Shown here: positions 1 to 64,000 of the stretch, piece by piece
How positions within the stretch are numbered: position 1 is the first letter of the stretch
Layout of the letters: each line of letters starts with the position of its first letter
Assembly: GCF_004341515.1 (NCBI RefSeq)
Contig: NZ_SLZF01000005.1
Coordinates: forward strand, 62,001 to 126,000
DNA: 64,000 nt
DNA from: Allobosea sp. BK604
GTDB taxonomy: Bacteria; Pseudomonadota; Alphaproteobacteria; Rhizobiales; Beijerinckiaceae
Direction: 5' to 3'
Notes under the pieces: generated by a model
Seen by the model: the letters and a program-made list of their open reading frames with translations, nothing else
Databases searched by the model: none
Told to the model about the DNA's origin: nothing
Program-made: the position numbers and the translations under genes

Positions 1-37
1 CCGCTTCGTGGAGCGGCGCGTGAACTACAGCGTCTAG
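1..37 (+). CDS. C-terminal tail of an ABC permease (UgpA position), truncated by window edge
   Basis: The frame beginning at base 2 reads RFVERRVNYSV and stops at 35-37, directly abutting the ATG of the next permease at base 38. The basic end and its place immediately before UgpE fit the inner-membrane partner UgpA. Only 11 residues are visible, so identity rests on position. Confidence 0.6.
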   Translation, partial: RFVERRVNYSV

Positions 38-928
38 ATGAACGAGCGCACCCCGATCATCGACGCTCTCAGCCACCTCATCCTGCTGGTGGGCGCTGCG
101 CTCGTCTGCCTGCCGATCTATTTCGTCTTCGTCACCGGCTCGCTCTCGCAGGCGGAGATCATGCGCGTGCCGATGTCCTGGCTGCCCGGCAATCAGTTCT
201 TCGCGAACATGCAGACCGTGCTGAGCAACGCCGATTTCGGGCGATTGCTGCTCAATTCCCTGATCATCGCCACCGGAATCACCGTGGGGAAGCTCGCGGT
301 GTCGGTGATCGCGGCCTTCGCCGTCACCTATTTCCGCTTTCCCTTCCGCATGACCGCCTTCTGGCTGATCTTCATGTCGCTGATGCTGCCGATCGAGGTG
401 CGCATCGTGCCGACCTACGAATCCGCCGCGAACGTCGCCCTGCCGCTCAATATCCTCGGCTCCTGGCTCGGCATCGGCGTGCTGGCCGATCTCGACTGGA
501 ATCTGGTCAACACCTATTCGGGCCTGATCCTGCCGCTGATCGCTTCGGCCACCGCGACCTTCCTCTTCCGCCAGTTCTTCCTCACGATCCCGGACGAGCT
601 CTGCGAGGCGGCCCGCATCGACGGCGCAACCCCATGGCAGTTCTTCCGGCTGATCCTGCTGCCTTTGTCGCGCTCGAACATGGTGGCGCTGGCGATCATC
701 CTCTTCCTGATGGGCTGGAACCAGTATCTCTGGCCGCTGCTGCTCACCACAGAGCCCGCCATGGCCAATGCCGTGATCGGGCTGAAGAAACTGATGCCGC
801 AGAGCGACTCCCTGCCAACCTGGCATCTCCTGATGAACGCGGCCCTCCTGACGATGCTGCCGCCCACCCTCGTCATCCTCATCCTCCAGCGCTGGTTCGT
901 GAAGGGGCTGGTGGACAGCGGCAAATAA
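38..928 (+). CDS. ugpE: sn-glycerol-3-phosphate type ABC transporter permease UgpE
   Basis: Inner-membrane permease of 296 residues, about six membrane segments, of the binding-protein-dependent carbohydrate-uptake (CUT1) family. The EAA loop that contacts the ATPase is visible as DELCEAARIDGATPWQFF near residues 187-204. The C-terminus RWFVKGLVDSGK is characteristic of UgpE. The next gene is a glycerophosphodiester phosphodiesterase, as in ugp operons, which supports import of glycerol-3-phosphate or glycerophosphodiesters. The binding protein and ATPase presumably lie upstream, outside the window. A related polyol substrate is possible because a polyol dehydrogenase follows. Confidence 0.88.
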   Translation: MNERTPIIDALSHLILLVGAALVCLPIYFVFVTGSLSQAEIMRVPMSWLPGNQFFANMQTVLSNADFGRLLLNSLIIATGITVGKLAVSVIAAFAVTYFRFPFRMTAFWLIFMSLMLPIEVRIVPTYESAANVALPLNILGSWLGIGVLADLDWNLVNTYSGLILPLIASATATFLFRQFFLTIPDELCEAARIDGATPWQFFRLILLPLSRSNMVALAIILFLMGWNQYLWPLLLTTEPAMANAVIGLKKLMPQSDSLPTWHLLMNAALLTMLPPTLVILILQRWFVKGLVDSGK

Positions 929-978
929 CCCGCCAAGCAGCAAGTAAACCCGCCAACAGGCAAGCAGGGCACATCGAC

Positions 979-1719
979 ATGCGGATCATCGGTCATCGCG
1001 GCGCGCGCAACATCTGGGCGGAGAACAGCCTGAGCGGCTTCCGCAATGTCTGCGGGCTCAAGGTCGACGCCGTCGAGCTCGACGTGCATCTGTCCGATGA
1101 CGGCGAGATCATGGTGATCCATGACCCGCTGCTCGAGCGCACGACCGACCAGAAGGGGCCGGTCGGGCAACTGGGCCGGGAGGCCCTGCGCAAGGTCAAG
1201 CTGCGCGATACGCTGAACGAGACGATCCCGACGCTGCCCGCCGTCCTCGACGTCTTCGCGCCGACGCGTATCGAGCTCGAGATCGAGATGAAGATGGATG
1301 CTTTCGGCAATCTCTACCCCGGCCTGCTCGACAAGGTGATCGCGCTCGTCAGGGAGCGCGGGCTCGCCGCACGTGTCGTGCTGACCTGCTTCGTCCCCGA
1401 GGTCATCGAGGAGATCAGGGCCAAGGCGCCCGAGATGCGCCGGCTTGCCTCGGTCGACCGCCGCTCCTGCGAAGCTTTCGGCGGTGTCGACCGGACCTTG
1501 AAGCGCTTCGTCGACCTTGGCTGCATCATCGCCGTCGAGCAGTCGCTGCTCCGGCTGTCGATCGACCGCGCCGTCGCGATCGTCGGGCGCGACAAGCTCG
1601 GGGTCTGGGTGCCCAATACGGTGGGCGATCTCGACTACTGGCTCGGCCAGCCCGTGTCCCAGATCACCAGCGACCGCCCGGACCTCGCGCTGCAGCTCCT
1701 CGGCGCACGGGCAAGGTGA
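979..1719 (+). CDS. ugpQ: Glycerophosphodiester phosphodiesterase (UgpQ-like)
   Basis: A 246-residue GDPD-family TIM barrel hydrolysing glycerophosphodiesters to glycerol-3-phosphate and an alcohol. It begins IIGHRGARNIWAENSLSGF, carrying the family's HRG and AEN elements, followed by ELDVHLSDDGEIMVIHDP with the metal-binding Glu/Asp and catalytic His. There is no signal peptide, so it is cytoplasmic and would act on imported diesters. I chose ATG 979 because homology begins there; the frame is open much further upstream but only as a shadow of ugpE. Its stop overlaps the GTG of the next gene, suggesting translational coupling. Confidence 0.88.
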   Translation: MRIIGHRGARNIWAENSLSGFRNVCGLKVDAVELDVHLSDDGEIMVIHDPLLERTTDQKGPVGQLGREALRKVKLRDTLNETIPTLPAVLDVFAPTRIELEIEMKMDAFGNLYPGLLDKVIALVRERGLAARVVLTCFVPEVIEEIRAKAPEMRRLASVDRRSCEAFGGVDRTLKRFVDLGCIIAVEQSLLRLSIDRAVAIVGRDKLGVWVPNTVGDLDYWLGQPVSQITSDRPDLALQLLGARAR

Positions 1720-3209
1720 CGCCGATGGCCGTGGTCCTGTCGCGCGCGACGCTTGCCGGGATCGGGGGAGCGGTCGCGACCCCGAGCTATGGTCCCGAAC
1801 ACCTGAGCCCGGGCATCGTCCATATCGGCGTCGGCAATTTCCACCGCGCCCATCAGGCGGCCTATCTCGACGAGCTGTTCGAGCGCGGGCTCGACCGCGA
1901 CTGGGCGATCGTCGGCACCGGCGTGCGCGCGGGTGACGCCGAGATGGCGCGCGATCTCGCCGCGCAGGATTTCCTGACCACGGTGGTGACGCAGGAGGCC
2001 GAGCGCTCGCAGGCGCGCGTCACCGGGGCCATGATCGATTTCGTCCGGCCGGGCGATAGCCGGGCGATCCTGCGGCGCCTCGTCGATCCCCGCACGCGGA
2101 TCGTGTCGCTGACCGTCACCGAGGGTGGCTATTACGTCGACCCGGCGACCCAGACCTTCGATCCCGCCCATCCCGATATAATCGCGGACGCCGCGGATCG
2201 CCTCTCCGATCCGAAAACCGCCTTCGGCCTGATCGCCGCCGCGCTGCTGCAGCGGCGCGCGGCGGCGCTGCCACCCTTCACGGTGATGTGCTGCGATAAC
2301 CTGCCGGGCAACGGCCATGTCACGGCGGATGCCGTCGCCGGGCTCGTCGCCCTGATCGACAAGGCCGATGCGCGCTGGATCCGCGAGAGCGTCGCCTTTC
2401 CCAACGGCATGGTCGACCGGATCACGCCCGCGACGTCGGATCGCGAACGCCGGATGCTGCGCGAGGATTTCGGCATCGACGACGCCCGCCCGGTCTTCTG
2501 CGAGGATTTCCGGCAATGGGTGCTGGAGGATCATTTCCCGGCCGGGCGCCCGCGGCTGGAGCAGGTCGGCGTGCAGTTCGTGGGGGATGTCGCGCCCTTC
2601 GAGCTGATGAAGATCCGCATCCTCAATGGCGGCCATGCGGCGATCGCCTACCCCGCCGGCCTGCTCGACATCCAGTTCGTCCACGAGGCGATGGAGGATG
2701 CCCAGATCGCCCGCTTCCTCTCGGCCCTCCTGGAGGATGAGGTCATCCCCGTCGTCCCGCCAGTGCCCGACACCGATCTGGCAGCGTACAAGCGCACGAT
2801 CGAGCGGCGCTTCGCCAATCCGAAGATCGGCGACACCATCCGCCGGCTCTGCCTCGATGGCTCGAACCGCCAGCCGAAATTCATCCTGCCCACGCTGCGC
2901 GATGCCTTGCGGGCCGGCCGGCCGATCGGCGGCCTCGCGCTCGTCAGCGCCCTCTGGTGCCGCTACTGCCATGGCGAAACCGAAAGCGGGCAGCCGATCG
3001 CACCGAATGATCCGAACTGGGAGCGGCTGACGAGCCAAGCCCGCCAAGCCAGGGGCGCGCCGGAGGCCTGGCTCGCCATGCGGGATGTCTATGGCGATCT
3101 GGGCGAGGACACGCGTTTCCGAGAGGCCTTCAGTGGGGCATTGCAGGGGATCTGGCAGTCGGGAACCCGCGCGAGCATCGACGCGTACCTCGCCGCGCGC
3201 AGGGCGTGA
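1716..3209 (+). CDS. Mannitol dehydrogenase family NAD-dependent polyol/sugar acid oxidoreductase
   Basis: A 497-residue long-chain polyol dehydrogenase (MtlK/UxuB family) oxidising a polyol or reducing a keto-sugar acid with NAD(H). Near the N-terminus VHIGVGNFHRAHQA is the family's Rossmann motif. FPNGMVDRITP sits mid-protein, and KIRILNGGHA carries the catalytic Lys/Asn/His set. The start is a GTG at 1716 overlapping the previous stop; ATG 1725 is an alternative. Co-transcription with ugpE and the phosphodiesterase is unusual and suggests a polyol glycoside or glycerophospho-polyol substrate. Exact substrate (mannitol, fructuronate, arabinitol) cannot be told from sequence. Confidence 0.85.
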   Translation: MTPMAVVLSRATLAGIGGAVATPSYGPEHLSPGIVHIGVGNFHRAHQAAYLDELFERGLDRDWAIVGTGVRAGDAEMARDLAAQDFLTTVVTQEAERSQARVTGAMIDFVRPGDSRAILRRLVDPRTRIVSLTVTEGGYYVDPATQTFDPAHPDIIADAADRLSDPKTAFGLIAAALLQRRAAALPPFTVMCCDNLPGNGHVTADAVAGLVALIDKADARWIRESVAFPNGMVDRITPATSDRERRMLREDFGIDDARPVFCEDFRQWVLEDHFPAGRPRLEQVGVQFVGDVAPFELMKIRILNGGHAAIAYPAGLLDIQFVHEAMEDAQIARFLSALLEDEVIPVVPPVPDTDLAAYKRTIERRFANPKIGDTIRRLCLDGSNRQPKFILPTLRDALRAGRPIGGLALVSALWCRYCHGETESGQPIAPNDPNWERLTSQARQARGAPEAWLAMRDVYGDLGEDTRFREAFSGALQGIWQSGTRASIDAYLAARRA

Positions 3210-3269
3210 CAGTCCCCTGAGAGATCCGCGGCGCCGCACAACACGCGTTCTCTATCAATAGCTTAGAGG

Positions 3270-3350
3270 CGGATTCGATCAGATTGATTCAACCTGATCG
3301 TATCCGTCTAGATGATTGGACCGGATTTCATATCCGGTTCGTTGATCCAG
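3270..3350. repeat. Intergenic mosaic repeat, double-hairpin module
   Basis: Arms at 3270-3282 and 3294-3306 pair over 13 bases with one mismatch around an 11-base loop. They are followed by the palindrome-like CCGGATTTCATATCCGG near 3331. The second half resembles 9464-9503 (GATC...CCGGAT..ATCCGG...GATCC). It may also terminate the upstream operon. Confidence 0.6.
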
Positions 3351-3362
3351 CTTCGTGTCTTT

Positions 3363-3409
3363 CGCATCGGCTTTTCCGAAAGCCGCAAGCCGCATTTCAG
3401 GCCGATGCG
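3363..3409. repeat. Intergenic mosaic repeat, 47-bp module A
   Basis: Bounded by the 9-bp inverted arms CGCATCGGC and GCCGATGCG, with interior TTTTCCGAAAGCCGC. The same 47-bp unit occurs inverted at 5216-5262, and close relatives at 35458-35505 and 40869-40913. Confidence 0.75.
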
Positions 3410-3676
3410 ACAGGGGCTGCCCTCTTATTTGAGGGGATCGCTGGCCCTTCTGAGACGGTCCACAGCAGTGCCCGGATCGCGAGCAGGCGGATGCGATCAG
3501 TTGCGCCTTTTTTCGAGCCGGCCGCGCTCAAACGCAGTTCCCCGCCAGTGCATCGGGGTATTGATCGCAGATCGGAGCGAGATATCGTGGTTCGAAGCTT
3601 CGAAAATTCAGTTTCCACTGAGCTGAGAGGCGTCCACTTCAGCTTAGTTTCCCAGAAATGAACGCATAACGTGCAC

Positions 3677-3706
3677 TTGACATAGTGCTTAGACGCACCG
3701 CTGTAT
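3677..3706 (+). promoter_or_regulatory. Possible sigma-70 promoter for the XRE gene
   Basis: A perfect TTGACA at 3677-3682, with only a weak -10 (CTGTAT, 3701-3706) at 18 bp. The -35 lies within the inverted repeat GCACT-TGACAT-AGTGC (3673-3688), which could be an operator. Confidence 0.35.
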
Positions 3707-3733
3707 GCAGCACTCCCTATTTCGAAGGCTGCC

Positions 3734-4138
3734 ATGACCAAGATCATAAATCCGGTTGATCGTCACGTTGGTAGCCGCGTCCGAATGCGGCGGATGCTGG
3801 CGGGTATAAGCCAGGAAAAGCTTGGCGAGGCGCTGGGCCTCACCTTTCAGCAGATCCAGAAATACGAAAAAGGCTCGAACCGGATCAGCGCAAGCCGCTT
3901 GCAGCAGATTTCCAGGAAGTTGGAGGTTCCGGTCTCATTCTTCTTCGATGGCGCACCCGGCGAGGATGCTCCGCCGAACCCGGGTTTCTCGGATTCGGCG
4001 ACGCATTCCGAACTCTCCGATTTCCTCGCAACCAGCGAGGGCGTGCAACTCACCAAGGCCTTCGTCCGGATCAAGAGCGGCCGCGTTCGGCGTCGCATCC
4101 TCGATCTGGTCGAAGCCATGGCTGACGAAAGCAGGTAA
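3734..4138 (+). CDS. XRE-family helix-turn-helix transcriptional regulator
   Basis: A 134-residue DNA-binding protein with a Cro/CI-type helix-turn-helix at about residues 14-66 (VRMRRMLAGISQEKLGEALG followed by FQQIQKYEKGSNRI) and a short C-terminal helix-rich tail. Such regulators are common in Rhizobiales. It is convergent with the luxI-linked gene, with 12 bases between their ends. The position next to a quorum-sensing pair suggests involvement in that circuit, but this is inference only. Base composition just upstream is lower in GC than the rest of the window. Confidence 0.85.
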   Translation: MTKIINPVDRHVGSRVRMRRMLAGISQEKLGEALGLTFQQIQKYEKGSNRISASRLQQISRKLEVPVSFFFDGAPGEDAPPNPGFSDSATHSELSDFLATSEGVQLTKAFVRIKSGRVRRRILDLVEAMADESR

Positions 4139-4150
4139 GACCGCCCGTTC

Positions 4151-4480
4151 TCAATTGACCCGGCGCAGGCTTTCGGGATCTGGAGGAAGCTCTTTTCCCT
4201 TTCCCGCCAGGAGCATGACCGACGGACTGAAGCGGAGCGTGCGAACGCCGCCGTCGGATCGCAGAAAGAACTGGACCAGAGCCTCCCGATCGTCCCGCGG
4301 CAGGGCCAGCACGCGCGCTGCCAGCCAGACTTCGTCGGTCGTGTCCTTGCCTGCACCCTGGTCAAGCAGGCAAGGGCAATCGGGAAATCGCTCCATCAGC
4401 CCTGCGAGGAGCGTCAGGGCATGTTCGAACTGCTCGCGGTCGCGTTCGGTCGCCTGGATTTTGGCGGTGCTCTCAACCAT
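4151..4480 (-). CDS. Unknown 109-residue protein translationally coupled to luxI
   Basis: I do not recognise this protein. It is small, predicted soluble and mostly helical, with a Cys pair (FPDCPCLL) near residue 36 and no signal peptide or membrane segment. Its ATG at 4480 lies inside the last codons of luxI (8-base overlap, different frame). It is preceded by a good ribosome site (AAAGGGGGA, 6-7 bases upstream), so the two genes are very likely made from one message. It could be a regulator of the signal synthase, an accessory for substrate supply, or an unrelated passenger. Codon use matches its neighbours. Confidence 0.7.
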   Translation of the reverse strand: MVESTAKIQATERDREQFEHALTLLAGLMERFPDCPCLLDQGAGKDTTDEVWLAARVLALPRDDREALVQFFLRSDGGVRTLRFSPSVMLLAGKGKELPPDPESLRRVN

Positions 4481-5114
4481 GGAGAATCCCCCTTTGACCC
4501 TGGGGGACCGTCGATGCCGCCTGGTGCAGCACCGGCGCGGTGAGCCCCTTGAAGGCGAGCGTGTTCCGCCAGGCCGCCTCGGTGACGCGGATCATGGCGC
4601 CCACGCAGCTCATGCCGTCGATCATTGCCGGCAAGCCGAGCGGGACGACATCCCAGCCGAGCTCGAGGAAGCGTGGCATCCACCAGGTCTCCATCACGAC
4701 GGTGATGGCTGTGATCTCGTTCTGCAGGCAATATTCCAGCATGCCGGCCAGGACGCTGTGGAGCACGGTGTGCGAGGCGCCGCGGCGTTCCGGGATCGCA
4801 AAGATCCGCGTCCATTCGACGATATCGGGGCCGCGCTGCAGCCCTCTTACATTGGCGAGGTAGGGAAAGACCTCGCTCATCAGATGCGGCCGCAATGTCG
4901 GCACGAGCCGCGTGCCGCCCACGACGCGGCTGCCCTCGAGCGCCAGAAGATAGATCGCATCTTCGTTGTCGAATTGATCGATCTCGCGGCCGTCCGGCCG
5001 TTCGAGCGCCTGCCATTTTCGCTCGCCGACATAGATCCGATGCCGGATGAAGAAGTGCTCTTGCAGTTGCGCCTCGTAGCGTGGCGCGTTCGACGCGTCG
5101 ATTACATGAATCAT
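4473..5114 (-). CDS. LuxI-family N-acyl-homoserine lactone synthase
   Basis: A 213-residue cytoplasmic enzyme making an acyl-homoserine lactone from S-adenosylmethionine and an acyl donor. The family's invariant positions are present: R24, an aromatic at 28 (Tyr for the usual Phe), W34, D46, R69, F83, E100 and R103. ATG 5114 (MIHVIDASN) was chosen because homology begins there and GGGGGA lies 8 bases upstream; the open frame extends 29 codons further. From memory the N-terminus and the METWWMPRF region look like the BjaI/RpaI clade, which uses branched or aromatic acyl-CoA; that is not verified. luxR lies upstream on the same strand. Confidence 0.92.
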   Translation of the reverse strand: MIHVIDASNAPRYEAQLQEHFFIRHRIYVGERKWQALERPDGREIDQFDNEDAIYLLALEGSRVVGGTRLVPTLRPHLMSEVFPYLANVRGLQRGPDIVEWTRIFAIPERRGASHTVLHSVLAGMLEYCLQNEITAITVVMETWWMPRFLELGWDVVPLGLPAMIDGMSCVGAMIRVTEAAWRNTLAFKGLTAPVLHQAASTVPQGQRGILHG

Positions 5115-5163
5115 GATCCTGTCCCCCGACCGATCACGGCAGAGGAAGGATGAGGTGAGGCAA

Positions 5164-5186
5164 GAATTCCGGGAATCCCGGAATTC
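5164..5186 (-). promoter_or_regulatory. Lux-box-like 23-bp palindrome upstream of luxI
   Basis: Perfect 11-bp inverted arms GAATTCCGGGA and TCCCGGAATTC around one central base (5175). The centre is about 61 bases from the luxI start. If it lies near -42, as in LuxR-activated promoters, transcription would begin about 18 bases before ATG 5114. Part of the arm repeats once more (GAATTCCGGG at 5181-5190). Confidence 0.7.
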
Positions 5187-5215
5187 CGGGATGTCGCGCA
5201 CTTTGTTGGAGCTAG

Positions 5216-5262
5216 CGCATCGGCGCGAAAAGTGGATTGCGGTCTTCGGAAAAGCCGATGCG
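5216..5262. repeat. Intergenic mosaic repeat, module A, between luxR and luxI
   Basis: The 47-bp module bounded by CGCATCGGC and GCCGATGCG, in the opposite orientation to 3363-3409. It lies 2 bases past the luxR stop, so it forms the 3' end of the luxR transcript. Confidence 0.75.
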
Positions 5263-5264
5263 AA

Positions 5265-5996
5265 CTAGAGCGATATTTCGCCGCGAAGATAGGCCTCGAC
5301 GACGGCGCGCGTCCTTCCCCTGACGCCGAGCTTGCGGGCGGCGTTTTCGTAATGCGCCTCGACCGTTCCCGCGCTGATCCCGAGGGCATCGGCAACGCCA
5401 TCGGTCGAACGGCCGACCGCCATCCAGGTCAGCACCTCCCGTTCTCGCACGGTCAAGCTTCGCCGCGGCGCGGGCTTGCTCATGACCGCGCCAGCCTTGG
5501 CATGGGCGTAGATCGACATCAGGTGAATGGCCGACCGGGTCGCTTTGGACAGGTCCGGGTGCTGGCCGGCCATGGTGACCACGGCCTTGAAGCCGGCATC
5601 ATCATGGATCGGGACGCAGAATCCATGCACCATCCGGAAATCGGTTGCGCGCTGCATGACCTCCCGTTGCCTTGGTCCAGCGTCATCGGCGCGATAGACT
5701 TCGGACCAGGCGAATGGATTGACCGTCGTCTTGCAATGCGCGGCGATCGGATCGTGATCGGCGAAGCCGCGCTTCACATAAAGCTCGAACCAGCCCTCGG
5801 GCCACCCGTTCAACAGGACGAGCGGATCGATACGGTCGCCCTGCTCGGGAAGGCCGGTGATGAGAAAGGCATGGAAGCCGAAGCTCGCCAGCTTGTCCCG
5901 AAGCGCAGAGATGACGTCCTGGGGCGCGGCAAGTTGCGTAAGTGAATCGATGAAGTCGAGAGCATCCCGACCGGTATCGAAATGTTGTCCTGACAT
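5265..5996 (-). CDS. LuxR-family autoinducer-binding transcriptional regulator
   Basis: A 243-residue regulator with an N-terminal autoinducer-binding domain and a C-terminal GerE-type helix-turn-helix. Ligand-pocket residues are intact: W69, Y73, D82-P83 and W97 match LuxR W57, Y61, D70-P71 and W85. The DNA-binding domain has LTVREREVLTWMAVGRS, with the invariant Glu, Leu and Gly. I prefer ATG 5996, preceded by GAGTGGGTGAG; an in-frame GTG at 6008 adds four residues. It is expected to bind the product of the adjacent synthase and activate luxI through the palindrome at 5164-5186. Confidence 0.92.
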   Translation of the reverse strand: MSGQHFDTGRDALDFIDSLTQLAAPQDVISALRDKLASFGFHAFLITGLPEQGDRIDPLVLLNGWPEGWFELYVKRGFADHDPIAAHCKTTVNPFAWSEVYRADDAGPRQREVMQRATDFRMVHGFCVPIHDDAGFKAVVTMAGQHPDLSKATRSAIHLMSIYAHAKAGAVMSKPAPRRSLTVREREVLTWMAVGRSTDGVADALGISAGTVEAHYENAARKLGVRGRTRAVVEAYLRGEISL

Positions 5997-6510
5997 GAAC
6001 TCACCCACTCGATACGATCGAGCTCGGCACGCCCCGCACGCGCCGCCTTGATATGATCCAGGGTCTGCCGGTGAACCGCCCTCAAGCCAGCTCGCCCCAT
6101 GTCTCGCGCGCCAATGCCGTCGAGCGACCGATCGATGTCCCGCGGCTTCGCGTAGGCTCCAGCCTGCAGCCGCCCGACGATCTCGCGCGGCTGCTCCAAA
6201 ACTCCTGATGCATCGGCGAAAAGCCCATCGGGCGCTTTGGAATCATGGTCCAAGAAAACTTGGTTCAAGAAATCATGATCCAAGCGGAGCTCCGTGCGCG
6301 CCGTCCGCAGATGCCAAACCAGGCCCGATCAATTCATAGTTGATCAAAAAAATCAATGGATAAGGGCAATTCCAGCGAAGGCCGACATGGAATTGCTACC
6401 CTTACTCAGCGTAGGGTTGTGCTGACCCCTGCATGGTCGATGCAATTCATCGCCGGGGACCGACCGCGGCGGTCTCGGCTATCGGCGGTCTTCGATATCG
6501 GCGGTCTTGG
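5997..6510. other. Intergenic region between luxR and a LysR gene, no supportable gene
   Basis: About 510 bases. Open frames here do not resemble proteins. It holds repeated CCAAG/CTTGG words at 6248-6285 (CCAAGAAAACTTGG is a perfect inverted repeat). It also holds an inverted repeat GATCAA/TTGATC at 6327-6345 followed by an A run. The luxR promoter must lie at its left end, but no convincing box was seen. Confidence 0.5.
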
Positions 6511-6514
6511 CTAT
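6467..6514. repeat. Three tandem copies of a 16-bp unit
   Basis: Units of the form CGGCGGTCTTGGCTAT at 6467-6482, 6483-6498 and 6499-6514, each differing at one to three positions. The last unit contains the LysR stop codon, so the array forms that gene's 3' end. Confidence 0.75.
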
Positions 6515-7434
6515 CGATCGACGCCGAGTTGCGCCTCGATGATCGCGCAACGCGCTTTCGCCACCGCGGCGATCTCCCGTGCGAGCTCGATCGACAGCTT
6601 CGAGCGCGGCTGCCAGGCCGGGAAGATGAAGCCGTAGCGCAGCTCGACGGTCGGCCGGAAGCGCCGGAAGACCAGTCCCGCCGTTCCGCTGGAATGGGCC
6701 ACGAACGGGTCCGCGACGCAGCAGCCGAGGCCGCGCTCGGCGAGCTGGCAGGCGATCATCCCGTTCGAGGTCTCGAAATTCGAGCGCAGCGCCAGCCCCG
6801 CTTCCTCCGCCTGCCGCTCGATCTGCTGCTGCACCAGCGAGCGCCGATGCGTTCCGATGAAGTTCGTCCCGGCGAGATCGGCGACCGTGACGACCTGTTT
6901 CCGAGCCAGCGGATGATCGGGGCCCATCGCCGCGACGGCCTCGATCTTCAGGAATTCCTCGGTCTCGAAGCCGGGATGGCGCAGGGGCAGCACGGTGATG
7001 CCGAGATCGAAATGCTCCTGCCCGAGCCAGGTCTCGATATCGACGCGCACGCGGGAATCGATCGTGGCGCTGAAGGCGGGCCTGTCCCGCGACAGGGCCG
7101 CGATCGCATCGACGACGATGGCGTGGGTGACATGGGGCGCCGTCAGGACGCGGATATGATCGCGCCCGCCCTGGCGCAGCTGCGTGGCGACGCGGTCGAG
7201 CCCGTCATGGCCGAGCAGCACGCGCTCGACATGCTGGTAGTAGTCGCGCCCCTCCGCGGTCAGGGTGAGGCGGCGGCTATGCCGGTCGAACAGCGCAAAG
7301 CCCAGCTCCTGCTCGAGCGCGCTGAGAAGCCGGCCGACCTGCGGCTGCGTCCGGCCGAGCCGGGCCGCGGCCTGCGATACCGACCCGGTCTCGACGAAGG
7401 CTCTCAGCGCTTCGAGGCTGCGAACATTGGGCAT
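6511..7434 (-). CDS. LysR-family transcriptional regulator (divergent from CocE hydrolase)
   Basis: A 307-residue LysR-type regulator. The winged helix-turn-helix lies at about residues 5-63 (LEALRAFVETGSVSQAAARL, then LLSALEQELGFALFDR), followed by a periplasmic-binding-fold effector domain. It is divergent from the hydrolase and peptide importer starting at 7569. A perfect palindrome in the intergenic region (7453-7471) makes it the likely controller of that block and of itself. Effector unknown. Confidence 0.9.
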   Translation of the reverse strand: MPNVRSLEALRAFVETGSVSQAAARLGRTQPQVGRLLSALEQELGFALFDRHSRRLTLTAEGRDYYQHVERVLLGHDGLDRVATQLRQGGRDHIRVLTAPHVTHAIVVDAIAALSRDRPAFSATIDSRVRVDIETWLGQEHFDLGITVLPLRHPGFETEEFLKIEAVAAMGPDHPLARKQVVTVADLAGTNFIGTHRRSLVQQQIERQAEEAGLALRSNFETSNGMIACQLAERGLGCCVADPFVAHSSGTAGLVFRRFRPTVELRYGFIFPAWQPRSKLSIELAREIAAVAKARCAIIEAQLGVDR

Positions 7435-7452
7435 GGACAGGGAGATCCTACC

Positions 7453-7471
7453 ATATGCGGATTCCGCATAT
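7453..7471. promoter_or_regulatory. 19-bp palindromic operator between LysR gene and hydrolase
   Basis: Perfect 9-bp arms ATATGCGGA and TCCGCATAT around base 7462, with further GCAT half-sites at 7488 and 7497. It overlaps the expected -35 if TATATT (7479-7484) is the -10 of the hydrolase promoter. Location and form fit a LysR-type binding site. Confidence 0.7.
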
Positions 7472-7568
7472 TTCGTGATATATTACGCATTTGACGCATA
7501 TATCGGTGCATGTCAACGTCGCGCCCGCAGCCTCTCCCGCTGCGGAAAACGGCAAGTATCGGTCTGTA

Positions 7569-9401
7569 ATGTCTGCGAATTCCGGCGCCTGGCGTGTGAC
7601 TCCCCAAGCCTATCTCGATGGGCGCGAGCGGCCGTTCGGCGTCTCGAAGACGCCGGTCTCGCGCTATGTGACGATGCCCGATGGCTGCCGCCTCGCGGTC
7701 GATGTCTACCTGCCGCAGCGACCCGAGGGCGGCGACGCCGCAGGGCCCTTCCCGGCGATCACGATCTTCACGCCCTATTACCGCCGCTTCGCGCTCGCCG
7801 ATGCCGCGCGCGGCGACGAGGTCACGCCAGGCTCATTCCGCTATCGCGATCTCTTCGTCCCGGCCGGCTATGCGCTCGTCGTCATCGATGTCCGTGGCAC
7901 CGGCGCGAGCTTCGGCACGCGCGACAGCTTCCGCTCGCCGCGCGAGCGCGACGACTGCAAGGCGATCGCGGACTGGATCGTGGCGCAGCCCTGGTCGAAC
8001 GGAACGATCGGCGCGACCGGCGTCTCCTATCTCGGCGCGGCCTCCGATTTCCTCGCCAGCACCGGCCACAAGGCGGTCAAGGCGATCGCGCCGCTCTTCG
8101 CGGTCTGGGACACCTATTCCGACCATTACTATCCGGGAGGCATCCTGCTGAAGGAGCTGGCGCGGGTCTATGACGACCTGATGATCGCGATGGACCATGA
8201 CCGCCGCGACCTGCTGAAGAACATCTCCTATTACGCCAACCCGAATTTCGCCGGGCCGCAGCCGGTCGACGAGGACGGGGACGGCAGCCTGTGCAGGGCG
8301 GCGATCGCCGAGCATATCGGCAATTTCCACATGCCGGACTTCATCACCGAGTTCAAATTCAAGGGCGACGCCCTGCCCTATGATCCGAATTTCACCTCGG
8401 CCTGCTTCAGCCCCTATGGCTATTGCGAGGGCATCGACCCGGACGTCGCGGTCTATTCGGTCTCGGGCTGGATGGATGGCGCCGGCTATGCCAACGGCTC
8501 GCTCAGCCGCTTCCTGACCCTGCCGAACCCGAAGCGCCACCTGCTGCTCGGCCCCTGGGACCATGGCGCACGCATCGACTGCTCGCCCTGGCGCCCCAAG
8601 GTCGAGCCCGACTTCCCGATCGTCGGCGAGGTCCTGCGCTTCTTCGACGAATACCTGATGGGGCGCGATACTGGCCTGCGCCAGGAAGCGCCGATCCATT
8701 ATTACACCATGCATGAGGAGGCCTGGCAGGCCGCGACCTCCTGGCCGCCGGTCGAGACCGAGGAGACGCTCCATCTCGGCGCCGAGGGCACGCTCTCGCC
8801 GCAGGCCGGCGTCGATGGCAGCGACGCCTACCAGGTCGATTTCAGCAAGGGTACCGGCGGCCAGACCCGCTACGAGCGCATCGCCGCGATCGACAGCCGC
8901 GACTACTACTTCGACTGGCAGGGCCGCGACGAGGCGATGCTGAGCTATACCTCGCAGCCGATCGCGCGCGACTGGCAGGTCTCGGGCCATGTCCTGGCCG
9001 ATCTCCAGGTCGCCTCGAGCGAGCCGGACGCGGCGGTCTTCGCCTATCTCTCGGAGGTTGAGGCCGACGGCACGGTCCGCTACGTCACCGAAGGCCTGCT
9101 GCGGGCGCTCCATCGCAAGCTCGGCGAATGCACGCCGGTCCACAGGACGACCTGGCCCTATCGCAGCTTCACCCGTGTCGACGCCGCGCCGATGCCGATC
9201 GGCGAGCCGCAGCGCCTGTATTTCGCGCTGCTGCCGACATCGTGGACCTTCAAGGCCGGCAGCCGGATCAGGCTCTCGATCGCCGGCGCCGATGCCGATC
9301 ATTGCGGCCAGGTACCGCATGGTCGCCCGCCCATGCTGACCGTGTATCGTGGCGCCGCGCTCGCATCGTCGATCCGGCTCCCGGTCAAGCCGGCAAGCTA
9401 G
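7569..9401 (+). CDS. CocE/NonD family alpha/beta hydrolase (peptidase S15-like)
   Basis: A 610-residue serine hydrolase of the cocaine-esterase / X-Pro dipeptidyl-peptidase / glutaryl-7-ACA acylase family. The nucleophile is S153 in GATGVSYLGAAS (GxSxxG). The Asp and His candidates are in SGWMDGAGYANG and LLGPWDHGARID, and the C-terminal jelly-roll domain of the family follows. No signal peptide is evident, so it is probably cytoplasmic. ATG 7569 is preferred; a TTG at 7491 would add 26 non-conserved residues over the operator. Followed by a peptide-type importer, it likely hydrolyses the imported ester or amide. Confidence 0.88.
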   Translation: MSANSGAWRVTPQAYLDGRERPFGVSKTPVSRYVTMPDGCRLAVDVYLPQRPEGGDAAGPFPAITIFTPYYRRFALADAARGDEVTPGSFRYRDLFVPAGYALVVIDVRGTGASFGTRDSFRSPRERDDCKAIADWIVAQPWSNGTIGATGVSYLGAASDFLASTGHKAVKAIAPLFAVWDTYSDHYYPGGILLKELARVYDDLMIAMDHDRRDLLKNISYYANPNFAGPQPVDEDGDGSLCRAAIAEHIGNFHMPDFITEFKFKGDALPYDPNFTSACFSPYGYCEGIDPDVAVYSVSGWMDGAGYANGSLSRFLTLPNPKRHLLLGPWDHGARIDCSPWRPKVEPDFPIVGEVLRFFDEYLMGRDTGLRQEAPIHYYTMHEEAWQAATSWPPVETEETLHLGAEGTLSPQAGVDGSDAYQVDFSKGTGGQTRYERIAAIDSRDYYFDWQGRDEAMLSYTSQPIARDWQVSGHVLADLQVASSEPDAAVFAYLSEVEADGTVRYVTEGLLRALHRKLGECTPVHRTTWPYRSFTRVDAAPMPIGEPQRLYFALLPTSWTFKAGSRIRLSIAGADADHCGQVPHGRPPMLTVYRGAALASSIRLPVKPAS

Positions 9402-9503
9402 CGCATTTTCGAGCGAGAACTGGATTGCGGCTTTCGGACATGCCGAAGCGAAGAGTGAGAGGCTAGATCATGGCGCCGGATACGATCCGGTCCGATGATC
9501 CAG
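9401..9503. repeat. Intergenic mosaic repeat, composite
   Basis: 9401-9450 starts like module B (GCGCATTTTCGAGCGA) and ends like module A (TGGATTGCGGCTTTCGG). 9464-9503 matches the CCGGAT/ATCCGG hairpin module of 3308-3350. This hybrid joint shows the mosaic nature of the family. Confidence 0.65.
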
Positions 9504-9624
9504 GCGAGAAACAGGCGGCGGCGACGCGGACGGATTGCGTAAAACCGACAAGAAACGCGGTCACAGTGCGGATGCCGCCGGCCGGTTCGAGATCAACGGT
9601 CCAAAGGACCACCAGCGGAGGGGA

Positions 9625-11184
9625 ATGATGATGAAGATGTCTCGCGGACTCCTGTCGGCATGCGCGGTCGCCGCCGCCTTGAGCCTGTCCCATACCGGCG
9701 CGCGGGCCGACAAGGCCAACGACACGCTGACTTTCGCTACGGCAAGCGAGGTCGACACGGTCGACCTCTACTACCAGAACCTGCGCGAGGTCGTGATCAT
9801 CGCCCAGCAGATGTGCGATACCTTGATGTATCGCGATCCGCGCTCGAACGAGTACAAGCCGCTGCTCGGCACGAGCTATCGCTGGATCGACGACAAGACG
9901 CTCGAGTTCAAGCTGCGCAAGGGCGTCAAGTTCAGCAACGGCAAGGAGCTGACCGCCGCCGACGTCGCCTATACCTTCAACCATACCCGCCAGCCCGATA
10001 GCGGCGTCGTCACCCGCCTGCTCGTCGACTGGATCGACAATGTCGAGGCGCCCGATGCCGAGACGGTGATCTTCAAGGCCAAGGCGCCGACGCCGGCCGC
10101 GATCGAGTATCTCTCGGGCATCACGCCGATCTATCCGGCAGGCCATTACGACAAGGCGCCGACCGTCCAGACCGGCGGCAAGCCGCGACGCGACTGGGGC
10201 GCGGTCGCGCCCGTTTGCGTCGGCCCCTATAATCTCAAGGATTTCAAGTCCGGCCAGTCGGCGACGCTGGTCAAGAACCCCGATTATTTCGCCGAGAGCC
10301 CGAAGGGCAAGCCGCAGATCGGCACGCTCGTCTTCAAGACCGTCCCCGACACCGACACCCAGCTCGCCGAGCTCGTCACCGGCGGCCTCGACTGGATCTG
10401 GGGTGTGCCCTCCGAGAACGCCAAGCAGCTCTCGGCCATGCCGAATGTCACGGTCAAGGCGGCGCCGACGACGCGCATGTCCTTCCTCTCGCTCGATGCG
10501 GTCGGCCGCTCCGGCGACAACCCGATGAAGAACGTGCTGGTGCGCCGGGCCATCTTCCACGCCATCGACCGGCAGGCGATCGCGCGCGATCTCGTCGGCG
10601 AGGGCGCCGAGGTGCTGCGCCTGATGTGCGACGCGCGCCAGTTCGGCTGCGCCGCCGACATCAAGGACTATGCCTATGATCCCGCCAAGGCCAAGGCTCT
10701 CCTGGCCGAGGCCGGCTATCCGAAGGGCTTCAAGATCCCGATCTATTCCTATCGCGACCGGCCCTATACCGAAGCGGTGATGAACTACCTGCGCGCCGTC
10801 GGCATCGATACCGACCTGCGCTTCCTGCAATGGAAGGCGCTGCGGCCGGCGCTGCAGGAGGGCAAGACCGAGCTCGCGCATCTGAGCTGGGGCTCGCAGG
10901 GCGTGCTCGACGCCTCCGCCTCGGTGAGCAACTACTTCAAGTTCAGCATCGACGACTATGCCCGCGACCAGCAGGTCAAGGACTGGCTCGACGAGGCCGA
11001 CAGCGCCATCGACCCGGCCAAGCGCAAGGAGCTCTACGGCAAGGCGCTCGCCCGCATCAACGACCAGGCCTATATGGTGCCGCTGTTCAGCTACGGCCGC
11101 ACCTACGCCTTCAACAGCGATCTCGACCTGCCGGTGACGCCGGACGAGCTGGCGCATTTCTACCTGGCGCGCTGGAAGAAGTGA
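9625..11184 (+). CDS. Peptide/nickel-type ABC transporter substrate-binding protein
   Basis: A 519-residue periplasmic solute-binding protein, family 5 (DppA/OppA-like). The N-terminus MMMKMSRGLLSACAVAAALS with AHTGARA-like cleavage region is a Sec signal peptide. The mature part carries family hallmarks such as LEFKLRKGVKFSNGKELTAADV and LLAEAGYPKGF. ATG 9625 is preceded by GGAGGGGA, while the upstream open frame lacks homology. It heads a complete importer (two permeases and two ATPases to 15023). Ligand is likely a short peptide or amino compound that the upstream hydrolase processes. Confidence 0.9.
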   Translation: MMMKMSRGLLSACAVAAALSLSHTGARADKANDTLTFATASEVDTVDLYYQNLREVVIIAQQMCDTLMYRDPRSNEYKPLLGTSYRWIDDKTLEFKLRKGVKFSNGKELTAADVAYTFNHTRQPDSGVVTRLLVDWIDNVEAPDAETVIFKAKAPTPAAIEYLSGITPIYPAGHYDKAPTVQTGGKPRRDWGAVAPVCVGPYNLKDFKSGQSATLVKNPDYFAESPKGKPQIGTLVFKTVPDTDTQLAELVTGGLDWIWGVPSENAKQLSAMPNVTVKAAPTTRMSFLSLDAVGRSGDNPMKNVLVRRAIFHAIDRQAIARDLVGEGAEVLRLMCDARQFGCAADIKDYAYDPAKAKALLAEAGYPKGFKIPIYSYRDRPYTEAVMNYLRAVGIDTDLRFLQWKALRPALQEGKTELAHLSWGSQGVLDASASVSNYFKFSIDDYARDQQVKDWLDEADSAIDPAKRKELYGKALARINDQAYMVPLFSYGRTYAFNSDLDLPVTPDELAHFYLARWKK

Positions 11185-11219
11185 GTCTTCCGGAGCAGCC
11201 GCCGCAGGATCGTTGAAGC

Positions 11220-12137
11220 ATGTTACGTTTTCTGGCGCGGCGGCTGCTCGTGACCGCCCTGGTCATCGCCTGCACCTCGGTGCTGGCCTTCTCCCTCGTC
11301 CATCTCTCCGGCGACCCCGCCGCGGCGATGGCGGGGGAAGGAGCCACGGCCGCCGATGTCGAGGCGGTGCGCCGGATCTACGGCTTCGACCGACCGCTCT
11401 ACGTCCAATATGGCGACTGGCTCGGCAAGATCGCCTCCGGCGAGTTCGGCCGCTCCTTCTACCTGCGTGAGAGCGTCGTCAACGTGCTGGCCGAACATGC
11501 CCCGGTCACCGCAAGGCTCGGCCTGATGGCGCTCGGCTTCGCGCTCTGCCTGTCCATCCCGCTCGGCATCCTGGCCGGGCTCTACCGCAACACCATGATC
11601 GACCGGCTGGCGCTCGCGCTTGCCGTGGCCGGCCAGGCGCTGCCCTCCTTCCTGTTCGCCCTGCTGCTGATCTACGTCTTCGGCGTGCAACTGCGCTGGC
11701 TGCCGATCTCGGGAGCCGCGACCTGGCTGCATTTCATCCTGCCCGCGATCACGCTCGGCTATTACGCCGCCCCGGCGCTGATGCGGCTGACGCGCTCGGG
11801 CATGATCGAGGTGATGCAGTCCGACCATGTCCGCACCGCCCGCGCCTATGGCCTTGCCGCCTGGCGGGTCGTGATCCGCCATGCGCTGCGCAGCGCCATC
11901 ATCCCCGTCGTCTCGCTCGCCGCGGTCCAGCTCGGCTTCATGCTCGGCGGCTCGATCGTGGTCGAGACCGTGTTCTCGCTGAAGGGGCTCGGCCTGCTCG
12001 CCTGGCAGTCGATCCAGCGCTCCGATATCGAGGTCATTCAGGCGATCCTGCTGCTGATCGCGCTGGTCTATGCGGTGCTGACGCTGCTCGCCGACATGCT
12101 GAATGCCCTGCTCGACCCGCGGATCAGGATCATATGA
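11220..12137 (+). CDS. Dipeptide-type ABC transporter permease (DppB-like)
   Basis: A 305-residue inner-membrane permease with six predicted membrane segments. The N-terminal RRLLVTALVIACTSVLAFSLVHLSGDP is typical of DppB. The cytoplasmic EAA-type loop VRTARAYGLAAWRVVIRHAL lies around residue 200. It ends overlapping the next permease by 4 bases, so they are co-translated. Confidence 0.93.
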   Translation: MLRFLARRLLVTALVIACTSVLAFSLVHLSGDPAAAMAGEGATAADVEAVRRIYGFDRPLYVQYGDWLGKIASGEFGRSFYLRESVVNVLAEHAPVTARLGLMALGFALCLSIPLGILAGLYRNTMIDRLALALAVAGQALPSFLFALLLIYVFGVQLRWLPISGAATWLHFILPAITLGYYAAPALMRLTRSGMIEVMQSDHVRTARAYGLAAWRVVIRHALRSAIIPVVSLAAVQLGFMLGGSIVVETVFSLKGLGLLAWQSIQRSDIEVIQAILLLIALVYAVLTLLADMLNALLDPRIRII

Positions 12138-13036
12138 CCGCCGCCGCTCCCATCGCCGCTTCTGCCATCGCGCTGGCGCCGAGCCCGCGCCAGCTCGCGA
12201 TGCGCCGCCTGCTGCGCCATGGCAGCTTCTGGATCGGCGGCGGCGCGCTCGCGCTGATCATCCTCGTCGCGCTCCTCGGCCCGCTCGTGCTCGGCCAGGA
12301 TCCGACGGTCCAGGATCTTGGCAATCGTCTCGCCGCGCCGGTCTGGGCGCCGAAGGGCAGCTGGCTGCATCCGCTCGGCACTGACCATCTCGGCCGCGAC
12401 CTGCTGGCGCGCCTGATCGACGGGGCGCGGGTCTCGCTCTTCATCGGCTTCGCCACGGTGCTGGTCTCAGGCGTCATCGGCACGGCGCTCGGCATGGCCG
12501 CCGGCTATTTCGGCGGGCGGGTCGATCTCGTCATCAATTTCCTGATCACCATCCGGCTGACGCTGCCGGTCGTGCTGGTCGCGCTCGTCGTCGTCGCCGT
12601 CGTCGGCAGCTCGCTGACGATCCTGATCCTGGTCATCGGCCTCCTGCTCTGGGACCGGTTCGCGGTCGTCACCCGCAGCGCCACGCAACGCCTCGCCCAT
12701 AGCGATTTCGTGGTCGCGGCGCGGACCATCGGCTCGTCGACTCCGCGCATCCTGCTGGTCGAGATCCTGCCGAATATCGTCGGCCCGCTGATCGTTGTCG
12801 CCACGGTCGAGATCGCCCATGCCGTGCTGCTCGAGGCGGCGCTCTCCTTCCTCGGCCTCGGCGTCAAGCCTCCCCTCGCCTCCTGGGGCCTCATGGTGGC
12901 CGAGGCCAAGAACCAGCTGCTGTTCCGCCCCTGGCTGATCGCCATCCCCGGCGCGGCGCTGGTCACGCTCGTGCTGGCGATCAACCTGCTGGGCGATGCG
13001 CTGCGCGACGTCGTCGCTCCGGAGGGCCGGGCATGA
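12134..13036 (+). CDS. Dipeptide-type ABC transporter permease (DppC-like)
   Basis: A 300-residue inner-membrane permease. It has the DppC-type motif LGTDHLGRDLLARLIDGARVS near residue 85 and the EAA loop VVAARTIGSSTPRILLVEIL near residue 195. It overlaps both neighbours by 4 bases within one operon. Confidence 0.93.
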   Translation: MTAAAPIAASAIALAPSPRQLAMRRLLRHGSFWIGGGALALIILVALLGPLVLGQDPTVQDLGNRLAAPVWAPKGSWLHPLGTDHLGRDLLARLIDGARVSLFIGFATVLVSGVIGTALGMAAGYFGGRVDLVINFLITIRLTLPVVLVALVVVAVVGSSLTILILVIGLLLWDRFAVVTRSATQRLAHSDFVVAARTIGSSTPRILLVEILPNIVGPLIVVATVEIAHAVLLEAALSFLGLGVKPPLASWGLMVAEAKNQLLFRPWLIAIPGAALVTLVLAINLLGDALRDVVAPEGRA

Positions 13037-14052
13037 CGCGGCTGATCGAGATCGCCGGGCTCAGGATCACGATCCCGACGGCGCAGGGGCAGCTCTTCCC
13101 GGTGCGCGGCATCGACCTGCATGTCGAGAAGGGCGAGACGCTGGCGATCGTCGGCGAATCCGGTTGCGGCAAGAGCCTGACGGCGCTGTCGCTGATGGGG
13201 CTCGTGCCGCAGCCCGGCCGGGTCGAGGCGGACAAGCTCGCCTTCCAGGGCTCGTCCCTGCTCGGCATCGGCGAGTCGGCCTGGCGGCGGCTGCGCGGCC
13301 CGCGCATCGCGATGATCTTCCAGGATCCGATGACCTCGCTCGACCCCTGCTACACGATCGGCAGCCAGATGACCGAGGTCATGCGCAGCCATATGCGCCT
13401 GAGCGCGCGCGAGGCGCATGAGCGGGCGCTGACCCTGCTCACCCGCGTCGGAATCCCATCGCCGGCGGCGCGGCTCGCGCAATACCCGCACCAGCTCTCG
13501 GGCGGCCTGCGCCAGCGCGTCATGATCGCGATGGCGCTGTCCTGCGAGCCCGACCTCATCATCGCCGACGAGCCGACGACCGCGCTCGACGTCACCACCC
13601 AGGCCCAGATCCTCGGCCTGCTGGCGAAGCTGCAGGACGAGACCGGCATCGGCATCGTGCTGATCACGCATGATCTCGGCGTCGTCGCCAGCGTCGCCCA
13701 CCGCGTCGCCGTGATGTATGCCGGCCAGGTCGTCGAGACCGGCACCGCCAGCGAGATCCTCACCAGCCCGAGCCACCCCTATACGGAGGGCCTGCTGCGC
13801 GCGATTCCCGTTCCCGGCCGCACGGCCCGCGGCGCCCAGCTCGGCTCGATCCCCGGGATCGTGCCGCCGCCGAAAGGCGCCGTGGAGTCCTGCCTGTTCA
13901 TGAAGCGCTGCCCCTATGCGAAGCCGCATTGCGCCGATGGCCCCGTCCCGCTCTGGGCGACGAAGGGCGCTCACCAGATGCGCTGCGTGCGCCCCGTCGC
14001 CGAACGGGCGGCCGAGCCGGGCTATGCCGCCCTGACGGATGCCATGTCATGA
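13033..14052 (+). CDS. Dipeptide-type ABC transporter ATPase (DppD-like)
   Basis: A 339-residue cytoplasmic ATPase with Walker A GESGCGKS, signature LSGGLRQRV, Walker B IIADEPTTALDV and an H-loop THDL. The C-terminal oligopeptide-transport extension has the Cys cluster CLFMKRCPYAKPHC, which binds an iron-sulfur cluster in some homologues. It overlaps the preceding and following genes by 4 bases. Confidence 0.93.
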   Translation: MTRLIEIAGLRITIPTAQGQLFPVRGIDLHVEKGETLAIVGESGCGKSLTALSLMGLVPQPGRVEADKLAFQGSSLLGIGESAWRRLRGPRIAMIFQDPMTSLDPCYTIGSQMTEVMRSHMRLSAREAHERALTLLTRVGIPSPAARLAQYPHQLSGGLRQRVMIAMALSCEPDLIIADEPTTALDVTTQAQILGLLAKLQDETGIGIVLITHDLGVVASVAHRVAVMYAGQVVETGTASEILTSPSHPYTEGLLRAIPVPGRTARGAQLGSIPGIVPPPKGAVESCLFMKRCPYAKPHCADGPVPLWATKGAHQMRCVRPVAERAAEPGYAALTDAMS

Positions 14053-15023
14053 GCGACGTTCCTGGTCTCAGCCAAGTGCCTGCCCTCAGCATCGTCGGAG
14101 CCACCCGCGACTATGCGGTCAACCTGCCCGGCGGCCGGCGCACGCTGCGGGCGCTGCGCGGCATCGATCTCTCGGTCGGGCAAGGCGAGGTCGTCGCGAT
14201 CGTCGGCGAATCCGGCTGCGGCAAGACAACCCTGTCGCGACTCTGCCTCGGCATCGAGCCACCGACCTCCGGCAGCGTCGCGCTCGCCGGCAAGCCGATG
14301 AACGCCTTCGGCCGGCTGGAGCGGGCGAGCCTGATCCAGCCCGTCTTCCAGGACCCCTATTCCTCGCTCAACCCACGCCAGACGCTGGGCACGATCATCG
14401 CGGCGCCGCTCGTCGTCCGCGGCGAAGGCTCGGCGCGCAGCCGGCGGCAGGCGGTGACGGAGATGATGCAGGCCGTCGGCCTGCCGCCGCACCTGCTCAA
14501 CGCCTATCCGAGCCAGATCTCCGGCGGCCAGCGCCAGCGCGTCGCGATCGCCCGCGCCCTGATCGGCACGCCGCGCATCCTGCTCTGCGACGAGCCGACC
14601 TCGGCGCTCGACGTCTCCGTGCAGTCGCAGATCATCAACCTGATCGGGGAGATGCAGTGCCGGCTCGGCCTGACCGTGCTGCTGATCAGCCATAATCTCG
14701 CGGTGGTCTACCACCTCGCCGACCGGGTGGCGGTGATGTATCTCGGCACGATCGTCGAGACGGGCGCGACCGAAGAGCTCTACGCCCGCCCGCGCCACCC
14801 CTATACGCGCGCGCTGCTCGACGCCGTCCTGCCGCCCGTGCCGGGCGAGCGGCCGCGCTATGCCGATATCGGCGCGGAGGCGCCCAATCCGGTGGATCCG
14901 CCATCGGGATGCCCGTTCCATCCGCGCTGCGCCCATGCGACGGATCTCTGCAAGGCCGAGATGCCGGCGCGCTCGGGCAACGACGCCAGCTATGTCCGCT
15001 GTCACCACCCCCTGCAGGGTTGA
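14049..15023 (+). CDS. Dipeptide-type ABC transporter ATPase (DppF-like)
   Basis: A 324-residue second ATPase with Walker A GESGCGKT, signature ISGGQRQRV, Walker B LLCDEPTSALDV and a C-terminal Cys-rich motif GCPFHPRCAHATDLC. ATG 14049 overlaps the preceding stop as ATGA; the frame is open further upstream but lies inside the previous gene. It is the last gene of the importer operon, followed by about 215 bases before the autotransporter. Confidence 0.92.
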   Translation: MSDVPGLSQVPALSIVGATRDYAVNLPGGRRTLRALRGIDLSVGQGEVVAIVGESGCGKTTLSRLCLGIEPPTSGSVALAGKPMNAFGRLERASLIQPVFQDPYSSLNPRQTLGTIIAAPLVVRGEGSARSRRQAVTEMMQAVGLPPHLLNAYPSQISGGQRQRVAIARALIGTPRILLCDEPTSALDVSVQSQIINLIGEMQCRLGLTVLLISHNLAVVYHLADRVAVMYLGTIVETGATEELYARPRHPYTRALLDAVLPPVPGERPRYADIGAEAPNPVDPPSGCPFHPRCAHATDLCKAEMPARSGNDASYVRCHHPLQG

Positions 15024-15239
15024 GAGGCCGATCCGGCAGCACGCGAGCGGCAACGTTTCGTCCGGTTTCGCCCCGAGGAGCCCGCCGCACCAGGGTGGGT
15101 TGCCTCGCCGGCTCGATATTGTGTCGCGGAAGACACGGTTGCCTAAGAAGCGAGCAGAGTTGGGCGAAGCTGCGCACCCGGCCTTTCGGAGGGGATTCCA
15201 TCCATCCTAACCTCGGCGAGGCTACGACGGGATTCGGCT

Positions 15240-18200
15240 ATGCGTAACGGCGACGTGAAGGCTTCTGGAGCGGGGAAGCGCGAGGATCGGACGGTTCGTC
15301 GGAGACTCTCTTACCGGTCACATTTCGGACGCTCGGTGTCGGTGCTGGCCCTGCTCTGTGGCTTTTCAGCTGCCGGCACATACGATGCGCAGGCGGCATG
15401 TTTCGCTGCGGGTGGCACCATCACCTGCAACGGCGCGGCCAATCCGCTGGCGCCGTCCTACGCAAACGGCGGCAATAATCTAACCGTCAATATCAATGCG
15501 GGTGCCGGCGTCGGCGTGCTGCTCGGCGTCGGCGGCACCGCGATGACGTTCAGCGGTAACAATGTGTCGTTGAACAATGCCGGCACCATCGATCCGATGC
15601 TTCTGGGCCAGGGCTCGATTCTGTCCTCGGGCCTGGTGATCGGCAACGCGAATGCGAGCACCGTGACCGTGAACAATAGCGGCGTGCTGCGCGGCACCAG
15701 CGGTCTTCTTGGCGCCAACTTGCCCGGCCTGACCGGAATGGCGCTCGCGCTCCAGAACGGAACCGGCGGCGTTTCGACCGTCACGAACACTGGGACGATC
15801 GCGGTATCGCCGCTCGCGGGACTCAGCGTGGCGACGGGCGACATGCCGGCCGTTGCCATCTATGGCGGCGGGCAGGTCAATTTCACCAATTCCAGCACCG
15901 GCATCATCAACGGCCGCGTTGCCTTCCAGGCGCCGGGCACGCCCGGAGTGGGCAACAGCTTCATCAACGCGGGCACCATAACCGGCAGCGTCTCGCTCGG
16001 CGCCGGGACCACCAACACCTTCACGGCCAGGACCGGATCGAGCGTCACGGCCGGTCTCGGGACGTCCGGCAATACGCTCGGCGTCACCGGCCTCAGCCTG
16101 AGCTTCGCCGCGGCAGGTGTCGTCGATGGCGGAGCCGGGGGGAACAACACGCTCCAGCTCAATCAGGCCGTGGGCGGTCCGGCGTCGGGCGCGCTCAGCC
16201 TGGCGAACTACATCAATTTCAACACGCTCGACGTTCAAAGCGGCGACTGGACGCTGAGCGGCATCTCGACCGCGTCTTCCGTCACCCTCGGCGGCGGCTC
16301 GGTGACAATCGACAATGCCGGGGCGTTCGGCTCGTCAACCATTCAAGCGAGCGGTACGGGCATCGGCTCCTCGGTCGCCGGGCTCGACCTGACCAACGCC
16401 ATCGTGATCGGCTCAGGTGGCCTGACCGTGCAGGGGGCGCAGGACTTCACCTTGTCAGGCGTGCTCTCCGGCACGGGCGGCCTCACCAAGACCGGCATCG
16501 GCACGGTGACCCTGGCCGGCGCGAATACCTATACCGGCAGCACCACGATCGATGCCGGTACGCTGGCGCTCGCGGCCGGCGGCAGCATCGCCGGAACGGG
16601 AGCGTTGAACCTCTCCGGTGTCGGCGCGGTCCTGGATATCAGTGCGTCAGGCGCGAACCAGACCATCGGCGCGCTGTCGGGCGTTGCCGGGAGCGCGGTC
16701 TCGCTTGGCGTCAATGCGCTGACGATCGATAGCGCGGCCAACGCGACCTTCGCCGGCACGATCGGCGGCACCGGCGGCCTCGTCAAGCAGGGCTCCGGCA
16801 CGCAGGTCCTGAGCGGCGCGAACACCTATACCGGCGGCACCACGATCGACGCGGGCACGCTCGCTCTCGGAGCCGGCGGCAGCCTCGCCGCGGCTGGCTC
16901 CGTCAACGTCGCTGCCGGTGCGACCCTCGACATCAGCGGCTCCGGCACGAACCAGACCATCGGCGCGCTGATCGGCGGTAATGGCAGCAGCGTCGCGCTC
17001 GGCGTCCATACATTGACCTTCGGCGATGCGACCAACCAGAGCTTCGGCGGCAGCATCGGCGGCACCGGCAGCCTCACCAAGGCCGGCTCGGGCACGCAGA
17101 CGCTGACCGGCGCGAACACCTATACTGGCGGCACGACGGTGAGCGGCGGCGCGCTGGCGCTGGGTGCCGGCGGCAGCCTCGCCGCGACGGGCGCGGTCAC
17201 GCTCAGCAGCGGCGCTTTCGACATCAGCGCCTCCGGCGCGAACCAGACCATCGGCGCCCTGTCCGGCGCTGCCGGCACCGCCGTCACGCTCGGCGCCAAC
17301 ACGCTGACCTTTGGCGATGCGACGAACCAGAGCTTCGACGGCGTGATCTCGGGTACGGGCGGCCTCGTCAAGCAGGGCGCAGGCTCGCAGGTGCTGACCG
17401 GCGCGCAGGCCTATGGCGGCAGCACCACGATCAATGGCGGCCTGCTTCGCGTCGAGGGCTCGCTTGCCAGTGCGGCGGTGACAGTCGCGGCCGGCGGCAC
17501 ACTAGGCGGCTCCGGCAGCATCGCCGGCGCGGTCACGGTCGCCGATGGCGGCATCCTGGCGCCGGGCTCGAGCCCGGGGACGCTGACGGTCGGCTCGCTC
17601 GTGCTCAACAACCAGTCGCGGCTCGGCTACGAACTCGGCACGCCCGGCGTGGTCGGCGGCAATCTCAATGATCTCGTCGTGGTCAACGGCGCCCTCACGC
17701 TCGACGGCGTACTCGACATCACGCCGCAGGCCGGCTTCGGCGCCGGCAGCTACCGGCTGTTCAACTATGCCGGTGCGCTGACCGATGGCGGCCTGCTCTT
17801 CGGCATCGTGCCGGCCGGCTACGAATTCAGCGTCGACACCACGCATGCCGGCGAGATCAACCTCCTCGCCAGCGTCGCCACGCTGCAATTCTGGAACGGT
17901 GCGCGGACGACGGCCGACGGCAGCGTCCATGGCGGCAGCGGCACGTGGGATGCGGCGAGCACGAACTGGACAGGTTCCTCGGGCAATGTCGCCTCGGCCT
18001 GGTCGAACCTGACCGCGGTCTTCGCCGGCCCAGCCGGCGGCTCCGTGACGCTCGCCGGCAATCAGCAGGTCGCGGGCCTGCAATTCGCCACAGACGGCTA
18101 CGTCCTGAACGGCCCCGGCGCTCTGCAGGTCGCCGGAGCGACCGAGCTGCGCATCGATCCCGGCCTCACCGCGACGATCAACGCCGTGATCGAAGGCACG

Positions 18201-21200
18201 GGCGGCCTGACCAAGACGGGCGCCGGCACGATCGTGCTCGCCGGCAGCAACACCTATGCCGGCGGCACCACGATCAATGCCGGTACGCTGCAGGTCGCGT
18301 CCAACGCCAATCTCGGCGACGCAGCCGGCGGCCTGACCTTCAATGGCGGCACGCTCGCGACCACGGCGGATTTCGCCATGTTCCGGTCGGTCACGCTGGC
18401 CGGCACCGGCAGCGTCGATGTCGCGGCCGGCACCCAGTTCGAGCTCGGCGGGGCTGTGGCGGGCATCGGCGGCCTGACCAAGCGCGGCGCCGGCACGCTG
18501 GTACTTTCCGGCGTCAACACCTCTTCCGGCGGCACCACGGTGTCGGCCGGCGTGCTGCAGGCCGGCAGCGCTGACGCGCTCGGCTCGGGCGCGCTGGTGC
18601 TGGACGGCGGCACGTTCAGGGCCGGCACCAGCTTCATCAACAGTTTCGCCAATGCGATCAAGGTCAACGCCAGCGGCGGCGCGGTCGATGTCAACGGCCA
18701 GGTGATGACGCTCTCGGGCGGCATCAGCGACGGCAACGGCGCCGGCGGGGCGCTCGCTTTCGTCAATAGCGATAGCCATATCGGTGCAGTCGAGCTCGGA
18801 GGCGCCAACAGCTATAGCGGGCCGACCTCGATCGGTGCGGGCGTGAAGCTGACCGCGCTGACCGACGCCGCCTTCTCGCCGAACTCGGACGTGACGCTCG
18901 CGGCAACCGGCGCGCTGATGGTCAATGGCCACAGCACGACCGTGCGCTCGCTCGCGGGCTCGGGCCTCGTCGTGAACGGCCACGACACGCAGCTCGGCAC
19001 GCTCACCGTCGCGCTGCCCTCGGGCGCCGCCACCTTCGCCGGCACTCTCAGCGACGGCGAGCCGGGCGACGCGGCGCTGACGCTGGTCAAGGCCGGCGCC
19101 GGCACGCAGATCCTGAGCGGCCGGAACAGCTATACCGGCGGCACGACGATCAGCGGCGGCACCTTGCAGCTTGGCGACGGCGGCACCTCCGGCTCGATCC
19201 TGGGCGACGTCGCCAATAACGGCACGCTCGCCTTCAACCGCTCGGGCGCCATCGTCTTCTCCGGCGCGATCACGGGCAGCGGCGCGCTGCGCCAGGACGG
19301 AACCGGGACGGTGGTCCTGACCGGGACGAACAGCTATGCCGGCGGCACCACGATCGCGGCCGGCACTTTGCAGATCGGCAATCGCGGCACCACGGGCTCG
19401 ATCACCGGCGACGTGGTGAATAACGGCACGCTCGCCTTCAAGCGCGCGGATAATGTCAGCTTCTCCGGCGCGATCTCGGGCAGCGGCGCGGTCGAGCAAC
19501 TCGGCCCCGGCACCGTCACGCTGACCGGCACCAACACCTATACCGGCGGCACGACGATCACGGCCAGCTTGTTCTCGCTTGCCGACGATGCCGCCAATAG
19601 CGGCACGCTTGCCTTCAACGGCTCGGAAGCGCTGAGCTTCACCAGCTCGAACACCTATACCAGCGGCACCACGGTCTTGGGCAGCGGCACGCTCACCCAT
19701 ACGGGGATCCCGGCCGGCACCTTGCAGATCGGCGATGGCGGGACGACCGGCTCGATCCTGGGCGATGTCGCCAATGATGGCACGCTCGCCTTCAACCGCT
19801 CGGATGCGGTCAGTTTCGGCGGTGTGATCTCGGGCCGCGGCCAGGTCGCGCAGCTCGGTGCGGGCACGCTCACGCTCACAGGTGCGAATACCTATAGCGG
19901 CGGCACGCTGATCTCGGCCGGCACGCTGGTCGGCTCGGCCACGAGCTTCGGCAGTGGCACGATCCTGAACAAGGCCGCGCTGGTGATCGACCAGCCCGGC
20001 AACGCGGTCCTCGCCAATGCGATCGACGGCACCGGCTCCTTCACCAAGCGTGGCGCCGGCAGCCTCAACCTGACCGGGATCAGCGGGCTCACCGGTCCGA
20101 CCACGGTCGCGGCCGGGCGGCTCGCGGTCAACGGCTCGCTCGCCCACTCCACCGTCACGGTCCAGGACGGCGCCATCCTCGGCGGCAACGGCACGCTGGG
20201 CGGGGCCATCATCCAGGCCGGCGGCACGATCGCTCCCGGCAACTCGATCGGCACGCTCACTATCAACGGCGACCTCGTGCTGGCGCCGGGCTCGATCTAT
20301 GATGTCGAGATCGCCGGCAATGGCAGCGCCGACCGGATCATCGTCTCCGGTTCGGCGACGGTGACCGGCAGCGAGGTGACGTTCACCGCACTCGATCCGC
20401 AGACGAGTTACCAGCGGGGCCAGCGCTACACGCTGATCAGCGCGACAGGTGGCGTCAATGGCGCCTTCGCCCAGGTCACCACCACATCCGCCTTCCTGGA
20501 TGTCGGGCTCGACCCGAAGACCGGCGAGGTCGATCTCACCATCAACGTCAAGAACGATCCTGGTGCTCCGACCGGTCCCGGCGCGGCGCCGGCCGTGTTC
20601 CAGATTGTGGCGGCGACGCCGAACCAATACGCCACGGCGGTCGGGCTCAACAGCCTGCCGCAGGTCGGCGGGACGCTGGCGCTCTATAACAGCCTGCTGA
20701 TGCTCGATGCGGCCACGGCGCGGAGCGCCTTCGACCTGCTCTCCGGCGAGATCCATGCCTCGGCCAGGACGGCGCTGGTCGAGGAGAGCTCGACCCTGCG
20801 CAACACGATGAACGACCGGCTGCGCTCGGCCTTCGGCTCTGTCGGCGCGGCGCCAATGGCGACCATGAACTATGGCTTCACCGCCGATCTTGCGCCCGCC
20901 GTGAAGGGGCCGCTGCCCCGGCTCGCCACCGAACGCTTCGCCGTCTGGGGCCAGGGCTACGGCTCATGGGGAAGGACCGATGGTGACCGCAACGCACAGA
21001 AGCTGACGCGCTCGACCGGCGGCTTCCTCATCGGCGCCGATGTCGCCGTGTTCGACACGATGCGGGTCGGCCTGCTCGCCGGCTACAGCCGCTCGGAGTT
21101 CGACGCCAAGGGAAGGCTCTCTTCGGGCGAGAGCGACAATTACCATATCGGCCTCTACGGCGGCGGACAGTGGGGCGCGCTCGGGCTCCGAGCCGGTGCG

Positions 21201-21755
21201 AGCTACACCTGGCATGATGTCGAGACCAGCCGCACGGTCGCCTTCGCCGGCTTCGGCAACAGCCTGAAGAGCGACTACAATGCCGGCACGGCCCAGGTCT
21301 TCGGCGAGCTCGGCTACCGCTTCGATGTCGGGCAGGTCGCGCTCGAGCCCTTCGCCGGCCTCGCTTACGTCAACCTCCACACCGACGGCTTCAACGAGAC
21401 CGGCGGCATCGCCGGTCTCTCGGGCCGTAGCGACGACACCAGCCTCGGCTATTCGACGCTGGGCCTGCGCGCCTCGACCTCCTTCGCGCTCTCGGGCATG
21501 GACCTGACCCTGCGCGGCGGCCTCGCCTGGCGCCATGCCTTCGGCGATGTCGACCCGCAGGCGACGCTCGCCTTCGCCGGCGCGAACCCGTTCACGGTCT
21601 CGGGCCTGCCGATCGCCAGGAACGCGGCGCTGATCGAGGCCGGGCTGGATGTCGCGATCAGCAAGAGCGCGACGCTCGGTGTGTCCTATACCGGGCAGCT
21701 CGCCCAGGACGCGCAGGACCATGCGTTCAAGGCGAATTTAGCCGTCAGGTTCTGA
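15240..21755 (+). CDS. Giant autotransporter with PATR passenger repeats
   Basis: A 2171-residue type V secreted protein. An extended signal peptide (about 52 residues, basic start, then VSVLALLCGFSAAGTYDAQA) precedes a Gly/Ser/Thr-rich beta-helical passenger. The passenger contains many passenger-associated transport repeats of the form GGLTKxGxGTxxLxGxNTYxGGTTI. A helical linker (about 1820-1865) leads to the outer-membrane beta-barrel (about 1895-2171) ending in Phe. No protease triad is visible, so adhesion or biofilm formation is the likelier role. The ribosome site before ATG 15240 is weak. It appears monocistronic. Confidence 0.93.
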   Translation: MRNGDVKASGAGKREDRTVRRRLSYRSHFGRSVSVLALLCGFSAAGTYDAQAACFAAGGTITCNGAANPLAPSYANGGNNLTVNINAGAGVGVLLGVGGTAMTFSGNNVSLNNAGTIDPMLLGQGSILSSGLVIGNANASTVTVNNSGVLRGTSGLLGANLPGLTGMALALQNGTGGVSTVTNTGTIAVSPLAGLSVATGDMPAVAIYGGGQVNFTNSSTGIINGRVAFQAPGTPGVGNSFINAGTITGSVSLGAGTTNTFTARTGSSVTAGLGTSGNTLGVTGLSLSFAAAGVVDGGAGGNNTLQLNQAVGGPASGALSLANYINFNTLDVQSGDWTLSGISTASSVTLGGGSVTIDNAGAFGSSTIQASGTGIGSSVAGLDLTNAIVIGSGGLTVQGAQDFTLSGVLSGTGGLTKTGIGTVTLAGANTYTGSTTIDAGTLALAAGGSIAGTGALNLSGVGAVLDISASGANQTIGALSGVAGSAVSLGVNALTIDSAANATFAGTIGGTGGLVKQGSGTQVLSGANTYTGGTTIDAGTLALGAGGSLAAAGSVNVAAGATLDISGSGTNQTIGALIGGNGSSVALGVHTLTFGDATNQSFGGSIGGTGSLTKAGSGTQTLTGANTYTGGTTVSGGALALGAGGSLAATGAVTLSSGAFDISASGANQTIGALSGAAGTAVTLGANTLTFGDATNQSFDGVISGTGGLVKQGAGSQVLTGAQAYGGSTTINGGLLRVEGSLASAAVTVAAGGTLGGSGSIAGAVTVADGGILAPGSSPGTLTVGSLVLNNQSRLGYELGTPGVVGGNLNDLVVVNGALTLDGVLDITPQAGFGAGSYRLFNYAGALTDGGLLFGIVPAGYEFSVDTTHAGEINLLASVATLQFWNGARTTADGSVHGGSGTWDAASTNWTGSSGNVASAWSNLTAVFAGPAGGSVTLAGNQQVAGLQFATDGYVLNGPGALQVAGATELRIDPGLTATINAVIEGTGGLTKTGAGTIVLAGSNTYAGGTTINAGTLQVASNANLGDAAGGLTFNGGTLATTADFAMFRSVTLAGTGSVDVAAGTQFELGGAVAGIGGLTKRGAGTLVLSGVNTSSGGTTVSAGVLQAGSADALGSGALVLDGGTFRAGTSFINSFANAIKVNASGGAVDVNGQVMTLSGGISDGNGAGGALAFVNSDSHIGAVELGGANSYSGPTSIGAGVKLTALTDAAFSPNSDVTLAATGALMVNGHSTTVRSLAGSGLVVNGHDTQLGTLTVALPSGAATFAGTLSDGEPGDAALTLVKAGAGTQILSGRNSYTGGTTISGGTLQLGDGGTSGSILGDVANNGTLAFNRSGAIVFSGAITGSGALRQDGTGTVVLTGTNSYAGGTTIAAGTLQIGNRGTTGSITGDVVNNGTLAFKRADNVSFSGAISGSGAVEQLGPGTVTLTGTNTYTGGTTITASLFSLADDAANSGTLAFNGSEALSFTSSNTYTSGTTVLGSGTLTHTGIPAGTLQIGDGGTTGSILGDVANDGTLAFNRSDAVSFGGVISGRGQVAQLGAGTLTLTGANTYSGGTLISAGTLVGSATSFGSGTILNKAALVIDQPGNAVLANAIDGTGSFTKRGAGSLNLTGISGLTGPTTVAAGRLAVNGSLAHSTVTVQDGAILGGNGTLGGAIIQAGGTIAPGNSIGTLTINGDLVLAPGSIYDVEIAGNGSADRIIVSGSATVTGSEVTFTALDPQTSYQRGQRYTLISATGGVNGAFAQVTTTSAFLDVGLDPKTGEVDLTINVKNDPGAPTGPGAAPAVFQIVAATPNQYATAVGLNSLPQVGGTLALYNSLLMLDAATARSAFDLLSGEIHASARTALVEESSTLRNTMNDRLRSAFGSVGAAPMATMNYGFTADLAPAVKGPLPRLATERFAVWGQGYGSWGRTDGDRNAQKLTRSTGGFLIGADVAVFDTMRVGLLAGYSRSEFDAKGRLSSGESDNYHIGLYGGGQWGALGLRAGASYTWHDVETSRTVAFAGFGNSLKSDYNAGTAQVFGELGYRFDVGQVALEPFAGLAYVNLHTDGFNETGGIAGLSGRSDDTSLGYSTLGLRASTSFALSGMDLTLRGGLAWRHAFGDVDPQATLAFAGANPFTVSGLPIARNAALIEAGLDVAISKSATLGVSYTGQLAQDAQDHAFKANLAVRF
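16524..17405 (+). repeat. Three tandem ~98-codon repeats inside the autotransporter
   Basis: Repeats begin at 16524, 16821 and 17115 (periods 297, then 294 bases), with a decayed fourth start at 17406. Each codes for NTYTGGTTIDAGTLALGAGG, followed by DISxSGxNQTIGAL and a short spacer (residues 429-722). High DNA similarity suggests recent duplication and possible copy-number variation. Confidence 0.8.
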
Positions 21756-21794
21756 CGGCAAGAACGACCGGAGGCGCATGCCGGGCTCCGGTCG
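21741..21794 (+). terminator. Double hairpin at the end of the autotransporter gene
   Basis: Hairpin 1: GCCGTCAG / CTGACGGC with a 3-base loop (21741-21759), spanning the stop codon. Hairpin 2: CGACCGGAG / CTCCGGTCG with a 12-base loop (21765-21794). Both stems are perfect. There is no T-tract, so Rho-independent action is uncertain. Confidence 0.55.
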
Positions 21795-21842
21795 GCAAGC
21801 CAGTCTTGACGCCGCCCGCGCCGGGCCGTGATACAGCGGCGC

Positions 21843-22439
21843 ATGGCCGAGCGCTTTACCCTCATCGAGCCCATCACCGTGCGGCAGGAGATCAGGAAGA
21901 GCCGCTTCATCGGAACGGCCGGCCCGGTCGCCGACGAGGCCGGCGCCCGGGATTTCATCGCGACCTGGTCCGATCCGGCGGCCAATCACAATTGCTGGGC
22001 CTGGCGTCTCGGGCAGGGCTATCGCTTCAACGACGACGGGGAACCGAGCGGCACTGCCGGCAAGCCGATCCTCGCTGCGATCGATGGGCAGGCTCTCGAT
22101 GGCGTCGCCATTCTCGTGACCCGCTGGTTCGGCGGCGTTCTGCTCGGCAGCGGCGGGCTGATGCGGGCCTATGGCGGCACGGCCGCCCTTGGCCTGCGCG
22201 AGGGCAAGAAGGTCGCGCTGGTCGAAACCGCCACGGCGACGATCACCTGCCCGTTCGGCGATCTGGCGCGGGTCCAGGCGCGTCTCGAAGCGCTGCCCGG
22301 CGTGCAGTTGCGCGATCAGGCCTTCACCAGCACCGGCGCCGTGCTCTCGATCTCGGTTCCAAAGGAGGAAACCGATCTGGTGACCCGGTTGGCGACGGAT
22401 CTCAGCAGCGGCCGCGCGTTCGTGCGATGGGACGAATGA
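21843..22439 (+). CDS. YigZ/IMPACT family protein (UPF0029)
   Basis: A 198-residue cytoplasmic protein of the YigZ/IMPACT family, which has an N-terminal UPF0029 domain and a small ferredoxin-like C-terminal domain. Diagnostic motifs are KSRFIGTAGPV, then NHNCWAWRLG, DDGEPSGTAGKPIL and VTRWFGGVLLGSGGLMRAYG. The eukaryotic member regulates translation through GCN1; the bacterial role is unclear. ATG 21843 is preferred over an in-frame GTG at 21828. It appears to be a single gene between hairpins. Confidence 0.9.
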   Translation: MAERFTLIEPITVRQEIRKSRFIGTAGPVADEAGARDFIATWSDPAANHNCWAWRLGQGYRFNDDGEPSGTAGKPILAAIDGQALDGVAILVTRWFGGVLLGSGGLMRAYGGTAALGLREGKKVALVETATATITCPFGDLARVQARLEALPGVQLRDQAFTSTGAVLSISVPKEETDLVTRLATDLSSGRAFVRWDE

Positions 22440-22441
22440 TG

Positions 22442-22499
22442 GCGCCGACACCGGCCCAAGCCTTCAGCGGTCGATAGCTGCCGGCCAGCTTGTCGGCGC
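22442..22499 (+). terminator. Inverted repeat after the YigZ gene
   Basis: Perfect 9-bp arms GCGCCGACA (22442-22450) and TGTCGGCGC (22491-22499), with inner CCGGCC / GGCCGG words that extend the stem. It starts 3 bases past the stop. A possible terminator or mRNA-end structure. Confidence 0.45.
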
Positions 22500-22680
22500 A
22501 GGATGCTTGCTTCCAGGCCCAGGTCGAACATGGCGCAAGTCGACCGCGATCGAGCAGATCATCGAAGGCCGAGACTCAGCCGGGCATAGCTTCGCGTTAT
22601 CAAGCCATGCAGCATTTCGATTTGACCCTCGGCCTCCATCCGCAGCCAATATCCTCGTAGAATTCGAGGAGTTGAAAGCG

Positions 22681-24723
22681 GTGCTGAGAATTGGCGTCGA
22701 CGTCGGCGGGACCTTTACCGACTTTGCGGCATGGCGCGACGATCCGGCGAGCCTGACCACCTATAAGGTCTCATCGACCCCGCCGAACTTCATCGACGGC
22801 TTCAAGGCCGGCTTCGAGGAGATCGTCACGCGTCTCGTTCCGCGTCCGGGCGAGACGGTCGTCGTCATGCACGGCACCACCGTCAGCACCAATACGGTGA
22901 TCGAGCGCAACGGCTCGGTGCTGGCGCTCCTGGTCACGCGCGGCTTCCGCGACATCCTCGATCTGCAGCGCTTCCGCCTGAACGACCCGATCCGCATCGA
23001 TGCGGGCCGGACCGAGCCGCTGGTGCCGCGTCATCTCGTCTTCGAGGTCGACGAGCGGCTGGAGCCGGACGGCTCCGTGCACGCCCCGATCGCGATCGAG
23101 CAGGTCAGGCAGGCCGTGCTGGCGGCGAAGGCCGAGGGCGCGACCAGCATCGCCATCGCCTTCCTTCACAGCTATGCCAATCCGGACCACGAACGCGCCG
23201 CGGCCGCCGCAGTGGCAGAGGTGGCGCCGGAATTCGACGTCAGCATCTCGAGCGAAATCCTGCCGCGCATCGGCGAATACGAGCGCTCGATCGCCTGCGT
23301 GCTCAACGCCTATGTCCGCAAGCGGCTCGGCACCTATGTCGGCCAGGTCGAGGCCTATCTCGCCGAGCGGCTGGCCGGGACGCGGCTGTTCATCACCCGC
23401 TCCAATGGCGGGGCGCTCGCGGCGCAGGAGGCCCGCAGCTTCCCGATCCACACGCTGCTCTCGGGCCCTGCCTCGGGTGTGACGGCGGCGCGCTTCTTCG
23501 CCGCGGCCGAGCCCGAGCGGCGCTTCCTGACCATGGATATGGGCGGCACCAGCACCGACATGTCGCTGATCCTCGACGGCAGGCCGACCGTGACCAACGA
23601 GGCCAAGGTCGGCGATTTCCCGCTGACCATGACCGTCACCGGCATCGAGGCGGTCGGCGCCGGCGGCGGCTCGATCGCCTGGCTCGACGGCACGGTGCTG
23701 CGCGTCGGCCCGCGCAGCGCCGGGGCCTGGCCGGGCCCGGCCTGTTTCGGGCGCGGCGGCACGCAGCCGACCGTGACCGACGCCTATCTGCTCTGCGGCT
23801 ATATCGACCCCGACAATTTCCTCGGCGGCCGGATGAAACTCGACATCGTGGCGGCGCGCCACGCTTTCGAACCGCTGGCGGCGAAGCTCGGCATCCCGGT
23901 CGAGGACGCTGCCGAGGCCTGCATCACGGTCGCGAGCTCGAACATGGTGGCGAAGGCCCTGCCCTATTTCGCCCGCCACGGTGTCGACCAGGAGGAGCTG
24001 ACGCTCGTGCTGTTCGGCGGGGCGGGCTCGCTGCACGGTCCGCTGCTGGCGCATGAGCTCGGGATCAACCGCCTGCTGGTGCCGCGCACGCCTTCGGTCT
24101 TCTGCGCCTTCGGCGGACTGGTTTCCGAGCTCGTGCAGGACATGGTCGCCACCGTCTACGGTAGCGATTTCGACGGTCCGGCCCTGGCGCGGCGCTTCGG
24201 CGAGCTGGAACAGGGCGCGCAAACCTGGCTCGCGGCACAGGCCGGCAAGAGCGACCTCGTCGCCACCCGCACGGAGCATTGGGCCGAGATGCGCTATCTC
24301 GGCCAGTTCTTCTCGCTCAACGTGCTGCTGCCGGCCGAGGCGGTGGCGAAGGGCGACCTGACCGCGATCCACGAGGCCTATCACGCCGAGCACGAGCGGC
24401 TCTACAGCCACGCCGACCGCGAGGCGCAGATCGAGATCCTGGAGCTGCGCGTACGCATCGCCGGCGCCCTGCCGATGCCGGCGATGGATGCGATCGCGCT
24501 GGCCTCGCAGGAGCCCGGCCAGTCGCAGACGGCGCGCTCGCTGCGCTTCGACGGGACGCTCTATGAAGGCGCCCCCGTGCATGACCGCGACACGCTCGGC
24601 GTCGGCACGCGGGTCATAGGCCCCGCGATCATCGAGCAGAGCGACACGACGATCTTCGTGATCCCCGGCTTCGTCGCCGAGACGCAGGCCTCCGGCGACC
24701 TCCTGATGACGCGGGCGAACTGA
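22681..24723 (+). CDS. Hydantoinase/oxoprolinase family protein, subunit A (HyuA-like)
   Basis: A 680-residue ATP-binding subunit of the hydantoinase A / 5-oxoprolinase / acetone carboxylase superfamily, which hydrolyses a lactam or hydantoin ring with ATP. The N-terminus LRIGVDVGGTFTDF is the actin-like phosphate-binding motif; HGTTVSTNTVIER and TMDMGGTSTDMSLI follow. GTG 22681 is chosen because homology begins there and GAGGAG lies about 10 bases upstream; the frame is open earlier without homology. It is followed 2 bases later by the B subunit and then by a flavin dehydrogenase in the same operon. Substrate unknown. Confidence 0.9.
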   Translation: MLRIGVDVGGTFTDFAAWRDDPASLTTYKVSSTPPNFIDGFKAGFEEIVTRLVPRPGETVVVMHGTTVSTNTVIERNGSVLALLVTRGFRDILDLQRFRLNDPIRIDAGRTEPLVPRHLVFEVDERLEPDGSVHAPIAIEQVRQAVLAAKAEGATSIAIAFLHSYANPDHERAAAAAVAEVAPEFDVSISSEILPRIGEYERSIACVLNAYVRKRLGTYVGQVEAYLAERLAGTRLFITRSNGGALAAQEARSFPIHTLLSGPASGVTAARFFAAAEPERRFLTMDMGGTSTDMSLILDGRPTVTNEAKVGDFPLTMTVTGIEAVGAGGGSIAWLDGTVLRVGPRSAGAWPGPACFGRGGTQPTVTDAYLLCGYIDPDNFLGGRMKLDIVAARHAFEPLAAKLGIPVEDAAEACITVASSNMVAKALPYFARHGVDQEELTLVLFGGAGSLHGPLLAHELGINRLLVPRTPSVFCAFGGLVSELVQDMVATVYGSDFDGPALARRFGELEQGAQTWLAAQAGKSDLVATRTEHWAEMRYLGQFFSLNVLLPAEAVAKGDLTAIHEAYHAEHERLYSHADREAQIEILELRVRIAGALPMPAMDAIALASQEPGQSQTARSLRFDGTLYEGAPVHDRDTLGVGTRVIGPAIIEQSDTTIFVIPGFVAETQASGDLLMTRAN

Positions 24724-24725
24724 CG

Positions 24726-26732
24726 ATGGATCCGATCCGCACTGCGATGATGAACAACCGCTTCACGGCGATCGTCGAGGAAGCCTCCGCCACGCTCTAC
24801 CGCACCGCCTTCACCACCTATGTGAAGCTGGCGCAGGACTTCCAGTGCGCGCTGGCGACGCCGGAGGGCGAGCTGTTCTCGCATCCCGAACAGTCCGGCG
24901 TGAACATCTTCATGGGCCTGCCGCTGCACTCGACGCTCGATTTCATCGGCCGCGAGACGATGCAGCCTGGCGACGTCTACATCACCAACGACCCGTTCAC
25001 GACGAACGGCATGGTCACGCATCTGATGGACGTGACGATGCTGCGGCCGGTCTTCCACGAGGGCAAGCTGATCGCCGTCGGCTGGACCTTCATCCACGCC
25101 TCCGACATCGGCGGCGGCGTGCCGGGCAGCATCTCGCCCTCCTTCACCGAGGTCTTCCAGGAAGGGGTGCGCGTCAGGCCGATGCGGCTCTGCCGCAACG
25201 ACGAGATCGTGCCCGAGGTGCGCGACATCTTCCTCTACAACAGCCGCATCCCCGACGACATGTGGGGCGACTTCAAGGCCATGCTCTCGGCCTTGAAGGG
25301 CATGGAGCGGCGCCTCGTCGAGCTGTGCAAGCGCTACGGCGCCGAGCAGGTCTCGAGCGGCATGCGCGACGTGCTCGACTTCGCCGAGGCGAAGGCGCGC
25401 ACGGTCATCGCCGCGATCCCGGACGGGACCTACTCGTTCTCCGACTATGTCGAGCTGCTGAAGCCCGGCCACTACGCCCATATCATGACCACGCTGCGGA
25501 TCGAGGGCGACGGCATCGAGGTCGATTTCACCGGCTCCGACCCGCAGGTGCCGGCGGCGTATAACTACACGACGGGCGACCGCACCCATCCCTATCTCGT
25601 GCAGGCGCTGCTCAACTTCATCCTGACGCAGCAGCCCGACACGCCCCGCAATGGCGGCCTGCTCCGGCCGATCAAGACGATCGCGCCGCGCGGCACCATC
25701 GTGAATGCGGAGCTGCCGGCCGCGGGCGGCGCACGCGTCGCCTCGAGCGCCCGCGTGTTCGACTCGATCATGGCCTGCCTCAACCAGGCGGTGCCCGGCG
25801 GCGTGCTGGCGAGCGGCCCCGGCCAGATCGGCATCATGGCGCTGAGTGCGCCGCATCCGCGCACGGGCAAGACGACGGTCGGCGTCGTCAACCCGCTGAT
25901 CGGCGGCAGCGGCGGGCGCGCCACCTGCGACGGCGTCAACGCGGTTGACCCGCGCTTCGGGCAGGTCAAGAGCGTGCCGACCGAACTGATCGAGGCCGAC
26001 ACCGTGCTGCGCGTGCGCCGCTTCGCGCTGGTGCCGGACAGCCAGTCGCCCGGCGAGCGCCAGGGCGGCGCGGCGCTCATGATCGAGCTGGAGAATACCG
26101 GCTTCGAGGCACTGACCACGGTGCGCGGCATGAACCGCTTCCATTTCCGCCCCTGGGGCTTCAAAGGCGGCGCCCATGGCCGGCTCGGCCAGGCGATCCT
26201 CAATCCCGGCCGCGCCGACGAGCGCAATCTCGGCAAGATCGACGTGCTCAAGCTTGCCGCCGGCGACGTGCTGCGCATCACGACCTCGGCCGGAGGCGGC
26301 TTCGGGGATCCGCTGGACCGCGCGCTCGACGCGATCGCGCGCGATTTGCGCTCCGGTCTCGTCACCGCAGCCCATGCCGAGCGCGTCTACGGGCTCGTCT
26401 TCGGCGCGGACGGCACGATCGATGCCGACGCCACGGCGGCGCGCCGGGCGGTGCTGCGGAAGGCGGCGCCGGAGCTTTTCGACTACGGCCCCGAGAAGGA
26501 AGCCTACAACAGGATCTGGCCGGCGCAGATGCGCTCGAGCCTCGCCATCAAGGTGCTCGCCCAGAAGCCGGCGCTGCGCCAGAACCTGCTCGTGCTGGTC
26601 GAGCAGGCACTGACCCGGCGGGGCGCCACCGTCGACGAGACGAGCCTCGACGCTGCGCTGGCCGAAGCGCTCGACGAGCTGAGCGGGCGGGCAAGGCGGC
26701 GCGAACCTGCCCCGCGCATGGCGGCGCAGTGA
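24726..26732 (+). CDS. Hydantoinase/oxoprolinase family protein, subunit B (HyuB-like)
   Basis: A 668-residue partner of the preceding subunit. It begins MDPIRTAMMNNRFTAIVEEA, with GDVYITNDPFTTNGMVTHLMD and GGSGGRATCDGVNAVDPRFG further on, all typical of HyuB. It is roughly 100 residues longer than the usual 520-590. The extra C-terminal part (from about 560) is helical and ends in a basic Arg-rich tail; its role is not evident. The stop overlaps or abuts the flavoprotein start. Confidence 0.9.
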   Translation: MDPIRTAMMNNRFTAIVEEASATLYRTAFTTYVKLAQDFQCALATPEGELFSHPEQSGVNIFMGLPLHSTLDFIGRETMQPGDVYITNDPFTTNGMVTHLMDVTMLRPVFHEGKLIAVGWTFIHASDIGGGVPGSISPSFTEVFQEGVRVRPMRLCRNDEIVPEVRDIFLYNSRIPDDMWGDFKAMLSALKGMERRLVELCKRYGAEQVSSGMRDVLDFAEAKARTVIAAIPDGTYSFSDYVELLKPGHYAHIMTTLRIEGDGIEVDFTGSDPQVPAAYNYTTGDRTHPYLVQALLNFILTQQPDTPRNGGLLRPIKTIAPRGTIVNAELPAAGGARVASSARVFDSIMACLNQAVPGGVLASGPGQIGIMALSAPHPRTGKTTVGVVNPLIGGSGGRATCDGVNAVDPRFGQVKSVPTELIEADTVLRVRRFALVPDSQSPGERQGGAALMIELENTGFEALTTVRGMNRFHFRPWGFKGGAHGRLGQAILNPGRADERNLGKIDVLKLAAGDVLRITTSAGGGFGDPLDRALDAIARDLRSGLVTAAHAERVYGLVFGADGTIDADATAARRAVLRKAAPELFDYGPEKEAYNRIWPAQMRSSLAIKVLAQKPALRQNLLVLVEQALTRRGATVDETSLDAALAEALDELSGRARRREPAPRMAAQ

Positions 26733-26734
26733 CC

Positions 26735-27856
26735 ATGACGGCAGCCGCGGACATCACGGTGATCGGCGGCGGGCTCGTCGGAGCCGCGATCGCCTTCGGC
26801 CTCGCGCAGCAGCCCGGCATGCGGGTCGCGGTGCTCGACGAGGGCGATATCGCGCGCCGGGCCTCGCGGGCGAATTTCGCGCTGGTCTGGGTCTCGTCCA
26901 AGGGCGTCGGCATGCCCGAATACGCGACGTGGTCGATGGACTCCGCCGATGGCTGGGCCGGGCTCGCCGCATCGGTGCGCGAGATATCCGGCATCGACGT
27001 CGCCTATGAGCGGCCCGGCGGCTTCCTGATGTGCTTGTCGGATGCCGAGATGGATGCGCGCATCCGCACCATGAAGGTGATGCAGGCGCAGACCGGCGCG
27101 CCGCAATATGCCTACGAAATCCTCGACCATGCAGGCGTCAGGAAGCGCCTGCCCGCGATCGGCCCCGACGTGGTCGGGGCGATCTATTGCGATCTCGACG
27201 GCCATGTGAACTCGCTGCGCCTGTTCCGCGCGCTGCATGTCGCCATGGCGCGGCTCGGCGTCTCCTACCGGCCCGAGCACCCGGTCGACACCATCGTGCC
27301 CGGGCAGGACGGCTTTCGCATTCGCGGTCCCTGGGGCGAGTTCACGACTGGACGCGTCGTCCTGGCGGCCGGGCTCGACAATGCGCGGCTCGCCGCCATG
27401 GTCGGCCTGTCGGCGCCGGTCGTGCCCAGCAAGGGGCAGATCATCATCACCGAGAAGGCGGCGCCCTTCCTGAACTACCCGGTCCAGACCGTGCGCCAGA
27501 CCGACGAGGGCGGCGTCATGGTCGGCGACAGCCAGGAGGACCTGGGTTTCGACACGCAGGTGACCTACCCGGTGATCTCGGTGATGGCGCAGCGTGCGGT
27601 GCGCATGTTCCCGCTGCTCGCCGGGCTCAACGTGGTGCGCACCTGGTCGGCCTCGCGCGTGATGAGCCCGGACGGCTTCCCGATCTACGAGCAGTCGCGC
27701 GAATGGCCCGGCGCCTTCGTCGCCACCTGCCATTCCGGCGTCACGCTGGCGGCGGCGCATGCGCAGATCCTGGCCCCCGCGATCCGCGCTGGACGCCTGC
27801 CCGACGACCTGGCCTGTTTCTCGGCGAGGAGGCTGAATGTTCCGAAGGCTGCCTGA
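26735..27856 (+). CDS. FAD-dependent amino acid/amine dehydrogenase, catalytic subunit (HcnC/DadA-like)
   Basis: A 373-residue flavoprotein of the D-amino-acid oxidase fold with dinucleotide-binding motif VIGGGLVGAAIAFGLA at the N-terminus and a C-terminal WSASRVMSPDGFPIYE segment. It is the beta-like subunit in heterotrimers such as hydrogen cyanide synthase HcnABC, opine oxidase or D-hydroxyproline dehydrogenase. ATG 26735 follows the hyuB stop; GTG 26729 is an alternative overlapping it. It overlaps the following [2Fe-2S] gene by 20 bases. It likely oxidises a secondary amine or imino acid. Confidence 0.87.
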   Translation: MTAAADITVIGGGLVGAAIAFGLAQQPGMRVAVLDEGDIARRASRANFALVWVSSKGVGMPEYATWSMDSADGWAGLAASVREISGIDVAYERPGGFLMCLSDAEMDARIRTMKVMQAQTGAPQYAYEILDHAGVRKRLPAIGPDVVGAIYCDLDGHVNSLRLFRALHVAMARLGVSYRPEHPVDTIVPGQDGFRIRGPWGEFTTGRVVLAAGLDNARLAAMVGLSAPVVPSKGQIIITEKAAPFLNYPVQTVRQTDEGGVMVGDSQEDLGFDTQVTYPVISVMAQRAVRMFPLLAGLNVVRTWSASRVMSPDGFPIYEQSREWPGAFVATCHSGVTLAAAHAQILAPAIRAGRLPDDLACFSARRLNVPKAA

Positions 27857-28157
27857 GAGCGAAGAGGTGACGGTCCGCTTCTCCATCGACGGCCGATCCG
27901 TCACGGCGCGGGCCGGCGAAACGGTCGCGGCCGCCCTTCTCGCGACGGGCGTCGTCTCCTGCCGGACGACGCCCGTCGGCGGGCAGAAGCGCGCGCCCTA
28001 TTGCATGATGGGCGTCTGCTTCGAATGCCTCGTCACGATCGACGGCATCGGCAACCGCCAGGCCTGCCTCGTCCCGGTGAGCGAGGGCATGGCGGTCCGC
28101 AGCCAGCACGGCGCCCGCGCCATCGCCGACGAGCCTCTCGCGGAGGGCGCGCGATGA
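27837..28157 (+). CDS. [2Fe-2S]-binding small subunit of the amine dehydrogenase (HcnA-like)
   Basis: A 106-residue ferredoxin-like subunit with a conserved YCMMGVCFECLVTIDG motif and ACLVPV downstream, as in the gamma subunits of HcnABC-type dehydrogenases. It passes electrons between the two flavin subunits. Both ends overlap its neighbours (20 and 4 bases), indicating strict co-translation. Confidence 0.88.
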   Translation: MFRRLPESEEVTVRFSIDGRSVTARAGETVAAALLATGVVSCRTTPVGGQKRAPYCMMGVCFECLVTIDGIGNRQACLVPVSEGMAVRSQHGARAIADEPLAEGAR

Positions 28158-29602
28158 AGCAGCCGGGCACTGTCGGCGCGCTGGACGAGCGCTACGATCT
28201 TGCGGTCATCGGCGCCGGGCCGGCCGGGCTGTCCGCGGCGGCGGAGGCGGCAGAGGCCGGTCTTTCCGTGTTGCTGCTCGACGAGAACGGCGCCCCGGGC
28301 GGCCAGATCTATCGCGGTATCTCGGGCATGCCGGCGAAGCGCCGCGCCATCCTGGGCGCGGATTTCGTGCGAGGCGACGCCGTCGTCGAGCGCTTCGAGC
28401 GCAGCGCGGCGAGCTATGCCCGCCACGCCACGGTCTGGAGCCTGGCGCCCGACGGGCCGAAGGGCTTCGAGATCGGCGTCTCGCTCGCGGGGGCCGCCCG
28501 CCACATCCACGCGCGCGAGGTCGTGGCCGCGACGGGCGCGCATGAGCGGCCCTTCCCGATCCCGGGCTGGACCTTGCCGGGCGTCATGACGGCCGGTGCC
28601 GCCCAGATCGCGCTCAAGGCGAGCGCGCTCGTGCCGGCCGGGCGCGTCATCGTCGCCGGCTGCGGGCCGCTGCTCTTCCTCGTCACCGCCCAGCTCCTTG
28701 CCGCCGGCGCGGACATCGTCGCGGTGCTCGACACCGCCGAGCGCGGCAACTGGCGCCGGGCGCTGCCGCATCTGCCGGACTTCCTGCGTTCGCCCTATCT
28801 CGCCAAGGGCCTGCGCCTGATGCTGAAGGCCCGGCGGGCCCATTTCGCCGCCGGCGTGACCACGCTGAGGGCGGAAGCCGATGCGGACGGCAATCTCTCC
28901 CGCATCGTCTATGGCCAGGACGGCCGCGAGACGACGCTCTCCTGCGAGACGCTGCTGCTGCATCAGGGCGTCGTTCCCAACATCAACCTCGCCAATGCGG
29001 TGGGCTGCGAGCAGGACTGGGACGAGGCCGGGCTCTGCTTCGTTCCGCGCACCGATGCCTGGATGCAGACCAGCATTCCCGGCCTCAGCATCCCCGGCGA
29101 CGGCGCGGGCATCCGCGGCGCGGAGGCCGCGACGCTTGGCGGCACGCTTGCTGCGCTCGGCGCACTCTGCCGGCTCGGCCGGCTGACCGCTGAGGAGCGC
29201 GACCGGCGCGCGACGCCGATCAGGGCGGAATTCGAGCGCTACTCGGCCGGCCGCGCCTTTCTGGACGCGCTCTATCGTCCGCCCAAGGCCTTCCGGGTGC
29301 CGGAGGTGGCCGAGACCATCGTCTGCCGCTGCGAGGAGGTCACGGCTGGCGAGATCCGCGAGGCCGTCGCCGGCGGCGTCACCGGCCCGAACCAGCTCAA
29401 GATCTTCCTGCGCTGCGGCATGGGTCCCTGCCAAGGCCGGCAATGCAGCCTCACGGTCACCGAGTTGATCGCCGATGCGCGCGGCAGCGATGCCGCGACG
29501 GTCGGCTCCTATCACCAGCGCCCGCCCTTCAAGCCGGTCACGCTCGGCGAGCTCGCCGCGCTGCCGACGACCCCGGCGGCGGTCAAGGCGGTGGTGCGAT
29601 GA
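28154..29602 (+). CDS. FAD/NAD(P)-binding subunit with C-terminal BFD-like [2Fe-2S] domain (HcnB-like)
   Basis: A 482-residue alpha-type subunit. N-terminal FAD motif VIGAGPAGLSAAAEAAEAG, a pyridine-disulfide-reductase fold in the middle, and a C-terminal domain with Cys pattern VCRCEEVTAGEIREAV...CGMGPCQGRQC that binds iron-sulfur. ATG 28154 overlaps the previous stop as ATGA. With the two preceding genes it completes a heterotrimeric dehydrogenase that normally feeds electrons to the respiratory chain. Confidence 0.88.
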   Translation: MKQPGTVGALDERYDLAVIGAGPAGLSAAAEAAEAGLSVLLLDENGAPGGQIYRGISGMPAKRRAILGADFVRGDAVVERFERSAASYARHATVWSLAPDGPKGFEIGVSLAGAARHIHAREVVAATGAHERPFPIPGWTLPGVMTAGAAQIALKASALVPAGRVIVAGCGPLLFLVTAQLLAAGADIVAVLDTAERGNWRRALPHLPDFLRSPYLAKGLRLMLKARRAHFAAGVTTLRAEADADGNLSRIVYGQDGRETTLSCETLLLHQGVVPNINLANAVGCEQDWDEAGLCFVPRTDAWMQTSIPGLSIPGDGAGIRGAEAATLGGTLAALGALCRLGRLTAEERDRRATPIRAEFERYSAGRAFLDALYRPPKAFRVPEVAETIVCRCEEVTAGEIREAVAGGVTGPNQLKIFLRCGMGPCQGRQCSLTVTELIADARGSDAATVGSYHQRPPFKPVTLGELAALPTTPAAVKAVVR

Positions 29603-29621
29603 CGCACGCGCCCGCCCTGTC

Positions 29622-29721
29622 CAGAGCATTTCCGTGTTTCCTCGAAGCGCGAAAATTCGCTGGTTCGCTGTTTCAACGCATTTTCTTCACGCAAACCGGC
29701 ATCCACTTCGCTCGAAGGCGC
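29622..29721. repeat. Intergenic mosaic repeat, modules C and B
   Basis: A degraded module C (AGAGCATTTCCG, from 29622) followed by module B at 29675-29721 (CGCATTTTCTTCACGCAAACC then CACTTCGCTCGA). Inverted copies or relatives are at 35355, 45187 and 52583. It fills the convergent gap between the dehydrogenase operon and the LysR gene. Confidence 0.65.
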
Positions 29722-29727
29722 TCCAGC

Positions 29728-30630
29728 TCAGCCGAGCTTGCGCGCCAGCGCGGCGAATTCGCGCCTGAGATGCGCGATGAACTCGTCGCGGACGGCGGAT
29801 GGCGGCCGGGCGCTCGGGGTGAGCAGCGTCAGCTCGAACTGCACGGGATGGTCAAAGGGCCTGGCGACGAGATCGGCATTGGTCGGCGCCGCGGCGGTCA
29901 GCGGGTCGACGAGCGTCACGCCGGCGCCGACGCGCACGAATTCGCAAGCCGCCATGGAAAGCTGGGTGCTGGTGCGCAGGATGCGCGCGACGCCCTCCAT
30001 CGCGAAGATATCGTCGATGAGATGGCGCATCCGGTCCTCGTCGCCGAGCGAGATGAAGGGCTCGCCGGCGAGATCGGCAGGGAGGATCACATCCTTCCGG
30101 GCGAGGCGATGGCCGGGCGGCAGGACGCAGGCCCAGCGCCCACGGAACAGGTTCTCGCTGCTCACGGCCGGGTCGTCGACCGGCAGCACCGAGACGGCGG
30201 CATCGATCTGCTGGGAGATGGCGAGATCGATCAGCTTCGGCGTGTTCTGGACCTGCAGCGACACCGAGACGTCCTGCCTTTCGGCCTGGAACTGGCTGAT
30301 CATCGCCGGCAGGACGCTGAGGCCCGCCGTCGGCACGCCGGCGACGACGAGATGGCCGAAGCCCGCTCGCTTGAGATTGCTCGCGAGATGCTCGAGCCGG
30401 TTGAACTGGCCGAACACGCTCTTCGTCGCCTCGTAGAAGACGCGGGCCTCCGCCGTCGGCACCAGGCGTTGATGCTCGCGCCGGAACAGCACGAAGCCGA
30501 GCCGCGCTTCGAGCATGGTGATCAGCTTGCTCACGGCCGGTTGGGAGAGATTCATGCTCGCCGCTGCCCGTGAAATCCCTCCCGCTTCCATGACGCATCT
30601 GAAGGCGTCGAGCTGGCGCGTATTCAGCAC
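29728..30630 (-). CDS. LysR-family transcriptional regulator (divergent from polyamine-type importer)
   Basis: A 300-residue LysR-type regulator with N-terminal helix-turn-helix (LDAFRCVMEAGGISRAAASM, then QPAVSKLITMLEARLGFVLF) and an effector-binding domain. It sits between the hydantoinase-dehydrogenase operon (convergent) and a divergent ABC importer, so it probably controls the importer and perhaps both. Effector unknown. Confidence 0.9.
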   Translation of the reverse strand: MLNTRQLDAFRCVMEAGGISRAAASMNLSQPAVSKLITMLEARLGFVLFRREHQRLVPTAEARVFYEATKSVFGQFNRLEHLASNLKRAGFGHLVVAGVPTAGLSVLPAMISQFQAERQDVSVSLQVQNTPKLIDLAISQQIDAAVSVLPVDDPAVSSENLFRGRWACVLPPGHRLARKDVILPADLAGEPFISLGDEDRMRHLIDDIFAMEGVARILRTSTQLSMAACEFVRVGAGVTLVDPLTAAAPTNADLVARPFDHPVQFELTLLTPSARPPSAVRDEFIAHLRREFAALARKLG

Positions 30631-30725
30631 GTGTGAAACCCCGGCATTCGTTCCCCGTTCTTCGGTGCCCCGTTTTCGGCCAGCCTACAGGCAGCTCCCG
30701 TGCTTGGGGAGCCGGCCGGCTGCCC

Positions 30726-30744
30726 GGCATGCAGCCTTCATGCC
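30726..30744. promoter_or_regulatory. Inverted repeat in the LysR/importer intergenic region
   Basis: GGCATG (30726-30731) and CATGCC (30739-30744) flank seven bases, a spacing compatible with a LysR-type site. A second inverted repeat, GCTCCC/GGGAGC, lies just to its left. Functional role is inferred from position. Confidence 0.35.
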
Positions 30745-30858
30745 GTCAAACCGGGCGCGCCCTGGCGCGATGATGACCTTCCCCGCGATTGCCGGCGCTC
30801 ACCTGCCGACCCTACCCTCACCCCGGCGGTACCGCCGCGCCATGAAAGGAGCTGCCAG

Positions 30859-31953
30859 ATGACGTCTGCGATCCATCGGTCCAAGCCTGCATCTCGTCTG
30901 TGGAAGCCGACCCGGCGCTCACTGCTCGCCATGGGCGGCGCGGCCATCTGCGCGCCCTATCTCGGCTCCACCTCGCTGCGCGCCCAGGGCAAGGAGCTCG
31001 TCGTGCCGATGAGCGGCGGCTCGTTCATGACGATCTGGGGCAGCGAGGTCGCCGATACCTTCAAGAAGAAGACCGGCATCAGCGTGAAGATGGTGCCGGG
31101 CAACATGAAGACCCACGCCATGTCCTCGCTGGCGGCGAAGGGCAACCCGCCCTTCGATCTTGCCTTCGGCAATGGCGACGATTTCATCCAGCTTCTCGAC
31201 TCCGGCAAGCTGCTGCCGCTCTCGCCGGACAAGGTGCCGAATATCGACGACATCCACGTCAAGTTCAAAGAGCAATGGCAGGGCCACGGCTCGATGTTCG
31301 ACTATTTCAGCATCGGGCTCGCCTACGCGACCGACCAGGTGAAGAACCCGCCGGCCTCGTGGAAGGAGTTCGTCGAGCGCACGGTGAAGGGCGATTTCGG
31401 CGCCAACGTCTTCTTCAACGGGCTGAATGCCGGCGTGCGCGGGCCGGAGGTTCTGGTCAACCTTGCCCGCGCCCTCTCCGGCAGCGAGCAGAACGTCGAC
31501 GCCGCCTTCGACGCGCTGAAGCGCATGAAGCCGAACGTCTTCAAGTTCTTCGGCTCGATCAACGACCCGATCCTGATGCTCCTAAACGGCGAGGGCATCA
31601 TCGGGCCGAGCTGGGACGGGCGCACCTTCGTCGCGCAGGACGAATCGAACGGCAAGGTCGCCTTCGTGAAGCCGAGCGACGGCCTTGCCTCGAACGGCCC
31701 GGCGATCGGCGTGATCAAGGGCGGCAACGAGGACGCCGCCTATCAGCTCGTGAACCACGCGCTCAGTGTCGAGGTGCAGAAGCCCTTCTGCGAGAAGATG
31801 TTCTACGGCGCGGTCAACACCAAGGTCAGCTATAGCGGCTCGCTGGCCCAGCGCATCCCGAAGCCCGACGAGGTCAACGTCCCGAGCGAGCGCTTCATGG
31901 CCACCAACATGGGCGCCTGGATCAAGCGCTGGAACCAGGAGATCGCAAGCTGA
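30859..31953 (+). CDS. Extracellular solute-binding protein of a polyamine-type ABC transporter
   Basis: A 364-residue periplasmic binding protein (spermidine/putrescine or iron-type class). The N-terminus holds a twin-arginine-like motif TRRSLLAMGG followed by a hydrophobic stretch and SLRAQ cleavage, suggesting Tat export. Mature motifs: MSGGSFMTIWGSEVADTFKK and FGSINDPILMLLNGEG. ATG 30859 has AAAGGAG eight bases upstream. Its stop overlaps the permease start. Specificity unknown; operon position beside the hydantoinase cluster suggests a nitrogen compound. Confidence 0.87.
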   Translation: MTSAIHRSKPASRLWKPTRRSLLAMGGAAICAPYLGSTSLRAQGKELVVPMSGGSFMTIWGSEVADTFKKKTGISVKMVPGNMKTHAMSSLAAKGNPPFDLAFGNGDDFIQLLDSGKLLPLSPDKVPNIDDIHVKFKEQWQGHGSMFDYFSIGLAYATDQVKNPPASWKEFVERTVKGDFGANVFFNGLNAGVRGPEVLVNLARALSGSEQNVDAAFDALKRMKPNVFKFFGSINDPILMLLNGEGIIGPSWDGRTFVAQDESNGKVAFVKPSDGLASNGPAIGVIKGGNEDAAYQLVNHALSVEVQKPFCEKMFYGAVNTKVSYSGSLAQRIPKPDEVNVPSERFMATNMGAWIKRWNQEIAS

Positions 31954-32834
31954 GCGCGCTCGCCCAACCAGCCGCGGCGGCGCTGCCGGCGCGCGAGGCC
32001 GCACCACGCAAGGATCGCTCGCCGGTCTTCGCCGCGGTCGGCCCCGCCTGCCTCTATGTCGCCGTCCTGCTCGTCCTGCCCTTCGCCTATCTCGTCTATC
32101 TCAGCCTGCATTCGGGCGAGTCCGACGGGCTCACGCTCGCGAACTATGTCGAGATCTTCACCGGCCGGATCTATCTGGAAAGCCTGTGGGGCACGTTGCA
32201 GCTCGGCGTCAGCGTGACGCTGCTGACCTTGCTGCTCGGCTATCCCGTCGCCTATTACATCGCCCAGTCCGGCTCACGCTTCGCCATGTTCACCATGGCG
32301 GTGATCATCCTGCCGCTCTTCGTCAGCGTCGTGGTGCGCAGCTTCGGCTGGATGATCCTGTTCGGACGGCAGGGCAACGTGAACCGCCTGCTGATCTCGC
32401 TCGGCATCACCGACAAGCCGCTGCAGCTGCTCTACACCCCCGGCGCCGTCACGGTCGGCCTCGTGCATATCCTCGCGCCGCTGATGATCCTGCCGATCGC
32501 CTCGGTGCTGCGCGGGCAGGATCCCGCCCTGCGCGAGGCGGCGAGCAGCCTCGGCGCCTCGCGCGCCAAGGTGTTCTGGACCGTCACCCTGCCGCTCAGC
32601 CTGCCCGGCATCGCCGCCGGCTGCGTGCTGGTGCTGGCGCATGTGATCGCGGCCTTCGTGCTGCCGGCCCTGATCGGCTCCGACCGTGTCCGCCTGATGG
32701 CGACGATGATCTACCAGCAGGTCATGACCGCCAATAATCTGGCGCTCGGCGCGGCGCTTGCCGTGGTCATGGTCGTCGCGACCTTCGCCCTCCTGGCGCT
32801 TGCCGGCTTCGTCACGCGGAGGTCCCGTGACTGA
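31950..32834 (+). CDS. Polyamine-type ABC transporter permease 1, apparent CTG start
   Basis: A 294-residue PotB-like permease. The coding frame with its first membrane segment (VGPACLYVAVLLVLPFAYLV, about residues 31-50) contains no ATG, GTG or TTG until TTG 32196. That TTG would delete the first segment and the following periplasmic part. CTG 31950 overlaps the previous stop as CTGA and is preceded by AGGAGA with a 7-base spacer, an ideal ribosome site. I therefore place the start at CTG. The EAA loop LREAASSLGASRAKVFWTVT is intact. It is followed by a second permease overlapping it by 8 bases. Confidence 0.85.
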   Translation: MSALAQPAAAALPAREAAPRKDRSPVFAAVGPACLYVAVLLVLPFAYLVYLSLHSGESDGLTLANYVEIFTGRIYLESLWGTLQLGVSVTLLTLLLGYPVAYYIAQSGSRFAMFTMAVIILPLFVSVVVRSFGWMILFGRQGNVNRLLISLGITDKPLQLLYTPGAVTVGLVHILAPLMILPIASVLRGQDPALREAASSLGASRAKVFWTVTLPLSLPGIAAGCVLVLAHVIAAFVLPALIGSDRVRLMATMIYQQVMTANNLALGAALAVVMVVATFALLALAGFVTRRSRD

Positions 32835-33669
32835 CAGCGCAACCGCCTCGACCCCGACGATGCCGCGCCGCACGACCCGGCGCTTCGACCTCGCGCGCAC
32901 CGCCCTCTTCGCCTATGTCGTGCTCTTCCTGCTGTTCATCCTCGCGCCGCTCATCGTGGTGATCGGCTCCTCCTTCGAGCCGCGCGAGCTCCTGCGCTTC
33001 CCGCCGCAGGGCCTGTCGCTGCGCTGGTACCATCAGGCGCTGAACAGCGACCTCTTCGTCGGCGCGGCCTGGAACAGCCTCATCATCGCCGTGCTGGCGA
33101 CGCTGGGCGCGCTGCTGCTCGGCGTGCCTGCCGCCTACGGGCTGGCGCGCTTCGATTTCAGGGGCCGCGAGGCCGTCTCCGGCCTGCTGAACTCGCCGCT
33201 GCTCGTGCCGGAACTGGTCATGGGCCTGGCGCTGCTGCAGATCCTGGCCGGGCTGCACATCGCCTCCTCGCTCGTCACCCTGACTTTCGGCCACATCCTG
33301 ATCTGCCTGCCCTATGTCGTGCGCACCATCCATTCGGCCGTGCTCGGCGTCGACCGCTCGATCGAGGAGGCCGCCGCCAATCTCGGCGCCGCGCGCTGGC
33401 GGATCTATCTGACGATCCTGCTGCCGATCATCCGCCCGGCGCTCTACGCGGCGATCCTGTTCTCCTTCCTGATGAGCTTCGACAACGCGGTGCTCTCGCT
33501 CTTCCTCGTCTCGGCGCGGACCTCGACCCTGCCGATCTCGGTCTACAACTACGTCCAGTACAGCCTCGACCCGGCCATCGCCGCGGTCTCGACCCTCCTG
33601 ATGGCGGTTTCCGTCGTCGCCCTCTTCACGGCGAGCCGTCTGGTTCCCCTCGATCGGATCAAGCAATGA
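32827..33669 (+). CDS. Polyamine-type ABC transporter permease 2
   Basis: A 280-residue PotC-like inner-membrane permease. GTG 32827 is preferred (GGAGG about 5 bases upstream, overlapping the preceding stop). The first membrane segment is LFAYVVLFLLFILAPLIVVI, and the EAA loop reads IEEAAANLGAARWRIYLTIL. It overlaps the ATPase gene by 4 bases. Confidence 0.9.
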   Translation: MTDSATASTPTMPRRTTRRFDLARTALFAYVVLFLLFILAPLIVVIGSSFEPRELLRFPPQGLSLRWYHQALNSDLFVGAAWNSLIIAVLATLGALLLGVPAAYGLARFDFRGREAVSGLLNSPLLVPELVMGLALLQILAGLHIASSLVTLTFGHILICLPYVVRTIHSAVLGVDRSIEEAAANLGAARWRIYLTILLPIIRPALYAAILFSFLMSFDNAVLSLFLVSARTSTLPISVYNYVQYSLDPAIAAVSTLLMAVSVVALFTASRLVPLDRIKQ

Positions 33670-34781
33670 GACTGGAGCAGGCCCCTCGTCCCGCCCCTGC
33701 CGGCGCATCGGTGCGCGTCGAGGGGCTGCGCATCGGCTATGGCACGCTCGAAGTGGTCAAGGGCATCGATCTGGACGTCGCGCCGGGCGAGATCATCACC
33801 CTGCTCGGCCCGAGCGGCTGCGGCAAGACGACGACCCTGCGCGCCATCGCGGGCTTCGTCTCGCCGAGCCACGGCGCCATCCGCCTGAACGGCCGCGACG
33901 TCACCGAGGTGCCGCCGAACAAGCGCAATATCGGCCTCGTCTTCCAGGGCTACGCCCTGTTCCCGCATATGAGCGTGTTCGACAACGTCGCCTATGGCCT
34001 GCGCATGCGGAAGGTGCCGGCGCCGGAGATCCGCGAGCGCGTCGGGCGCGCGCTCGCGCTGGTCAAGCTCGAACGCTTCGCCGAGCGCAAGCCGCGCCAG
34101 CTCTCGGGCGGGCAGCAGCAGCGCGTCGCCATCGCGCGGGCGCTGGTGATCGAGCCGGACGTGCTGCTGCTCGACGAGCCGCTCTCCAATCTCGACGCCA
34201 AGCTGCGCCACGAGATGCGCGTCGAGCTGCGCCGCCTGCTCAAGGACATGGGCATCGCCTCGATCTTCGTCACGCACGACCAGGAGGAGGCGATCGTGCT
34301 CTCCGACCGCGTCGTGCTGATGAACGAGGGCCGGATCGAGCAGGAAGGCACGCCGGAGACCATGTACAACCGCCCCGGCAGCCTGTTCGCGGCTGCCTTC
34401 CTCGGCCAGGCCAATTTCCTCAAGGGCACCGTCCACGAGCTCGGGACCGACGGCATGGCCACGATCGACGTCGAGGGAGAACGCTTCCGTGCGCCGACGA
34501 GTGGGCCGCTCGCGCGCGGCGCTGCCGCGACGCTCGTCGTCAAATGCGAACGGCTCGAGCTCGCAGCCGCGCCGCGGCCCGGCTGGAGCCAGGCGCAATG
34601 CAGCTTCGAGGCCGCGAATTTCCTCGGGCCCGCGGTCCAGTTGCAATGCAGCTTCAGGGGCCAGCGCCTGGTCGGCCTGCTCTCGGCGACAACGGGCAGC
34701 GACATCGCACTCGCGCCCGGCGCGCCGATCACGCTGTCATGGAACGAGGCCGACGGGCTGATCTTTCCGCGCAGCGAATGA
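33666..34781 (+). CDS. Polyamine-type ABC transporter ATPase (PotA-like)
   Basis: A 371-residue ATPase with Walker A GPSGCGKTTT, Q-loop FQGYALFPHM, signature LSGGQQQRV, Walker [12 protein letters not shown] and H-loop THDQEEA. A C-terminal TOBE domain (about 280-365) probably binds a regulatory ligand. It is the energising subunit for the permeases at 31950-33669. Confidence 0.93.
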   Translation: MRLEQAPRPAPAGASVRVEGLRIGYGTLEVVKGIDLDVAPGEIITLLGPSGCGKTTTLRAIAGFVSPSHGAIRLNGRDVTEVPPNKRNIGLVFQGYALFPHMSVFDNVAYGLRMRKVPAPEIRERVGRALALVKLERFAERKPRQLSGGQQQRVAIARALVIEPDVLLLDEPLSNLDAKLRHEMRVELRRLLKDMGIASIFVTHDQEEAIVLSDRVVLMNEGRIEQEGTPETMYNRPGSLFAAAFLGQANFLKGTVHELGTDGMATIDVEGERFRAPTSGPLARGAAATLVVKCERLELAAAPRPGWSQAQCSFEAANFLGPAVQLQCSFRGQRLVGLLSATTGSDIALAPGAPITLSWNEADGLIFPRSE

Positions 34782-34821
34782 GACCTGCTCCAGCCCCTGT
34801 GCAGCCGATCGGGAGCACGAC

Positions 34822-35355
34822 ATGAGTGCCGAACACGCTTTGCCCGAGGTCCGCGTCGAGACGGAGTGCGGCGGCTTCACCATCCGCGTGAACACGGACA
34901 AGGCGCCGGTCAGCTCGGCGACGTTCCTCGCGCATGTGCGCGGCGGCCATCTCGACGGCAGCTCCGTCTTCCGCATCCTCAACGAGCGCAACCAGCCCGA
35001 CGACCTTCACAAGGTCAGCACCGTGCAATGGGGCTGGTACGAGCAGAAGGACAACACCCTGCCCTTCGAGCGGCCGCCGATCGAGCCGACCAGCGTCACC
35101 GGCCTGCGCCATGTGCGCGGCACGATGTCGATGGCGCGGCGCGGCACCGGCACGCCGGGCTCGGAATATTTCATCATCCTGCGCGACGAGCCGGAGCTCG
35201 ATTTCGGCGGCAGGCGCAATCCGGACGGACAGGGCTTCTCCGCCTTCGCCCGGGTGATCGAGGGTTTCGATACGCTGGAGCGCCTGCACGCGCGCGGCGA
35301 GGACGGGCAGTTCGTGAAGCGACCAATCCCGGTGCTGTCCGTCCGAGAGCTTTAG
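34822..35355 (+). CDS. Divergent cyclophilin-type peptidyl-prolyl isomerase
   Basis: A 177-residue cytoplasmic cyclophilin-fold protein, 40 bases after the ATPase and probably in the importer operon. The family signatures FRI (F50, R51) and GTMSMARRGTGTPGSEYFIIL are recognisable, but several catalytic-site residues differ. The usual QGGD is VQWGW, and the Gln of SQFF is Glu. The conserved Trp/His after it are absent (EPELDFGG). Prolyl isomerase activity is therefore doubtful. A foldase for the binding protein is unlikely without a signal peptide. A catabolic or ligand-binding role is possible. Confidence 0.82.
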   Translation: MSAEHALPEVRVETECGGFTIRVNTDKAPVSSATFLAHVRGGHLDGSSVFRILNERNQPDDLHKVSTVQWGWYEQKDNTLPFERPPIEPTSVTGLRHVRGTMSMARRGTGTPGSEYFIILRDEPELDFGGRRNPDGQGFSAFARVIEGFDTLERLHARGEDGQFVKRPIPVLSVREL

Positions 35356-35505
35356 CGCATTTTCGAGCGAAGTGGATACCGGTTCGCGTGAAGAAAATGC
35401 GTCAAAACAAATAGATAGAGCATTTTCGCGGTTCGAAGAAACGCCGAAATGCTCTGGCGCATCGGCCCGAAACGTCGCTCGCGGCTTTCGGAGAAAGCCG
35501 ATGCG
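35355..35505. repeat. Intergenic mosaic repeat cluster, modules B, C and A in series
   Basis: Module B at 35355-35402 (GCATTTTC / GAAAATGC arms, interior GAAGTGGATACCGGTTCGCG). Module C hairpin at 35417-35456 (AGAGCATTTTCGCG / CGCCGAAATGCTCT). Module A at 35458-35505 (CGCATCGGC / GCCGATGCG). Located between the stops of convergent genes, it may serve both as a terminator. Confidence 0.8.
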
Positions 35506-35507
35506 AG

Positions 35508-35762
35508 CTAAGCGGGCTTGCCCGACTGCTCCTCCTCGAACGTGACGGCGACTGCCGCATTGGCCGAGAGGCGCACTTTCTGCCCCTCGACATCCGCGAC
35601 CAATCCCAGGTCGATGAAATGATGGTGGCCCTTGTGCCGGCCCTCGCCGCTATCGGCCTTGGTCAGCTTGATCCTGCCGTTCTCGACGCGATCGACGGTG
35701 CCGACATGGACGCCGTCCGCCCCGATCACATCCATATGCTCCTTGATGCGCGTGTCGTTCAT
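35508..35762 (-). CDS. DUF2171-like small protein
   Basis: An 84-residue cytoplasmic protein starting MNDTRIKEHMDVIGADGVHV, with VGTVDRV and IKLTK segments typical of the DUF2171 (PRC-barrel-like) family. Function is unknown; the fold is thought to bind small ligands. ATG 35762 is chosen (AGGGG upstream); an upstream in-frame ATG at 35816 adds 18 unconserved residues. Appears monocistronic. Confidence 0.75.
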   Translation of the reverse strand: MNDTRIKEHMDVIGADGVHVGTVDRVENGRIKLTKADSGEGRHKGHHHFIDLGLVADVEGQKVRLSANAAVAVTFEEEQSGKPA

Positions 35763-35928
35763 TTGCGGACCCCTTGCTCCTGGATGGTGGGTGTGACGCC
35801 AGCGATCGGCGGTCACCGCGTTGAACGCGCAAGCTCGTGATGTTGTTTCGTCAGGCGGGCAAGCTCCGCCTCGTGATCGGCAATCCCCCGCTGCGCTGGC
35901 ATGACATGCCCCCTGCCCGCGTAGCGCC

Positions 35929-37023
35929 TCAGGCCACCCTTTGGCCGCTGGCTGAAAAGAATTTGAGCTTCGGACGATCGAAATTGAGCCATAGCGTCTC
36001 GCCTGGCTGCCAGTCTCGCCCGCCGCGCTGCTCGACCGTGACGATATCGCCGCTTGCCAGCGCGCAATGCAGATATCTGGTGCTGCCGAGGTACTCGGCG
36101 AATTCCAGTCGCGCCGGCAGGGAGGCGTCCTGGCGATCCTGGACGATCCAATGTTCCGGGCGAATTCCGAGTTTGACGCTCTCGCCCTCGCCGGCCGGCA
36201 CGGGATCCCCGAGCGCGATCTCCGACTGGGCGATCCTGACCCGATCGCCGGCGAGGCGCACGCCGTCGATGATGTTCATTCGCGGTGAGCCGATGAAGCC
36301 CGCGACGAAGAGATTGGCCGGGTTCTCATAGACGTCCCGGGGCGATCCGACCTGCTCGATCCTGCCGTCGCGCAGGACGACGATCCGATCCGCCAGCGTC
36401 ATCGCCTCGGTCTGATCATGCGTGACATAGATCATCGTGTTGCCGAGCTCGCGATGCAGCCTCGCGATCTCGACGCGCATGCTGACGCGCAGCTCGGCAT
36501 CGAGATTGCTCAGGGGCTCGTCGAACAGGAAGACCAAGGGCTTGCGCACGATGGCTCGACCAATCGCGACGCGCTGCCGCTGCCCGCCGGAGAGCTGGCC
36601 AGGGCGCCGATCGAGCAGCGGGCCGATCTTCAGGATCTCCGCCGCGATGTCGACCTGCCGCGCGATCTCGGCCGCCGGCGTCCTGGCGATCTCCAGCCCG
36701 AAGGCGAGGTTCTCGCGCACGCTCATATGCGGGTAGAGCGCATAGGACTGGAACACCATGGCAATGCCGCGCTTGGCGGGATCGAGATCGGTGACGTCCT
36801 TGCCGGCGATCAGGATGTCGCCATTGCTGACATCCTCCAGCCCCGCGATCATGCGCAGGAGGGTCGACTTGCCACAGCCCGAGGGCCCCACGAAGACGAC
36901 GAACTCGCCGCCCTCCACCTTCAGGTCGAGATTGTGGATGACGTCGACGGAGCCGAAGCTCTTGCGGACGCCCTTGAGCTCGATCGTTGCCTTGTCTCGG
37001 GGGTTCGTGTCGTGCGGGCTCAT
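35929..37023 (-). CDS. CUT1-type sugar ABC transporter ATPase (UgpC/MalK/MsmK-like)
   Basis: A 364-residue ATPase with Walker [11 protein letters not shown]-loop [10 protein letters not shown], signature LSGGQRQRV, Walker [14 protein letters not shown] and H-loop THDQTEA. A C-terminal regulatory domain follows. It is the last gene of the LacI-controlled importer operon and overlaps the GH127 gene by 4 bases. Such ATPases can serve several importers. Confidence 0.92.
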
Positions 37024-38960
37024 TGTCCGGTCCTGAGCCAGACCAGCATCTCGCCGGGCTCGCGGTTGTCCCAGAGGTGATAGGGCACCAGCCGTGCCGT
37101 GGTCCGCGCGAGTTCCGGAGGCCTGGAATCATAAAGCTTGCCGGCACGCTGCGGCCATTGCTCACGCTGTACCGGTATCTCGATCGCCACCGTGCCGGCG
37201 AGGCCTGGCAGTTCCGCGGTTCGCGCCTGCGAAAGGTCAGCCGGCACGATCAGCGCGTTGAGATCGGCATCGTTGTCGACCTCCTCGGCGCAGTAGATCA
37301 GCGGACCGCGCGCGATCGCGACACGGCCGAGATCGGCCTTCACGGCCGGATGCGCTCGCAGAGCGCGCACCTGCATGGGCAGGTCGAGCTCGAGCCTGTC
37401 GCCGTCGCGCCATTCGCGCGTGAGATGAATATAGCCGCCGCGCATCTCGCCCGGTTCGACGCCCTGCCCGTTCAGCGAGAGCCCGGCCGTCTCGCACCAG
37501 CCGGGTACGCGCAGGGCCAGGTTGAAGCTCGCCGGGCTGTCGAGGCGGATGGCGATGGCGACACGGCCATCGGCCGGGTAGCGCGTCTCCTGCGTCAAGG
37601 TCACCGCCGTCGCGCCGACGTTGAGCCGCGCCGTATTGGCGCCGTAGAGATGCACTGCGATACCGTCGCCCGAGACGCCGTACATGTAGCTGCCGATCGC
37701 GGCGACGGTGCGCGCGATATTCGGCGGGCAGCACGGGCAGCGATGCCAGGTCCAGCGATGATGGCCGCCGCGGCTTTCGAGCGGATTGTCGTAGAAGAAG
37801 CGCGAACCGTCGATCGAGAGCCCCGACAGGGCGCCGTTATAGAGCGCCTGCTCCATGATGTCGGCATAATGCCGGTCCGGCCCGCGCCCGAGCATGCGGC
37901 TCGCCCACATCATCAGGCCGACGGCGGCACAGGTCTCGGCATAGGCGCTCTCGTTGGGCAGGTCGTAATAGTCGGTGAAGCCCTCGTTGCTCGCCGCCGG
38001 GCCGATGCCGCCGGTGACGTACATCTGCCTGGAGGTCAGGTCCTCCCACAGAACTTTCAGCGCATCGGTGAGCGTGTCGTCGCCGAATTCGGTCGCGACA
38101 TCGGCCATGCCCGAATAGAGATACATCGCACGCACGGCATGGCCGATGACCTTGGTCTGCCCGCGCACCGGCAGATGCGACTGGTTGTACTGATAGGTCT
38201 TGTGGCGGAACTGCGCCGGGTCGGCGCCGCGCGCCGCCGCCTCGACGTCGAAATAATGCGGCTGCTGGCCGCGCGCATCGATGAAATAGCGGGCGAGGTC
38301 GAGATAGCGCTGCTCGCCGGTCGTCCGGCCGAGGCGGATCAGCGCGAGCTCGATCTCCTCATGCCCGCAATAGCCCGGCTTCTGGCCGGGTCGCGGCCCG
38401 AACATCGCGTCGATATGGTCGGCATAGCGGCACATCACGTCGAGCAGCTTGCGCTTGCCGGTCGCGTGGAAATAGGCGACCGCGCCCTCGACCAGGTGCC
38501 CGGCGCAGTAGAGTTCGTGGCAGTCCCGCAGATTGGTCCAGCGCTGTCCCGGCTGCATGCGGATGAACCAGGAATTCATGTAGCCGTCCGGCAGCTGCAG
38601 CCCGGCGAACATGTCGATGATCGCATCGACCTTCGCCTCGAGATCGGGATTCGGCTTGCGGTAGAGCGCATAGGCCGCCGTCTCGATCACCTTGGCGACG
38701 TCGGAATCCCAGAACATCTGGACATTGACCGTGTCGGGCGAGCCGTCGGCGCGCGCGTGCCACGGCATCCTCACCGGCGGCACCGGCCGCGCCGGGTCGA
38801 TCTGGTCGAACATGCCGGCTGCGACGCAGCGCTCGTAGAGGATCATCGCAGTCCTGTCGGCGACCGCGTCGATGCGCTCGCCCCAGAATCCGCGAACGTC
38901 GACATCGGGCACGGCCGGAGGCCGGTATCCGCTGGCTTTGGGCTGGTCGAGAGAGGTCAT
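37020..38960 (-). CDS. GH127 family beta-L-arabinofuranosidase-like glycoside hydrolase
   Basis: A 646-residue (alpha/alpha)6-barrel enzyme of glycoside hydrolase family 127 (formerly DUF1680). The zinc/thiolate catalytic set of HypBA1 is recognisable: E342 and C344 in YAETCAA, and C410-C411 in HRCPCCPPN, with Cys as nucleophile. There is no signal peptide, so it acts in the cytoplasm on imported saccharides. ATG 38960 is used, as the upstream frame overlaps the permease gene. The surrounding importer and LacI regulator imply uptake of arabinofuranosides or related plant sugars. Other GH127 specificities are possible. Confidence 0.9.
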
Positions 38961-38989
38961 GGCTTCACCCGTCGATGTCGTGGAAAGGT

Positions 38990-39853
38990 TCACTTGACTG
39001 CGCCCGCGGTGAGTCCGCGGATGTAGTAGCGCTGCAGCAGCAGGAAGAGGGCGAGGCACGGCGCCATCATCAGCATCACGCCGGATTGCACCGCCCCCCA
39101 GTCGATGGTGCCGAACTGGCCCGAGCGGACGGCGGCCATCATCACCGGCAGCGTGTATTTCTTCTGGTCGGTCAGCAGGATCAGCGCCGCCAGGAACTCG
39201 TTCCAGGAGGCCAGGAAAGCGAAGATCGCGACCGTTGCGACGCCCGGAAGCACCAGCGGCAGCATGACCCTGCGCAGCATCAGCAAGACCGATGCGCCAT
39301 CGACGCGCGCCGCGTCCTCGATCTCCTTCGGCACGGCGTCGAAGGCGTTGCGCATCATGAAGATCGAGAAGGGCAGATGCAGCGTGACATAGATCAGGAC
39401 GATGCCCGGCAGGGTGTTCTGCAGGCCGAGCCAGGTCAGGATCAGGAAGAGCGGCGTCAGGATCGATTGGAACGGGATCATCACGGTCGAGATGATCAGC
39501 ACGAACAGCACGTTCTTGAGCGGGAACTGGAAGCGCGAGAAGCCGTAGCCCGCGAGCAGGCTGATGATCACGGTGACGACCACGGTCGCGGCGGCGACGG
39601 TCAGGCTGTTGCCGGCATAGGTCCAGATGCCGACCCCGTATTTCGCGAGGTTCTCGTAGCTCTGCGTGCTGAAGCCCTCGACCGGCCAGGGCGGCAGCGG
39701 CGGACGCGCGGCCTCGGAAGAGGGCTTGAAGCTGACCAATGCGCTCCAGGCGATCGGCGCGACGAAGAGCAACGAGATGAACAGCCCGGCGGCGTGGTAG
39801 CGCGTGGCTTGCCAGGCCTTGCGGCGGGCGGTGGCGGCCTTGCGGGACATCAC
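38990..39853 (-). CDS. CUT1-type sugar ABC transporter permease 2
   Basis: A 287-residue inner-membrane permease with six predicted segments; the MalG-type EAA loop PKEIEDAARVDGASVLLMLR is near residue 185. It is translated with the upstream permease (4-base overlap) and precedes the GH127 gene by 29 bases. Confidence 0.92.
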   Translation of the reverse strand: MMSRKAATARRKAWQATRYHAAGLFISLLFVAPIAWSALVSFKPSSEAARPPLPPWPVEGFSTQSYENLAKYGVGIWTYAGNSLTVAAATVVVTVIISLLAGYGFSRFQFPLKNVLFVLIISTVMIPFQSILTPLFLILTWLGLQNTLPGIVLIYVTLHLPFSIFMMRNAFDAVPKEIEDAARVDGASVLLMLRRVMLPLVLPGVATVAIFAFLASWNEFLAALILLTDQKKYTLPVMMAAVRSGQFGTIDWGAVQSGVMLMMAPCLALFLLLQRYYIRGLTAGAVK

Positions 39854-40782
39854 GCGCCCTCCGGCGTGCGCAGCAACCGCAGCTGCACGACGCTGATCGT
39901 GACCAGGATCGCCAGCAGCACCATTGACATCGCGGCGCCATAGCCCAGCCGGAACGAGACGAAGGACTGGCTGAAGATCCAGTAGACGGCGGTGACCGTG
40001 CTGTTCTGCGGCCCGCCATCGGCGATGATGTAGAACTGGTCGAAGGCCAGGACCGAGCCGGCGACCGAGAGGATCAGCGCCAGCGCGATGGTCCGCCGCA
40101 TCAGCGGCAGCGTGATGCGGCGGAAGCGCTGCCAGGACGAGGCGCCGTCCATTCGCGCCGCCTCCTGCACCTCCGAGGAGATGCCCTGCAGGCCGGTGAG
40201 CAGGATGATCATGTTGAAGCCGGCCGTCTTCCAGACCACCATGACGATGATCGACCAGAAGGTCGTGTCGAAGCTGGCGAGCAGATTGACCGGTTTCTCC
40301 GTCAGTCCGAGCCGATAGGCCAGCGGCGAGAACAGCCCGACATCGACATTCATCAGCCAGGCCCAGAGCAGGCTGGCCGAGCCGAAGCCCACGACCACCG
40401 GCAGGAAGATGGCGGTGCGGTAGAGTTTCGTCAGCGGCCGCGCCTTCTCGACGAAGAGCGCCAGCGGAAAGGCGACCGCGAAGATCGCGATGGTGACGAT
40501 CACCGTGTAGTAGCCGGTGAAGCGCATCGCGCCCCAGAAGCGCTGGTCGTTCATCAGGTTGAGGTAGTTGGTGAAGCCGATGAAGCGGGACCGGCCGAGC
40601 AGTGGCCAGTTGTGCAGCGACATCCAGAACGCCATCCCCAACGGAAGCAGGAAGAAGACGATCACCAGCAGCACCGCCGGAGCCACGAACAGGAGGCCGG
40701 CGAGTTGCTTGCGACGCAGGCGCGCGCTTGTGCGCCGCGACGATCGTCCCTGTATCATCTGCTGCTGGGTCATCGGGCTCAT
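39850..40782 (-). CDS. CUT1-type sugar ABC transporter permease 1
   Basis: A 310-residue MalF-like permease with a basic N-terminus, first segment LAGLLFVAPAVLLVIVFFLL, and EAA loop VQEAARMDGASSWQRFRRIT near residue 210. Preceded on its message by three hairpins (40801-40913) that separate it from the binding-protein gene. Confidence 0.92.
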   Translation of the reverse strand: MSPMTQQQMIQGRSSRRTSARLRRKQLAGLLFVAPAVLLVIVFFLLPLGMAFWMSLHNWPLLGRSRFIGFTNYLNLMNDQRFWGAMRFTGYYTVIVTIAIFAVAFPLALFVEKARPLTKLYRTAIFLPVVVGFGSASLLWAWLMNVDVGLFSPLAYRLGLTEKPVNLLASFDTTFWSIIVMVVWKTAGFNMIILLTGLQGISSEVQEAARMDGASSWQRFRRITLPLMRRTIALALILSVAGSVLAFDQFYIIADGGPQNSTVTAVYWIFSQSFVSFRLGYGAAMSMVLLAILVTISVVQLRLLRTPEGA

Positions 40783-40800
40783 CCGGCGAGGCTGTGGCCG

Positions 40801-40824
40801 GTCCGGGCGGCGAGCCGCCCGGAC
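40801..40824 (-). terminator. GC-rich intercistronic hairpin between binding protein and permease
   Basis: A perfect 10-bp stem GTCCGGGCGG / CCGCCCGGAC with a 4-base loop, no T-tract. In sugar operons such hairpins stabilise the upstream binding-protein message or partly attenuate the permeases. Confidence 0.6.
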
Positions 40825-40834
40825 GCTTGCGTCA

Positions 40835-40913
40835 GATCATCGGTCCGATGATCCGAGTTCTTGTTTCAGCATCGGCGCTTCCGAAAACCGCAATCCACGT
40901 TTCGGGCCGATGC
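40835..40913. repeat. Palindrome plus mosaic repeat module A
   Basis: A perfect palindrome GATCATCGG-T-CCGATGATC at 40835-40853, and module A at 40869-40913 (GCATCGGC / GCCGATGC). The palindrome shares the GATCATCGG...GATCC word set of the hairpin module near 9464. Confidence 0.7.
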
Positions 40914-40932
40914 ATTAGAGAGGAGCGCCCGG

Positions 40933-42177
40933 CTATTTTCCGGAGGAGTCGATGATCGACTGCATCGTCTTCTCGGCCTTGACCAGCGAGCCCTCGACAT
41001 CGTTGCCGAAGAAGACCTCGTTCAGCATCTGCTTCCACGGGCCGGTGCTGCTGTTGATCATGTCATTGTAGACGGGCGAGGACGGGGTCCTGCCGATCTT
41101 CATCGCTTCGGTCGCCGTGAGATAGCGCTGGTCGAGCGGCTTCACCGCCTCCGCGGCGACATCGGCCCGCGTCGGCAGGCTGCCCAGCCGGGCGAGCAGG
41201 GTCTGGCCTTCCAGCGAATAGACGAAGGTCAGAAATTCGCGCACGGCCGGCAGGTTCTTGCGCCCTGCCGTGACGACGAAATTGTCGCCGCCGGCGAAGG
41301 AGGCCTTGCCGCCCGCCTTCCCGGGCAGGAAGGTGACGCCGAATTCGACATTGGGGTAGTTCTTGACGAGGTTGCCGATCGCGAAGGCGCCGATTGGCGA
41401 CATGCCGATCCGGTCGGTGGCGAAGCCGCCGAAGAAATTGGCGCCCGGATCCGTCCTGGCGCTTTCCGGCACGTAGCCCTTGGCGACGAGGCCGCGATAG
41501 AGCGCCACGGCATCGCGCATCTGCGGCGTGTTCAACGTCGCGCGCTTTGCGCCGTCGACGAGGATCTCGCCGCCGGAGGCCCAGACCAGCGGCATGAAGG
41601 TGAAGGCGTTGCAGCCGCCGCAGGCGCCGGAGAAGTAGAAGCCGCGGATGTCGCCGCCGAGCGCGTTGACCTTGCCGGCATAGTCCTCGATCTCGGCCCA
41701 GTTGGTCGGCCCCTTCTCGGGGTCGAGCCCGGCCTGGCGGAACAGCTTCTTGTTCCACAGCATGACCGAGGCGTCGGCCGACATCGGCACGCCGTAGATG
41801 CGTCCCTCATAGGTGCCGGCGCCGAGATGGGCCTTGGACAGGTTCTCGAAGAACGGGAAGCCCTTGACCAGATCGGTCAGGTCCTCGAGCTGCCCCGAGG
41901 CGGCGAAGGCCGGCGTATAGACGAGATCGAGCGAGAGCAGGTCCGGAGCGGAGCCACCGGCGGCCGAGATGGCGTATTTCTGCACCATCTCGCTGTTGGG
42001 CACGATCTGCAGCTCGATCTGCGTCTTGTGCGCGGCGTTGAACGCCTTCACCAGCGCCGGCATGAAGGCCTCGCTGCTGGAGCGTGACCACATCGTCAGC
42101 TTCTGCTGAGCGAGCGCCACGCCCGCCGATGCCTGCATCGCGACGAGGGCGAGCAAGGCTGCCTTGAATCCCTTCAT
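40933..42177 (-). CDS. CUT1-type sugar ABC transporter substrate-binding protein
   Basis: A 414-residue periplasmic binding protein (family 1, MalE/UgpB-like). A Sec signal MKGFKAALLALVAMQASAG with cleavage after ALA precedes QQKLTMWSRSSSEAFMPALV. A Cys-containing FSGACGGCNAF segment sits mid-protein. First structural gene after the LacI regulator, 49 bases downstream. Ligand likely an arabinose-containing saccharide, inferred from the GH127 enzyme. Confidence 0.9.
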   Translation of the reverse strand: MKGFKAALLALVAMQASAGVALAQQKLTMWSRSSSEAFMPALVKAFNAAHKTQIELQIVPNSEMVQKYAISAAGGSAPDLLSLDLVYTPAFAASGQLEDLTDLVKGFPFFENLSKAHLGAGTYEGRIYGVPMSADASVMLWNKKLFRQAGLDPEKGPTNWAEIEDYAGKVNALGGDIRGFYFSGACGGCNAFTFMPLVWASGGEILVDGAKRATLNTPQMRDAVALYRGLVAKGYVPESARTDPGANFFGGFATDRIGMSPIGAFAIGNLVKNYPNVEFGVTFLPGKAGGKASFAGGDNFVVTAGRKNLPAVREFLTFVYSLEGQTLLARLGSLPTRADVAAEAVKPLDQRYLTATEAMKIGRTPSSPVYNDMINSSTGPWKQMLNEVFFGNDVEGSLVKAEKTMQSIIDSSGK

Positions 42178-42226
42178 TTGCGTCTCCTCCGGATGCGGCC
42201 GCGTTCTTGGCGGCCATTCTTGATGG

Positions 42227-43225
42227 TTAGGATGAGCGTACGATCAGGCTGCAGGGCAGCCGCCAGATTCCCTTGTCCACGGGCTCGCCCGTCACGAGAC
42301 GGACGAGCGCGAGCCCCGCCTGTCGACCCAGTTCCTTGAGGTTCATGTCGACCGTCGTCAGCGGCGGGCGCGTCTCCTTGGCGACGATCTCCCAATTGTC
42401 GAAGCCGACCACGGAGACATCGCCGGGCACGCTGACGCCGCGCTCGCGCAACGCGTCGACGACGCCGCGCGCGATCTGGTCGTTGCCGCAAAAGATGCCA
42501 TCCGGCCGCTGCGCCTGCGACCACAGCTCGGCGACGGCCTCGTGCCCCCAATGCTCGGACCAGGAGCCGTAGAGAGCTCCCGCATCGCTTGCGCCCGCGG
42601 TCTCCGCCAGGACCTGCGCGCAGGCGAGCGCGCGCTCGTGGACGACCTCGAAATCCCTGGGTCCGGTGATATGGGCGATGCGCCGGCGCCCCTGCGCGAG
42701 CAGGTGCCGGACGGCCTCCCCCGCCCCCTGCCGATCATCAGGGAGGATCGTGAGCCCCTCCTCCGGGCCAGCGGTGAGCGCATAGACGACCGGGACCGGC
42801 ATCCTGGAGAGATCTACGGGCAACGGCCTGTCGACGCGTTTCCCGGTCGCGATGATGCCGTCCACCCGCTTGTCGAGCATGGCCTCGACATGGACCTGCG
42901 CCAGCTCGGGTTTGTCCCCGACCGCACAGAGAAAGACCGAGACGCCATGGTCGATCAGGCCTTCGGAGATGCCGGCCATGACCGGAAGGGTGAAGCGGCC
43001 GTAACTGTCATTGGTCAACAGCCCGACCGTGAAGCTCCGCTTGCGGGTCAGGCTCTGCGCCAGCGAATTGGGGCGAAAGCCGAGCTCCTGCGCCACGCGC
43101 TTGATGCGCGCCCGCGTCTCGACCGCCATCCGCCCGGAATCGTTGAGCGCCTTCGACGCCGTCGCCGTGCTGACGCGCGCGGCCTCAGCCACGTCGTAGA
43201 TCGTCACACGTTCGCCCGGCACCAT
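42227..43225 (-). CDS. LacI-family transcriptional repressor of the GH127/importer operon
   Basis: A 332-residue repressor with a LacI helix-turn-helix at the N-terminus (VTIYDVAEAARVSTATASKA, then LNDSGRM) and hinge ELGFRPNSLAQSL, followed by a sugar-binding periplasmic-type domain. GTG/ATG choice: ATG 43225 begins just before the conserved start; the upstream frame runs through the operators. Twin operators bracket its own promoter, so it likely represses itself and the operon. Confidence 0.92.
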   Translation of the reverse strand: MVPGERVTIYDVAEAARVSTATASKALNDSGRMAVETRARIKRVAQELGFRPNSLAQSLTRKRSFTVGLLTNDSYGRFTLPVMAGISEGLIDHGVSVFLCAVGDKPELAQVHVEAMLDKRVDGIIATGKRVDRPLPVDLSRMPVPVVYALTAGPEEGLTILPDDRQGAGEAVRHLLAQGRRRIAHITGPRDFEVVHERALACAQVLAETAGASDAGALYGSWSEHWGHEAVAELWSQAQRPDGIFCGNDQIARGVVDALRERGVSVPGDVSVVGFDNWEIVAKETRPPLTTVDMNLKELGRQAGLALVRLVTGEPVDKGIWRLPCSLIVRSS

Positions 43226-43247
43226 AACCGACACGGCCAACCTCGAT

Positions 43248-43308
43248 TGAGAAAACGGTTTCTCATACCAAGATCGCGCAAGCCACGCAATGAGAAAACG
43301 GTTTCTCA
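43248..43308 (-). promoter_or_regulatory. Promoter sandwiched between two identical LacI operators
   Basis: Identical 18-bp sites TGAGAAAACGGTTTCTCA at 43248-43265 and 43291-43308, 43 bp apart (about four helical turns). Between them, on the minus strand, lie -35 TTGCGT (43285-43290) and -10 TATGAG (43262-43267) with an exact 17-bp spacer. One operator covers the -10; the other abuts the -35. Confidence 0.88.
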
Positions 43309-43358
43309 CAATGAGGGCCATGCGGAAGGCAGCTTTCGCAGTCGGGCGCTCAGCCGCC

Positions 43359-44243
43359 TCAGCTCGTGGCGACTGAAGACTGCTCGAAACACTCGATCAG
43401 CATTTCGGTGAGGACACGGACTTTCCGTGCCGGCTGCTGGCCTGGCGGGCGGATGACATACACACCAGCCGGAGGCGGCGGGTAGGATGTCATGATCGGG
43501 ACGAGCGCGCCGGACGCGACATGATCCCGGGTGATGCCATCGGGTATCCAGGCAATGCCAAGCCCGGCCAATGCGGCGGCACAGAGAGCGACCGCATTAT
43601 CCGCCTTGAACCGCCCCCGCGGATGAACCGTGACGACTTTGTCGCCATCGAGGAACTGCCAGGTTTCCGTGCCCTGCATCAGGGCCTGATGGCCGGCGAG
43701 CTCTTCAGGTTTCTCGGGGCAGCCATGGGCTTCGATATAATCCGGGCTCGCGAGCAGCTTTCCATAGATCGGCCCGACACGTCGTGCGACCAGCGTCGAA
43801 TCCTGGAGATAGCCGACCCGGATCGCGCAATCGAAACCCTCGGCGATGAGGTCGACGAAGCGATCGCTGTAGACGGTATGGACGTGGAGCAGCGGATGGC
43901 GCCTGGCCATCTCCGCCAGAACGGGAGCAAGGTGGGTCGGCCCGAAGGATAGCGGCACCGCGACTCGCAGGCGCCCGCGAAGATCACCCGCCGGCAGGAT
44001 CGTTTCCCTGGCCGCATCGATTTCGGCGCAAGCCCTGGCCGCATGGTCCCGAAACGTGATCCCGGCCTCCGTGAGCGCGGCGCCGCGGGTGGATCGTGCC
44101 AGAAGTTGAACGCCCAGTTCCGCTTCGAGCCGGATGAGCCGCCGGCTGACGATCGATTTGGAGACGCCGAGCCGACGCGCGGCGGGCGAAACGCCGCCTG
44201 AGTCAGCGACCTCCACGAATGTCCGGAGTTCCTCGATTTCCAA
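43359..44243 (-). CDS. LysR-family transcriptional regulator (divergent from isochorismatase-like hydrolase)
   Basis: A 294-residue LysR-type regulator; N-terminal helix-turn-helix IEELRTFVEVADSGGVSPAA, then RRLGVSKSIVSRRL. I place the start at TTG 44243, the first codon matching the family's N-terminus, with AAGGGGAA about 7 bases upstream. An upstream ATG would add 59 unconserved residues and cover the divergent promoter. Likely regulates the divergent hydrolase gene; no clear palindrome was seen in the 154-base gap. Confidence 0.85.
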   Translation of the reverse strand: MEIEELRTFVEVADSGGVSPAARRLGVSKSIVSRRLIRLEAELGVQLLARSTRGAALTEAGITFRDHAARACAEIDAARETILPAGDLRGRLRVAVPLSFGPTHLAPVLAEMARRHPLLHVHTVYSDRFVDLIAEGFDCAIRVGYLQDSTLVARRVGPIYGKLLASPDYIEAHGCPEKPEELAGHQALMQGTETWQFLDGDKVVTVHPRGRFKADNAVALCAAALAGLGIAWIPDGITRDHVASGALVPIMTSYPPPPAGVYVIRPPGQQPARKVRVLTEMLIECFEQSSVATS

Positions 44244-44397
44244 TTCGGCGTTCCCCTTTGCGCGACACAGCGTGCAGGAGGACAGCGCTATCGTATCCCG
44301 AATCGCAATGACAGTGTCCGCGTCCTGGCAGCGCCGCAGTCGGCGCAGGCCTACCGGCGACCCGGCTCGATCCAAGCCGGCAACAGAGGATGCATCG

Positions 44398-45057
44398 ATG
44401 ACATTTCGTAACGGGCTCACTTCACTCCTTCGTCCCGAGGAGTCGGTACTCGTTCTGATCGACCACCAGCCCTACCAGCTCGCGAATTTGAACAGCCACG
44501 ACCCGCAGATGGTGGTCAATAATGCCGCGGCTCTGGCAAAGGCCGCCAAAGCCTTCGGCGTCCCCACCATCCTGACGAGCGTGGTCGCCGATCGAGGCGG
44601 CCTCATCTTCCCGCAGATCACCGACGTGTTCCCCGGCCAGGAGGTTATCGACCGGACATTCATCAACACCTGGGAGGATCCGAAGGTGGTGGATGCAGCC
44701 AAGGCGACAGGCCGCAAGCAGTTGATCATTGCCGGCCTGTGGACCGAAATCTGTGTCGCAATGCCGGTGATCCAGGCCCTCGGCGAAGGCTGGGATGTGA
44801 CGGTGATCACCGACGCTTCGGGCGCCGTCTCCGTCGAGGCGCACCAGGTCGCGATCCAGCGCATGATCGCTGCTGGGGCAAACATGATGACCTGGCTGGC
44901 GCTGGCCGCTGAATGGCAGCGCGATTGGGCCCGCACCGAAACGGCAGGCGCGCTGACCGAAGTGATCAAGCAGCATGCAGCCGGAAGCGGCATCGCCTAT
45001 CTGTGGGAGCAGCAGCTGCTCAACACGCCGGTGCCGCGCGCCGAAACGGCCCGCTGA
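44398..45057 (+). CDS. Isochorismatase-family cysteine hydrolase (YcaC-like)
   Basis: A 219-residue cytoplasmic hydrolase of the isochorismatase-like superfamily. D22 in LVLIDHQPYQLAN and C119 in AGLWTEICVAMPVIQAL are the expected catalytic Asp and Cys. The overall sequence is close to YcaC, whose substrate is unknown. ATG 44398 begins the conserved region. Divergent from a LysR regulator, it is probably under its control. Could also be a nicotinamidase-like amidase. Confidence 0.88.
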   Translation: MTFRNGLTSLLRPEESVLVLIDHQPYQLANLNSHDPQMVVNNAAALAKAAKAFGVPTILTSVVADRGGLIFPQITDVFPGQEVIDRTFINTWEDPKVVDAAKATGRKQLIIAGLWTEICVAMPVIQALGEGWDVTVITDASGAVSVEAHQVAIQRMIAAGANMMTWLALAAEWQRDWARTETAGALTEVIKQHAAGSGIAYLWEQQLLNTPVPRAETAR

Positions 45058-45133
45058 CCTCAGCAGGGAATGACGCGTTGCGGAACGGGGCGGCGCCGAA
45101 ACGCCGATCGTTCATCGCGCCTCGTCATCCCCC

Positions 45134-45178
45134 GTTGGAGCATCTCCGCATGTCTCCGAAACGCGGAGATGCTCCAAC
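45134..45178. terminator. Perfect 16-bp hairpin between convergent genes (module C)
   Basis: Arms GTTGGAGCATCTCCGC and GCGGAGATGCTCCAAC around a 13-base loop. It lies 76 bases past the hydrolase stop and before the dctA stop, so it could end both transcripts. It is a member of mosaic module C. Confidence 0.65.
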
Positions 45179-45186
45179 GATTTGTG

Positions 45187-45238
45187 CCGATGTATTTCCT
45201 TCGCGCGAACCGGTGTCCGCTTCGCTCGAAAATGCTCC
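45187..45238. repeat. Intergenic mosaic repeat, module B
   Basis: CGCGCGAACCGGTGTCCGCT followed by TCGCTCGAAAATGCTCC, inverted relative to 35355-35402. Adjacent to the module C hairpin in the same B-C arrangement seen at 52531-52629. Confidence 0.65.
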
Positions 45239-45269
45239 AGCCGCTGTCACGCCGCGGGAGCCGGCGCTG

Positions 45270-46604
45270 TCACTCGGCCGGGGTCAGCAGGGGCTCGTCG
45301 AGCGGGTCCGGCACGTTGCCGCTGAGGGCCGCGCGAAGCTGCTCCTGGTCGAGCTCGCCCTCCCAGCGCGCCACCACGATCGTCGCGACGGCATTGCCGA
45401 TGAAGTTGGTCACCGCCCGGCACTCCGACATGAACCGGTCGATGCCGAGGATCAGCGCCATGCCCGCGACAGGCACGGCCGGAACGACCGACAGCGTCGC
45501 CGCGAGCGTGATGAAGCCTGCTCCGGTGATGCCGGCCGCGCCCTTCGAGCTCAGCATGGCGACGAGCAGCAGCAGGATCTGGTCGCCGAGCGGCAGGTGG
45601 ATGTCCATCGCCTGGGCGATGAACAGCGCCGCCAGCGTCATGTAGATATTGGTGCCGTCGAGATTGAAGGAATAGCCGGTCGGCACCACCAGGCCGACGA
45701 CGGAGCGCTTGCAGCCCGCGGCTTCCAGCTTCTCCATCAGCGTCGGCAGCGCCGCCTCGGAGGAGGAGGTGCCGATCACCAGCAGGATCTCCTCCTTGAT
45801 GTAGCGGATCAGCGCCAGGATCGAGAAGCCGTTATAGCGGGCGACCGCGCCGAGCACGATGAGCACGAAGATCGCGGAGGTCAGGTAGAAGGTGCCGATC
45901 AGCATTGCGAGATTCGCGACTGAGCCGATGCCGTAGCGGCCGATGGTGAAGGCCATCGCACCGAAAGCGCCGAGCGGGGCGGCCTTCATCAGGATCGCGA
46001 CCAGCTTGAAGATCGGCGCCGACAGCGCCTGCAGGAAGTCGAGCACCGGCTTGCCGCGCTCGCCGACCAGCGAGAGCGACAGGCCGAACAGCACGGAGAA
46101 GAACAGCACCTGCAGGATGTCGCCGGAGGCGAAGGCGCCGACGATCGTGTTCGGGATGATGTTCTGCAGGAAGCCGACGACGCTGGCGTCATGGGCCTGG
46201 GTCGCGTAGCCCTGCACCGACTTCATGTCGAGGCTGGCGGGATTGATGTGCAGGCCGCTGCCCGGCTGCACGACATTGCCGACCACGAGGCCGACGACCA
46301 GCGCCAGCGTCGAGAAGGTCAGGAAGTAGATCATCGCCTTGCCGGCGACGCGCCCGACCTTCTGCATGTCGCTCATCCCGGCGATGCCGGTCGAGACCGT
46401 CAGGAAGATCACCGGCGCGATGATCATCTTCACTAGCTTGATGAAGGCGTCGCCGAGCGGCTTGAGGGCCGCGCCCTGCTCGGGCCAGAAATGGCCGAGC
46501 AGGATGCCGGCCGCGATGGCCGCGAGCACCTGCACATAGAGATGCTGATAGAATTTTCTGGGTCGGGCCGGCTGGGCCGGCGCCTGGTCGATGGTGATCG
46601 CCAT
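45270..46604 (-). CDS. dctA: C4-dicarboxylate transporter DctA
   Basis: A 444-residue inner-membrane proton/dicarboxylate symporter (DAACS family) for succinate, fumarate and malate. Signature segments: the serine-rich [15 protein letters not shown], the transport motif [20 protein letters not shown], and [23 protein letters not shown] 46604 (MAITIDQAP) has AAGGAGG just upstream. A sigma-54 promoter lies 65-80 bases upstream, and dctB-dctD are divergent, the classical rhizobial arrangement. Confidence 0.96.
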
Positions 46605-46668
46605 GGCTTCCTCCTTGGGGCTGGCTCGCGGTGTTCTTGCTGTTCTGGACGCCGCTGGGCCACGCCTT

Positions 46669-46684
46669 GGCAATCGCCATGCCA
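46669..46684 (-). promoter_or_regulatory. Sigma-54 promoter of dctA
   Basis: On the minus strand TGGCATGGCGATTGCC matches TGGCACG-N4-TTGCW at all but two positions, with correct GG-GC spacing. Transcription would start about 53 bases before ATG 46604. Confidence 0.88.
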
Positions 46685-46788
46685 GGTGAGCGATAACTGA
46701 TTAAGCAAATAAATTCAGATACTTGGTTCTCATCGACCCACTTCCGGATTCACATTCTGGCGACTGGCCGCACAAGACCTGCTTGCTT

Positions 46789-46806
46789 TGTGCGGAATCT
46801 CGCACA
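46789..46806. promoter_or_regulatory. DctD-type upstream activator site
   Basis: TGTGCGGAATCTCGCACA, an inverted repeat (TGTGCG / CGCACA) like known rhizobial DctD sites. It lies about 105-135 bases upstream of the dctA promoter and 9 bases before the dctB start. A weaker half-site (TTGTGCGG on the minus strand) is near 46767-46775. Confidence 0.75.
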
Positions 46807-46815
46807 TCATGGGGC

Positions 46816-48639
46816 ATGGCCAGATCCTTGCCGGAGGAGCGCGATCGACGAGATGCGAGGCGCCATTGGATCGCCTTCGCGCTCCTGATCGCCGTCATCG
46901 CCATCACCGCCTTGGTGATCGCCGGCGATATCGGCCGAAACCGTGCCATAGCGACGACGCGCGCCCGCGCCGAGGATGCCGGCACGCTGGCGCTCGCCAT
47001 CCTGCGCGGCGAGCTGGAGAAGCAGCGCGCGCTGCCGGTGATCCTGGCGCGCGATCCCGATGTGCGCTCGGCCCTGGTCGATGGAGACCGGCACGCGCTC
47101 GACCTCAAGCTGGAGGCGATCGCGCGGGAGACGCGGGCGGCGGTGATCTACGCCCTCGGCAAGGATGGCGTCGCCATCGCCGCCAGCAACTGGCGGGAGC
47201 CGACCAGCTTCGTCGGCAACGACTATGCGTTCCGCGACTATTTCAGCGGCGCAGTCGCGGGCGGCACGGCCGAGCAGTTCGCGCTCGGCACCGTCAGCAA
47301 GCGCCCTGGCCTCTATATTACCAGTCGTTTGGATGACGAGGGCGGGAATGCGCTCGGCGTCATCGTGGTCAAGGTCGAGTTCGACCAGGTCGAGGCCGAT
47401 TGGCGGGCGCTGGGCGGCGAGACCTATATCGTCGACAGCCGCGGCGTCGTGCTGCTCTCCACCGTGGCGGACTGGCGATTCCAGGTCGAGAACGCGCTCG
47501 CGCCGAATGTCGCGGCGGAAATCCGGCAATCCCTGCAATTCGGAGCCGCTCCCCTCACGCCGCTGCCTTTGCGGAGCGACAGCGAAGTCGTGCGCGGCAC
47601 GGACGCGGCGGCCGGCACGCATGTCGCCGCGCGCCTCCCCGTCCCGACCACGGACTGGCAGCTCGAAGTGCTCATGCCGGTGGACCGGGCGATCCGTGAC
47701 GACCGGGCCAGGCTGCAGACGCTGGTCGCGCTCCTGCTCATGCCCGGCGCGGCTCTCGGCGCACTTGCATTGCGCCGCCGGCAGGTCAATCTCGCCCGGC
47801 TCAGCGCCGAGGCGCAGGTCAAGGCCGAGCTGGAACGCCGTGTCGCCGAGCGCACATCGGCACTGGCCGGTGCGAATAAGCGGCTCGTCGAGGAGATGGC
47901 GGAGCACACCCGGGCGCAGGAGCGCCTCTCCGACGCGCGCGAGGAACTGGCCAAGGCCAATCGGCTCGCGACCCTGGGCCAGGTCACGGCCGGCGTCGCC
48001 CATGAGATCAACCAACCTCTCGCCGCGATGCGCACCTATGCCGAGAACGCCCGGACCTTTCTCGGCCGGGCCGATCCGGCCAGTGCGGACGGCGCGCTCG
48101 CCAGGATCGTCGGGCTGACCGAGCGCATCGGCGCCATCACCGACACGCTGCGCGGCTTTGCCCGGCGGGGCGGCGGGCCGCTCGGGCCGGTCGACCTCAA
48201 GGAGGCGATCGACGGCGCGCTGATGATCCTCGACGCCGCGCTGCGCCAGGCCGGAATCGTGCCGGTGATACCCGCGCTGATTAGCCCGGTTTCGGTGCTG
48301 GCCCGCCCGGTCGAGCTGGAGCAGATCCTCGTCAACCTGATGCGCAATGCGATCGAGGCCATGGCGCAGGAGAACGGCGCGCGGGCGCCCCGGCTCGCTA
48401 TCGACATCGCGCTCCAGGGTGAGGTGGTCGACATCGCCATCACCGATAATGGGCCGGGCCTCGACGACGAGGCACTGGCTGCGCTGTTCACGCCATTTCG
48501 CACGACCAAGCCACGTGGACTCGGCCTCGGGCTGGTGATCTCGCACGACATCGTCTCCGCCTTCGGCGGCACGCTTTCGGCCACGAGCACCCCGGGCCAG
48601 GGCAGCAGTTTCACGATCAGCCTCAAGAGAGCGGCATGA
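46816..48639 (+). CDS. dctB: C4-dicarboxylate sensor histidine kinase DctB
   Basis: A 607-residue membrane sensor kinase. One membrane segment (about 19-40) leads to a periplasmic tandem PAS-like sensor domain (about 45-300) and a second segment (about 305-325). A coiled-coil stretch precedes the H-box [20 protein letters not shown] and the ATPase domain ([29 protein letters not shown]). ATG 46816 is 9 bases from the DctD-like site, so the activator may repress its own operon. It overlaps dctD by 4 bases. Confidence 0.93.
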
Positions 48640-50003
48640 CCGATCCCGATAGCGCCAAGGCCATGATCGAGGTCGCCTTCGTCGACGACGATCCGGATCT
48701 GCGCGACGCCAACGCCCAGGCGCTGCGCCTCGCGGGCTTCGCAGCGGTCCCGCTTGCCTCCGCCCAGGCGGCGCTCGAGCGCATCGGCGAGGACTATGCC
48801 GGCGTCGTCGTCACCGACGTGCGCATGCCCGGCATGGACGGCATCGCGCTGTTCAGGCGCCTGCGCGCGCTCGACGCCGATATCCCGGTGGTGGTGATCT
48901 CCGGCCACGCCGATATCGCCATGGCGGTCGGTGCGATGACCGAGGGCGCCTATGATTTCATTGCCAAGCCCTATTCGACCGATCGTCTGGTCGAGACCCT
49001 GCGCCGGGCGGTCGAGAAACGCGCGCTCGTCATCGAGAACCGGCGGCTGCGCGCGCTCGCCGCCGCACCGGGCGACGACACCGCTCTGCTCGGCGAAGCG
49101 CCTGCGATCATCCGCCTGCGCCAGACCATCCGCGATCTCGCCGATATCGATGTCGACGTGCTGGTCCTGGGCGAGACCGGCACCGGCAAGGAGGTCGTCG
49201 CCAACCTGCTGCACCGGCAGGGCCGGCGCCGCGACAAGCCCTTCGTCGCCCTGAACTGCGGCGCGCTGCCCGAAAGCGTCATCGAGAGCGAGTTGTTCGG
49301 CTACGAGGCCGGCGCCTTCACCGGCGCGCAGAAGAAGCGCATCGGCCGCATCGAGCATTCCAGCGGCGGCACGCTCTTCCTCGACGAGCTGGAAAGCATG
49401 CCACCGGCGGCGCAGGTCAAGCTGCTGCGGGTTCTGGAGGGGCGCGAGATCACGCCGCTCGGCTCGAACGATCTGCGCCGCGTCGATCTGCGCGTCGTCG
49501 CGGCGACGAAGCTCGATCTCGGAGACCCCGCGCAGCGCGGCGATTTCCGCGAGGACCTCTATTACCGCCTCAATGTCGTGACCCTGCGCATTCCTCCGCT
49601 GCGCGAGCGCCGCCGCGACGTGCCGCTGCTCTTCGCCCAGTTCCTCGCCCGCGCCGCCCGGAAATATGGGCGCGAGGTGCCGATGCTGGATCGCAGCGTC
49701 GAGCGCCATCTCGTCGAGAATGCATGGACGGGCAATGTCCGCGAACTCGTCCATTTCGCGGAGCGGGTGGCGCTCGGCGTCACCGCCGATACACCGGCAG
49801 CCCCGGTGCAGGACGATGTCGCCGCGGCGAGCCTGCCCGAGCGTCTGAATGCGATCGAGGCCAACCTGATCCGGGAGGCGCTGGAGGCCAATCGTGGCGA
49901 TGTCCGCGCGACCCTCGAGATGTTGGGCATCCCGCGCAAGACGTTCTACGACAAGCTCGTCCGCCACGGCATCGACCGGGCCTCCTATGTGGTGACTGAA
50001 TAA
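48636..50003 (+). CDS. dctD: C4-dicarboxylate response regulator DctD, sigma-54 activator
   Basis: A 455-residue NtrC-family activator. Receiver domain with phospho-acceptor Asp in [16 protein letters not shown]+ domain with Walker A GETGTGKE, the sigma-54-contacting GAFTGA loop and Walker [11 protein letters not shown]-terminal Fis-type helix-turn-helix ([20 protein letters not shown]). Paired with dctB in one operon, it should activate dctA at 46669-46684. Confidence 0.94.
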
Positions 50004-50165
50004 GGCTTCCAGGCGCAAAGACCGTCTTCCGATTGTATTCCCCGGGAGGCGCTTCGGCCCTGGGCCAGGCCTTGGCTCGTTTCCATCCTTGACGCCGCGC
50101 GTCTTATGAGTCCGCATTCTGGCAGGGAGCCAGAGCTTGACCTGCCGCTACGCCCGGAGACGCCG

Positions 50166-50843
50166 ATGCCCGACTATCTGATCGACCCGATGCCGCCGCA
50201 GCTTTCCGCGGCGTTGGTGGCCAAACTCCAGCGCGTCGAGACCGCGACAGTCGGGCATTCACGGCATTGGGGCTTCATGGATCGCGGCATCCAGCCCTTG
50301 CTTCGCGGCAAGCGGATCGCGGGCGCGGCCGTGACGCTCGCGATCCCAGGGCAGGATTCGACCCTGCTCCATCACGCGCTCGGCCTGCTGCGCCCCGGCG
50401 ACATCCTCGTCGTCGACAGGCTCGGCGATGACAAGCACGCCTGCTGGGGCGGCGGCGTCACGATTGCCGCGAAGGCGGCGGGCGCCATCGGCGGCATCGT
50501 CGACGGGCCCTGCACGGACCTCGCCGAGATCGAGGATTCGGATTTTCCGATGTGGTGCCGCGGCATGACGCCGATCACCACCCGGCTCTACAATCTCGGC
50601 GGCACGATGAACCGGCCGATTTCCTGCGGCAATGTCCCGGTCAGTGCCGGGGACGTCATCCTGGCCGATGAATCCGGCGTGCTCGTCCTGCCCGTGGCGG
50701 AAGCCGAGGCCATCGCCGATGCGGCCATCGCCCGCCAGGAGCGCGGCGAACGCAATCAGGAGCGGGTCAAGGCCGGCGAGAAGCTCGGAGATATTTCCGG
50801 CGCCACCAAAATGGTGCTCGAGGCCATGAAGGCCGGGACCTGA
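50166..50843 (+). CDS. RraA-like protein (HMG/CHA aldolase fold) with altered active site
   Basis: A 225-residue cytoplasmic protein of the RraA / 4-hydroxy-4-methyl-2-oxoglutarate aldolase family. Motifs GDILVVDRLGDDKHACWGGG and GAIGGIVDGPCTDLAEI. In the aldolases the latter carries the catalytic Arg-Asp pair; here the Arg position is T117 with D118 kept. ATG 50166 starts the conserved region; ATG 50106 adds 20 residues. Precedes a peptide-type binding protein, so probably part of a small catabolic unit rather than an RNase E inhibitor. Confidence 0.85.
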   Translation: MPDYLIDPMPPQLSAALVAKLQRVETATVGHSRHWGFMDRGIQPLLRGKRIAGAAVTLAIPGQDSTLLHHALGLLRPGDILVVDRLGDDKHACWGGGVTIAAKAAGAIGGIVDGPCTDLAEIEDSDFPMWCRGMTPITTRLYNLGGTMNRPISCGNVPVSAGDVILADESGVLVLPVAEAEAIADAAIARQERGERNQERVKAGEKLGDISGATKMVLEAMKAGT

Positions 50844-50919
50844 CCGTCGGAACGGCCGCGCCCGCTCAGCTGCGTGGCCTGTCGACGAGTCGTGAGGGGA
50901 TCATAAGGGGGACCACGTC

Positions 50920-52512
50920 ATGTCGCTGATGCGCTTTCTGAAAATCACGTCGCTGGCCGCTGGCCTGATCGGCGCCAGTGCCGTATCGGCCCAGACTCTC
51001 AACATGGGCGTCCGGGCCGGGCCGGAATCGATGGACCCGCATTACAGCGCGCTCGGCGTCCATGTGGAGGCGCTCAAGCATGTCTTCGACACGCTGGTCC
51101 GCTCGAACGAGAAGCTGCAGGTCGAGCCGAGCCTGGCCGAATCCTGGAAGCCGATCGACACGACGACCTGGGAGTTCAAGCTGCGCAAGGGTGTGAAGTT
51201 CCACGACGGTTCGGAGTTCACCGCCGAGGACGTGAAATTCTCGATCGAGCGTATTCCGAACGTCACCGGCCCCAATCCGGCGACGCTCTACACCCGCCGC
51301 ATCAAGGAGGTGCGGATCATCGACAGCCATACGGTGCATCTCGTCACCGACAGCGCCGCGCCGACCCTTCCCAGCGATCTCGTGCGCCTGTTCATCGTCT
51401 CCTCGAAGGCGGCCGCCGGCCTGACGCGGGAGACCGCGAACGAGGCCTTCAACTCCGGCAAGGCCGCGATCGGCACCGGCCCCTACAAGTTCGTCTCCTG
51501 GACGCCGAAGGCCGATCTGACGCTCGACCGTTTCGACGGCTACTGGGCCGGGCCCCAGCCTTGGCAGCGCGTCGTCCGCAAGGAAATCTCCAACGACGCC
51601 GCCCGCGTCGCGCAGTTGCGCGCCCGCCAGGTCGACATGATCGCACGCGTCTCCGCGACTGATGTCGCGGCGCTGGCGAAGGACAGCAAGCTCAGTGTCC
51701 CGACCCAGGACACCATCTTCGTCTTCCTGCTCGATCTCGACCTCCGCGAGAAGACGCCGCAGGTCAGCGCCAAGGACGGCTCGCCGCTCGCCGCCAATCC
51801 GTTCCGCGATCCGCGCGTGCGCGAGGCTCTGGATCTGGCCATCGACCGCCGCCAGCTCGTCGAGATCGCCATGGACGGTATGGGCTCGCCCGCGACGCAA
51901 TTGGTCTCGCAGGGCATCTTCGGCTTTAATCCGGAGATTCCGGAAGTGAAGGCCGATCTGGCGCGCTCGCGGCAATTGCTCGCGGAAGCCGGCTATCCCA
52001 ACGGGTTCAAGTTCACCCTCAGCTTCACCGTCGATCGTCTGCCGGGGGATCGCGAGATCGGCACGACGCTGGTGCAGATGCTGGCACGGGTCGGCGTCGA
52101 GGTGCAGGCCAACGGCGTTCCGGTCAGCATCCTGTTCTCGGCGCGGCCGCGCGGCGAGCTCTCGGCGACGATGGCCGGTTGGGGCACGATCACCGGCGAG
52201 GCCTATTACACCCTGTCCGCGATCGCCCATTCCGCCGATGCGGAGCGCAAGCTCGGACAGTTCAACTGGCGCGGCTATGCCAATCCCGCCGTCGACAAGC
52301 TGATCGACAGCGCCGGCAGCGAACTCGACGATACCAAGCGCCGGGCTCAGCTCAGCGAGGCGGGGGCGCTGTTCGTGAAGGACCGTGCCACCTTCCCCTT
52401 GACCGTCATCAAATACGGCTGGGCACTCTGGCGGGATCGCGCCCAGACGGTGCGTCTGCGCAGCGACGAGGAGACGCTGGCGATGGACGTCGTGCCGGCG
52501 AAACCGAACTGA
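50920..52512 (+). CDS. Peptide/nickel-type ABC transporter substrate-binding protein (orphan)
   Basis: A 530-residue family 5 periplasmic binding protein. Sec signal MSLMRFLKITSLAAGLIGAS with cleavage after VSA. Mature motifs TTWEFKLRKGVKFHDGSEFT and LLAEAGYPNGFKF. No permease or ATPase adjoins it; the next gene is convergent. It likely shares the membrane components of another importer, such as those near 57-59 kb or 63.5 kb. Ribosome site AAGGGGG before ATG 50920. Confidence 0.9.
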   Translation: MSLMRFLKITSLAAGLIGASAVSAQTLNMGVRAGPESMDPHYSALGVHVEALKHVFDTLVRSNEKLQVEPSLAESWKPIDTTTWEFKLRKGVKFHDGSEFTAEDVKFSIERIPNVTGPNPATLYTRRIKEVRIIDSHTVHLVTDSAAPTLPSDLVRLFIVSSKAAAGLTRETANEAFNSGKAAIGTGPYKFVSWTPKADLTLDRFDGYWAGPQPWQRVVRKEISNDAARVAQLRARQVDMIARVSATDVAALAKDSKLSVPTQDTIFVFLLDLDLREKTPQVSAKDGSPLAANPFRDPRVREALDLAIDRRQLVEIAMDGMGSPATQLVSQGIFGFNPEIPEVKADLARSRQLLAEAGYPNGFKFTLSFTVDRLPGDREIGTTLVQMLARVGVEVQANGVPVSILFSARPRGELSATMAGWGTITGEAYYTLSAIAHSADAERKLGQFNWRGYANPAVDKLIDSAGSELDDTKRRAQLSEAGALFVKDRATFPLTVIKYGWALWRDRAQTVRLRSDEETLAMDVVPAKPN

Positions 52513-52530
52513 GGCGAAGCCGCCCGACTG

Positions 52531-52629
52531 GAGTATTTCCGCGCGTCCCCGAAGCGTGGAAATACTCTATCCCTCTGTTTTAGCGCACTTTCTTCACGCG
52601 AACCGGTATCCACTTCGTTCGAAAATGCT
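52531..52629. repeat. Intergenic mosaic repeat, modules C and B
   Basis: Module C hairpin at 52531-52567 (GAGTATTTCCGCG / CGTGGAAATACTC) and module B at 52583-52629 (CGCGAACCGGTATCCACTTC). It lies between convergent genes and could terminate both. Confidence 0.75.
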
Positions 52630-52663
52630 CTTGCCGAGGGCCGGCCCGTTCGGGCGGAGCCAC

Positions 52664-53467
52664 TCAATCGAGGCGCGCGACGATTCCCTTCGCCTCGGCC
52701 GTGGAGGGCGGGAAGCGGGTCATGATCTGCGGATCATGACCCGGTATGACCAATGCCTCGGCAGCGGCGAGCTCGCGCAGGCGCCGGAAGCCCTCGAGCG
52801 TCGCCCCGACGTGATAGACCCAGGGAAAGGGGATGTTGCGCTCGAAATTCTCGAAGAAATGGGTCGCGTCCGAGGCCAGCACCAGCCAGCCCTTGCGCGT
52901 CATCACGCGCACGACCTGCTGGCCGTCGGTGTGCCCGCCGACACGGTGGAGCGTGATGCCGGGCGCGACCACACCCTCGCCCTGGTGATAGACGACGCGC
53001 CCCTCGAACAGCTTGCGGACGGTCTCCGCGATGTCGTGCGGATCATAGCCGCCGCGCAGCATGCCGTGGCACATGCAGGGCCCGGTCGCATAGGCCATCT
53101 CGGCTGCCTGCAGATGGAAGCGCGCCTTCGGGAACAGGTCCTGGTTGCCCGAATGGTCGTAATGCAGATGCGTCAGCACGACGTCTGCGACGGTCTGCGG
53201 ATCGATGCCGAGCAAGCGCAGGCCGTCGCTGGGGCAGCGCAGGAATTCGCGGCCGCGCTTGCGGGCGACCTCCGCATTGAAGCCGGTGTCGACGATGACG
53301 GCGCCGGCCGGGCCCTTGATGACGAAGACGAAATAGTCGAACGGCATCGGCCCGTCATGGGCATCGCCGCCGAGGAAATTCTCGACCCGGCGGCGCGGCG
53401 CGTGATGCGCGAAACGGATCGCATGGACCTCGTGGACCGGATGGTCGCCGGCAGGGAGCGTGGTCAT
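52664..53467 (-). CDS. Metallo-beta-lactamase fold hydrolase, N-acyl-homoserine lactonase-like
   Basis: A 267-residue cytoplasmic MBL-fold hydrolase. The di-zinc motif HLHYDH (H100, H102, D104, H105) is intact, with later ligands in VGGHTDGQQ, ASDATHF and IPGHDPQ. The sequence resembles the AttM/AiiB type acyl-homoserine lactonases, which open lactone rings. It is downstream of an SDR gene by 15 bases, same strand. It could degrade quorum signals or be a catabolic lactonase for a sugar or hydroxy acid, consistent with its dehydrogenase neighbours. Confidence 0.85.
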   Translation of the reverse strand: MTTLPAGDHPVHEVHAIRFAHHAPRRRVENFLGGDAHDGPMPFDYFVFVIKGPAGAVIVDTGFNAEVARKRGREFLRCPSDGLRLLGIDPQTVADVVLTHLHYDHSGNQDLFPKARFHLQAAEMAYATGPCMCHGMLRGGYDPHDIAETVRKLFEGRVVYHQGEGVVAPGITLHRVGGHTDGQQVVRVMTRKGWLVLASDATHFFENFERNIPFPWVYHVGATLEGFRRLRELAAAEALVIPGHDPQIMTRFPPSTAEAKGIVARLD

Positions 53468-53482
53468 CGCAGCAGCTTTCGT

Positions 53483-54241
53483 TCAGGTGATGGTCAGGCC
53501 GCCATCCACGACGATCGTGGCGCCAGTGACGTAGGAGGCGGCCTCGCTGGCGAGATAGGTCACGGCGCCGGCGACGTCCTCGGGCAGGCCGGCGCGGCGC
53601 AGCGGCACGGGCGCGAGCTTGCGGGCCCGGAATTCGGGGTCGGCCAGCATGTGCCGGTTGATGTCGGTCTCGATGGTGCCGGGAGCCACGAGGTTGACGG
53701 TGATGCCGTACGGCGCCAGTTCCAGCGCCATCGCCCGGCCCAGCATCATCACGCCGCCCTTGGTGGCGACGTAATGGGCGATATCCGGGTTGGCATGGGC
53801 CTGGTTCACCGAGGAGACCATGACGATTCGGCCGGGCTCGCCCTGCGCGACCATGATCCGCGCCGCCTCCTGCGCGCAGGCGAAATAGCCGTGCAGGTTG
53901 ACGGCATGGATGCCGGCCCAGTCCTCGTCCGTGATCTCGAGGAAGGCCTTGCGCTGGATCCTCGCCGCGTTGCAGACGAGGATGCCGAGACCACCGAGCG
54001 CGTCGCGCGCGTCGCGGACGGCGGCGCGGGCCGCCGCCGCATCGCCCATGTCGGCATGGACCAGCGCCGCACGGCGCCCCATGCCCCTGATCGTGGCGGC
54101 GAGTTCGTCCGCCAGCTCGCGGCTGCGATACCAGTGCAGGGCGACGTCGGCGCCGGCCGCCGCGAGGGCGAGCGCGACGGCCCGGCCGATGCCCTGGCTG
54201 TCCGCGCCGGTTACGAGCGCGGTCGATGATGCAAGCGTCAC
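53483..54241 (-). CDS. Short-chain dehydrogenase/reductase
   Basis: A 252-residue NAD(P)-dependent classical SDR. Cofactor motif TGADSQGIGRAVA, NAAR, and catalytic Ser-Tyr-Lys in VSSVNQ...HYVATKGG. The C-terminus SYVTGATIVVDGG is typical. GTG 54241 is chosen as the first start matching the family's N-terminus, with AGGA about 8 bases upstream; no ATG fits. With the downstream lactonase-like gene it suggests oxidation of an alcohol or sugar to a lactone that is then opened. Confidence 0.88.
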   Translation of the reverse strand: MTLASSTALVTGADSQGIGRAVALALAAAGADVALHWYRSRELADELAATIRGMGRRAALVHADMGDAAAARAAVRDARDALGGLGILVCNAARIQRKAFLEITDEDWAGIHAVNLHGYFACAQEAARIMVAQGEPGRIVMVSSVNQAHANPDIAHYVATKGGVMMLGRAMALELAPYGITVNLVAPGTIETDINRHMLADPEFRARKLAPVPLRRAGLPEDVAGAVTYLASEAASYVTGATIVVDGGLTIT

Positions 54242-54430
54242 GGCGCAAGTCCTGTGATGGCAGACCGGCTGGCCGGTCGTTGCGGGGGCCTGATCGACCC
54301 GTCGACTCTGTCCCGCACTGTCGCCCGACGACGCCCCGGCATGCAAGACGCCCGCGCTTCGGGGGTGCGTGCTCCGCCTGTTGGCAGCATGCGGACTGGG
54401 CATTGCGAAGCGCGCCGATTTAGACCCAAA

Positions 54431-54457
54431 TGGCACGATCCCTGCCTGGTGCAGGCA
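54431..54457 (+). promoter_or_regulatory. Candidate sigma-54 promoter with start-site palindrome
   Basis: TGGCACGATCCCTGCC (54431-54446) matches the TGGCACG-N4-TTGCW consensus except for two bases, with correct spacing. The perfect inverted repeat TGCCTG-GTG-CAGGCA (54443-54457) overlaps the -12 and predicted start. It would drive the operon from 54478. Confidence 0.65.
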
Positions 54458-54477
54458 CCGCTCGCTGGCCTTGAGAG

Positions 54478-55533
54478 ATGATGGACAAGCACAGGATTTT
54501 CCTCACCTCGCCGATCGAGCCGGAGCATGTGGAGAGCATCCGTGCCGCCGCGACGGACGCGGTCGAGGTGATCTACGAGCCCGACCTGCTGCCGCCTGTC
54601 CGCTACATCGCCGACCACAAGGGCGATCCGGCTTTCCGGCGCGATGCCGGGCAGGAGACGCGCTGGCGCGAGCATCTCGCGCGCGCCACCATTCTCTGGG
54701 ATTTCCCGGGCGGGCCTGTGGGGAATGGCGGCGCGCTTTCGCTCGCTCCTCATGTCCGCTGGGTCCAGACGACGAGTTCAGGCGTCGGCCAGATGGTCAG
54801 GGATTTCGGCCTCGCCGACAGCGATCTCATCGTCACGACGGCACGCGGCGTCCATGCCAGGCCGCTGGCGGAGTTCGCGGTGATGGCGCTGCTGCTCCAG
54901 GCCAAGCGCTATCCTTTCCTGAAGAGCGAGCAGGCCGGGCACCGCTGGGAGCGTTATTGCGGCATCTCGCTCGCAGGGCAGACCCTGCTGGTGGTCGGCG
55001 CCGGCAAGGTCGGCGCCGAGGTCGGTCGTTTCGCGAAGGCCTTCGGCATGACCGTGCTGGCGCTGGTGCGGCGGCCCTCGCAGGATCGACGGACGGAACT
55101 CCATGCCGACGAGGTCCACGGGCTCGGTGAGCTGGAGCGGCTGGTCGCCCGCGCGGATGCGGTCGTGCTCGCGGCGCCGCATACGCCCGCGACGGACGGC
55201 ATGATCAGCCGCGCCGTCATCGCGCGCATGAAGCCCGGCGTCGTCTTCGTCAATATCGGGCGCGGCCAGCTCGTCGACGAGGAGGCGCTGATCGAAGCGC
55301 TGCGCTCGGGCGCGATCGGCCTGGCGGCGCTGGATGTCGCGCGGGTCGAGCCGCTGCCGGACGGCTCGCCGCTCTGGGACCTGCCGAATGTTCTGGTCTC
55401 GCCGCATTCCGCCAGCACCGTCGCCGGCGAGAACGCGGCGATCACCGACATCTTCTGCCGCAATATCCCGCTGTTCCTGGCGGGACGAACCTCCGAAATG
55501 ACCAATATCCTCGACAAGGCGCAAATGTACTGA
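54478..55533 (+). CDS. NAD-dependent D-2-hydroxyacid dehydrogenase
   Basis: A 351-residue cytoplasmic oxidoreductase of the D-isomer-specific 2-hydroxyacid dehydrogenase family. NAD motif VVGAGKVGAEVGRFAKAFGM. Catalytic Arg in NIGRGQLVDEE, Glu in DVARVEPLP and His in VSPHSAST are all present. First gene of a likely operon with a peptide-type importer and an M20-fold protein. Start ATG 54478; ATG 54481 is equivalent. Substrate unclear. Confidence 0.9.
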   Translation: MMDKHRIFLTSPIEPEHVESIRAAATDAVEVIYEPDLLPPVRYIADHKGDPAFRRDAGQETRWREHLARATILWDFPGGPVGNGGALSLAPHVRWVQTTSSGVGQMVRDFGLADSDLIVTTARGVHARPLAEFAVMALLLQAKRYPFLKSEQAGHRWERYCGISLAGQTLLVVGAGKVGAEVGRFAKAFGMTVLALVRRPSQDRRTELHADEVHGLGELERLVARADAVVLAAPHTPATDGMISRAVIARMKPGVVFVNIGRGQLVDEEALIEALRSGAIGLAALDVARVEPLPDGSPLWDLPNVLVSPHSASTVAGENAAITDIFCRNIPLFLAGRTSEMTNILDKAQMY

Positions 55534-55591
55534 ACGCGGCTCGCGGTCGCCCGTGGCGCCCGCGGACCGGCAACCATGGAAGGGACAGATC

Positions 55592-57256
55592 ATGCTGCCG
55601 AAACTGACTGCATGGCTTGCGGCGCTCGCCATCTCCGGCGGCCTCGCTTCAGGCGCCGCCTTCATTCCGAACGCCGCCTTGGCCCAGGATGCCGGAAAGC
55701 CTCAATATGGCGGCCAGCTGATCTATGCGCAGTCGGGCGAGAAGTTCACCCTCTTCATGGGCCGCAGCACCGACCAGTCGGGGCAGGATGTCTGGCTGCA
55801 TGCCTGCGAGACGCTGGTCGACCTGAACGCGAGCAACGAGATCAAGCCGCTGCTCGCCAAGAGCTGGACGGTCTCGCCGGACGGCAAGACGGTGACGTTC
55901 AAGCTGCAGGAGGGCGTCAAGTTCCACGACGGAAGCCCGTTCAACGCCGAGGCCGCGGCCTTCGTCTTCAATGAGGCGAAGGCGAAGAAGTTCATCTACC
56001 TGCCGCTGCTCGAGGGCTTCGAGCGCGCCACCGCCGATTCCGAATACGAGATGTCGTTCCATCTCTCGGCGCCGTTCCCTGCCCTGCTGCCGACGCTGGC
56101 CTATCGCCCGCTCTGCATCTTCAGCCCGACGACCTACAAGGCCGTCGGCGAGGCCGGGATGGCGACCAAGGTCGTCGGCACCGGCCCCTTCGTCCACACG
56201 CAGTTCGTCAAGGGCGAGTACACGATCTTCGAGAAGAACAAGGACTATTGGCAGGCCGGAAAGCCCTATTTCGACAGCGTCAAGATCGTGATCGTCCCCG
56301 ACGCCGCGACGCGCACCGCCATGTTGGAGCGCGGCGAGATCGACCGCACGGTGCAGCTCGGCGATCTCGAGCTGGCCAGGCTGGAGCGCAACAAGAACGT
56401 GCTGGTGCGCACCGTGCCGAGCACGCGGCAGTTCTATGTCGTGCTGAACCACAAGATCCCGATGCTCGCCAATCCGACCGTCCGCAAGGCGCTGAACTAC
56501 GCCATCGACAAGGCCGGTATCGTGGAGAGCGTGTTCGCCGGACGCGGCGCGTCGCTGATGACGGCACCGACGCTGATGCAAGGCGTCGTCCACTATACCG
56601 ACATGCGTGCGCCGGGCGAGGACACGATCTTCCCCTATGATCCCGACAAGGCGATCGCGCTGATGAAGGAGGCCGGCTACACCTTCGCCGGTGGGGTGCT
56701 TAAGGACCCGCAGGGCCAGGCCGTGAAGCTGAAGCTGTTCACGCCGCGCGGTGCCACCAAGGGCGATTATCAGATTGCCCAGCTGCTCCAGACCTTCCTC
56801 AAGCAGATCGGCATCACGGTCGAGCTCACGGTGATGGAGAGTGCCGCGTTCAGCGCGGCGACGAACCAGGGGCCCGACGACGCGAAATACGACATGGCGC
56901 TCCTGTCCTGGGGCATTCCGACGGCCGATCCCGACCAGCCGATGATGTATTTCACGCATACCAATGCCTGGAAGCCCTACGGCGCCAACCGGATGTTCTT
57001 CTCGGATGCCGAGATCGACCGTATCGCCAACGCCGCGCATATCGAGACCGACCCGGCCAAGCGTGGCGAGCTGGTCAAGCAGTGGATGGCGCGGCTCCTG
57101 GTGACGGCGCCCGTGATCTACCTGCCGACGCTCAATCTCGGCCTCGCCGGTCGCACCTATCTCAAGGGCGACGAAATCCTGGCGGTCGACAATTATCCGG
57201 CTCATTTCGCCTGGTTCGACAAGGCCGAGATGGAGCGCCAGGGGGTGAAACGCTGA
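55592..57256 (+). CDS. Peptide/nickel-type ABC transporter substrate-binding protein
   Basis: A 554-residue family 5 periplasmic binding protein. Sec signal MLPKLTAWLAALAISGGLAS, cleavage after ALA. Mature motifs VTFKLQEGVKFHDGSPFNAE and LMKEAGYTFAGG. ATG 55592 has AAGGGAC upstream. Followed by two permeases, the first frameshifted. No ATPase lies in the operon, so it may borrow one. Confidence 0.9.
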   Translation: MLPKLTAWLAALAISGGLASGAAFIPNAALAQDAGKPQYGGQLIYAQSGEKFTLFMGRSTDQSGQDVWLHACETLVDLNASNEIKPLLAKSWTVSPDGKTVTFKLQEGVKFHDGSPFNAEAAAFVFNEAKAKKFIYLPLLEGFERATADSEYEMSFHLSAPFPALLPTLAYRPLCIFSPTTYKAVGEAGMATKVVGTGPFVHTQFVKGEYTIFEKNKDYWQAGKPYFDSVKIVIVPDAATRTAMLERGEIDRTVQLGDLELARLERNKNVLVRTVPSTRQFYVVLNHKIPMLANPTVRKALNYAIDKAGIVESVFAGRGASLMTAPTLMQGVVHYTDMRAPGEDTIFPYDPDKAIALMKEAGYTFAGGVLKDPQGQAVKLKLFTPRGATKGDYQIAQLLQTFLKQIGITVELTVMESAAFSAATNQGPDDAKYDMALLSWGIPTADPDQPMMYFTHTNAWKPYGANRMFFSDAEIDRIANAAHIETDPAKRGELVKQWMARLLVTAPVIYLPTLNLGLAGRTYLKGDEILAVDNYPAHFAWFDKAEMERQGVKR

Positions 57257-57273
57257 GCCGGTCGCCCCAAAAC

Positions 57274-57306
57274 GAGGGTGCCGGCCGGCTCCTTGCCGGT
57301 GCCCTC
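57274..57306 (+). terminator. Intercistronic hairpin between binding protein and permease
   Basis: GAGGGTGCCGG and CCGGTGCCCTC pair with a two-base mismatch around an 11-base loop. It could lower permease expression relative to the binding protein. Confidence 0.4.
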
Positions 57307-57362
57307 ATGGCTTCGTCTTTCCGCTCGCCCGCCTCGTTGCTGGCCTACCAGGACGTCACGCC

Positions 57363-58278
57363 GTGCTGAGAATGATCATCGGACGGATGGGCTTCATCAT
57401 CCTCGCGGGCTTCCTGCTCCTGACCTTCCTGTTCACGCTCTTTCACATGATCCCGGGCGACCCCGCCGTCCTGCTGGCCGGCGACAATGCGCCGAAGGAT
57501 GTCGTCGACGGAATCCGCAAGGCCTATGGTTTCGACCGGCCGCTGCACGTCCAGTACGGCACCTATATGGGCCATGTCCTGCTCGGCGATTTCGGCGTCT
57601 CGAACTACAACCGCCAGCCCGTCCTGGGCATCGTGCTGGGACGGGTTCTGAACACGGCTCAGCTCGCCACGCTCGCCATGATCTTCGCCGTCGCCGTCAG
57701 CCTGACGCTCGGCTGCCTGTCGGCGACGCTCTGGGGCAGCTCCCTCGACAAGATGGTGACCATCGGCTCGCTCGTCGGCATCTGCCTGCCGGTCTTCGTC
57801 ACCGGAATCGCCGGCATCTACTTCTTCGGTGTCCATCTCGAATGGCTGCCGATCGCCGGCAAGGAGAGCTGGGCCAATTACGTCCTCCCGGTGGTGACGC
57901 TGGGCTCCTATCAGGCGGCGATCTTCGCGCATGGTGCGCTCCTGCATGATCGACGCGCTCGGCAAGGAGTTCGTGGTCACCGCGCGGGCCAAGGGCGTGG
58001 CGGAATGGCGGATCGTGATGACGCATGCCCTGCCCAACGCCTTCCTGCCGATCATCACGCTGTTCGGCCTGGGCTTCGGGCACACGCTCGGCGGCTCGGT
58101 GGTGATCGAGTCGATCTTCAACTGGCCCGGTCTCGGCCGCCTGATGGTCGAATCCGTGCTGACGCGCGATCTGCCGATCATCCAGGCGTCGATCTTCTTC
58201 TTCGCGATGATCTTCATCACGCTCAACCTGATCGTCGACATTCTCTACACGTGGTTCGATCCGAGGATTTCACTGTGA
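57363..58278 (+). pseudogene. Dipeptide-type ABC permease (DppB-like) with a frameshift
   Basis: Codes a DppB-like permease in two frames. 57363-57929 reads from VLRMIIGRMG through WLPIAGKESW to YQAAIFA. From 57931 a different frame continues MVRSCMIDALGKEFVVTARA to the stop at 58276-58278. At the join (57927-57931) a single C replaces an expected Arg codon, so two bases are missing relative to the family pattern (A-R-M-x-R-S). The unshifted frame runs to 58310 with nonsense sequence. Either a genuine loss-of-function, programmed frameshift, or a sequencing error. Both halves are otherwise well conserved. Confidence 0.85.
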
Positions 58279-58309
58279 ACCTGGCCTGCCTGCAAGGCGC
58301 GGTGCGCTG

Positions 58310-59188
58310 ATGGAGTTTCTGCGCAGCTTCGCCCGGGACCGTGTCGGTCTGTTCTTCGCCTTTGTGCTGCTGGCGCTCCTGATCGTGGCGCTGACGGCGC
58401 AGTGGATCACGCCGAGCGACCCGTTCCGGATCAACCTGCGCCAGGGGATGCGGCCGCCATCCTGGGCGAACTGGCTCGGCACCGACCAGTTCGGGCGCGA
58501 CGTGCTGTCCCGGGTCATTCTGGCGACGCAGGTGACGACCAAGATCGCCATCTCGTCGATCCTCTTCGCCGTCGTGCTCGGCGTGCCACTCGGCATGTTC
58601 GTCGGCTATCGCGGCGGAGTCTGGGACGCCGTCGTGATGCGCGCCACCGACATCATGCTGATCTTCCCGATCATCCTGCTGGCGATCGTCATCGTCGTCG
58701 TCGCCGGCCCGTCCGAGCAGGGCGTCGTCATTGCGCTCGGCCTATCGCAGATGCCGCAATTCATCCGTGTCGCACGCGGTGTCACGCTGTCGGCTCGGGA
58801 GGAGCTCTATGTCGAGGCGGCGATCGCCGCCGGCGCGACCTGGCCCCGCATCCTCCGGCGCCATATCTGGCCCAATATTTCGACCCCCATCATCGTCCAG
58901 GCGACGCTCACCCTGCCGGTCTTCGTGCTGAATACGGCGGCACTGAGCTATCTCGGCCTCGGCGTCCAGCCACCGACGCCCGAATGGGGCCAGATGCTGA
59001 ACGAGGCCAAGGAGGTGCTGACCAGCGCGCCCTACCTGATCATCGGCCCATCGGTCGCGCTGTTCCTTTTCGTGCTCTCGGCCAATCTCGTCGGCGATAC
59101 GCTGCAGGAGACGCTGAACCCGAAGCTGAAGGGCCGGCGCCAGGCACTGATGGGGCTCCCACGCTTCGGAGCCAAGAAGAGCGGCTGA
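58310..59188 (+). CDS. Dipeptide-type ABC transporter permease (DppC-like)
   Basis: A 292-residue inner-membrane permease with LGTDQFGRDVLSRVILATQV near residue 60 and an EAA-type loop VEAAIAAGATWPRILRRHIW. It lies 31 bases after the frameshifted partner's true stop. Appears intact, so selection still acts or inactivation is recent. Confidence 0.92.
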   Translation: MEFLRSFARDRVGLFFAFVLLALLIVALTAQWITPSDPFRINLRQGMRPPSWANWLGTDQFGRDVLSRVILATQVTTKIAISSILFAVVLGVPLGMFVGYRGGVWDAVVMRATDIMLIFPIILLAIVIVVVAGPSEQGVVIALGLSQMPQFIRVARGVTLSAREELYVEAAIAAGATWPRILRRHIWPNISTPIIVQATLTLPVFVLNTAALSYLGLGVQPPTPEWGQMLNEAKEVLTSAPYLIIGPSVALFLFVLSANLVGDTLQETLNPKLKGRRQALMGLPRFGAKKSG

Positions 59189-59216
59189 CGCTCGCCACCC
59201 GAACGAAAGTGACGTC

Positions 59217-60674
59217 ATGACCAACCGCGAGGCCATCCACGACCATATCGACGCCCATCTCGACGCGCATGTCGCCAATATCCAGCGCCTCGTCCGGCAA
59301 CCGAGCGTCAGCCTGGAGAAGTCCGGCCTGCGCGAATGCGCCGAATTGCTGGTCGCCAACATGGCGGCGGCCGGGTTCACGGAAGCCGAGGTGGTCGATG
59401 TCGGCGACGATTACCCCGGCGTCTGGGGCGCGGTCGATTGCGGCAAGCCGGCGACCCTGCTGATCTACGGCCATTACGATGTCCGCCCCGTCGGCACCGA
59501 GCCCTGGACGCATCCGGCCTTCTCCGGCGAGGCGATCCCGTTCGGCGGCTTTCCCAAGGTCGTTCTCGGCCGCGGCGCCGCGGCGCAGAAGGGGCCGTTG
59601 CAAGCCTGGATCAACGCCGTCTCCTCGATCCTCGCCGTCGACGGCGAATTGCCGGTGAACCTGCTCTTCCTGATCGAGGGGGCCGAACTCCTCGGCAGCC
59701 CCAACTACGGCAAGCTCGTCGAACGCTATCGCGACCGGCTGGCCAGGGCCACGGCGCTCTACGGTCCCAAGACGGCGCAGGATGCGGGCGGCGGCGTCAG
59801 CATGACACTGGGCTACAAGGGCCTGATCTATCTGGAGTTCACGGCCTCCACGCAGAATTCTGGTCTCGGCCCGCAGGGCGGCGCCGTCCACAGCGCCACC
59901 AGCATCATCGTCGACAATCCCGCCTGGCGCCTGCTCCACGCCATGGCCTCCATGACCGACGCGACCGGCCGGACCATCGCCATTCCCGAGCTCGCCGCCA
60001 TCATGGCGCAGGAGAAGCCGATCGCCGACTGGGAGCGCCCGCTGCTGGACACGATGCGCGCCAGCGTCGACGGCAAGGACCCCAACGGCTTCATCCCCGG
60101 CCTCGCACCGCAATTCCCGGTGAAGACCTTCAAGGAGGAGATGTCGCCCGCCGATCTGCTGCAGCGCTACATGTATGGCGCCTCCTTCAACATCAGCGGG
60201 TTGCGCAGCGGCTATACCGGACCCGGCACCAAATCCTTCCTGCTGCCGGATACGGCGACCGCGACCTGCGACCTGCGGGTGATCAGCGAGACCGGCGCGC
60301 ATGACATCATCGCGATCATCCGCCGCCATCTCGATTCAGCCGGCTTTCCCGATATCGGGATCAAGGTCATGGCCGCCTATGACTGGTATCAGACCTCGGT
60401 CGAATCCAGCCTGATCCGGGCCACGCTGGCAACGCTCGATGCCTACAGCTGCAAGCATACGATCTGGCCGGTGCAGGGCTTCGGCGGCCCCTGGGCGCAT
60501 TTCGCCAAGGTCCTCGGCATTCCCTCGCTACAGGGCGGCTCGCCGGGCCACGGCGCGCGCATGGCGACCAGCGACGAGTTCCTGGTGGTCGAGGGCGACG
60601 GCAAGGTCGCGGGCCTGGCAACGATCGAGCGCTACTATGTCGACCTCATCCACGCTTTCGCAGCCGAAGCGTAG
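59217..60674 (+). CDS. M20-fold peptidase homologue with missing metal ligands
   Basis: A 485-residue protein of the M20 (carnosinase/PepV-like) fold. H86 and D88 in GHYDV are present, and E154/E157 occur in LIEGAELLGS. The bridging Asp of GRGxxD is Ala (GRGAAAQKG, A123) and the metal Glu after the catalytic Glu is Leu (L158). The later Asp and the C-terminal His of the family are not evident. Zinc-dependent peptidase activity is thus doubtful. It ends the importer operon. It may bind peptides or have a different chemistry. Confidence 0.85.
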   Translation: MTNREAIHDHIDAHLDAHVANIQRLVRQPSVSLEKSGLRECAELLVANMAAAGFTEAEVVDVGDDYPGVWGAVDCGKPATLLIYGHYDVRPVGTEPWTHPAFSGEAIPFGGFPKVVLGRGAAAQKGPLQAWINAVSSILAVDGELPVNLLFLIEGAELLGSPNYGKLVERYRDRLARATALYGPKTAQDAGGGVSMTLGYKGLIYLEFTASTQNSGLGPQGGAVHSATSIIVDNPAWRLLHAMASMTDATGRTIAIPELAAIMAQEKPIADWERPLLDTMRASVDGKDPNGFIPGLAPQFPVKTFKEEMSPADLLQRYMYGASFNISGLRSGYTGPGTKSFLLPDTATATCDLRVISETGAHDIIAIIRRHLDSAGFPDIGIKVMAAYDWYQTSVESSLIRATLATLDAYSCKHTIWPVQGFGGPWAHFAKVLGIPSLQGGSPGHGARMATSDEFLVVEGDGKVAGLATIERYYVDLIHAFAAEA

Positions 60675-60761
60675 CTGATGACACAATAATGCTCGTGCAA
60701 GCCGGCCGCGGTCCAGACATGGAGACCGGACGCTGCCGGATCTGATCCCGGCGCGCCCTGC

Positions 60762-61499
60762 TCAAGTTCGATATTCGAACAGGTCGGCGTGCTCGGCCTC
60801 AATCCTGGGGAGCGTCCGCAGGATTTCCGTCAGATGCTTTCGTATCTCGGCGGCTGCCGCCTCGGCATCGCGGGCATCGATCGCCGTCATGATGGCATGG
60901 TGCTGCTCGATCAGCGGCAGCATCGCAGTGCGATCCGCGATCGTGAGCTGACAGAGACGGTCCATGTGGGACTTGATGTCCCGCAAAGCCTCCCAGGCGA
61001 GCGGGCAGCCGGCGCCTTCGCACAGGGCGGCATGGAACATCTCGTCGTAGCGCTGGAAGCTCGCGTGGTCGTCGGCCAGGGCAAACTGCTCCTGCATGGC
61101 GATGAGTCCGGAAATGCGCTCGCGCACGCTGCTGTCGAACGAGGCGCAGGCGCGCTGCACCACGGCCGTCTCGACCGCCTCGCGAACGAAGCGGGCCTGC
61201 ATCATCTGGCTCACCGAGATCTTGGCCACGACTGTGCCGCGCTGCGGCAGGACATGGACGAGCTTCGTCCGCGCCAGGCTGATCAACGCCTCGCGCGCCG
61301 GCTGCCGCGAGACGCCGTGGCGCTCCGCGATATCGGCCTCCGACAGCCGCGTCCCCGGCCGCAATTCCATGGCGACGATGGCGCGTTTCAGCTCGGCTTC
61401 CAATTGCAGCGCGGTCGATCCCTTGTCGTTGCCTGTGCCGAGCACATGATCCTCCTTGACAGCTGGTGTCGCGTTGTCCACACTACCATACAATGCCAT
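60762..61499 (-). CDS. GntR-family (FCD) transcriptional regulator
   Basis: A 245-residue regulator with winged helix-turn-helix (AIVAMELRPGTRLSEADIAE, then RHGVSRQPAREALISLA) and an all-helical FCD domain. The metal-binding Asp/His candidates are in RYDEMFHAAL and EQHHAIMTAI. ATG 61499 is chosen; an upstream ATG adds 25 unconserved residues. Sits between two peptide-type importers, convergent with the M20 gene and divergent from the next binding protein. It may regulate either. Confidence 0.9.
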   Translation of the reverse strand: MALYGSVDNATPAVKEDHVLGTGNDKGSTALQLEAELKRAIVAMELRPGTRLSEADIAERHGVSRQPAREALISLARTKLVHVLPQRGTVVAKISVSQMMQARFVREAVETAVVQRACASFDSSVRERISGLIAMQEQFALADDHASFQRYDEMFHAALCEGAGCPLAWEALRDIKSHMDRLCQLTIADRTAMLPLIEQHHAIMTAIDARDAEAAAAEIRKHLTEILRTLPRIEAEHADLFEYRT

Positions 61500-61793
61500 G
61501 GCGCTGAATGCCACGGCGAATCCGAGGTCAGGAAACACCAAACACCAATCAGTTGAAAGTAGGCCCGTCGGCATGGCCTGGTTGTTTCGCTCCAGCGGGC
61601 GAATACGGCAGGGCTTATCGGCCGAACAGGCGCGGGCCGTATCCGGGCGTGCTCCCCGGCGTATTCACGCCGATGAGGAAAGATTTCGCCTGGCAACACC
61701 ACACGGGATCATTGGCGCCGCGGCGTGATCTCCAGGCCGAAGACTTGTGTAAGCGCGATACGGCAATACGCGCATTGGAATTGGGAGGAAGAC
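61500..61793. other. Intergenic region upstream of divergent GntR and binding-protein genes
   Basis: About 290 bases without a gene. Expected to hold both promoters and a GntR operator. No convincing palindrome or promoter box was identified by eye. Confidence 0.5.
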
Positions 61794-63410
61794 ATGGAAA
61801 CGCGTTCTCGGACAATCGTGAGTGCCCTGGCGGGCAGCCTCGCCCTCTCCCTCCTGTGCGGCGCGCCGAGCGCAAGCCTGGCGAAGACGCCCGCCGATCA
61901 GATCGTCCTCGGCTTCAGCATGCTCAACATCCTGACGATGGACCCCGGCGCCATGAACGGCGCCGAGATGGAATACATCGCCAACATGTACGACTACCTG
62001 ATCGAGACCGACCCGACCGACAAGAGCAAGATCCTGCCCGGCCTGGCGACGAGCTGGACCGTGAGCGACGACCGCCAGACCCTCACCTTCAAGCTGCGCG
62101 ACGGGATCAAGTTCCAGTCCGGCAACCCTTTGACGGCCGAGGACGTGGTCTGGTCGTTCCGCCGTATCCTCCAGCTCAATCTCGGCCAGGCGACCTTCTG
62201 GAAGAGCTTCGGCTTCACCGCCGACAACGTCACCCAGCTGGTCACCGCGCCCGATCCGCTCACCGTCGAGATCAAGCTGCCGGCGCCGACCGATCCGCAG
62301 CTGATGCTCTACAACCTCACGATGGGCGGCGCAGTCGCCGTCGATCGCAAGCTCGTCGCCCAGCACGAGAAGGACGGCGATCGCGGCGCCGCCTGGCTCA
62401 AGACCAACAGCGCCGGCTCCGGCGCCTTCAAGCTGCAGAACTGGCAGCCCAACAACACGCTCGTCCTGGAGCGCAACGCCGATTACTGGCGCGGCGCGCC
62501 CAAGATGCGTCGTGTGATCTACCGCCACCTGCCGGAATCACAGGCGCAGCGCCTGGCCATCGAGCGCGGCGACATCGACATCGCGATGACGATGAACGCC
62601 ACCGATATCGGCGCGCTCAAGGACAACAAGAATGTCCAGATCGAGAGCACGGTGATGGGCACCGTCTACTATCTCGGCGCCAGCATGAAGGACCCCAAAT
62701 TCGCCGACAAGCGCGTGCGTCTCGCGCTGCGCCATCTCGTCGACTATGACGGCATCAACAACACGCTGATGCCCTATTACGGCATCAAGCACCTGCGCCC
62801 GATCCAGAAGAAGGCGATGGGCTCCCTGCCCGACCCGGACTACAAGCTCGACGTCCCCAAGGCCAAGCAGCTCCTCGCCGAGGCCGGCTATCCGAACGGC
62901 TTCAAGACGACGCTGCGCGTCCTCTCCGACGCGCCTTTCCCGAGCGTCGCCGCCGCGATGCAGAGCACGATGGCCCAGGCCGGGATCGACGCCCAGATCC
63001 TGATGGGCAATGGCGAGCAGGTCTACGGCGCCATGCGCAAGCGCGAGTTCGAGCTGATCATCGGGCTGGGCGGCGGCGGCAGCGACCCGCATCCGCATTC
63101 CAACCTGCGCAGCCAGATCTTCAACCCCGACAACAGCGACGAGGCCAAGATGTCGGCGTTCCAGGGCTGGCGGGCGGCCTTCCACAGCCCTGAGCTCAAC
63201 AAGGACATCGAGACGGCGCTGCTCGAGCGCGATCCCGAGAAGCAGAAGAGCATGTACGAGGACATCCAGCGCAAGGTCGAGGATGTCGTGCCCGCGCTGC
63301 AGCCCTTCTCGCAGGTGGTCATCACCAACGTCGTCGCCAAGGACGTCCAGGGCTACCGCTTCCACCCCGGCTACACGACCCGCTTCAGGGACGTCGCCAA
63401 AGCGCGCTGA
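61794..63410 (+). CDS. Peptide/nickel-type ABC transporter substrate-binding protein
   Basis: A 538-residue family 5 periplasmic binding protein. Signal METRSRTIVSALAGSLALSL and cleavage near SLA. Mature motifs LTFKLRDGIKFQSGNPLTAE, LLAEAGYPNGF and RGDIDIAMTMNATDI. ATG 61794 has GGGAGGAA upstream. First gene of an importer that runs off the window. Confidence 0.92.
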   Translation: METRSRTIVSALAGSLALSLLCGAPSASLAKTPADQIVLGFSMLNILTMDPGAMNGAEMEYIANMYDYLIETDPTDKSKILPGLATSWTVSDDRQTLTFKLRDGIKFQSGNPLTAEDVVWSFRRILQLNLGQATFWKSFGFTADNVTQLVTAPDPLTVEIKLPAPTDPQLMLYNLTMGGAVAVDRKLVAQHEKDGDRGAAWLKTNSAGSGAFKLQNWQPNNTLVLERNADYWRGAPKMRRVIYRHLPESQAQRLAIERGDIDIAMTMNATDIGALKDNKNVQIESTVMGTVYYLGASMKDPKFADKRVRLALRHLVDYDGINNTLMPYYGIKHLRPIQKKAMGSLPDPDYKLDVPKAKQLLAEAGYPNGFKTTLRVLSDAPFPSVAAAMQSTMAQAGIDAQILMGNGEQVYGAMRKREFELIIGLGGGGSDPHPHSNLRSQIFNPDNSDEAKMSAFQGWRAAFHSPELNKDIETALLERDPEKQKSMYEDIQRKVEDVVPALQPFSQVVITNVVAKDVQGYRFHPGYTTRFRDVAKAR

Positions 63411-63460
63411 GACGCGTCCAAGGACGCAGACAGCCCGCAGCATCTAGTCGGACGCTGATC

Positions 63461-64000
63461 ATGACTGAGGCCACCAAGTCGCTGCGCGCGGGAACCGGGA
63501 CGATGCGCCCCGGCCCCGCGTCCCTGCCGGCCGTTTCCCTGAAGCTCTGGCAGGCGGCGAAGTTCGTCGGCGGCATCGCCCTGACGATCCTGTGCCTGAT
63601 GGCGCTGACCTTCTTCATCGGCCGCGTCATGCCCGCGGACCCGGCCCTGCACATTGTCGGCCAGGACGCGGACCAGGAAACCTACCGCATGGTCTATGAG
63701 CGGCTGGGCCTCGACCAGCCGATCATCGTGCAGTTCTGGCGCTATCTGGTGCAGCTCGCGAGCGGCGATTTCGGCGTCGCGCTGCTGACCGGCCGGCCGG
63801 TCATCGACGACATCGCCCGCGTCTTCCCCGCCACGATCGAGCTCGCCACGTTCAGCATCATCTTCGGCGCCGGGATCGGGATCCCGCTCGGCGTCGTCGC
63901 GGCCGTGAACAAGGGCAAGTGGATCGACCATCTCGTCCGGCTGATCAGCCTGACCGGACACTCGATCCCGATCTTCTGGCTGGGGATGATGGGGCTCGTG
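63461..64000 (+). CDS. Dipeptide-type ABC transporter permease (DppB-like), truncated by window edge
   Basis: 180 codons of an inner-membrane permease starting at ATG 63461. A longer cytoplasmic N-terminus (about 35 residues) precedes the first segment FVGGIALTILCLMALTFFIG. MPADPALHIVGQDA and YERLGLDQPIIVQFWRYLVQ are typical of DppB. The EAA loop is beyond the window end. Confidence 0.92.
   Translation, partial: MTEATKSLRAGTGTMRPGPASLPAVSLKLWQAAKFVGGIALTILCLMALTFFIGRVMPADPALHIVGQDADQETYRMVYERLGLDQPIIVQFWRYLVQLASGDFGVALLTGRPVIDDIARVFPATIELATFSIIFGAGIGIPLGVVAAVNKGKWIDHLVRLISLTGHSIPIFWLGMMGLV

Follow-up and report, generated by a model that had tools for sequence, protein, structure and literature searches.

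A predicted operon of Allobosea sp. BK604 combining HyuAB-type lactam hydrolase genes with genes of an opine dehydrogenase-like trimer

It is known that flavin-containing opine dehydrogenases of type 1 (Nox/Oox/Odh) are encoded by overlapping genes in B-C-A order and carry defined motifs (excerpts of PMC4575208; the other papers are likewise cited from excerpts). Acid converts nopaline, succinamopine and leucinopine to cyclic forms, and pyronopaline, the lactam of nopaline, is consumed via the noc pathway (PMC4192606). The opening of opine lactams has so far been drawn as spontaneous, in the case of the nopaline/pyronopaline conversion (PMC4192606), or credited by suggestion to the HyuAB proteins of Ti plasmids (2019 and 2021; PMC6733357, PMC8554961). 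HyuAB shares a region with Nox/Oox-type genes in the nopaline, succinamopine and pTiS4 opine regions. The rideopine-type plasmids pTi932 and pTi1078 are described, in the excerpted text, as being without hydantoinase genes, and ring opening is therefore dispensable there (PMC10410297). Within the available excerpts of the open-licence PMC literature, the Ti-plasmid proposal was the sole mention we found that links HyuAB with opines, no experimental test of it was found, and no operon of HyuAB with an opine dehydrogenase was found described.

We analysed a stretch of 64,000 nucleotides (the window) from contig NZ_SLZF01000005.1 of Allobosea sp. BK604. Five open frames on the plus strand (22681-29602) encode HyuA, HyuB and the beta, gamma and alpha subunits of a dehydrogenase (Table 1); the junctions are, in order, a 2-base gap and overlaps of 4, 20 and 4 bases, which confirms the gene order, strand and tight spacing given in an earlier note on this DNA. 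The GC content at third codon positions is 0.90-0.93 across all five genes, and base composition gave no signal of foreign origin (GC 0.66-0.72 in 2-kb steps over 22000-35999 versus 0.64-0.71 in the flanks). The presence of a predicted lactam-opening enzyme and a predicted opine-type dehydrogenase in one tight operon suggests that the bacterium feeds on opines closed to a ring, or on compounds like them. The earlier note knew of no described pathway with this gene set, but one had already been proposed, namely the opening of opine lactams by Ti-plasmid HyuAB. Opines already stood on its list of substrates to try.

Table 1. Predicted features of the five-gene unit and its flanks (positions in the window)
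Feature	Coordinates	Strand	Remarks
Putative promoter/regulator region	22585..22680	+	ATAG-N7-TTAT at 22586-22600
HyuA	22681..24723	+	680 aa, GTG start; PF05378/PF01968/PF19278 (Hydant_A_N/Hydantoinase_A); predicted ATP subunit of ATP-dependent lactam hydrolase
HyuB	24726..26732	+	668 aa; Hydantoinase_B PF02538 1.6e-134; predicted metal subunit of lactam hydrolase
OdhB/NoxB/OoxB-like beta subunit	26729..27856	+	375 aa; FAD; DAO PF01266 4.3e-55; GxGxxG, Arg-x-Trp; groups with OoxB
OdhC/NoxC-like gamma subunit	27837..28157	+	106 aa; [2Fe-2S]; Fer2_4 PF13510 4.1e-29; Cys-x4-Cys-x2-Cys-x12-Cys
OdhA/NoxA/OoxA-like alpha subunit	28154..29602	+	482 aa; FAD + BFD-type [2Fe-2S]; Pyr_redox_2 PF07992, Fer2_BFD PF04324, SO_alpha_A3 PF17806; GxGxxG, Cys-x-Cys...Cys-x4-Cys
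LysR-type regulator	29728..30630	-	PF00126/PF03466; 86% in G036, same relative place; 35% to K84 NocR
Periplasmic solute-binding protein, Pot-type ABC importer	30859..31953	+	PF13416 1.2e-29; 89% in G036
ABC permease, PotB-like	31950..32834	+	Open frame, uncertain start codon; PF00528; PotB model best but below cut-off; 86% in G036
ABC permease, PotC-like	32818..33669	+	Open frame, uncertain start codon; 89% in G036
ABC ATPase, PotA-like	33666..34781	+	PF00005 3.4e-38; PotA models best, below cut-off; 82% in G036
Cyclophilin-type peptidyl-prolyl isomerase	34822..35355	+	PF00160; 79% in G036; unit membership unsure

The dehydrogenase genes of BK604 overlap and follow the B-C-A order of the opine dehydrogenases, and their products carry the corresponding motifs (GxGxxG in beta and alpha, Arg-x-Trp in beta, Cys-x4-Cys-x2-Cys-x11-12-Cys in gamma). 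The second [2Fe-2S] motif of the alpha subunit is printed as Cys-x-Cys-x15-20-Cys-x4-Cys (excerpt of PMC4575208); the BK604 protein has Fer2_BFD with 32 residues between Cys-x-Cys and Cys-x4-Cys, unlike the printed spacing, which does not hold either for both pTiS4 alpha subunits (32) or for NoxA of K84 (33). In a tree of beta subunits, the BK604 protein falls in a 12-row set with OoxB of an octopine Ti plasmid (support 98/96), and NoxB lies in the same 32-row half; this tree was built without HCN synthase, D-hydroxyproline dehydrogenase or L-proline dehydrogenase rows and without the Odh proteins of Pseudomonas putida and Bradyrhizobium japonicum, and it left out rows in which fewer than about 230 residues matched. 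Identity of the beta subunit is 50% to OoxB versus 40% to NoxB of K84. By order, motifs and a tree that lacked HCN synthase, the predicted trimer thus fits a flavin-containing opine dehydrogenase (Nox/Oox, OdhB-C-A).

The same subunits had been named HcnC-, HcnA- and HcnB-like in the earlier note. Hcn proteins belong to the same wider family as opine dehydrogenases, but an HCN synthase is disfavoured and was set aside because gene order, motifs and kinship with OoxB, in a tree without HCN synthase rows, fit an opine dehydrogenase.

HyuA and HyuB together show both domains, the Asp pair and the Asp-His-Asp-His metal site of ATP-dependent hydantoinases/oxoprolinases: Asp11/Asp295 of the CapA ATP site align with Asp7/Asp286 of HyuA, and the CapB metal ligands Asp41/His99/Asp102/His124 with Asp38/His99/Asp102/His124 of HyuB, invariant in the five aligned rows. 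The nearest solved relatives of HyuA are N-methylhydantoinase (the best match, 2.2e-110) and caprolactamase. Family and catalytic residues are shared with caprolactamase CapAB and N-methylhydantoinase, whereas the BK604 proteins score far below the CapA/CapB model cut-offs; a caprolactamase identity was rejected on NCBIfam equivalog scores of 476 and 245 bits against a cut-off of 1000, and acetophenone carboxylase models likewise scored far below cut-off. The best solved match would favour an N-substituted hydantoin route, as in the degradation of N-methylhydantoin. However, the opening of a hydantoin yields an N-carbamoyl amino acid, which is not an expected substrate of a DAO-type dehydrogenase, and no carbamoylase was present among the genes examined (21828-35355); we therefore regard this route as highly improbable. 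Of the sequence of steps put forward in the earlier note (ATP-driven ring opening followed by oxidation of a secondary amine), the lactam logic fits, while its hydantoin branch is unlikely.

In a tree of 26 HyuA rows, the BK604 protein groups with HyuA of the pAtK84b noc region and of pRi2659 in an 11-row clade (support 100/100), which also takes in a noc-like stretch of Brucella daejeonensis, A. vitis CG957, BR3459a and others. HyuA of pTiS4 lies outside the clade, as do all seven of the ten other HyuA proteins of the BK604 genome that were placed; the remaining three matches and the pTiEU6 HyuAB sequence were absent from the tree. No row was removed from the HyuA or beta trees for stops.

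The neighbourhoods of 12 distinct HyuA relatives were compared, comprising the 11 clade rows (BK604 included) and G825 (50% identity, outside the tree); L062 and G763, apparently the same record, were counted once. Matches covering less than 50% (one neighbour map) or 35% (the others) of the query were removed. The trimer or parts of it occur within 10 kb in five relatives (BK604, its congener G036, K84, B. daejeonensis and CG957), and a Cucumopine_C protein or close relative is found nearby in three (BR3459a and Alloyangia by Pfam, pRi2659 by 51% identity), two of these three loci also having hut histidine genes. The association of the HyuAB clade with two different opine-related enzymes is a new finding. 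For four of the 12 (G015, G133, L062/G763 and G825), no opine-splitting partner was found within the stretch examined, which was under 8 kb for L062; in G133 a trimer lies some 40 kb from HyuA. The contig scan alone revealed an opine-related partner at two of three clade loci (L060, L061), and at HyuA loci of at most 42% identity a trimer-like match in 3/77 cases (L073, L077, L120) and Cucumopine_C in 0/77.

These relatives lacking a partner, the nearest solved relatives of HyuA, and the inclusion of D-hydroxyproline and L-proline dehydrogenases in the trimer family (excerpt of PMC4575208) would agree with the same two steps serving a non-opine lactam, such as an N-alkyl or proline-type lactam of soil or plant origin, or D- or L-5-oxoproline, which would be opened to glutamate and then oxidised. 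We consider this unlikely: HyuA groups with the noc and pRi2659 proteins, the beta subunit with OoxB, and the open frames that hold two other HyuA genes of BK604 (1249 and 1284 aa) would have room for a fused HyuA-HyuB oxoprolinase each.

A Cucumopine_C gene is present in 12 of 397 genomes of the order, the BK604 genome not being among them. Wider stretches around these genes contained no HyuA or HyuB match in 10 of the 12 genomes (G107 and G357 left out), and therefore the Cucumopine_C gene does not require HyuAB. Octopine, the opine of OoxB, is derived from pyruvate and to our knowledge forms no gamma-lactam, and, in keeping with a lactam-opening role of HyuAB, no HyuA or HyuB match was found in bases 1-62000 of an octopine Ti plasmid, including the occ region. 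On the other hand, the grouping of the beta subunit with OoxB is in some tension with a lactam closed at a glutamate end.

Among the described systems, the noc region of pAtK84b has proteins 55% (HyuA) and 53% (HyuB) identical to those of BK604, and contains a NoxB-C-A trimer, LysR genes and an ABC importer within about 13 kb. Unlike in BK604, it is plasmid-borne, its HyuAB genes are divergent from the nox genes, its importer is annotated as NocPTQM, and arginase and ornithine cyclodeaminase are present; in BK604 the genes examined at 29728-35355 encode a LysR regulator, a Pot-type ABC importer and a cyclophilin. Neither these two enzymes nor an asparaginase, any of which would name the released amino acid, was found among the genes examined in the window. 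The pRi2659 opine region, which we take to be of cucumopine type, encodes HyuA and HyuB 51% and 53% identical to those of BK604 and a Pot-type ABC importer, but Cucumopine_C-like proteins and hut genes replace the flavin trimer. Two further systems were compared by description. The succinamopine (sac) region of pTiEU6 unites NoxACB-like genes, HyuAB, LysR and a potABCD-type ABC transporter, but its HyuAB adjoins asparaginase, apart from the trimer, and there are two beta subunits (excerpt of PMC6733357). The chromosomal odh genes of P. putida and B. japonicum share the B-C-A order, overlaps and motifs, while the text describing them mentions no hyu gene ('hyu' occurs 0 times; PMC4575208).

In the congener G036, the five genes, the LysR gene and the four ABC genes are arranged as in BK604, with proteins that are 75-91% identical, and dN/dS for the five genes, from two sequences (BK604 versus G036), is 0.15-0.31; the conserved five-gene order is more than chance. 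The earlier note held that an order not conserved in relatives would speak against it, and here the outcome is divided: the order is kept fully in G036, but the five genes are colinear in only one of 66 congeners searched, the others having split or divergent arrangements. The order is rare, and HyuA at 80% identity or more occurs in 2/67 genomes of the genus, BK604 included. A PotC-like gene, not HyuB, directly precedes the 64-68% identical beta subunit gene in 21 of 36 congeners examined. Together with OoxB being the nearest named beta subunit, this would agree with separate substrates in a merely common operon, in which case the trimer would simply be an octopine-type dehydrogenase and HyuAB a lactamase or hydantoinase of general use. 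This seems to us distinctly unlikely, as the frames overlap, the same order is kept in G036, and the HyuA clade is repeatedly accompanied by opine-related enzymes.

We favour the view that this chromosomal locus probably serves the breakdown of an opine-like compound in which an N-substituted glutamate end, or a similar one, is closed to a lactam. Speaking against it are the HyuA of pTiS4 outside the clade, the relatives lacking a partner, the rideopine-type plasmids without hydantoinase genes, the drawing of the nopaline/pyronopaline conversion as spontaneous, and the Cucumopine_C genes without HyuAB nearby. The Pot-type ABC importer, of the polyamine kind, would bring the compound in and the LysR protein would sense it. 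Judging from its family, clade and company, HyuAB may open the N-substituted 5-oxoproline ring with ATP, after which, by analogy with characterised opine dehydrogenases, the OdhB-C-A trimer would oxidise the released secondary-amine acid, and hydrolysis of the imine would give a keto acid (2-oxoglutarate most likely) and an amine or amino acid. More tentatively, the HyuAB clade could represent a dedicated opine gamma-lactamase, paired modularly with either (i) a flavin opine dehydrogenase (nopaline type, BK604) or (ii) Cucumopine_C acting in reverse (cucumopine type), with BK604 as the most compact form, off Ti/Ri plasmids.

What seems to be new is the combination of HyuAB with an opine dehydrogenase in one predicted operon outside Ti/Ri plasmids; each part taken singly is known, but apparently not this compact arrangement of them. 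Joining the two in one operon makes the lactam-opening step testable, and it would indicate that opines are also used beyond the crown-gall niche. If a dedicated lactamase is indeed encoded in such a chromosomal operon, bacteria would have access to opine lactams or close analogues in places other than crown galls.

A scan of the whole window for LysR boxes (at most two mismatches) gave 16 matches versus 21.3 expected, which is not above chance and makes the scan alone uninformative; only the G036-conserved site before HyuA is therefore of interest. This site, ATAG-N7-TTAT, presumably corresponds to the LysR-box consensus. Similarity to G036 upstream of HyuA starts at about 22585; the two half-sites are conserved between the genomes, whereas the 7-base core is for the most part different. 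The cyclophilin gene, which follows the ABC genes in BK604, faces them in G036.

The five genes described in the earlier note are present on the forward strand (see the table). HyuA starts with GTG, a GAGGAG stretch lies 9 bases upstream, HyuA and HyuB are separated by 2 bases, and the following genes overlap by 4 (HyuB/beta), 20 (beta/gamma) and 4 bases (gamma/alpha). We interpret the unit as an operon for opine-lactam catabolism, by which an opine lactam would be imported, its ring would be opened at the expense of ATP, and the opened product would be cleaved oxidatively. The window (G000:C5:62001-126000) is part of a contig in a 7.6 Mb draft genome, and we infer a chromosomal location.

Features of the operon and its surroundings in the window
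Feature	Position	Strand	Content or context
Autotransporter-like frame	15240-21755		2171 aa (by eye); many repeated passenger motifs; shortly upstream of operon
ATAG-N7-TTAT	22586-22600		within conserved block preceding HyuA
Five-gene operon	22681-29602	+	
HyuA	22681 onward	+	Pfam Hydant_A_N, Hydantoinase_A, Hydant_A_C
HyuB	second gene of 22681-29602	+	Pfam Hydantoinase_B
Beta subunit	third gene of 22681-29602	+	Pfam DAO
Gamma subunit	fourth gene of 22681-29602	+	Pfam Fer2_4
Alpha subunit	fifth gene, to 29602	+	Pfam Pyr_redox_2, Fer2_BFD, SO_alpha_A3
LysR gene	29728-30630	opposite to operon	3' of operon
Pot-type ABC importer (four genes)	30859-34781		after LysR gene
First permease of importer	31950-32834		no ATG/GTG/TTG near expected start; frame seems to overlap stop of binding-protein gene
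Cyclophilin-type isomerase	34822-35355		after importer genes

The logic set out in the earlier note, ATP-driven ring opening followed by oxidation, agrees with a published lactam-opening proposal. The note knew of no described pathway with exactly this gene set; one has already been proposed in the Ti-plasmid literature (PMC6733357, PMC8554961). Hydantoinase/oxoprolinase A and B genes are placed in nopaline regions and in the succinamopine region of pTiEU6, where a potABCD-type importer has a LysR gene of its own, and the authors propose that the products 'could open lactam rings' (PMC6733357). The same is proposed for rideopine (PMC8554961); the rideopine plasmids pTi932/pTi1078 are described as devoid of hydantoinase genes (PMC10410297). 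Pyronopaline is assimilated via the noc pathway, and its interconversion with nopaline is depicted as spontaneous (PMC4192606). The available text of these four papers contained no experimental test of HyuAB in opine-lactam opening.

The active-site residues of caprolactamase (PMC8453981) are kept: CapA Asp11/Asp295 correspond to HyuA Asp7/Asp286, and CapB Asp41/His99/Asp102/His124 to HyuB Asp38/His99/Asp102/His124. Arg337 of HyuB replaces CapB Thr335, which adjoins a pocket residue. This arginine may suit a polar substrate without singling out an opine, since it is invariant in a five-row HyuB alignment and is also found in N-methylhydantoinase. A hydantoin, the other substrate considered in the earlier note, is unlikely, because no carbamoylase was found among the window genes examined. 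A simple nopaline or succinamopine pathway is also disfavoured: arginase, ornithine cyclodeaminase and asparaginase are missing among the window genes examined, the importer differs, and the beta subunit is akin to OoxB.

Searched against plasmids, HyuA gave 1012 matching records; among the 30 matches listed, 29 were Agrobacterium, Rhizobium or Neorhizobium plasmids (55-56% identity). Two of the listed records, pAtK84b and CG957, were opened, and several others are presumably nopaline Ti plasmids. Such plasmids do have hydantoinase/oxoprolinase genes, according to PMC6733357. A tree built from 26 HyuA proteins has an 11-row clade (support 100/100) that unites the window with the congeners G036 and G015, pAtK84b, Brucella daejeonensis, A. 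vitis CG957, pRi2659, Paraburkholderia BR3459a, Alloyangia mangrovi, genome G133 and a MAG (L062). The pTiS4 HyuA and 7 of the 10 other HyuA proteins of the own genome fall outside it. HyuA-family genes occupy eleven places in this genome, two of them within frames of 1249 and 1284 aa.

The trimer carries motifs printed in PMC4575208, namely GxGxxG (beta, alpha), Arg-x-Trp (beta) and Cys-x4-Cys-x2-Cys-x12-Cys (gamma). In alpha, Cys-x-Cys and Cys-x4-Cys are 32 residues apart versus the 15-20 printed there; the alpha subunits of pAtK84b and pTiS4 are likewise spaced by 32-33. In a beta tree of 43 rows, none of them an HCN synthase, D-hydroxyproline dehydrogenase or L-proline dehydrogenase, the window, G036 and the OoxB of an octopine Ti plasmid share a starred set of 12 rows (98/96); NoxB of pAtK84b is more distant, within the same 32-row half. 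Of 61 genomes, the own one and relatives, 33 had a beta match at 1e-40 or better. The usual genus form, in 21 of the 36 congeners of this search, has a beta relative (64-68%) with a PotC-like gene directly upstream. Among seven such 17 kb stretches (L043-L048, L058), a distant second beta-like subunit follows in six, as in the B1-C-A-B2 arrangement of Bradyrhizobium japonicum opine dehydrogenase genes described by Watanabe et al. (PMC4575208), and none has a HyuA/HyuB match. The own genome has a second OdhB-C-A set (G000:C6:389753-390862), which comes with a LysR gene of its own and with a second beta-like subunit; the 18 kb fetched there gave no HyuA/HyuB match.

We surveyed the neighbours of 12 distinct HyuA members, own included (the 11 clade rows and G825, 50% identical and outside the tree set). 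The trimer or its parts lie within 10 kb in five (window, G036, pAtK84b, B. daejeonensis, CG957). Three others have a Cucumopine_C (PF18631) protein or close relative (BR3459a and Alloyangia by Pfam, pRi2659 at 51% identity). Two of these three, BR3459a and pRi2659, carry genes for histidine degradation (hut) as well, which fits cucumopine as a histidine-2-oxoglutarate product. The loci where HyuAB stands with Cucumopine_C-type proteins (L061 8987-14046, L040 10001-16218, L170 989-9939; in Alloyangia on a genome contig) are candidates for cucumopine-lactam use; HyuB of BR3459a (L040 12051-14032) appears in two pieces, unlisted as a gene and possibly broken. Neither partner appeared in the stretches fetched for G015, G133, L062 (a 7.7 kb contig) and G825; G825 has a Pot-type importer, and the G133 contig also carries a trimer, about 40 kb from HyuA. 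Since the 12 members were gathered by different searches, they are most fairly compared within the single genome-contig scan: two of three clade loci have an opine-type partner (trimer or Cucumopine_C), versus any trimer-like match in three (L073, L077, L120) and Cucumopine_C in none of 77 other HyuA loci (identity at most 42%, many on short contigs). On pTiS4, one trimer accompanies non-clade HyuAB and a second stands behind a Pot-type importer. On the octopine Ti plasmid NC_002377 the search covered bases 1-62000, occ region included, but not the other 132 kb, and gave no HyuA/HyuB match. The parts and logic of the operon are already known. In the open-licence literature, however, we found no description of HyuAB and opine dehydrogenase genes combined into a single overlapping operon outside Ti/Ri plasmids, nor of one HyuAB clade that pairs with two opine-related enzymes unrelated to each other.

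Sought in other genomes, as the earlier note had suggested, the complete five-gene order was found in the own genome (G000) and G036 alone. Of 67 genus genomes, counting the own one, 2 have HyuA at 80% identity or above; in a third, G015, a 56% relative stands next to an ABC transporter of oligopeptide type, and the 19.5 kb fetched there contained no trimer. Among 397 evenly drawn genomes of the order, beta reached 1e-60 or better in 74 and HyuA 1e-150 or better in only 4, with at least 50% identity only in the own genome and G133; 3 of 385 genomes of the class had HyuA at 1e-170 or better. G036 and the window are colinear over ten genes, HyuA through the ABC ATPase (HyuA 90%, HyuB 91%, beta 81%, gamma 75%, alpha 80%, LysR 86%, importer 82-89% protein identity). 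Values of dN/dS from a two-sequence Nei-Gojobori count (0.15, 0.16, 0.31, 0.31 and 0.26 from HyuA to alpha) fit purifying selection on each of the five genes. The flanks differ, with a UPF0029 (YigZ-type) gene and the autotransporter-like frame (by eye) in the window versus an amidohydrolase-like frame (by eye) and additional ABC genes in G036; upstream of HyuA, similarity starts at about 22585. The ATAG-N7-TTAT sequence recurs upstream of HyuA in G036 (L042), its half-sites kept and its core mostly changed. The cyclophilin-type isomerase also adjoins the importer there (L042 1754-2284) in opposite relative orientation, and a 37% relative lies near a HyuA gene of a MAG (L137 6337-6831).
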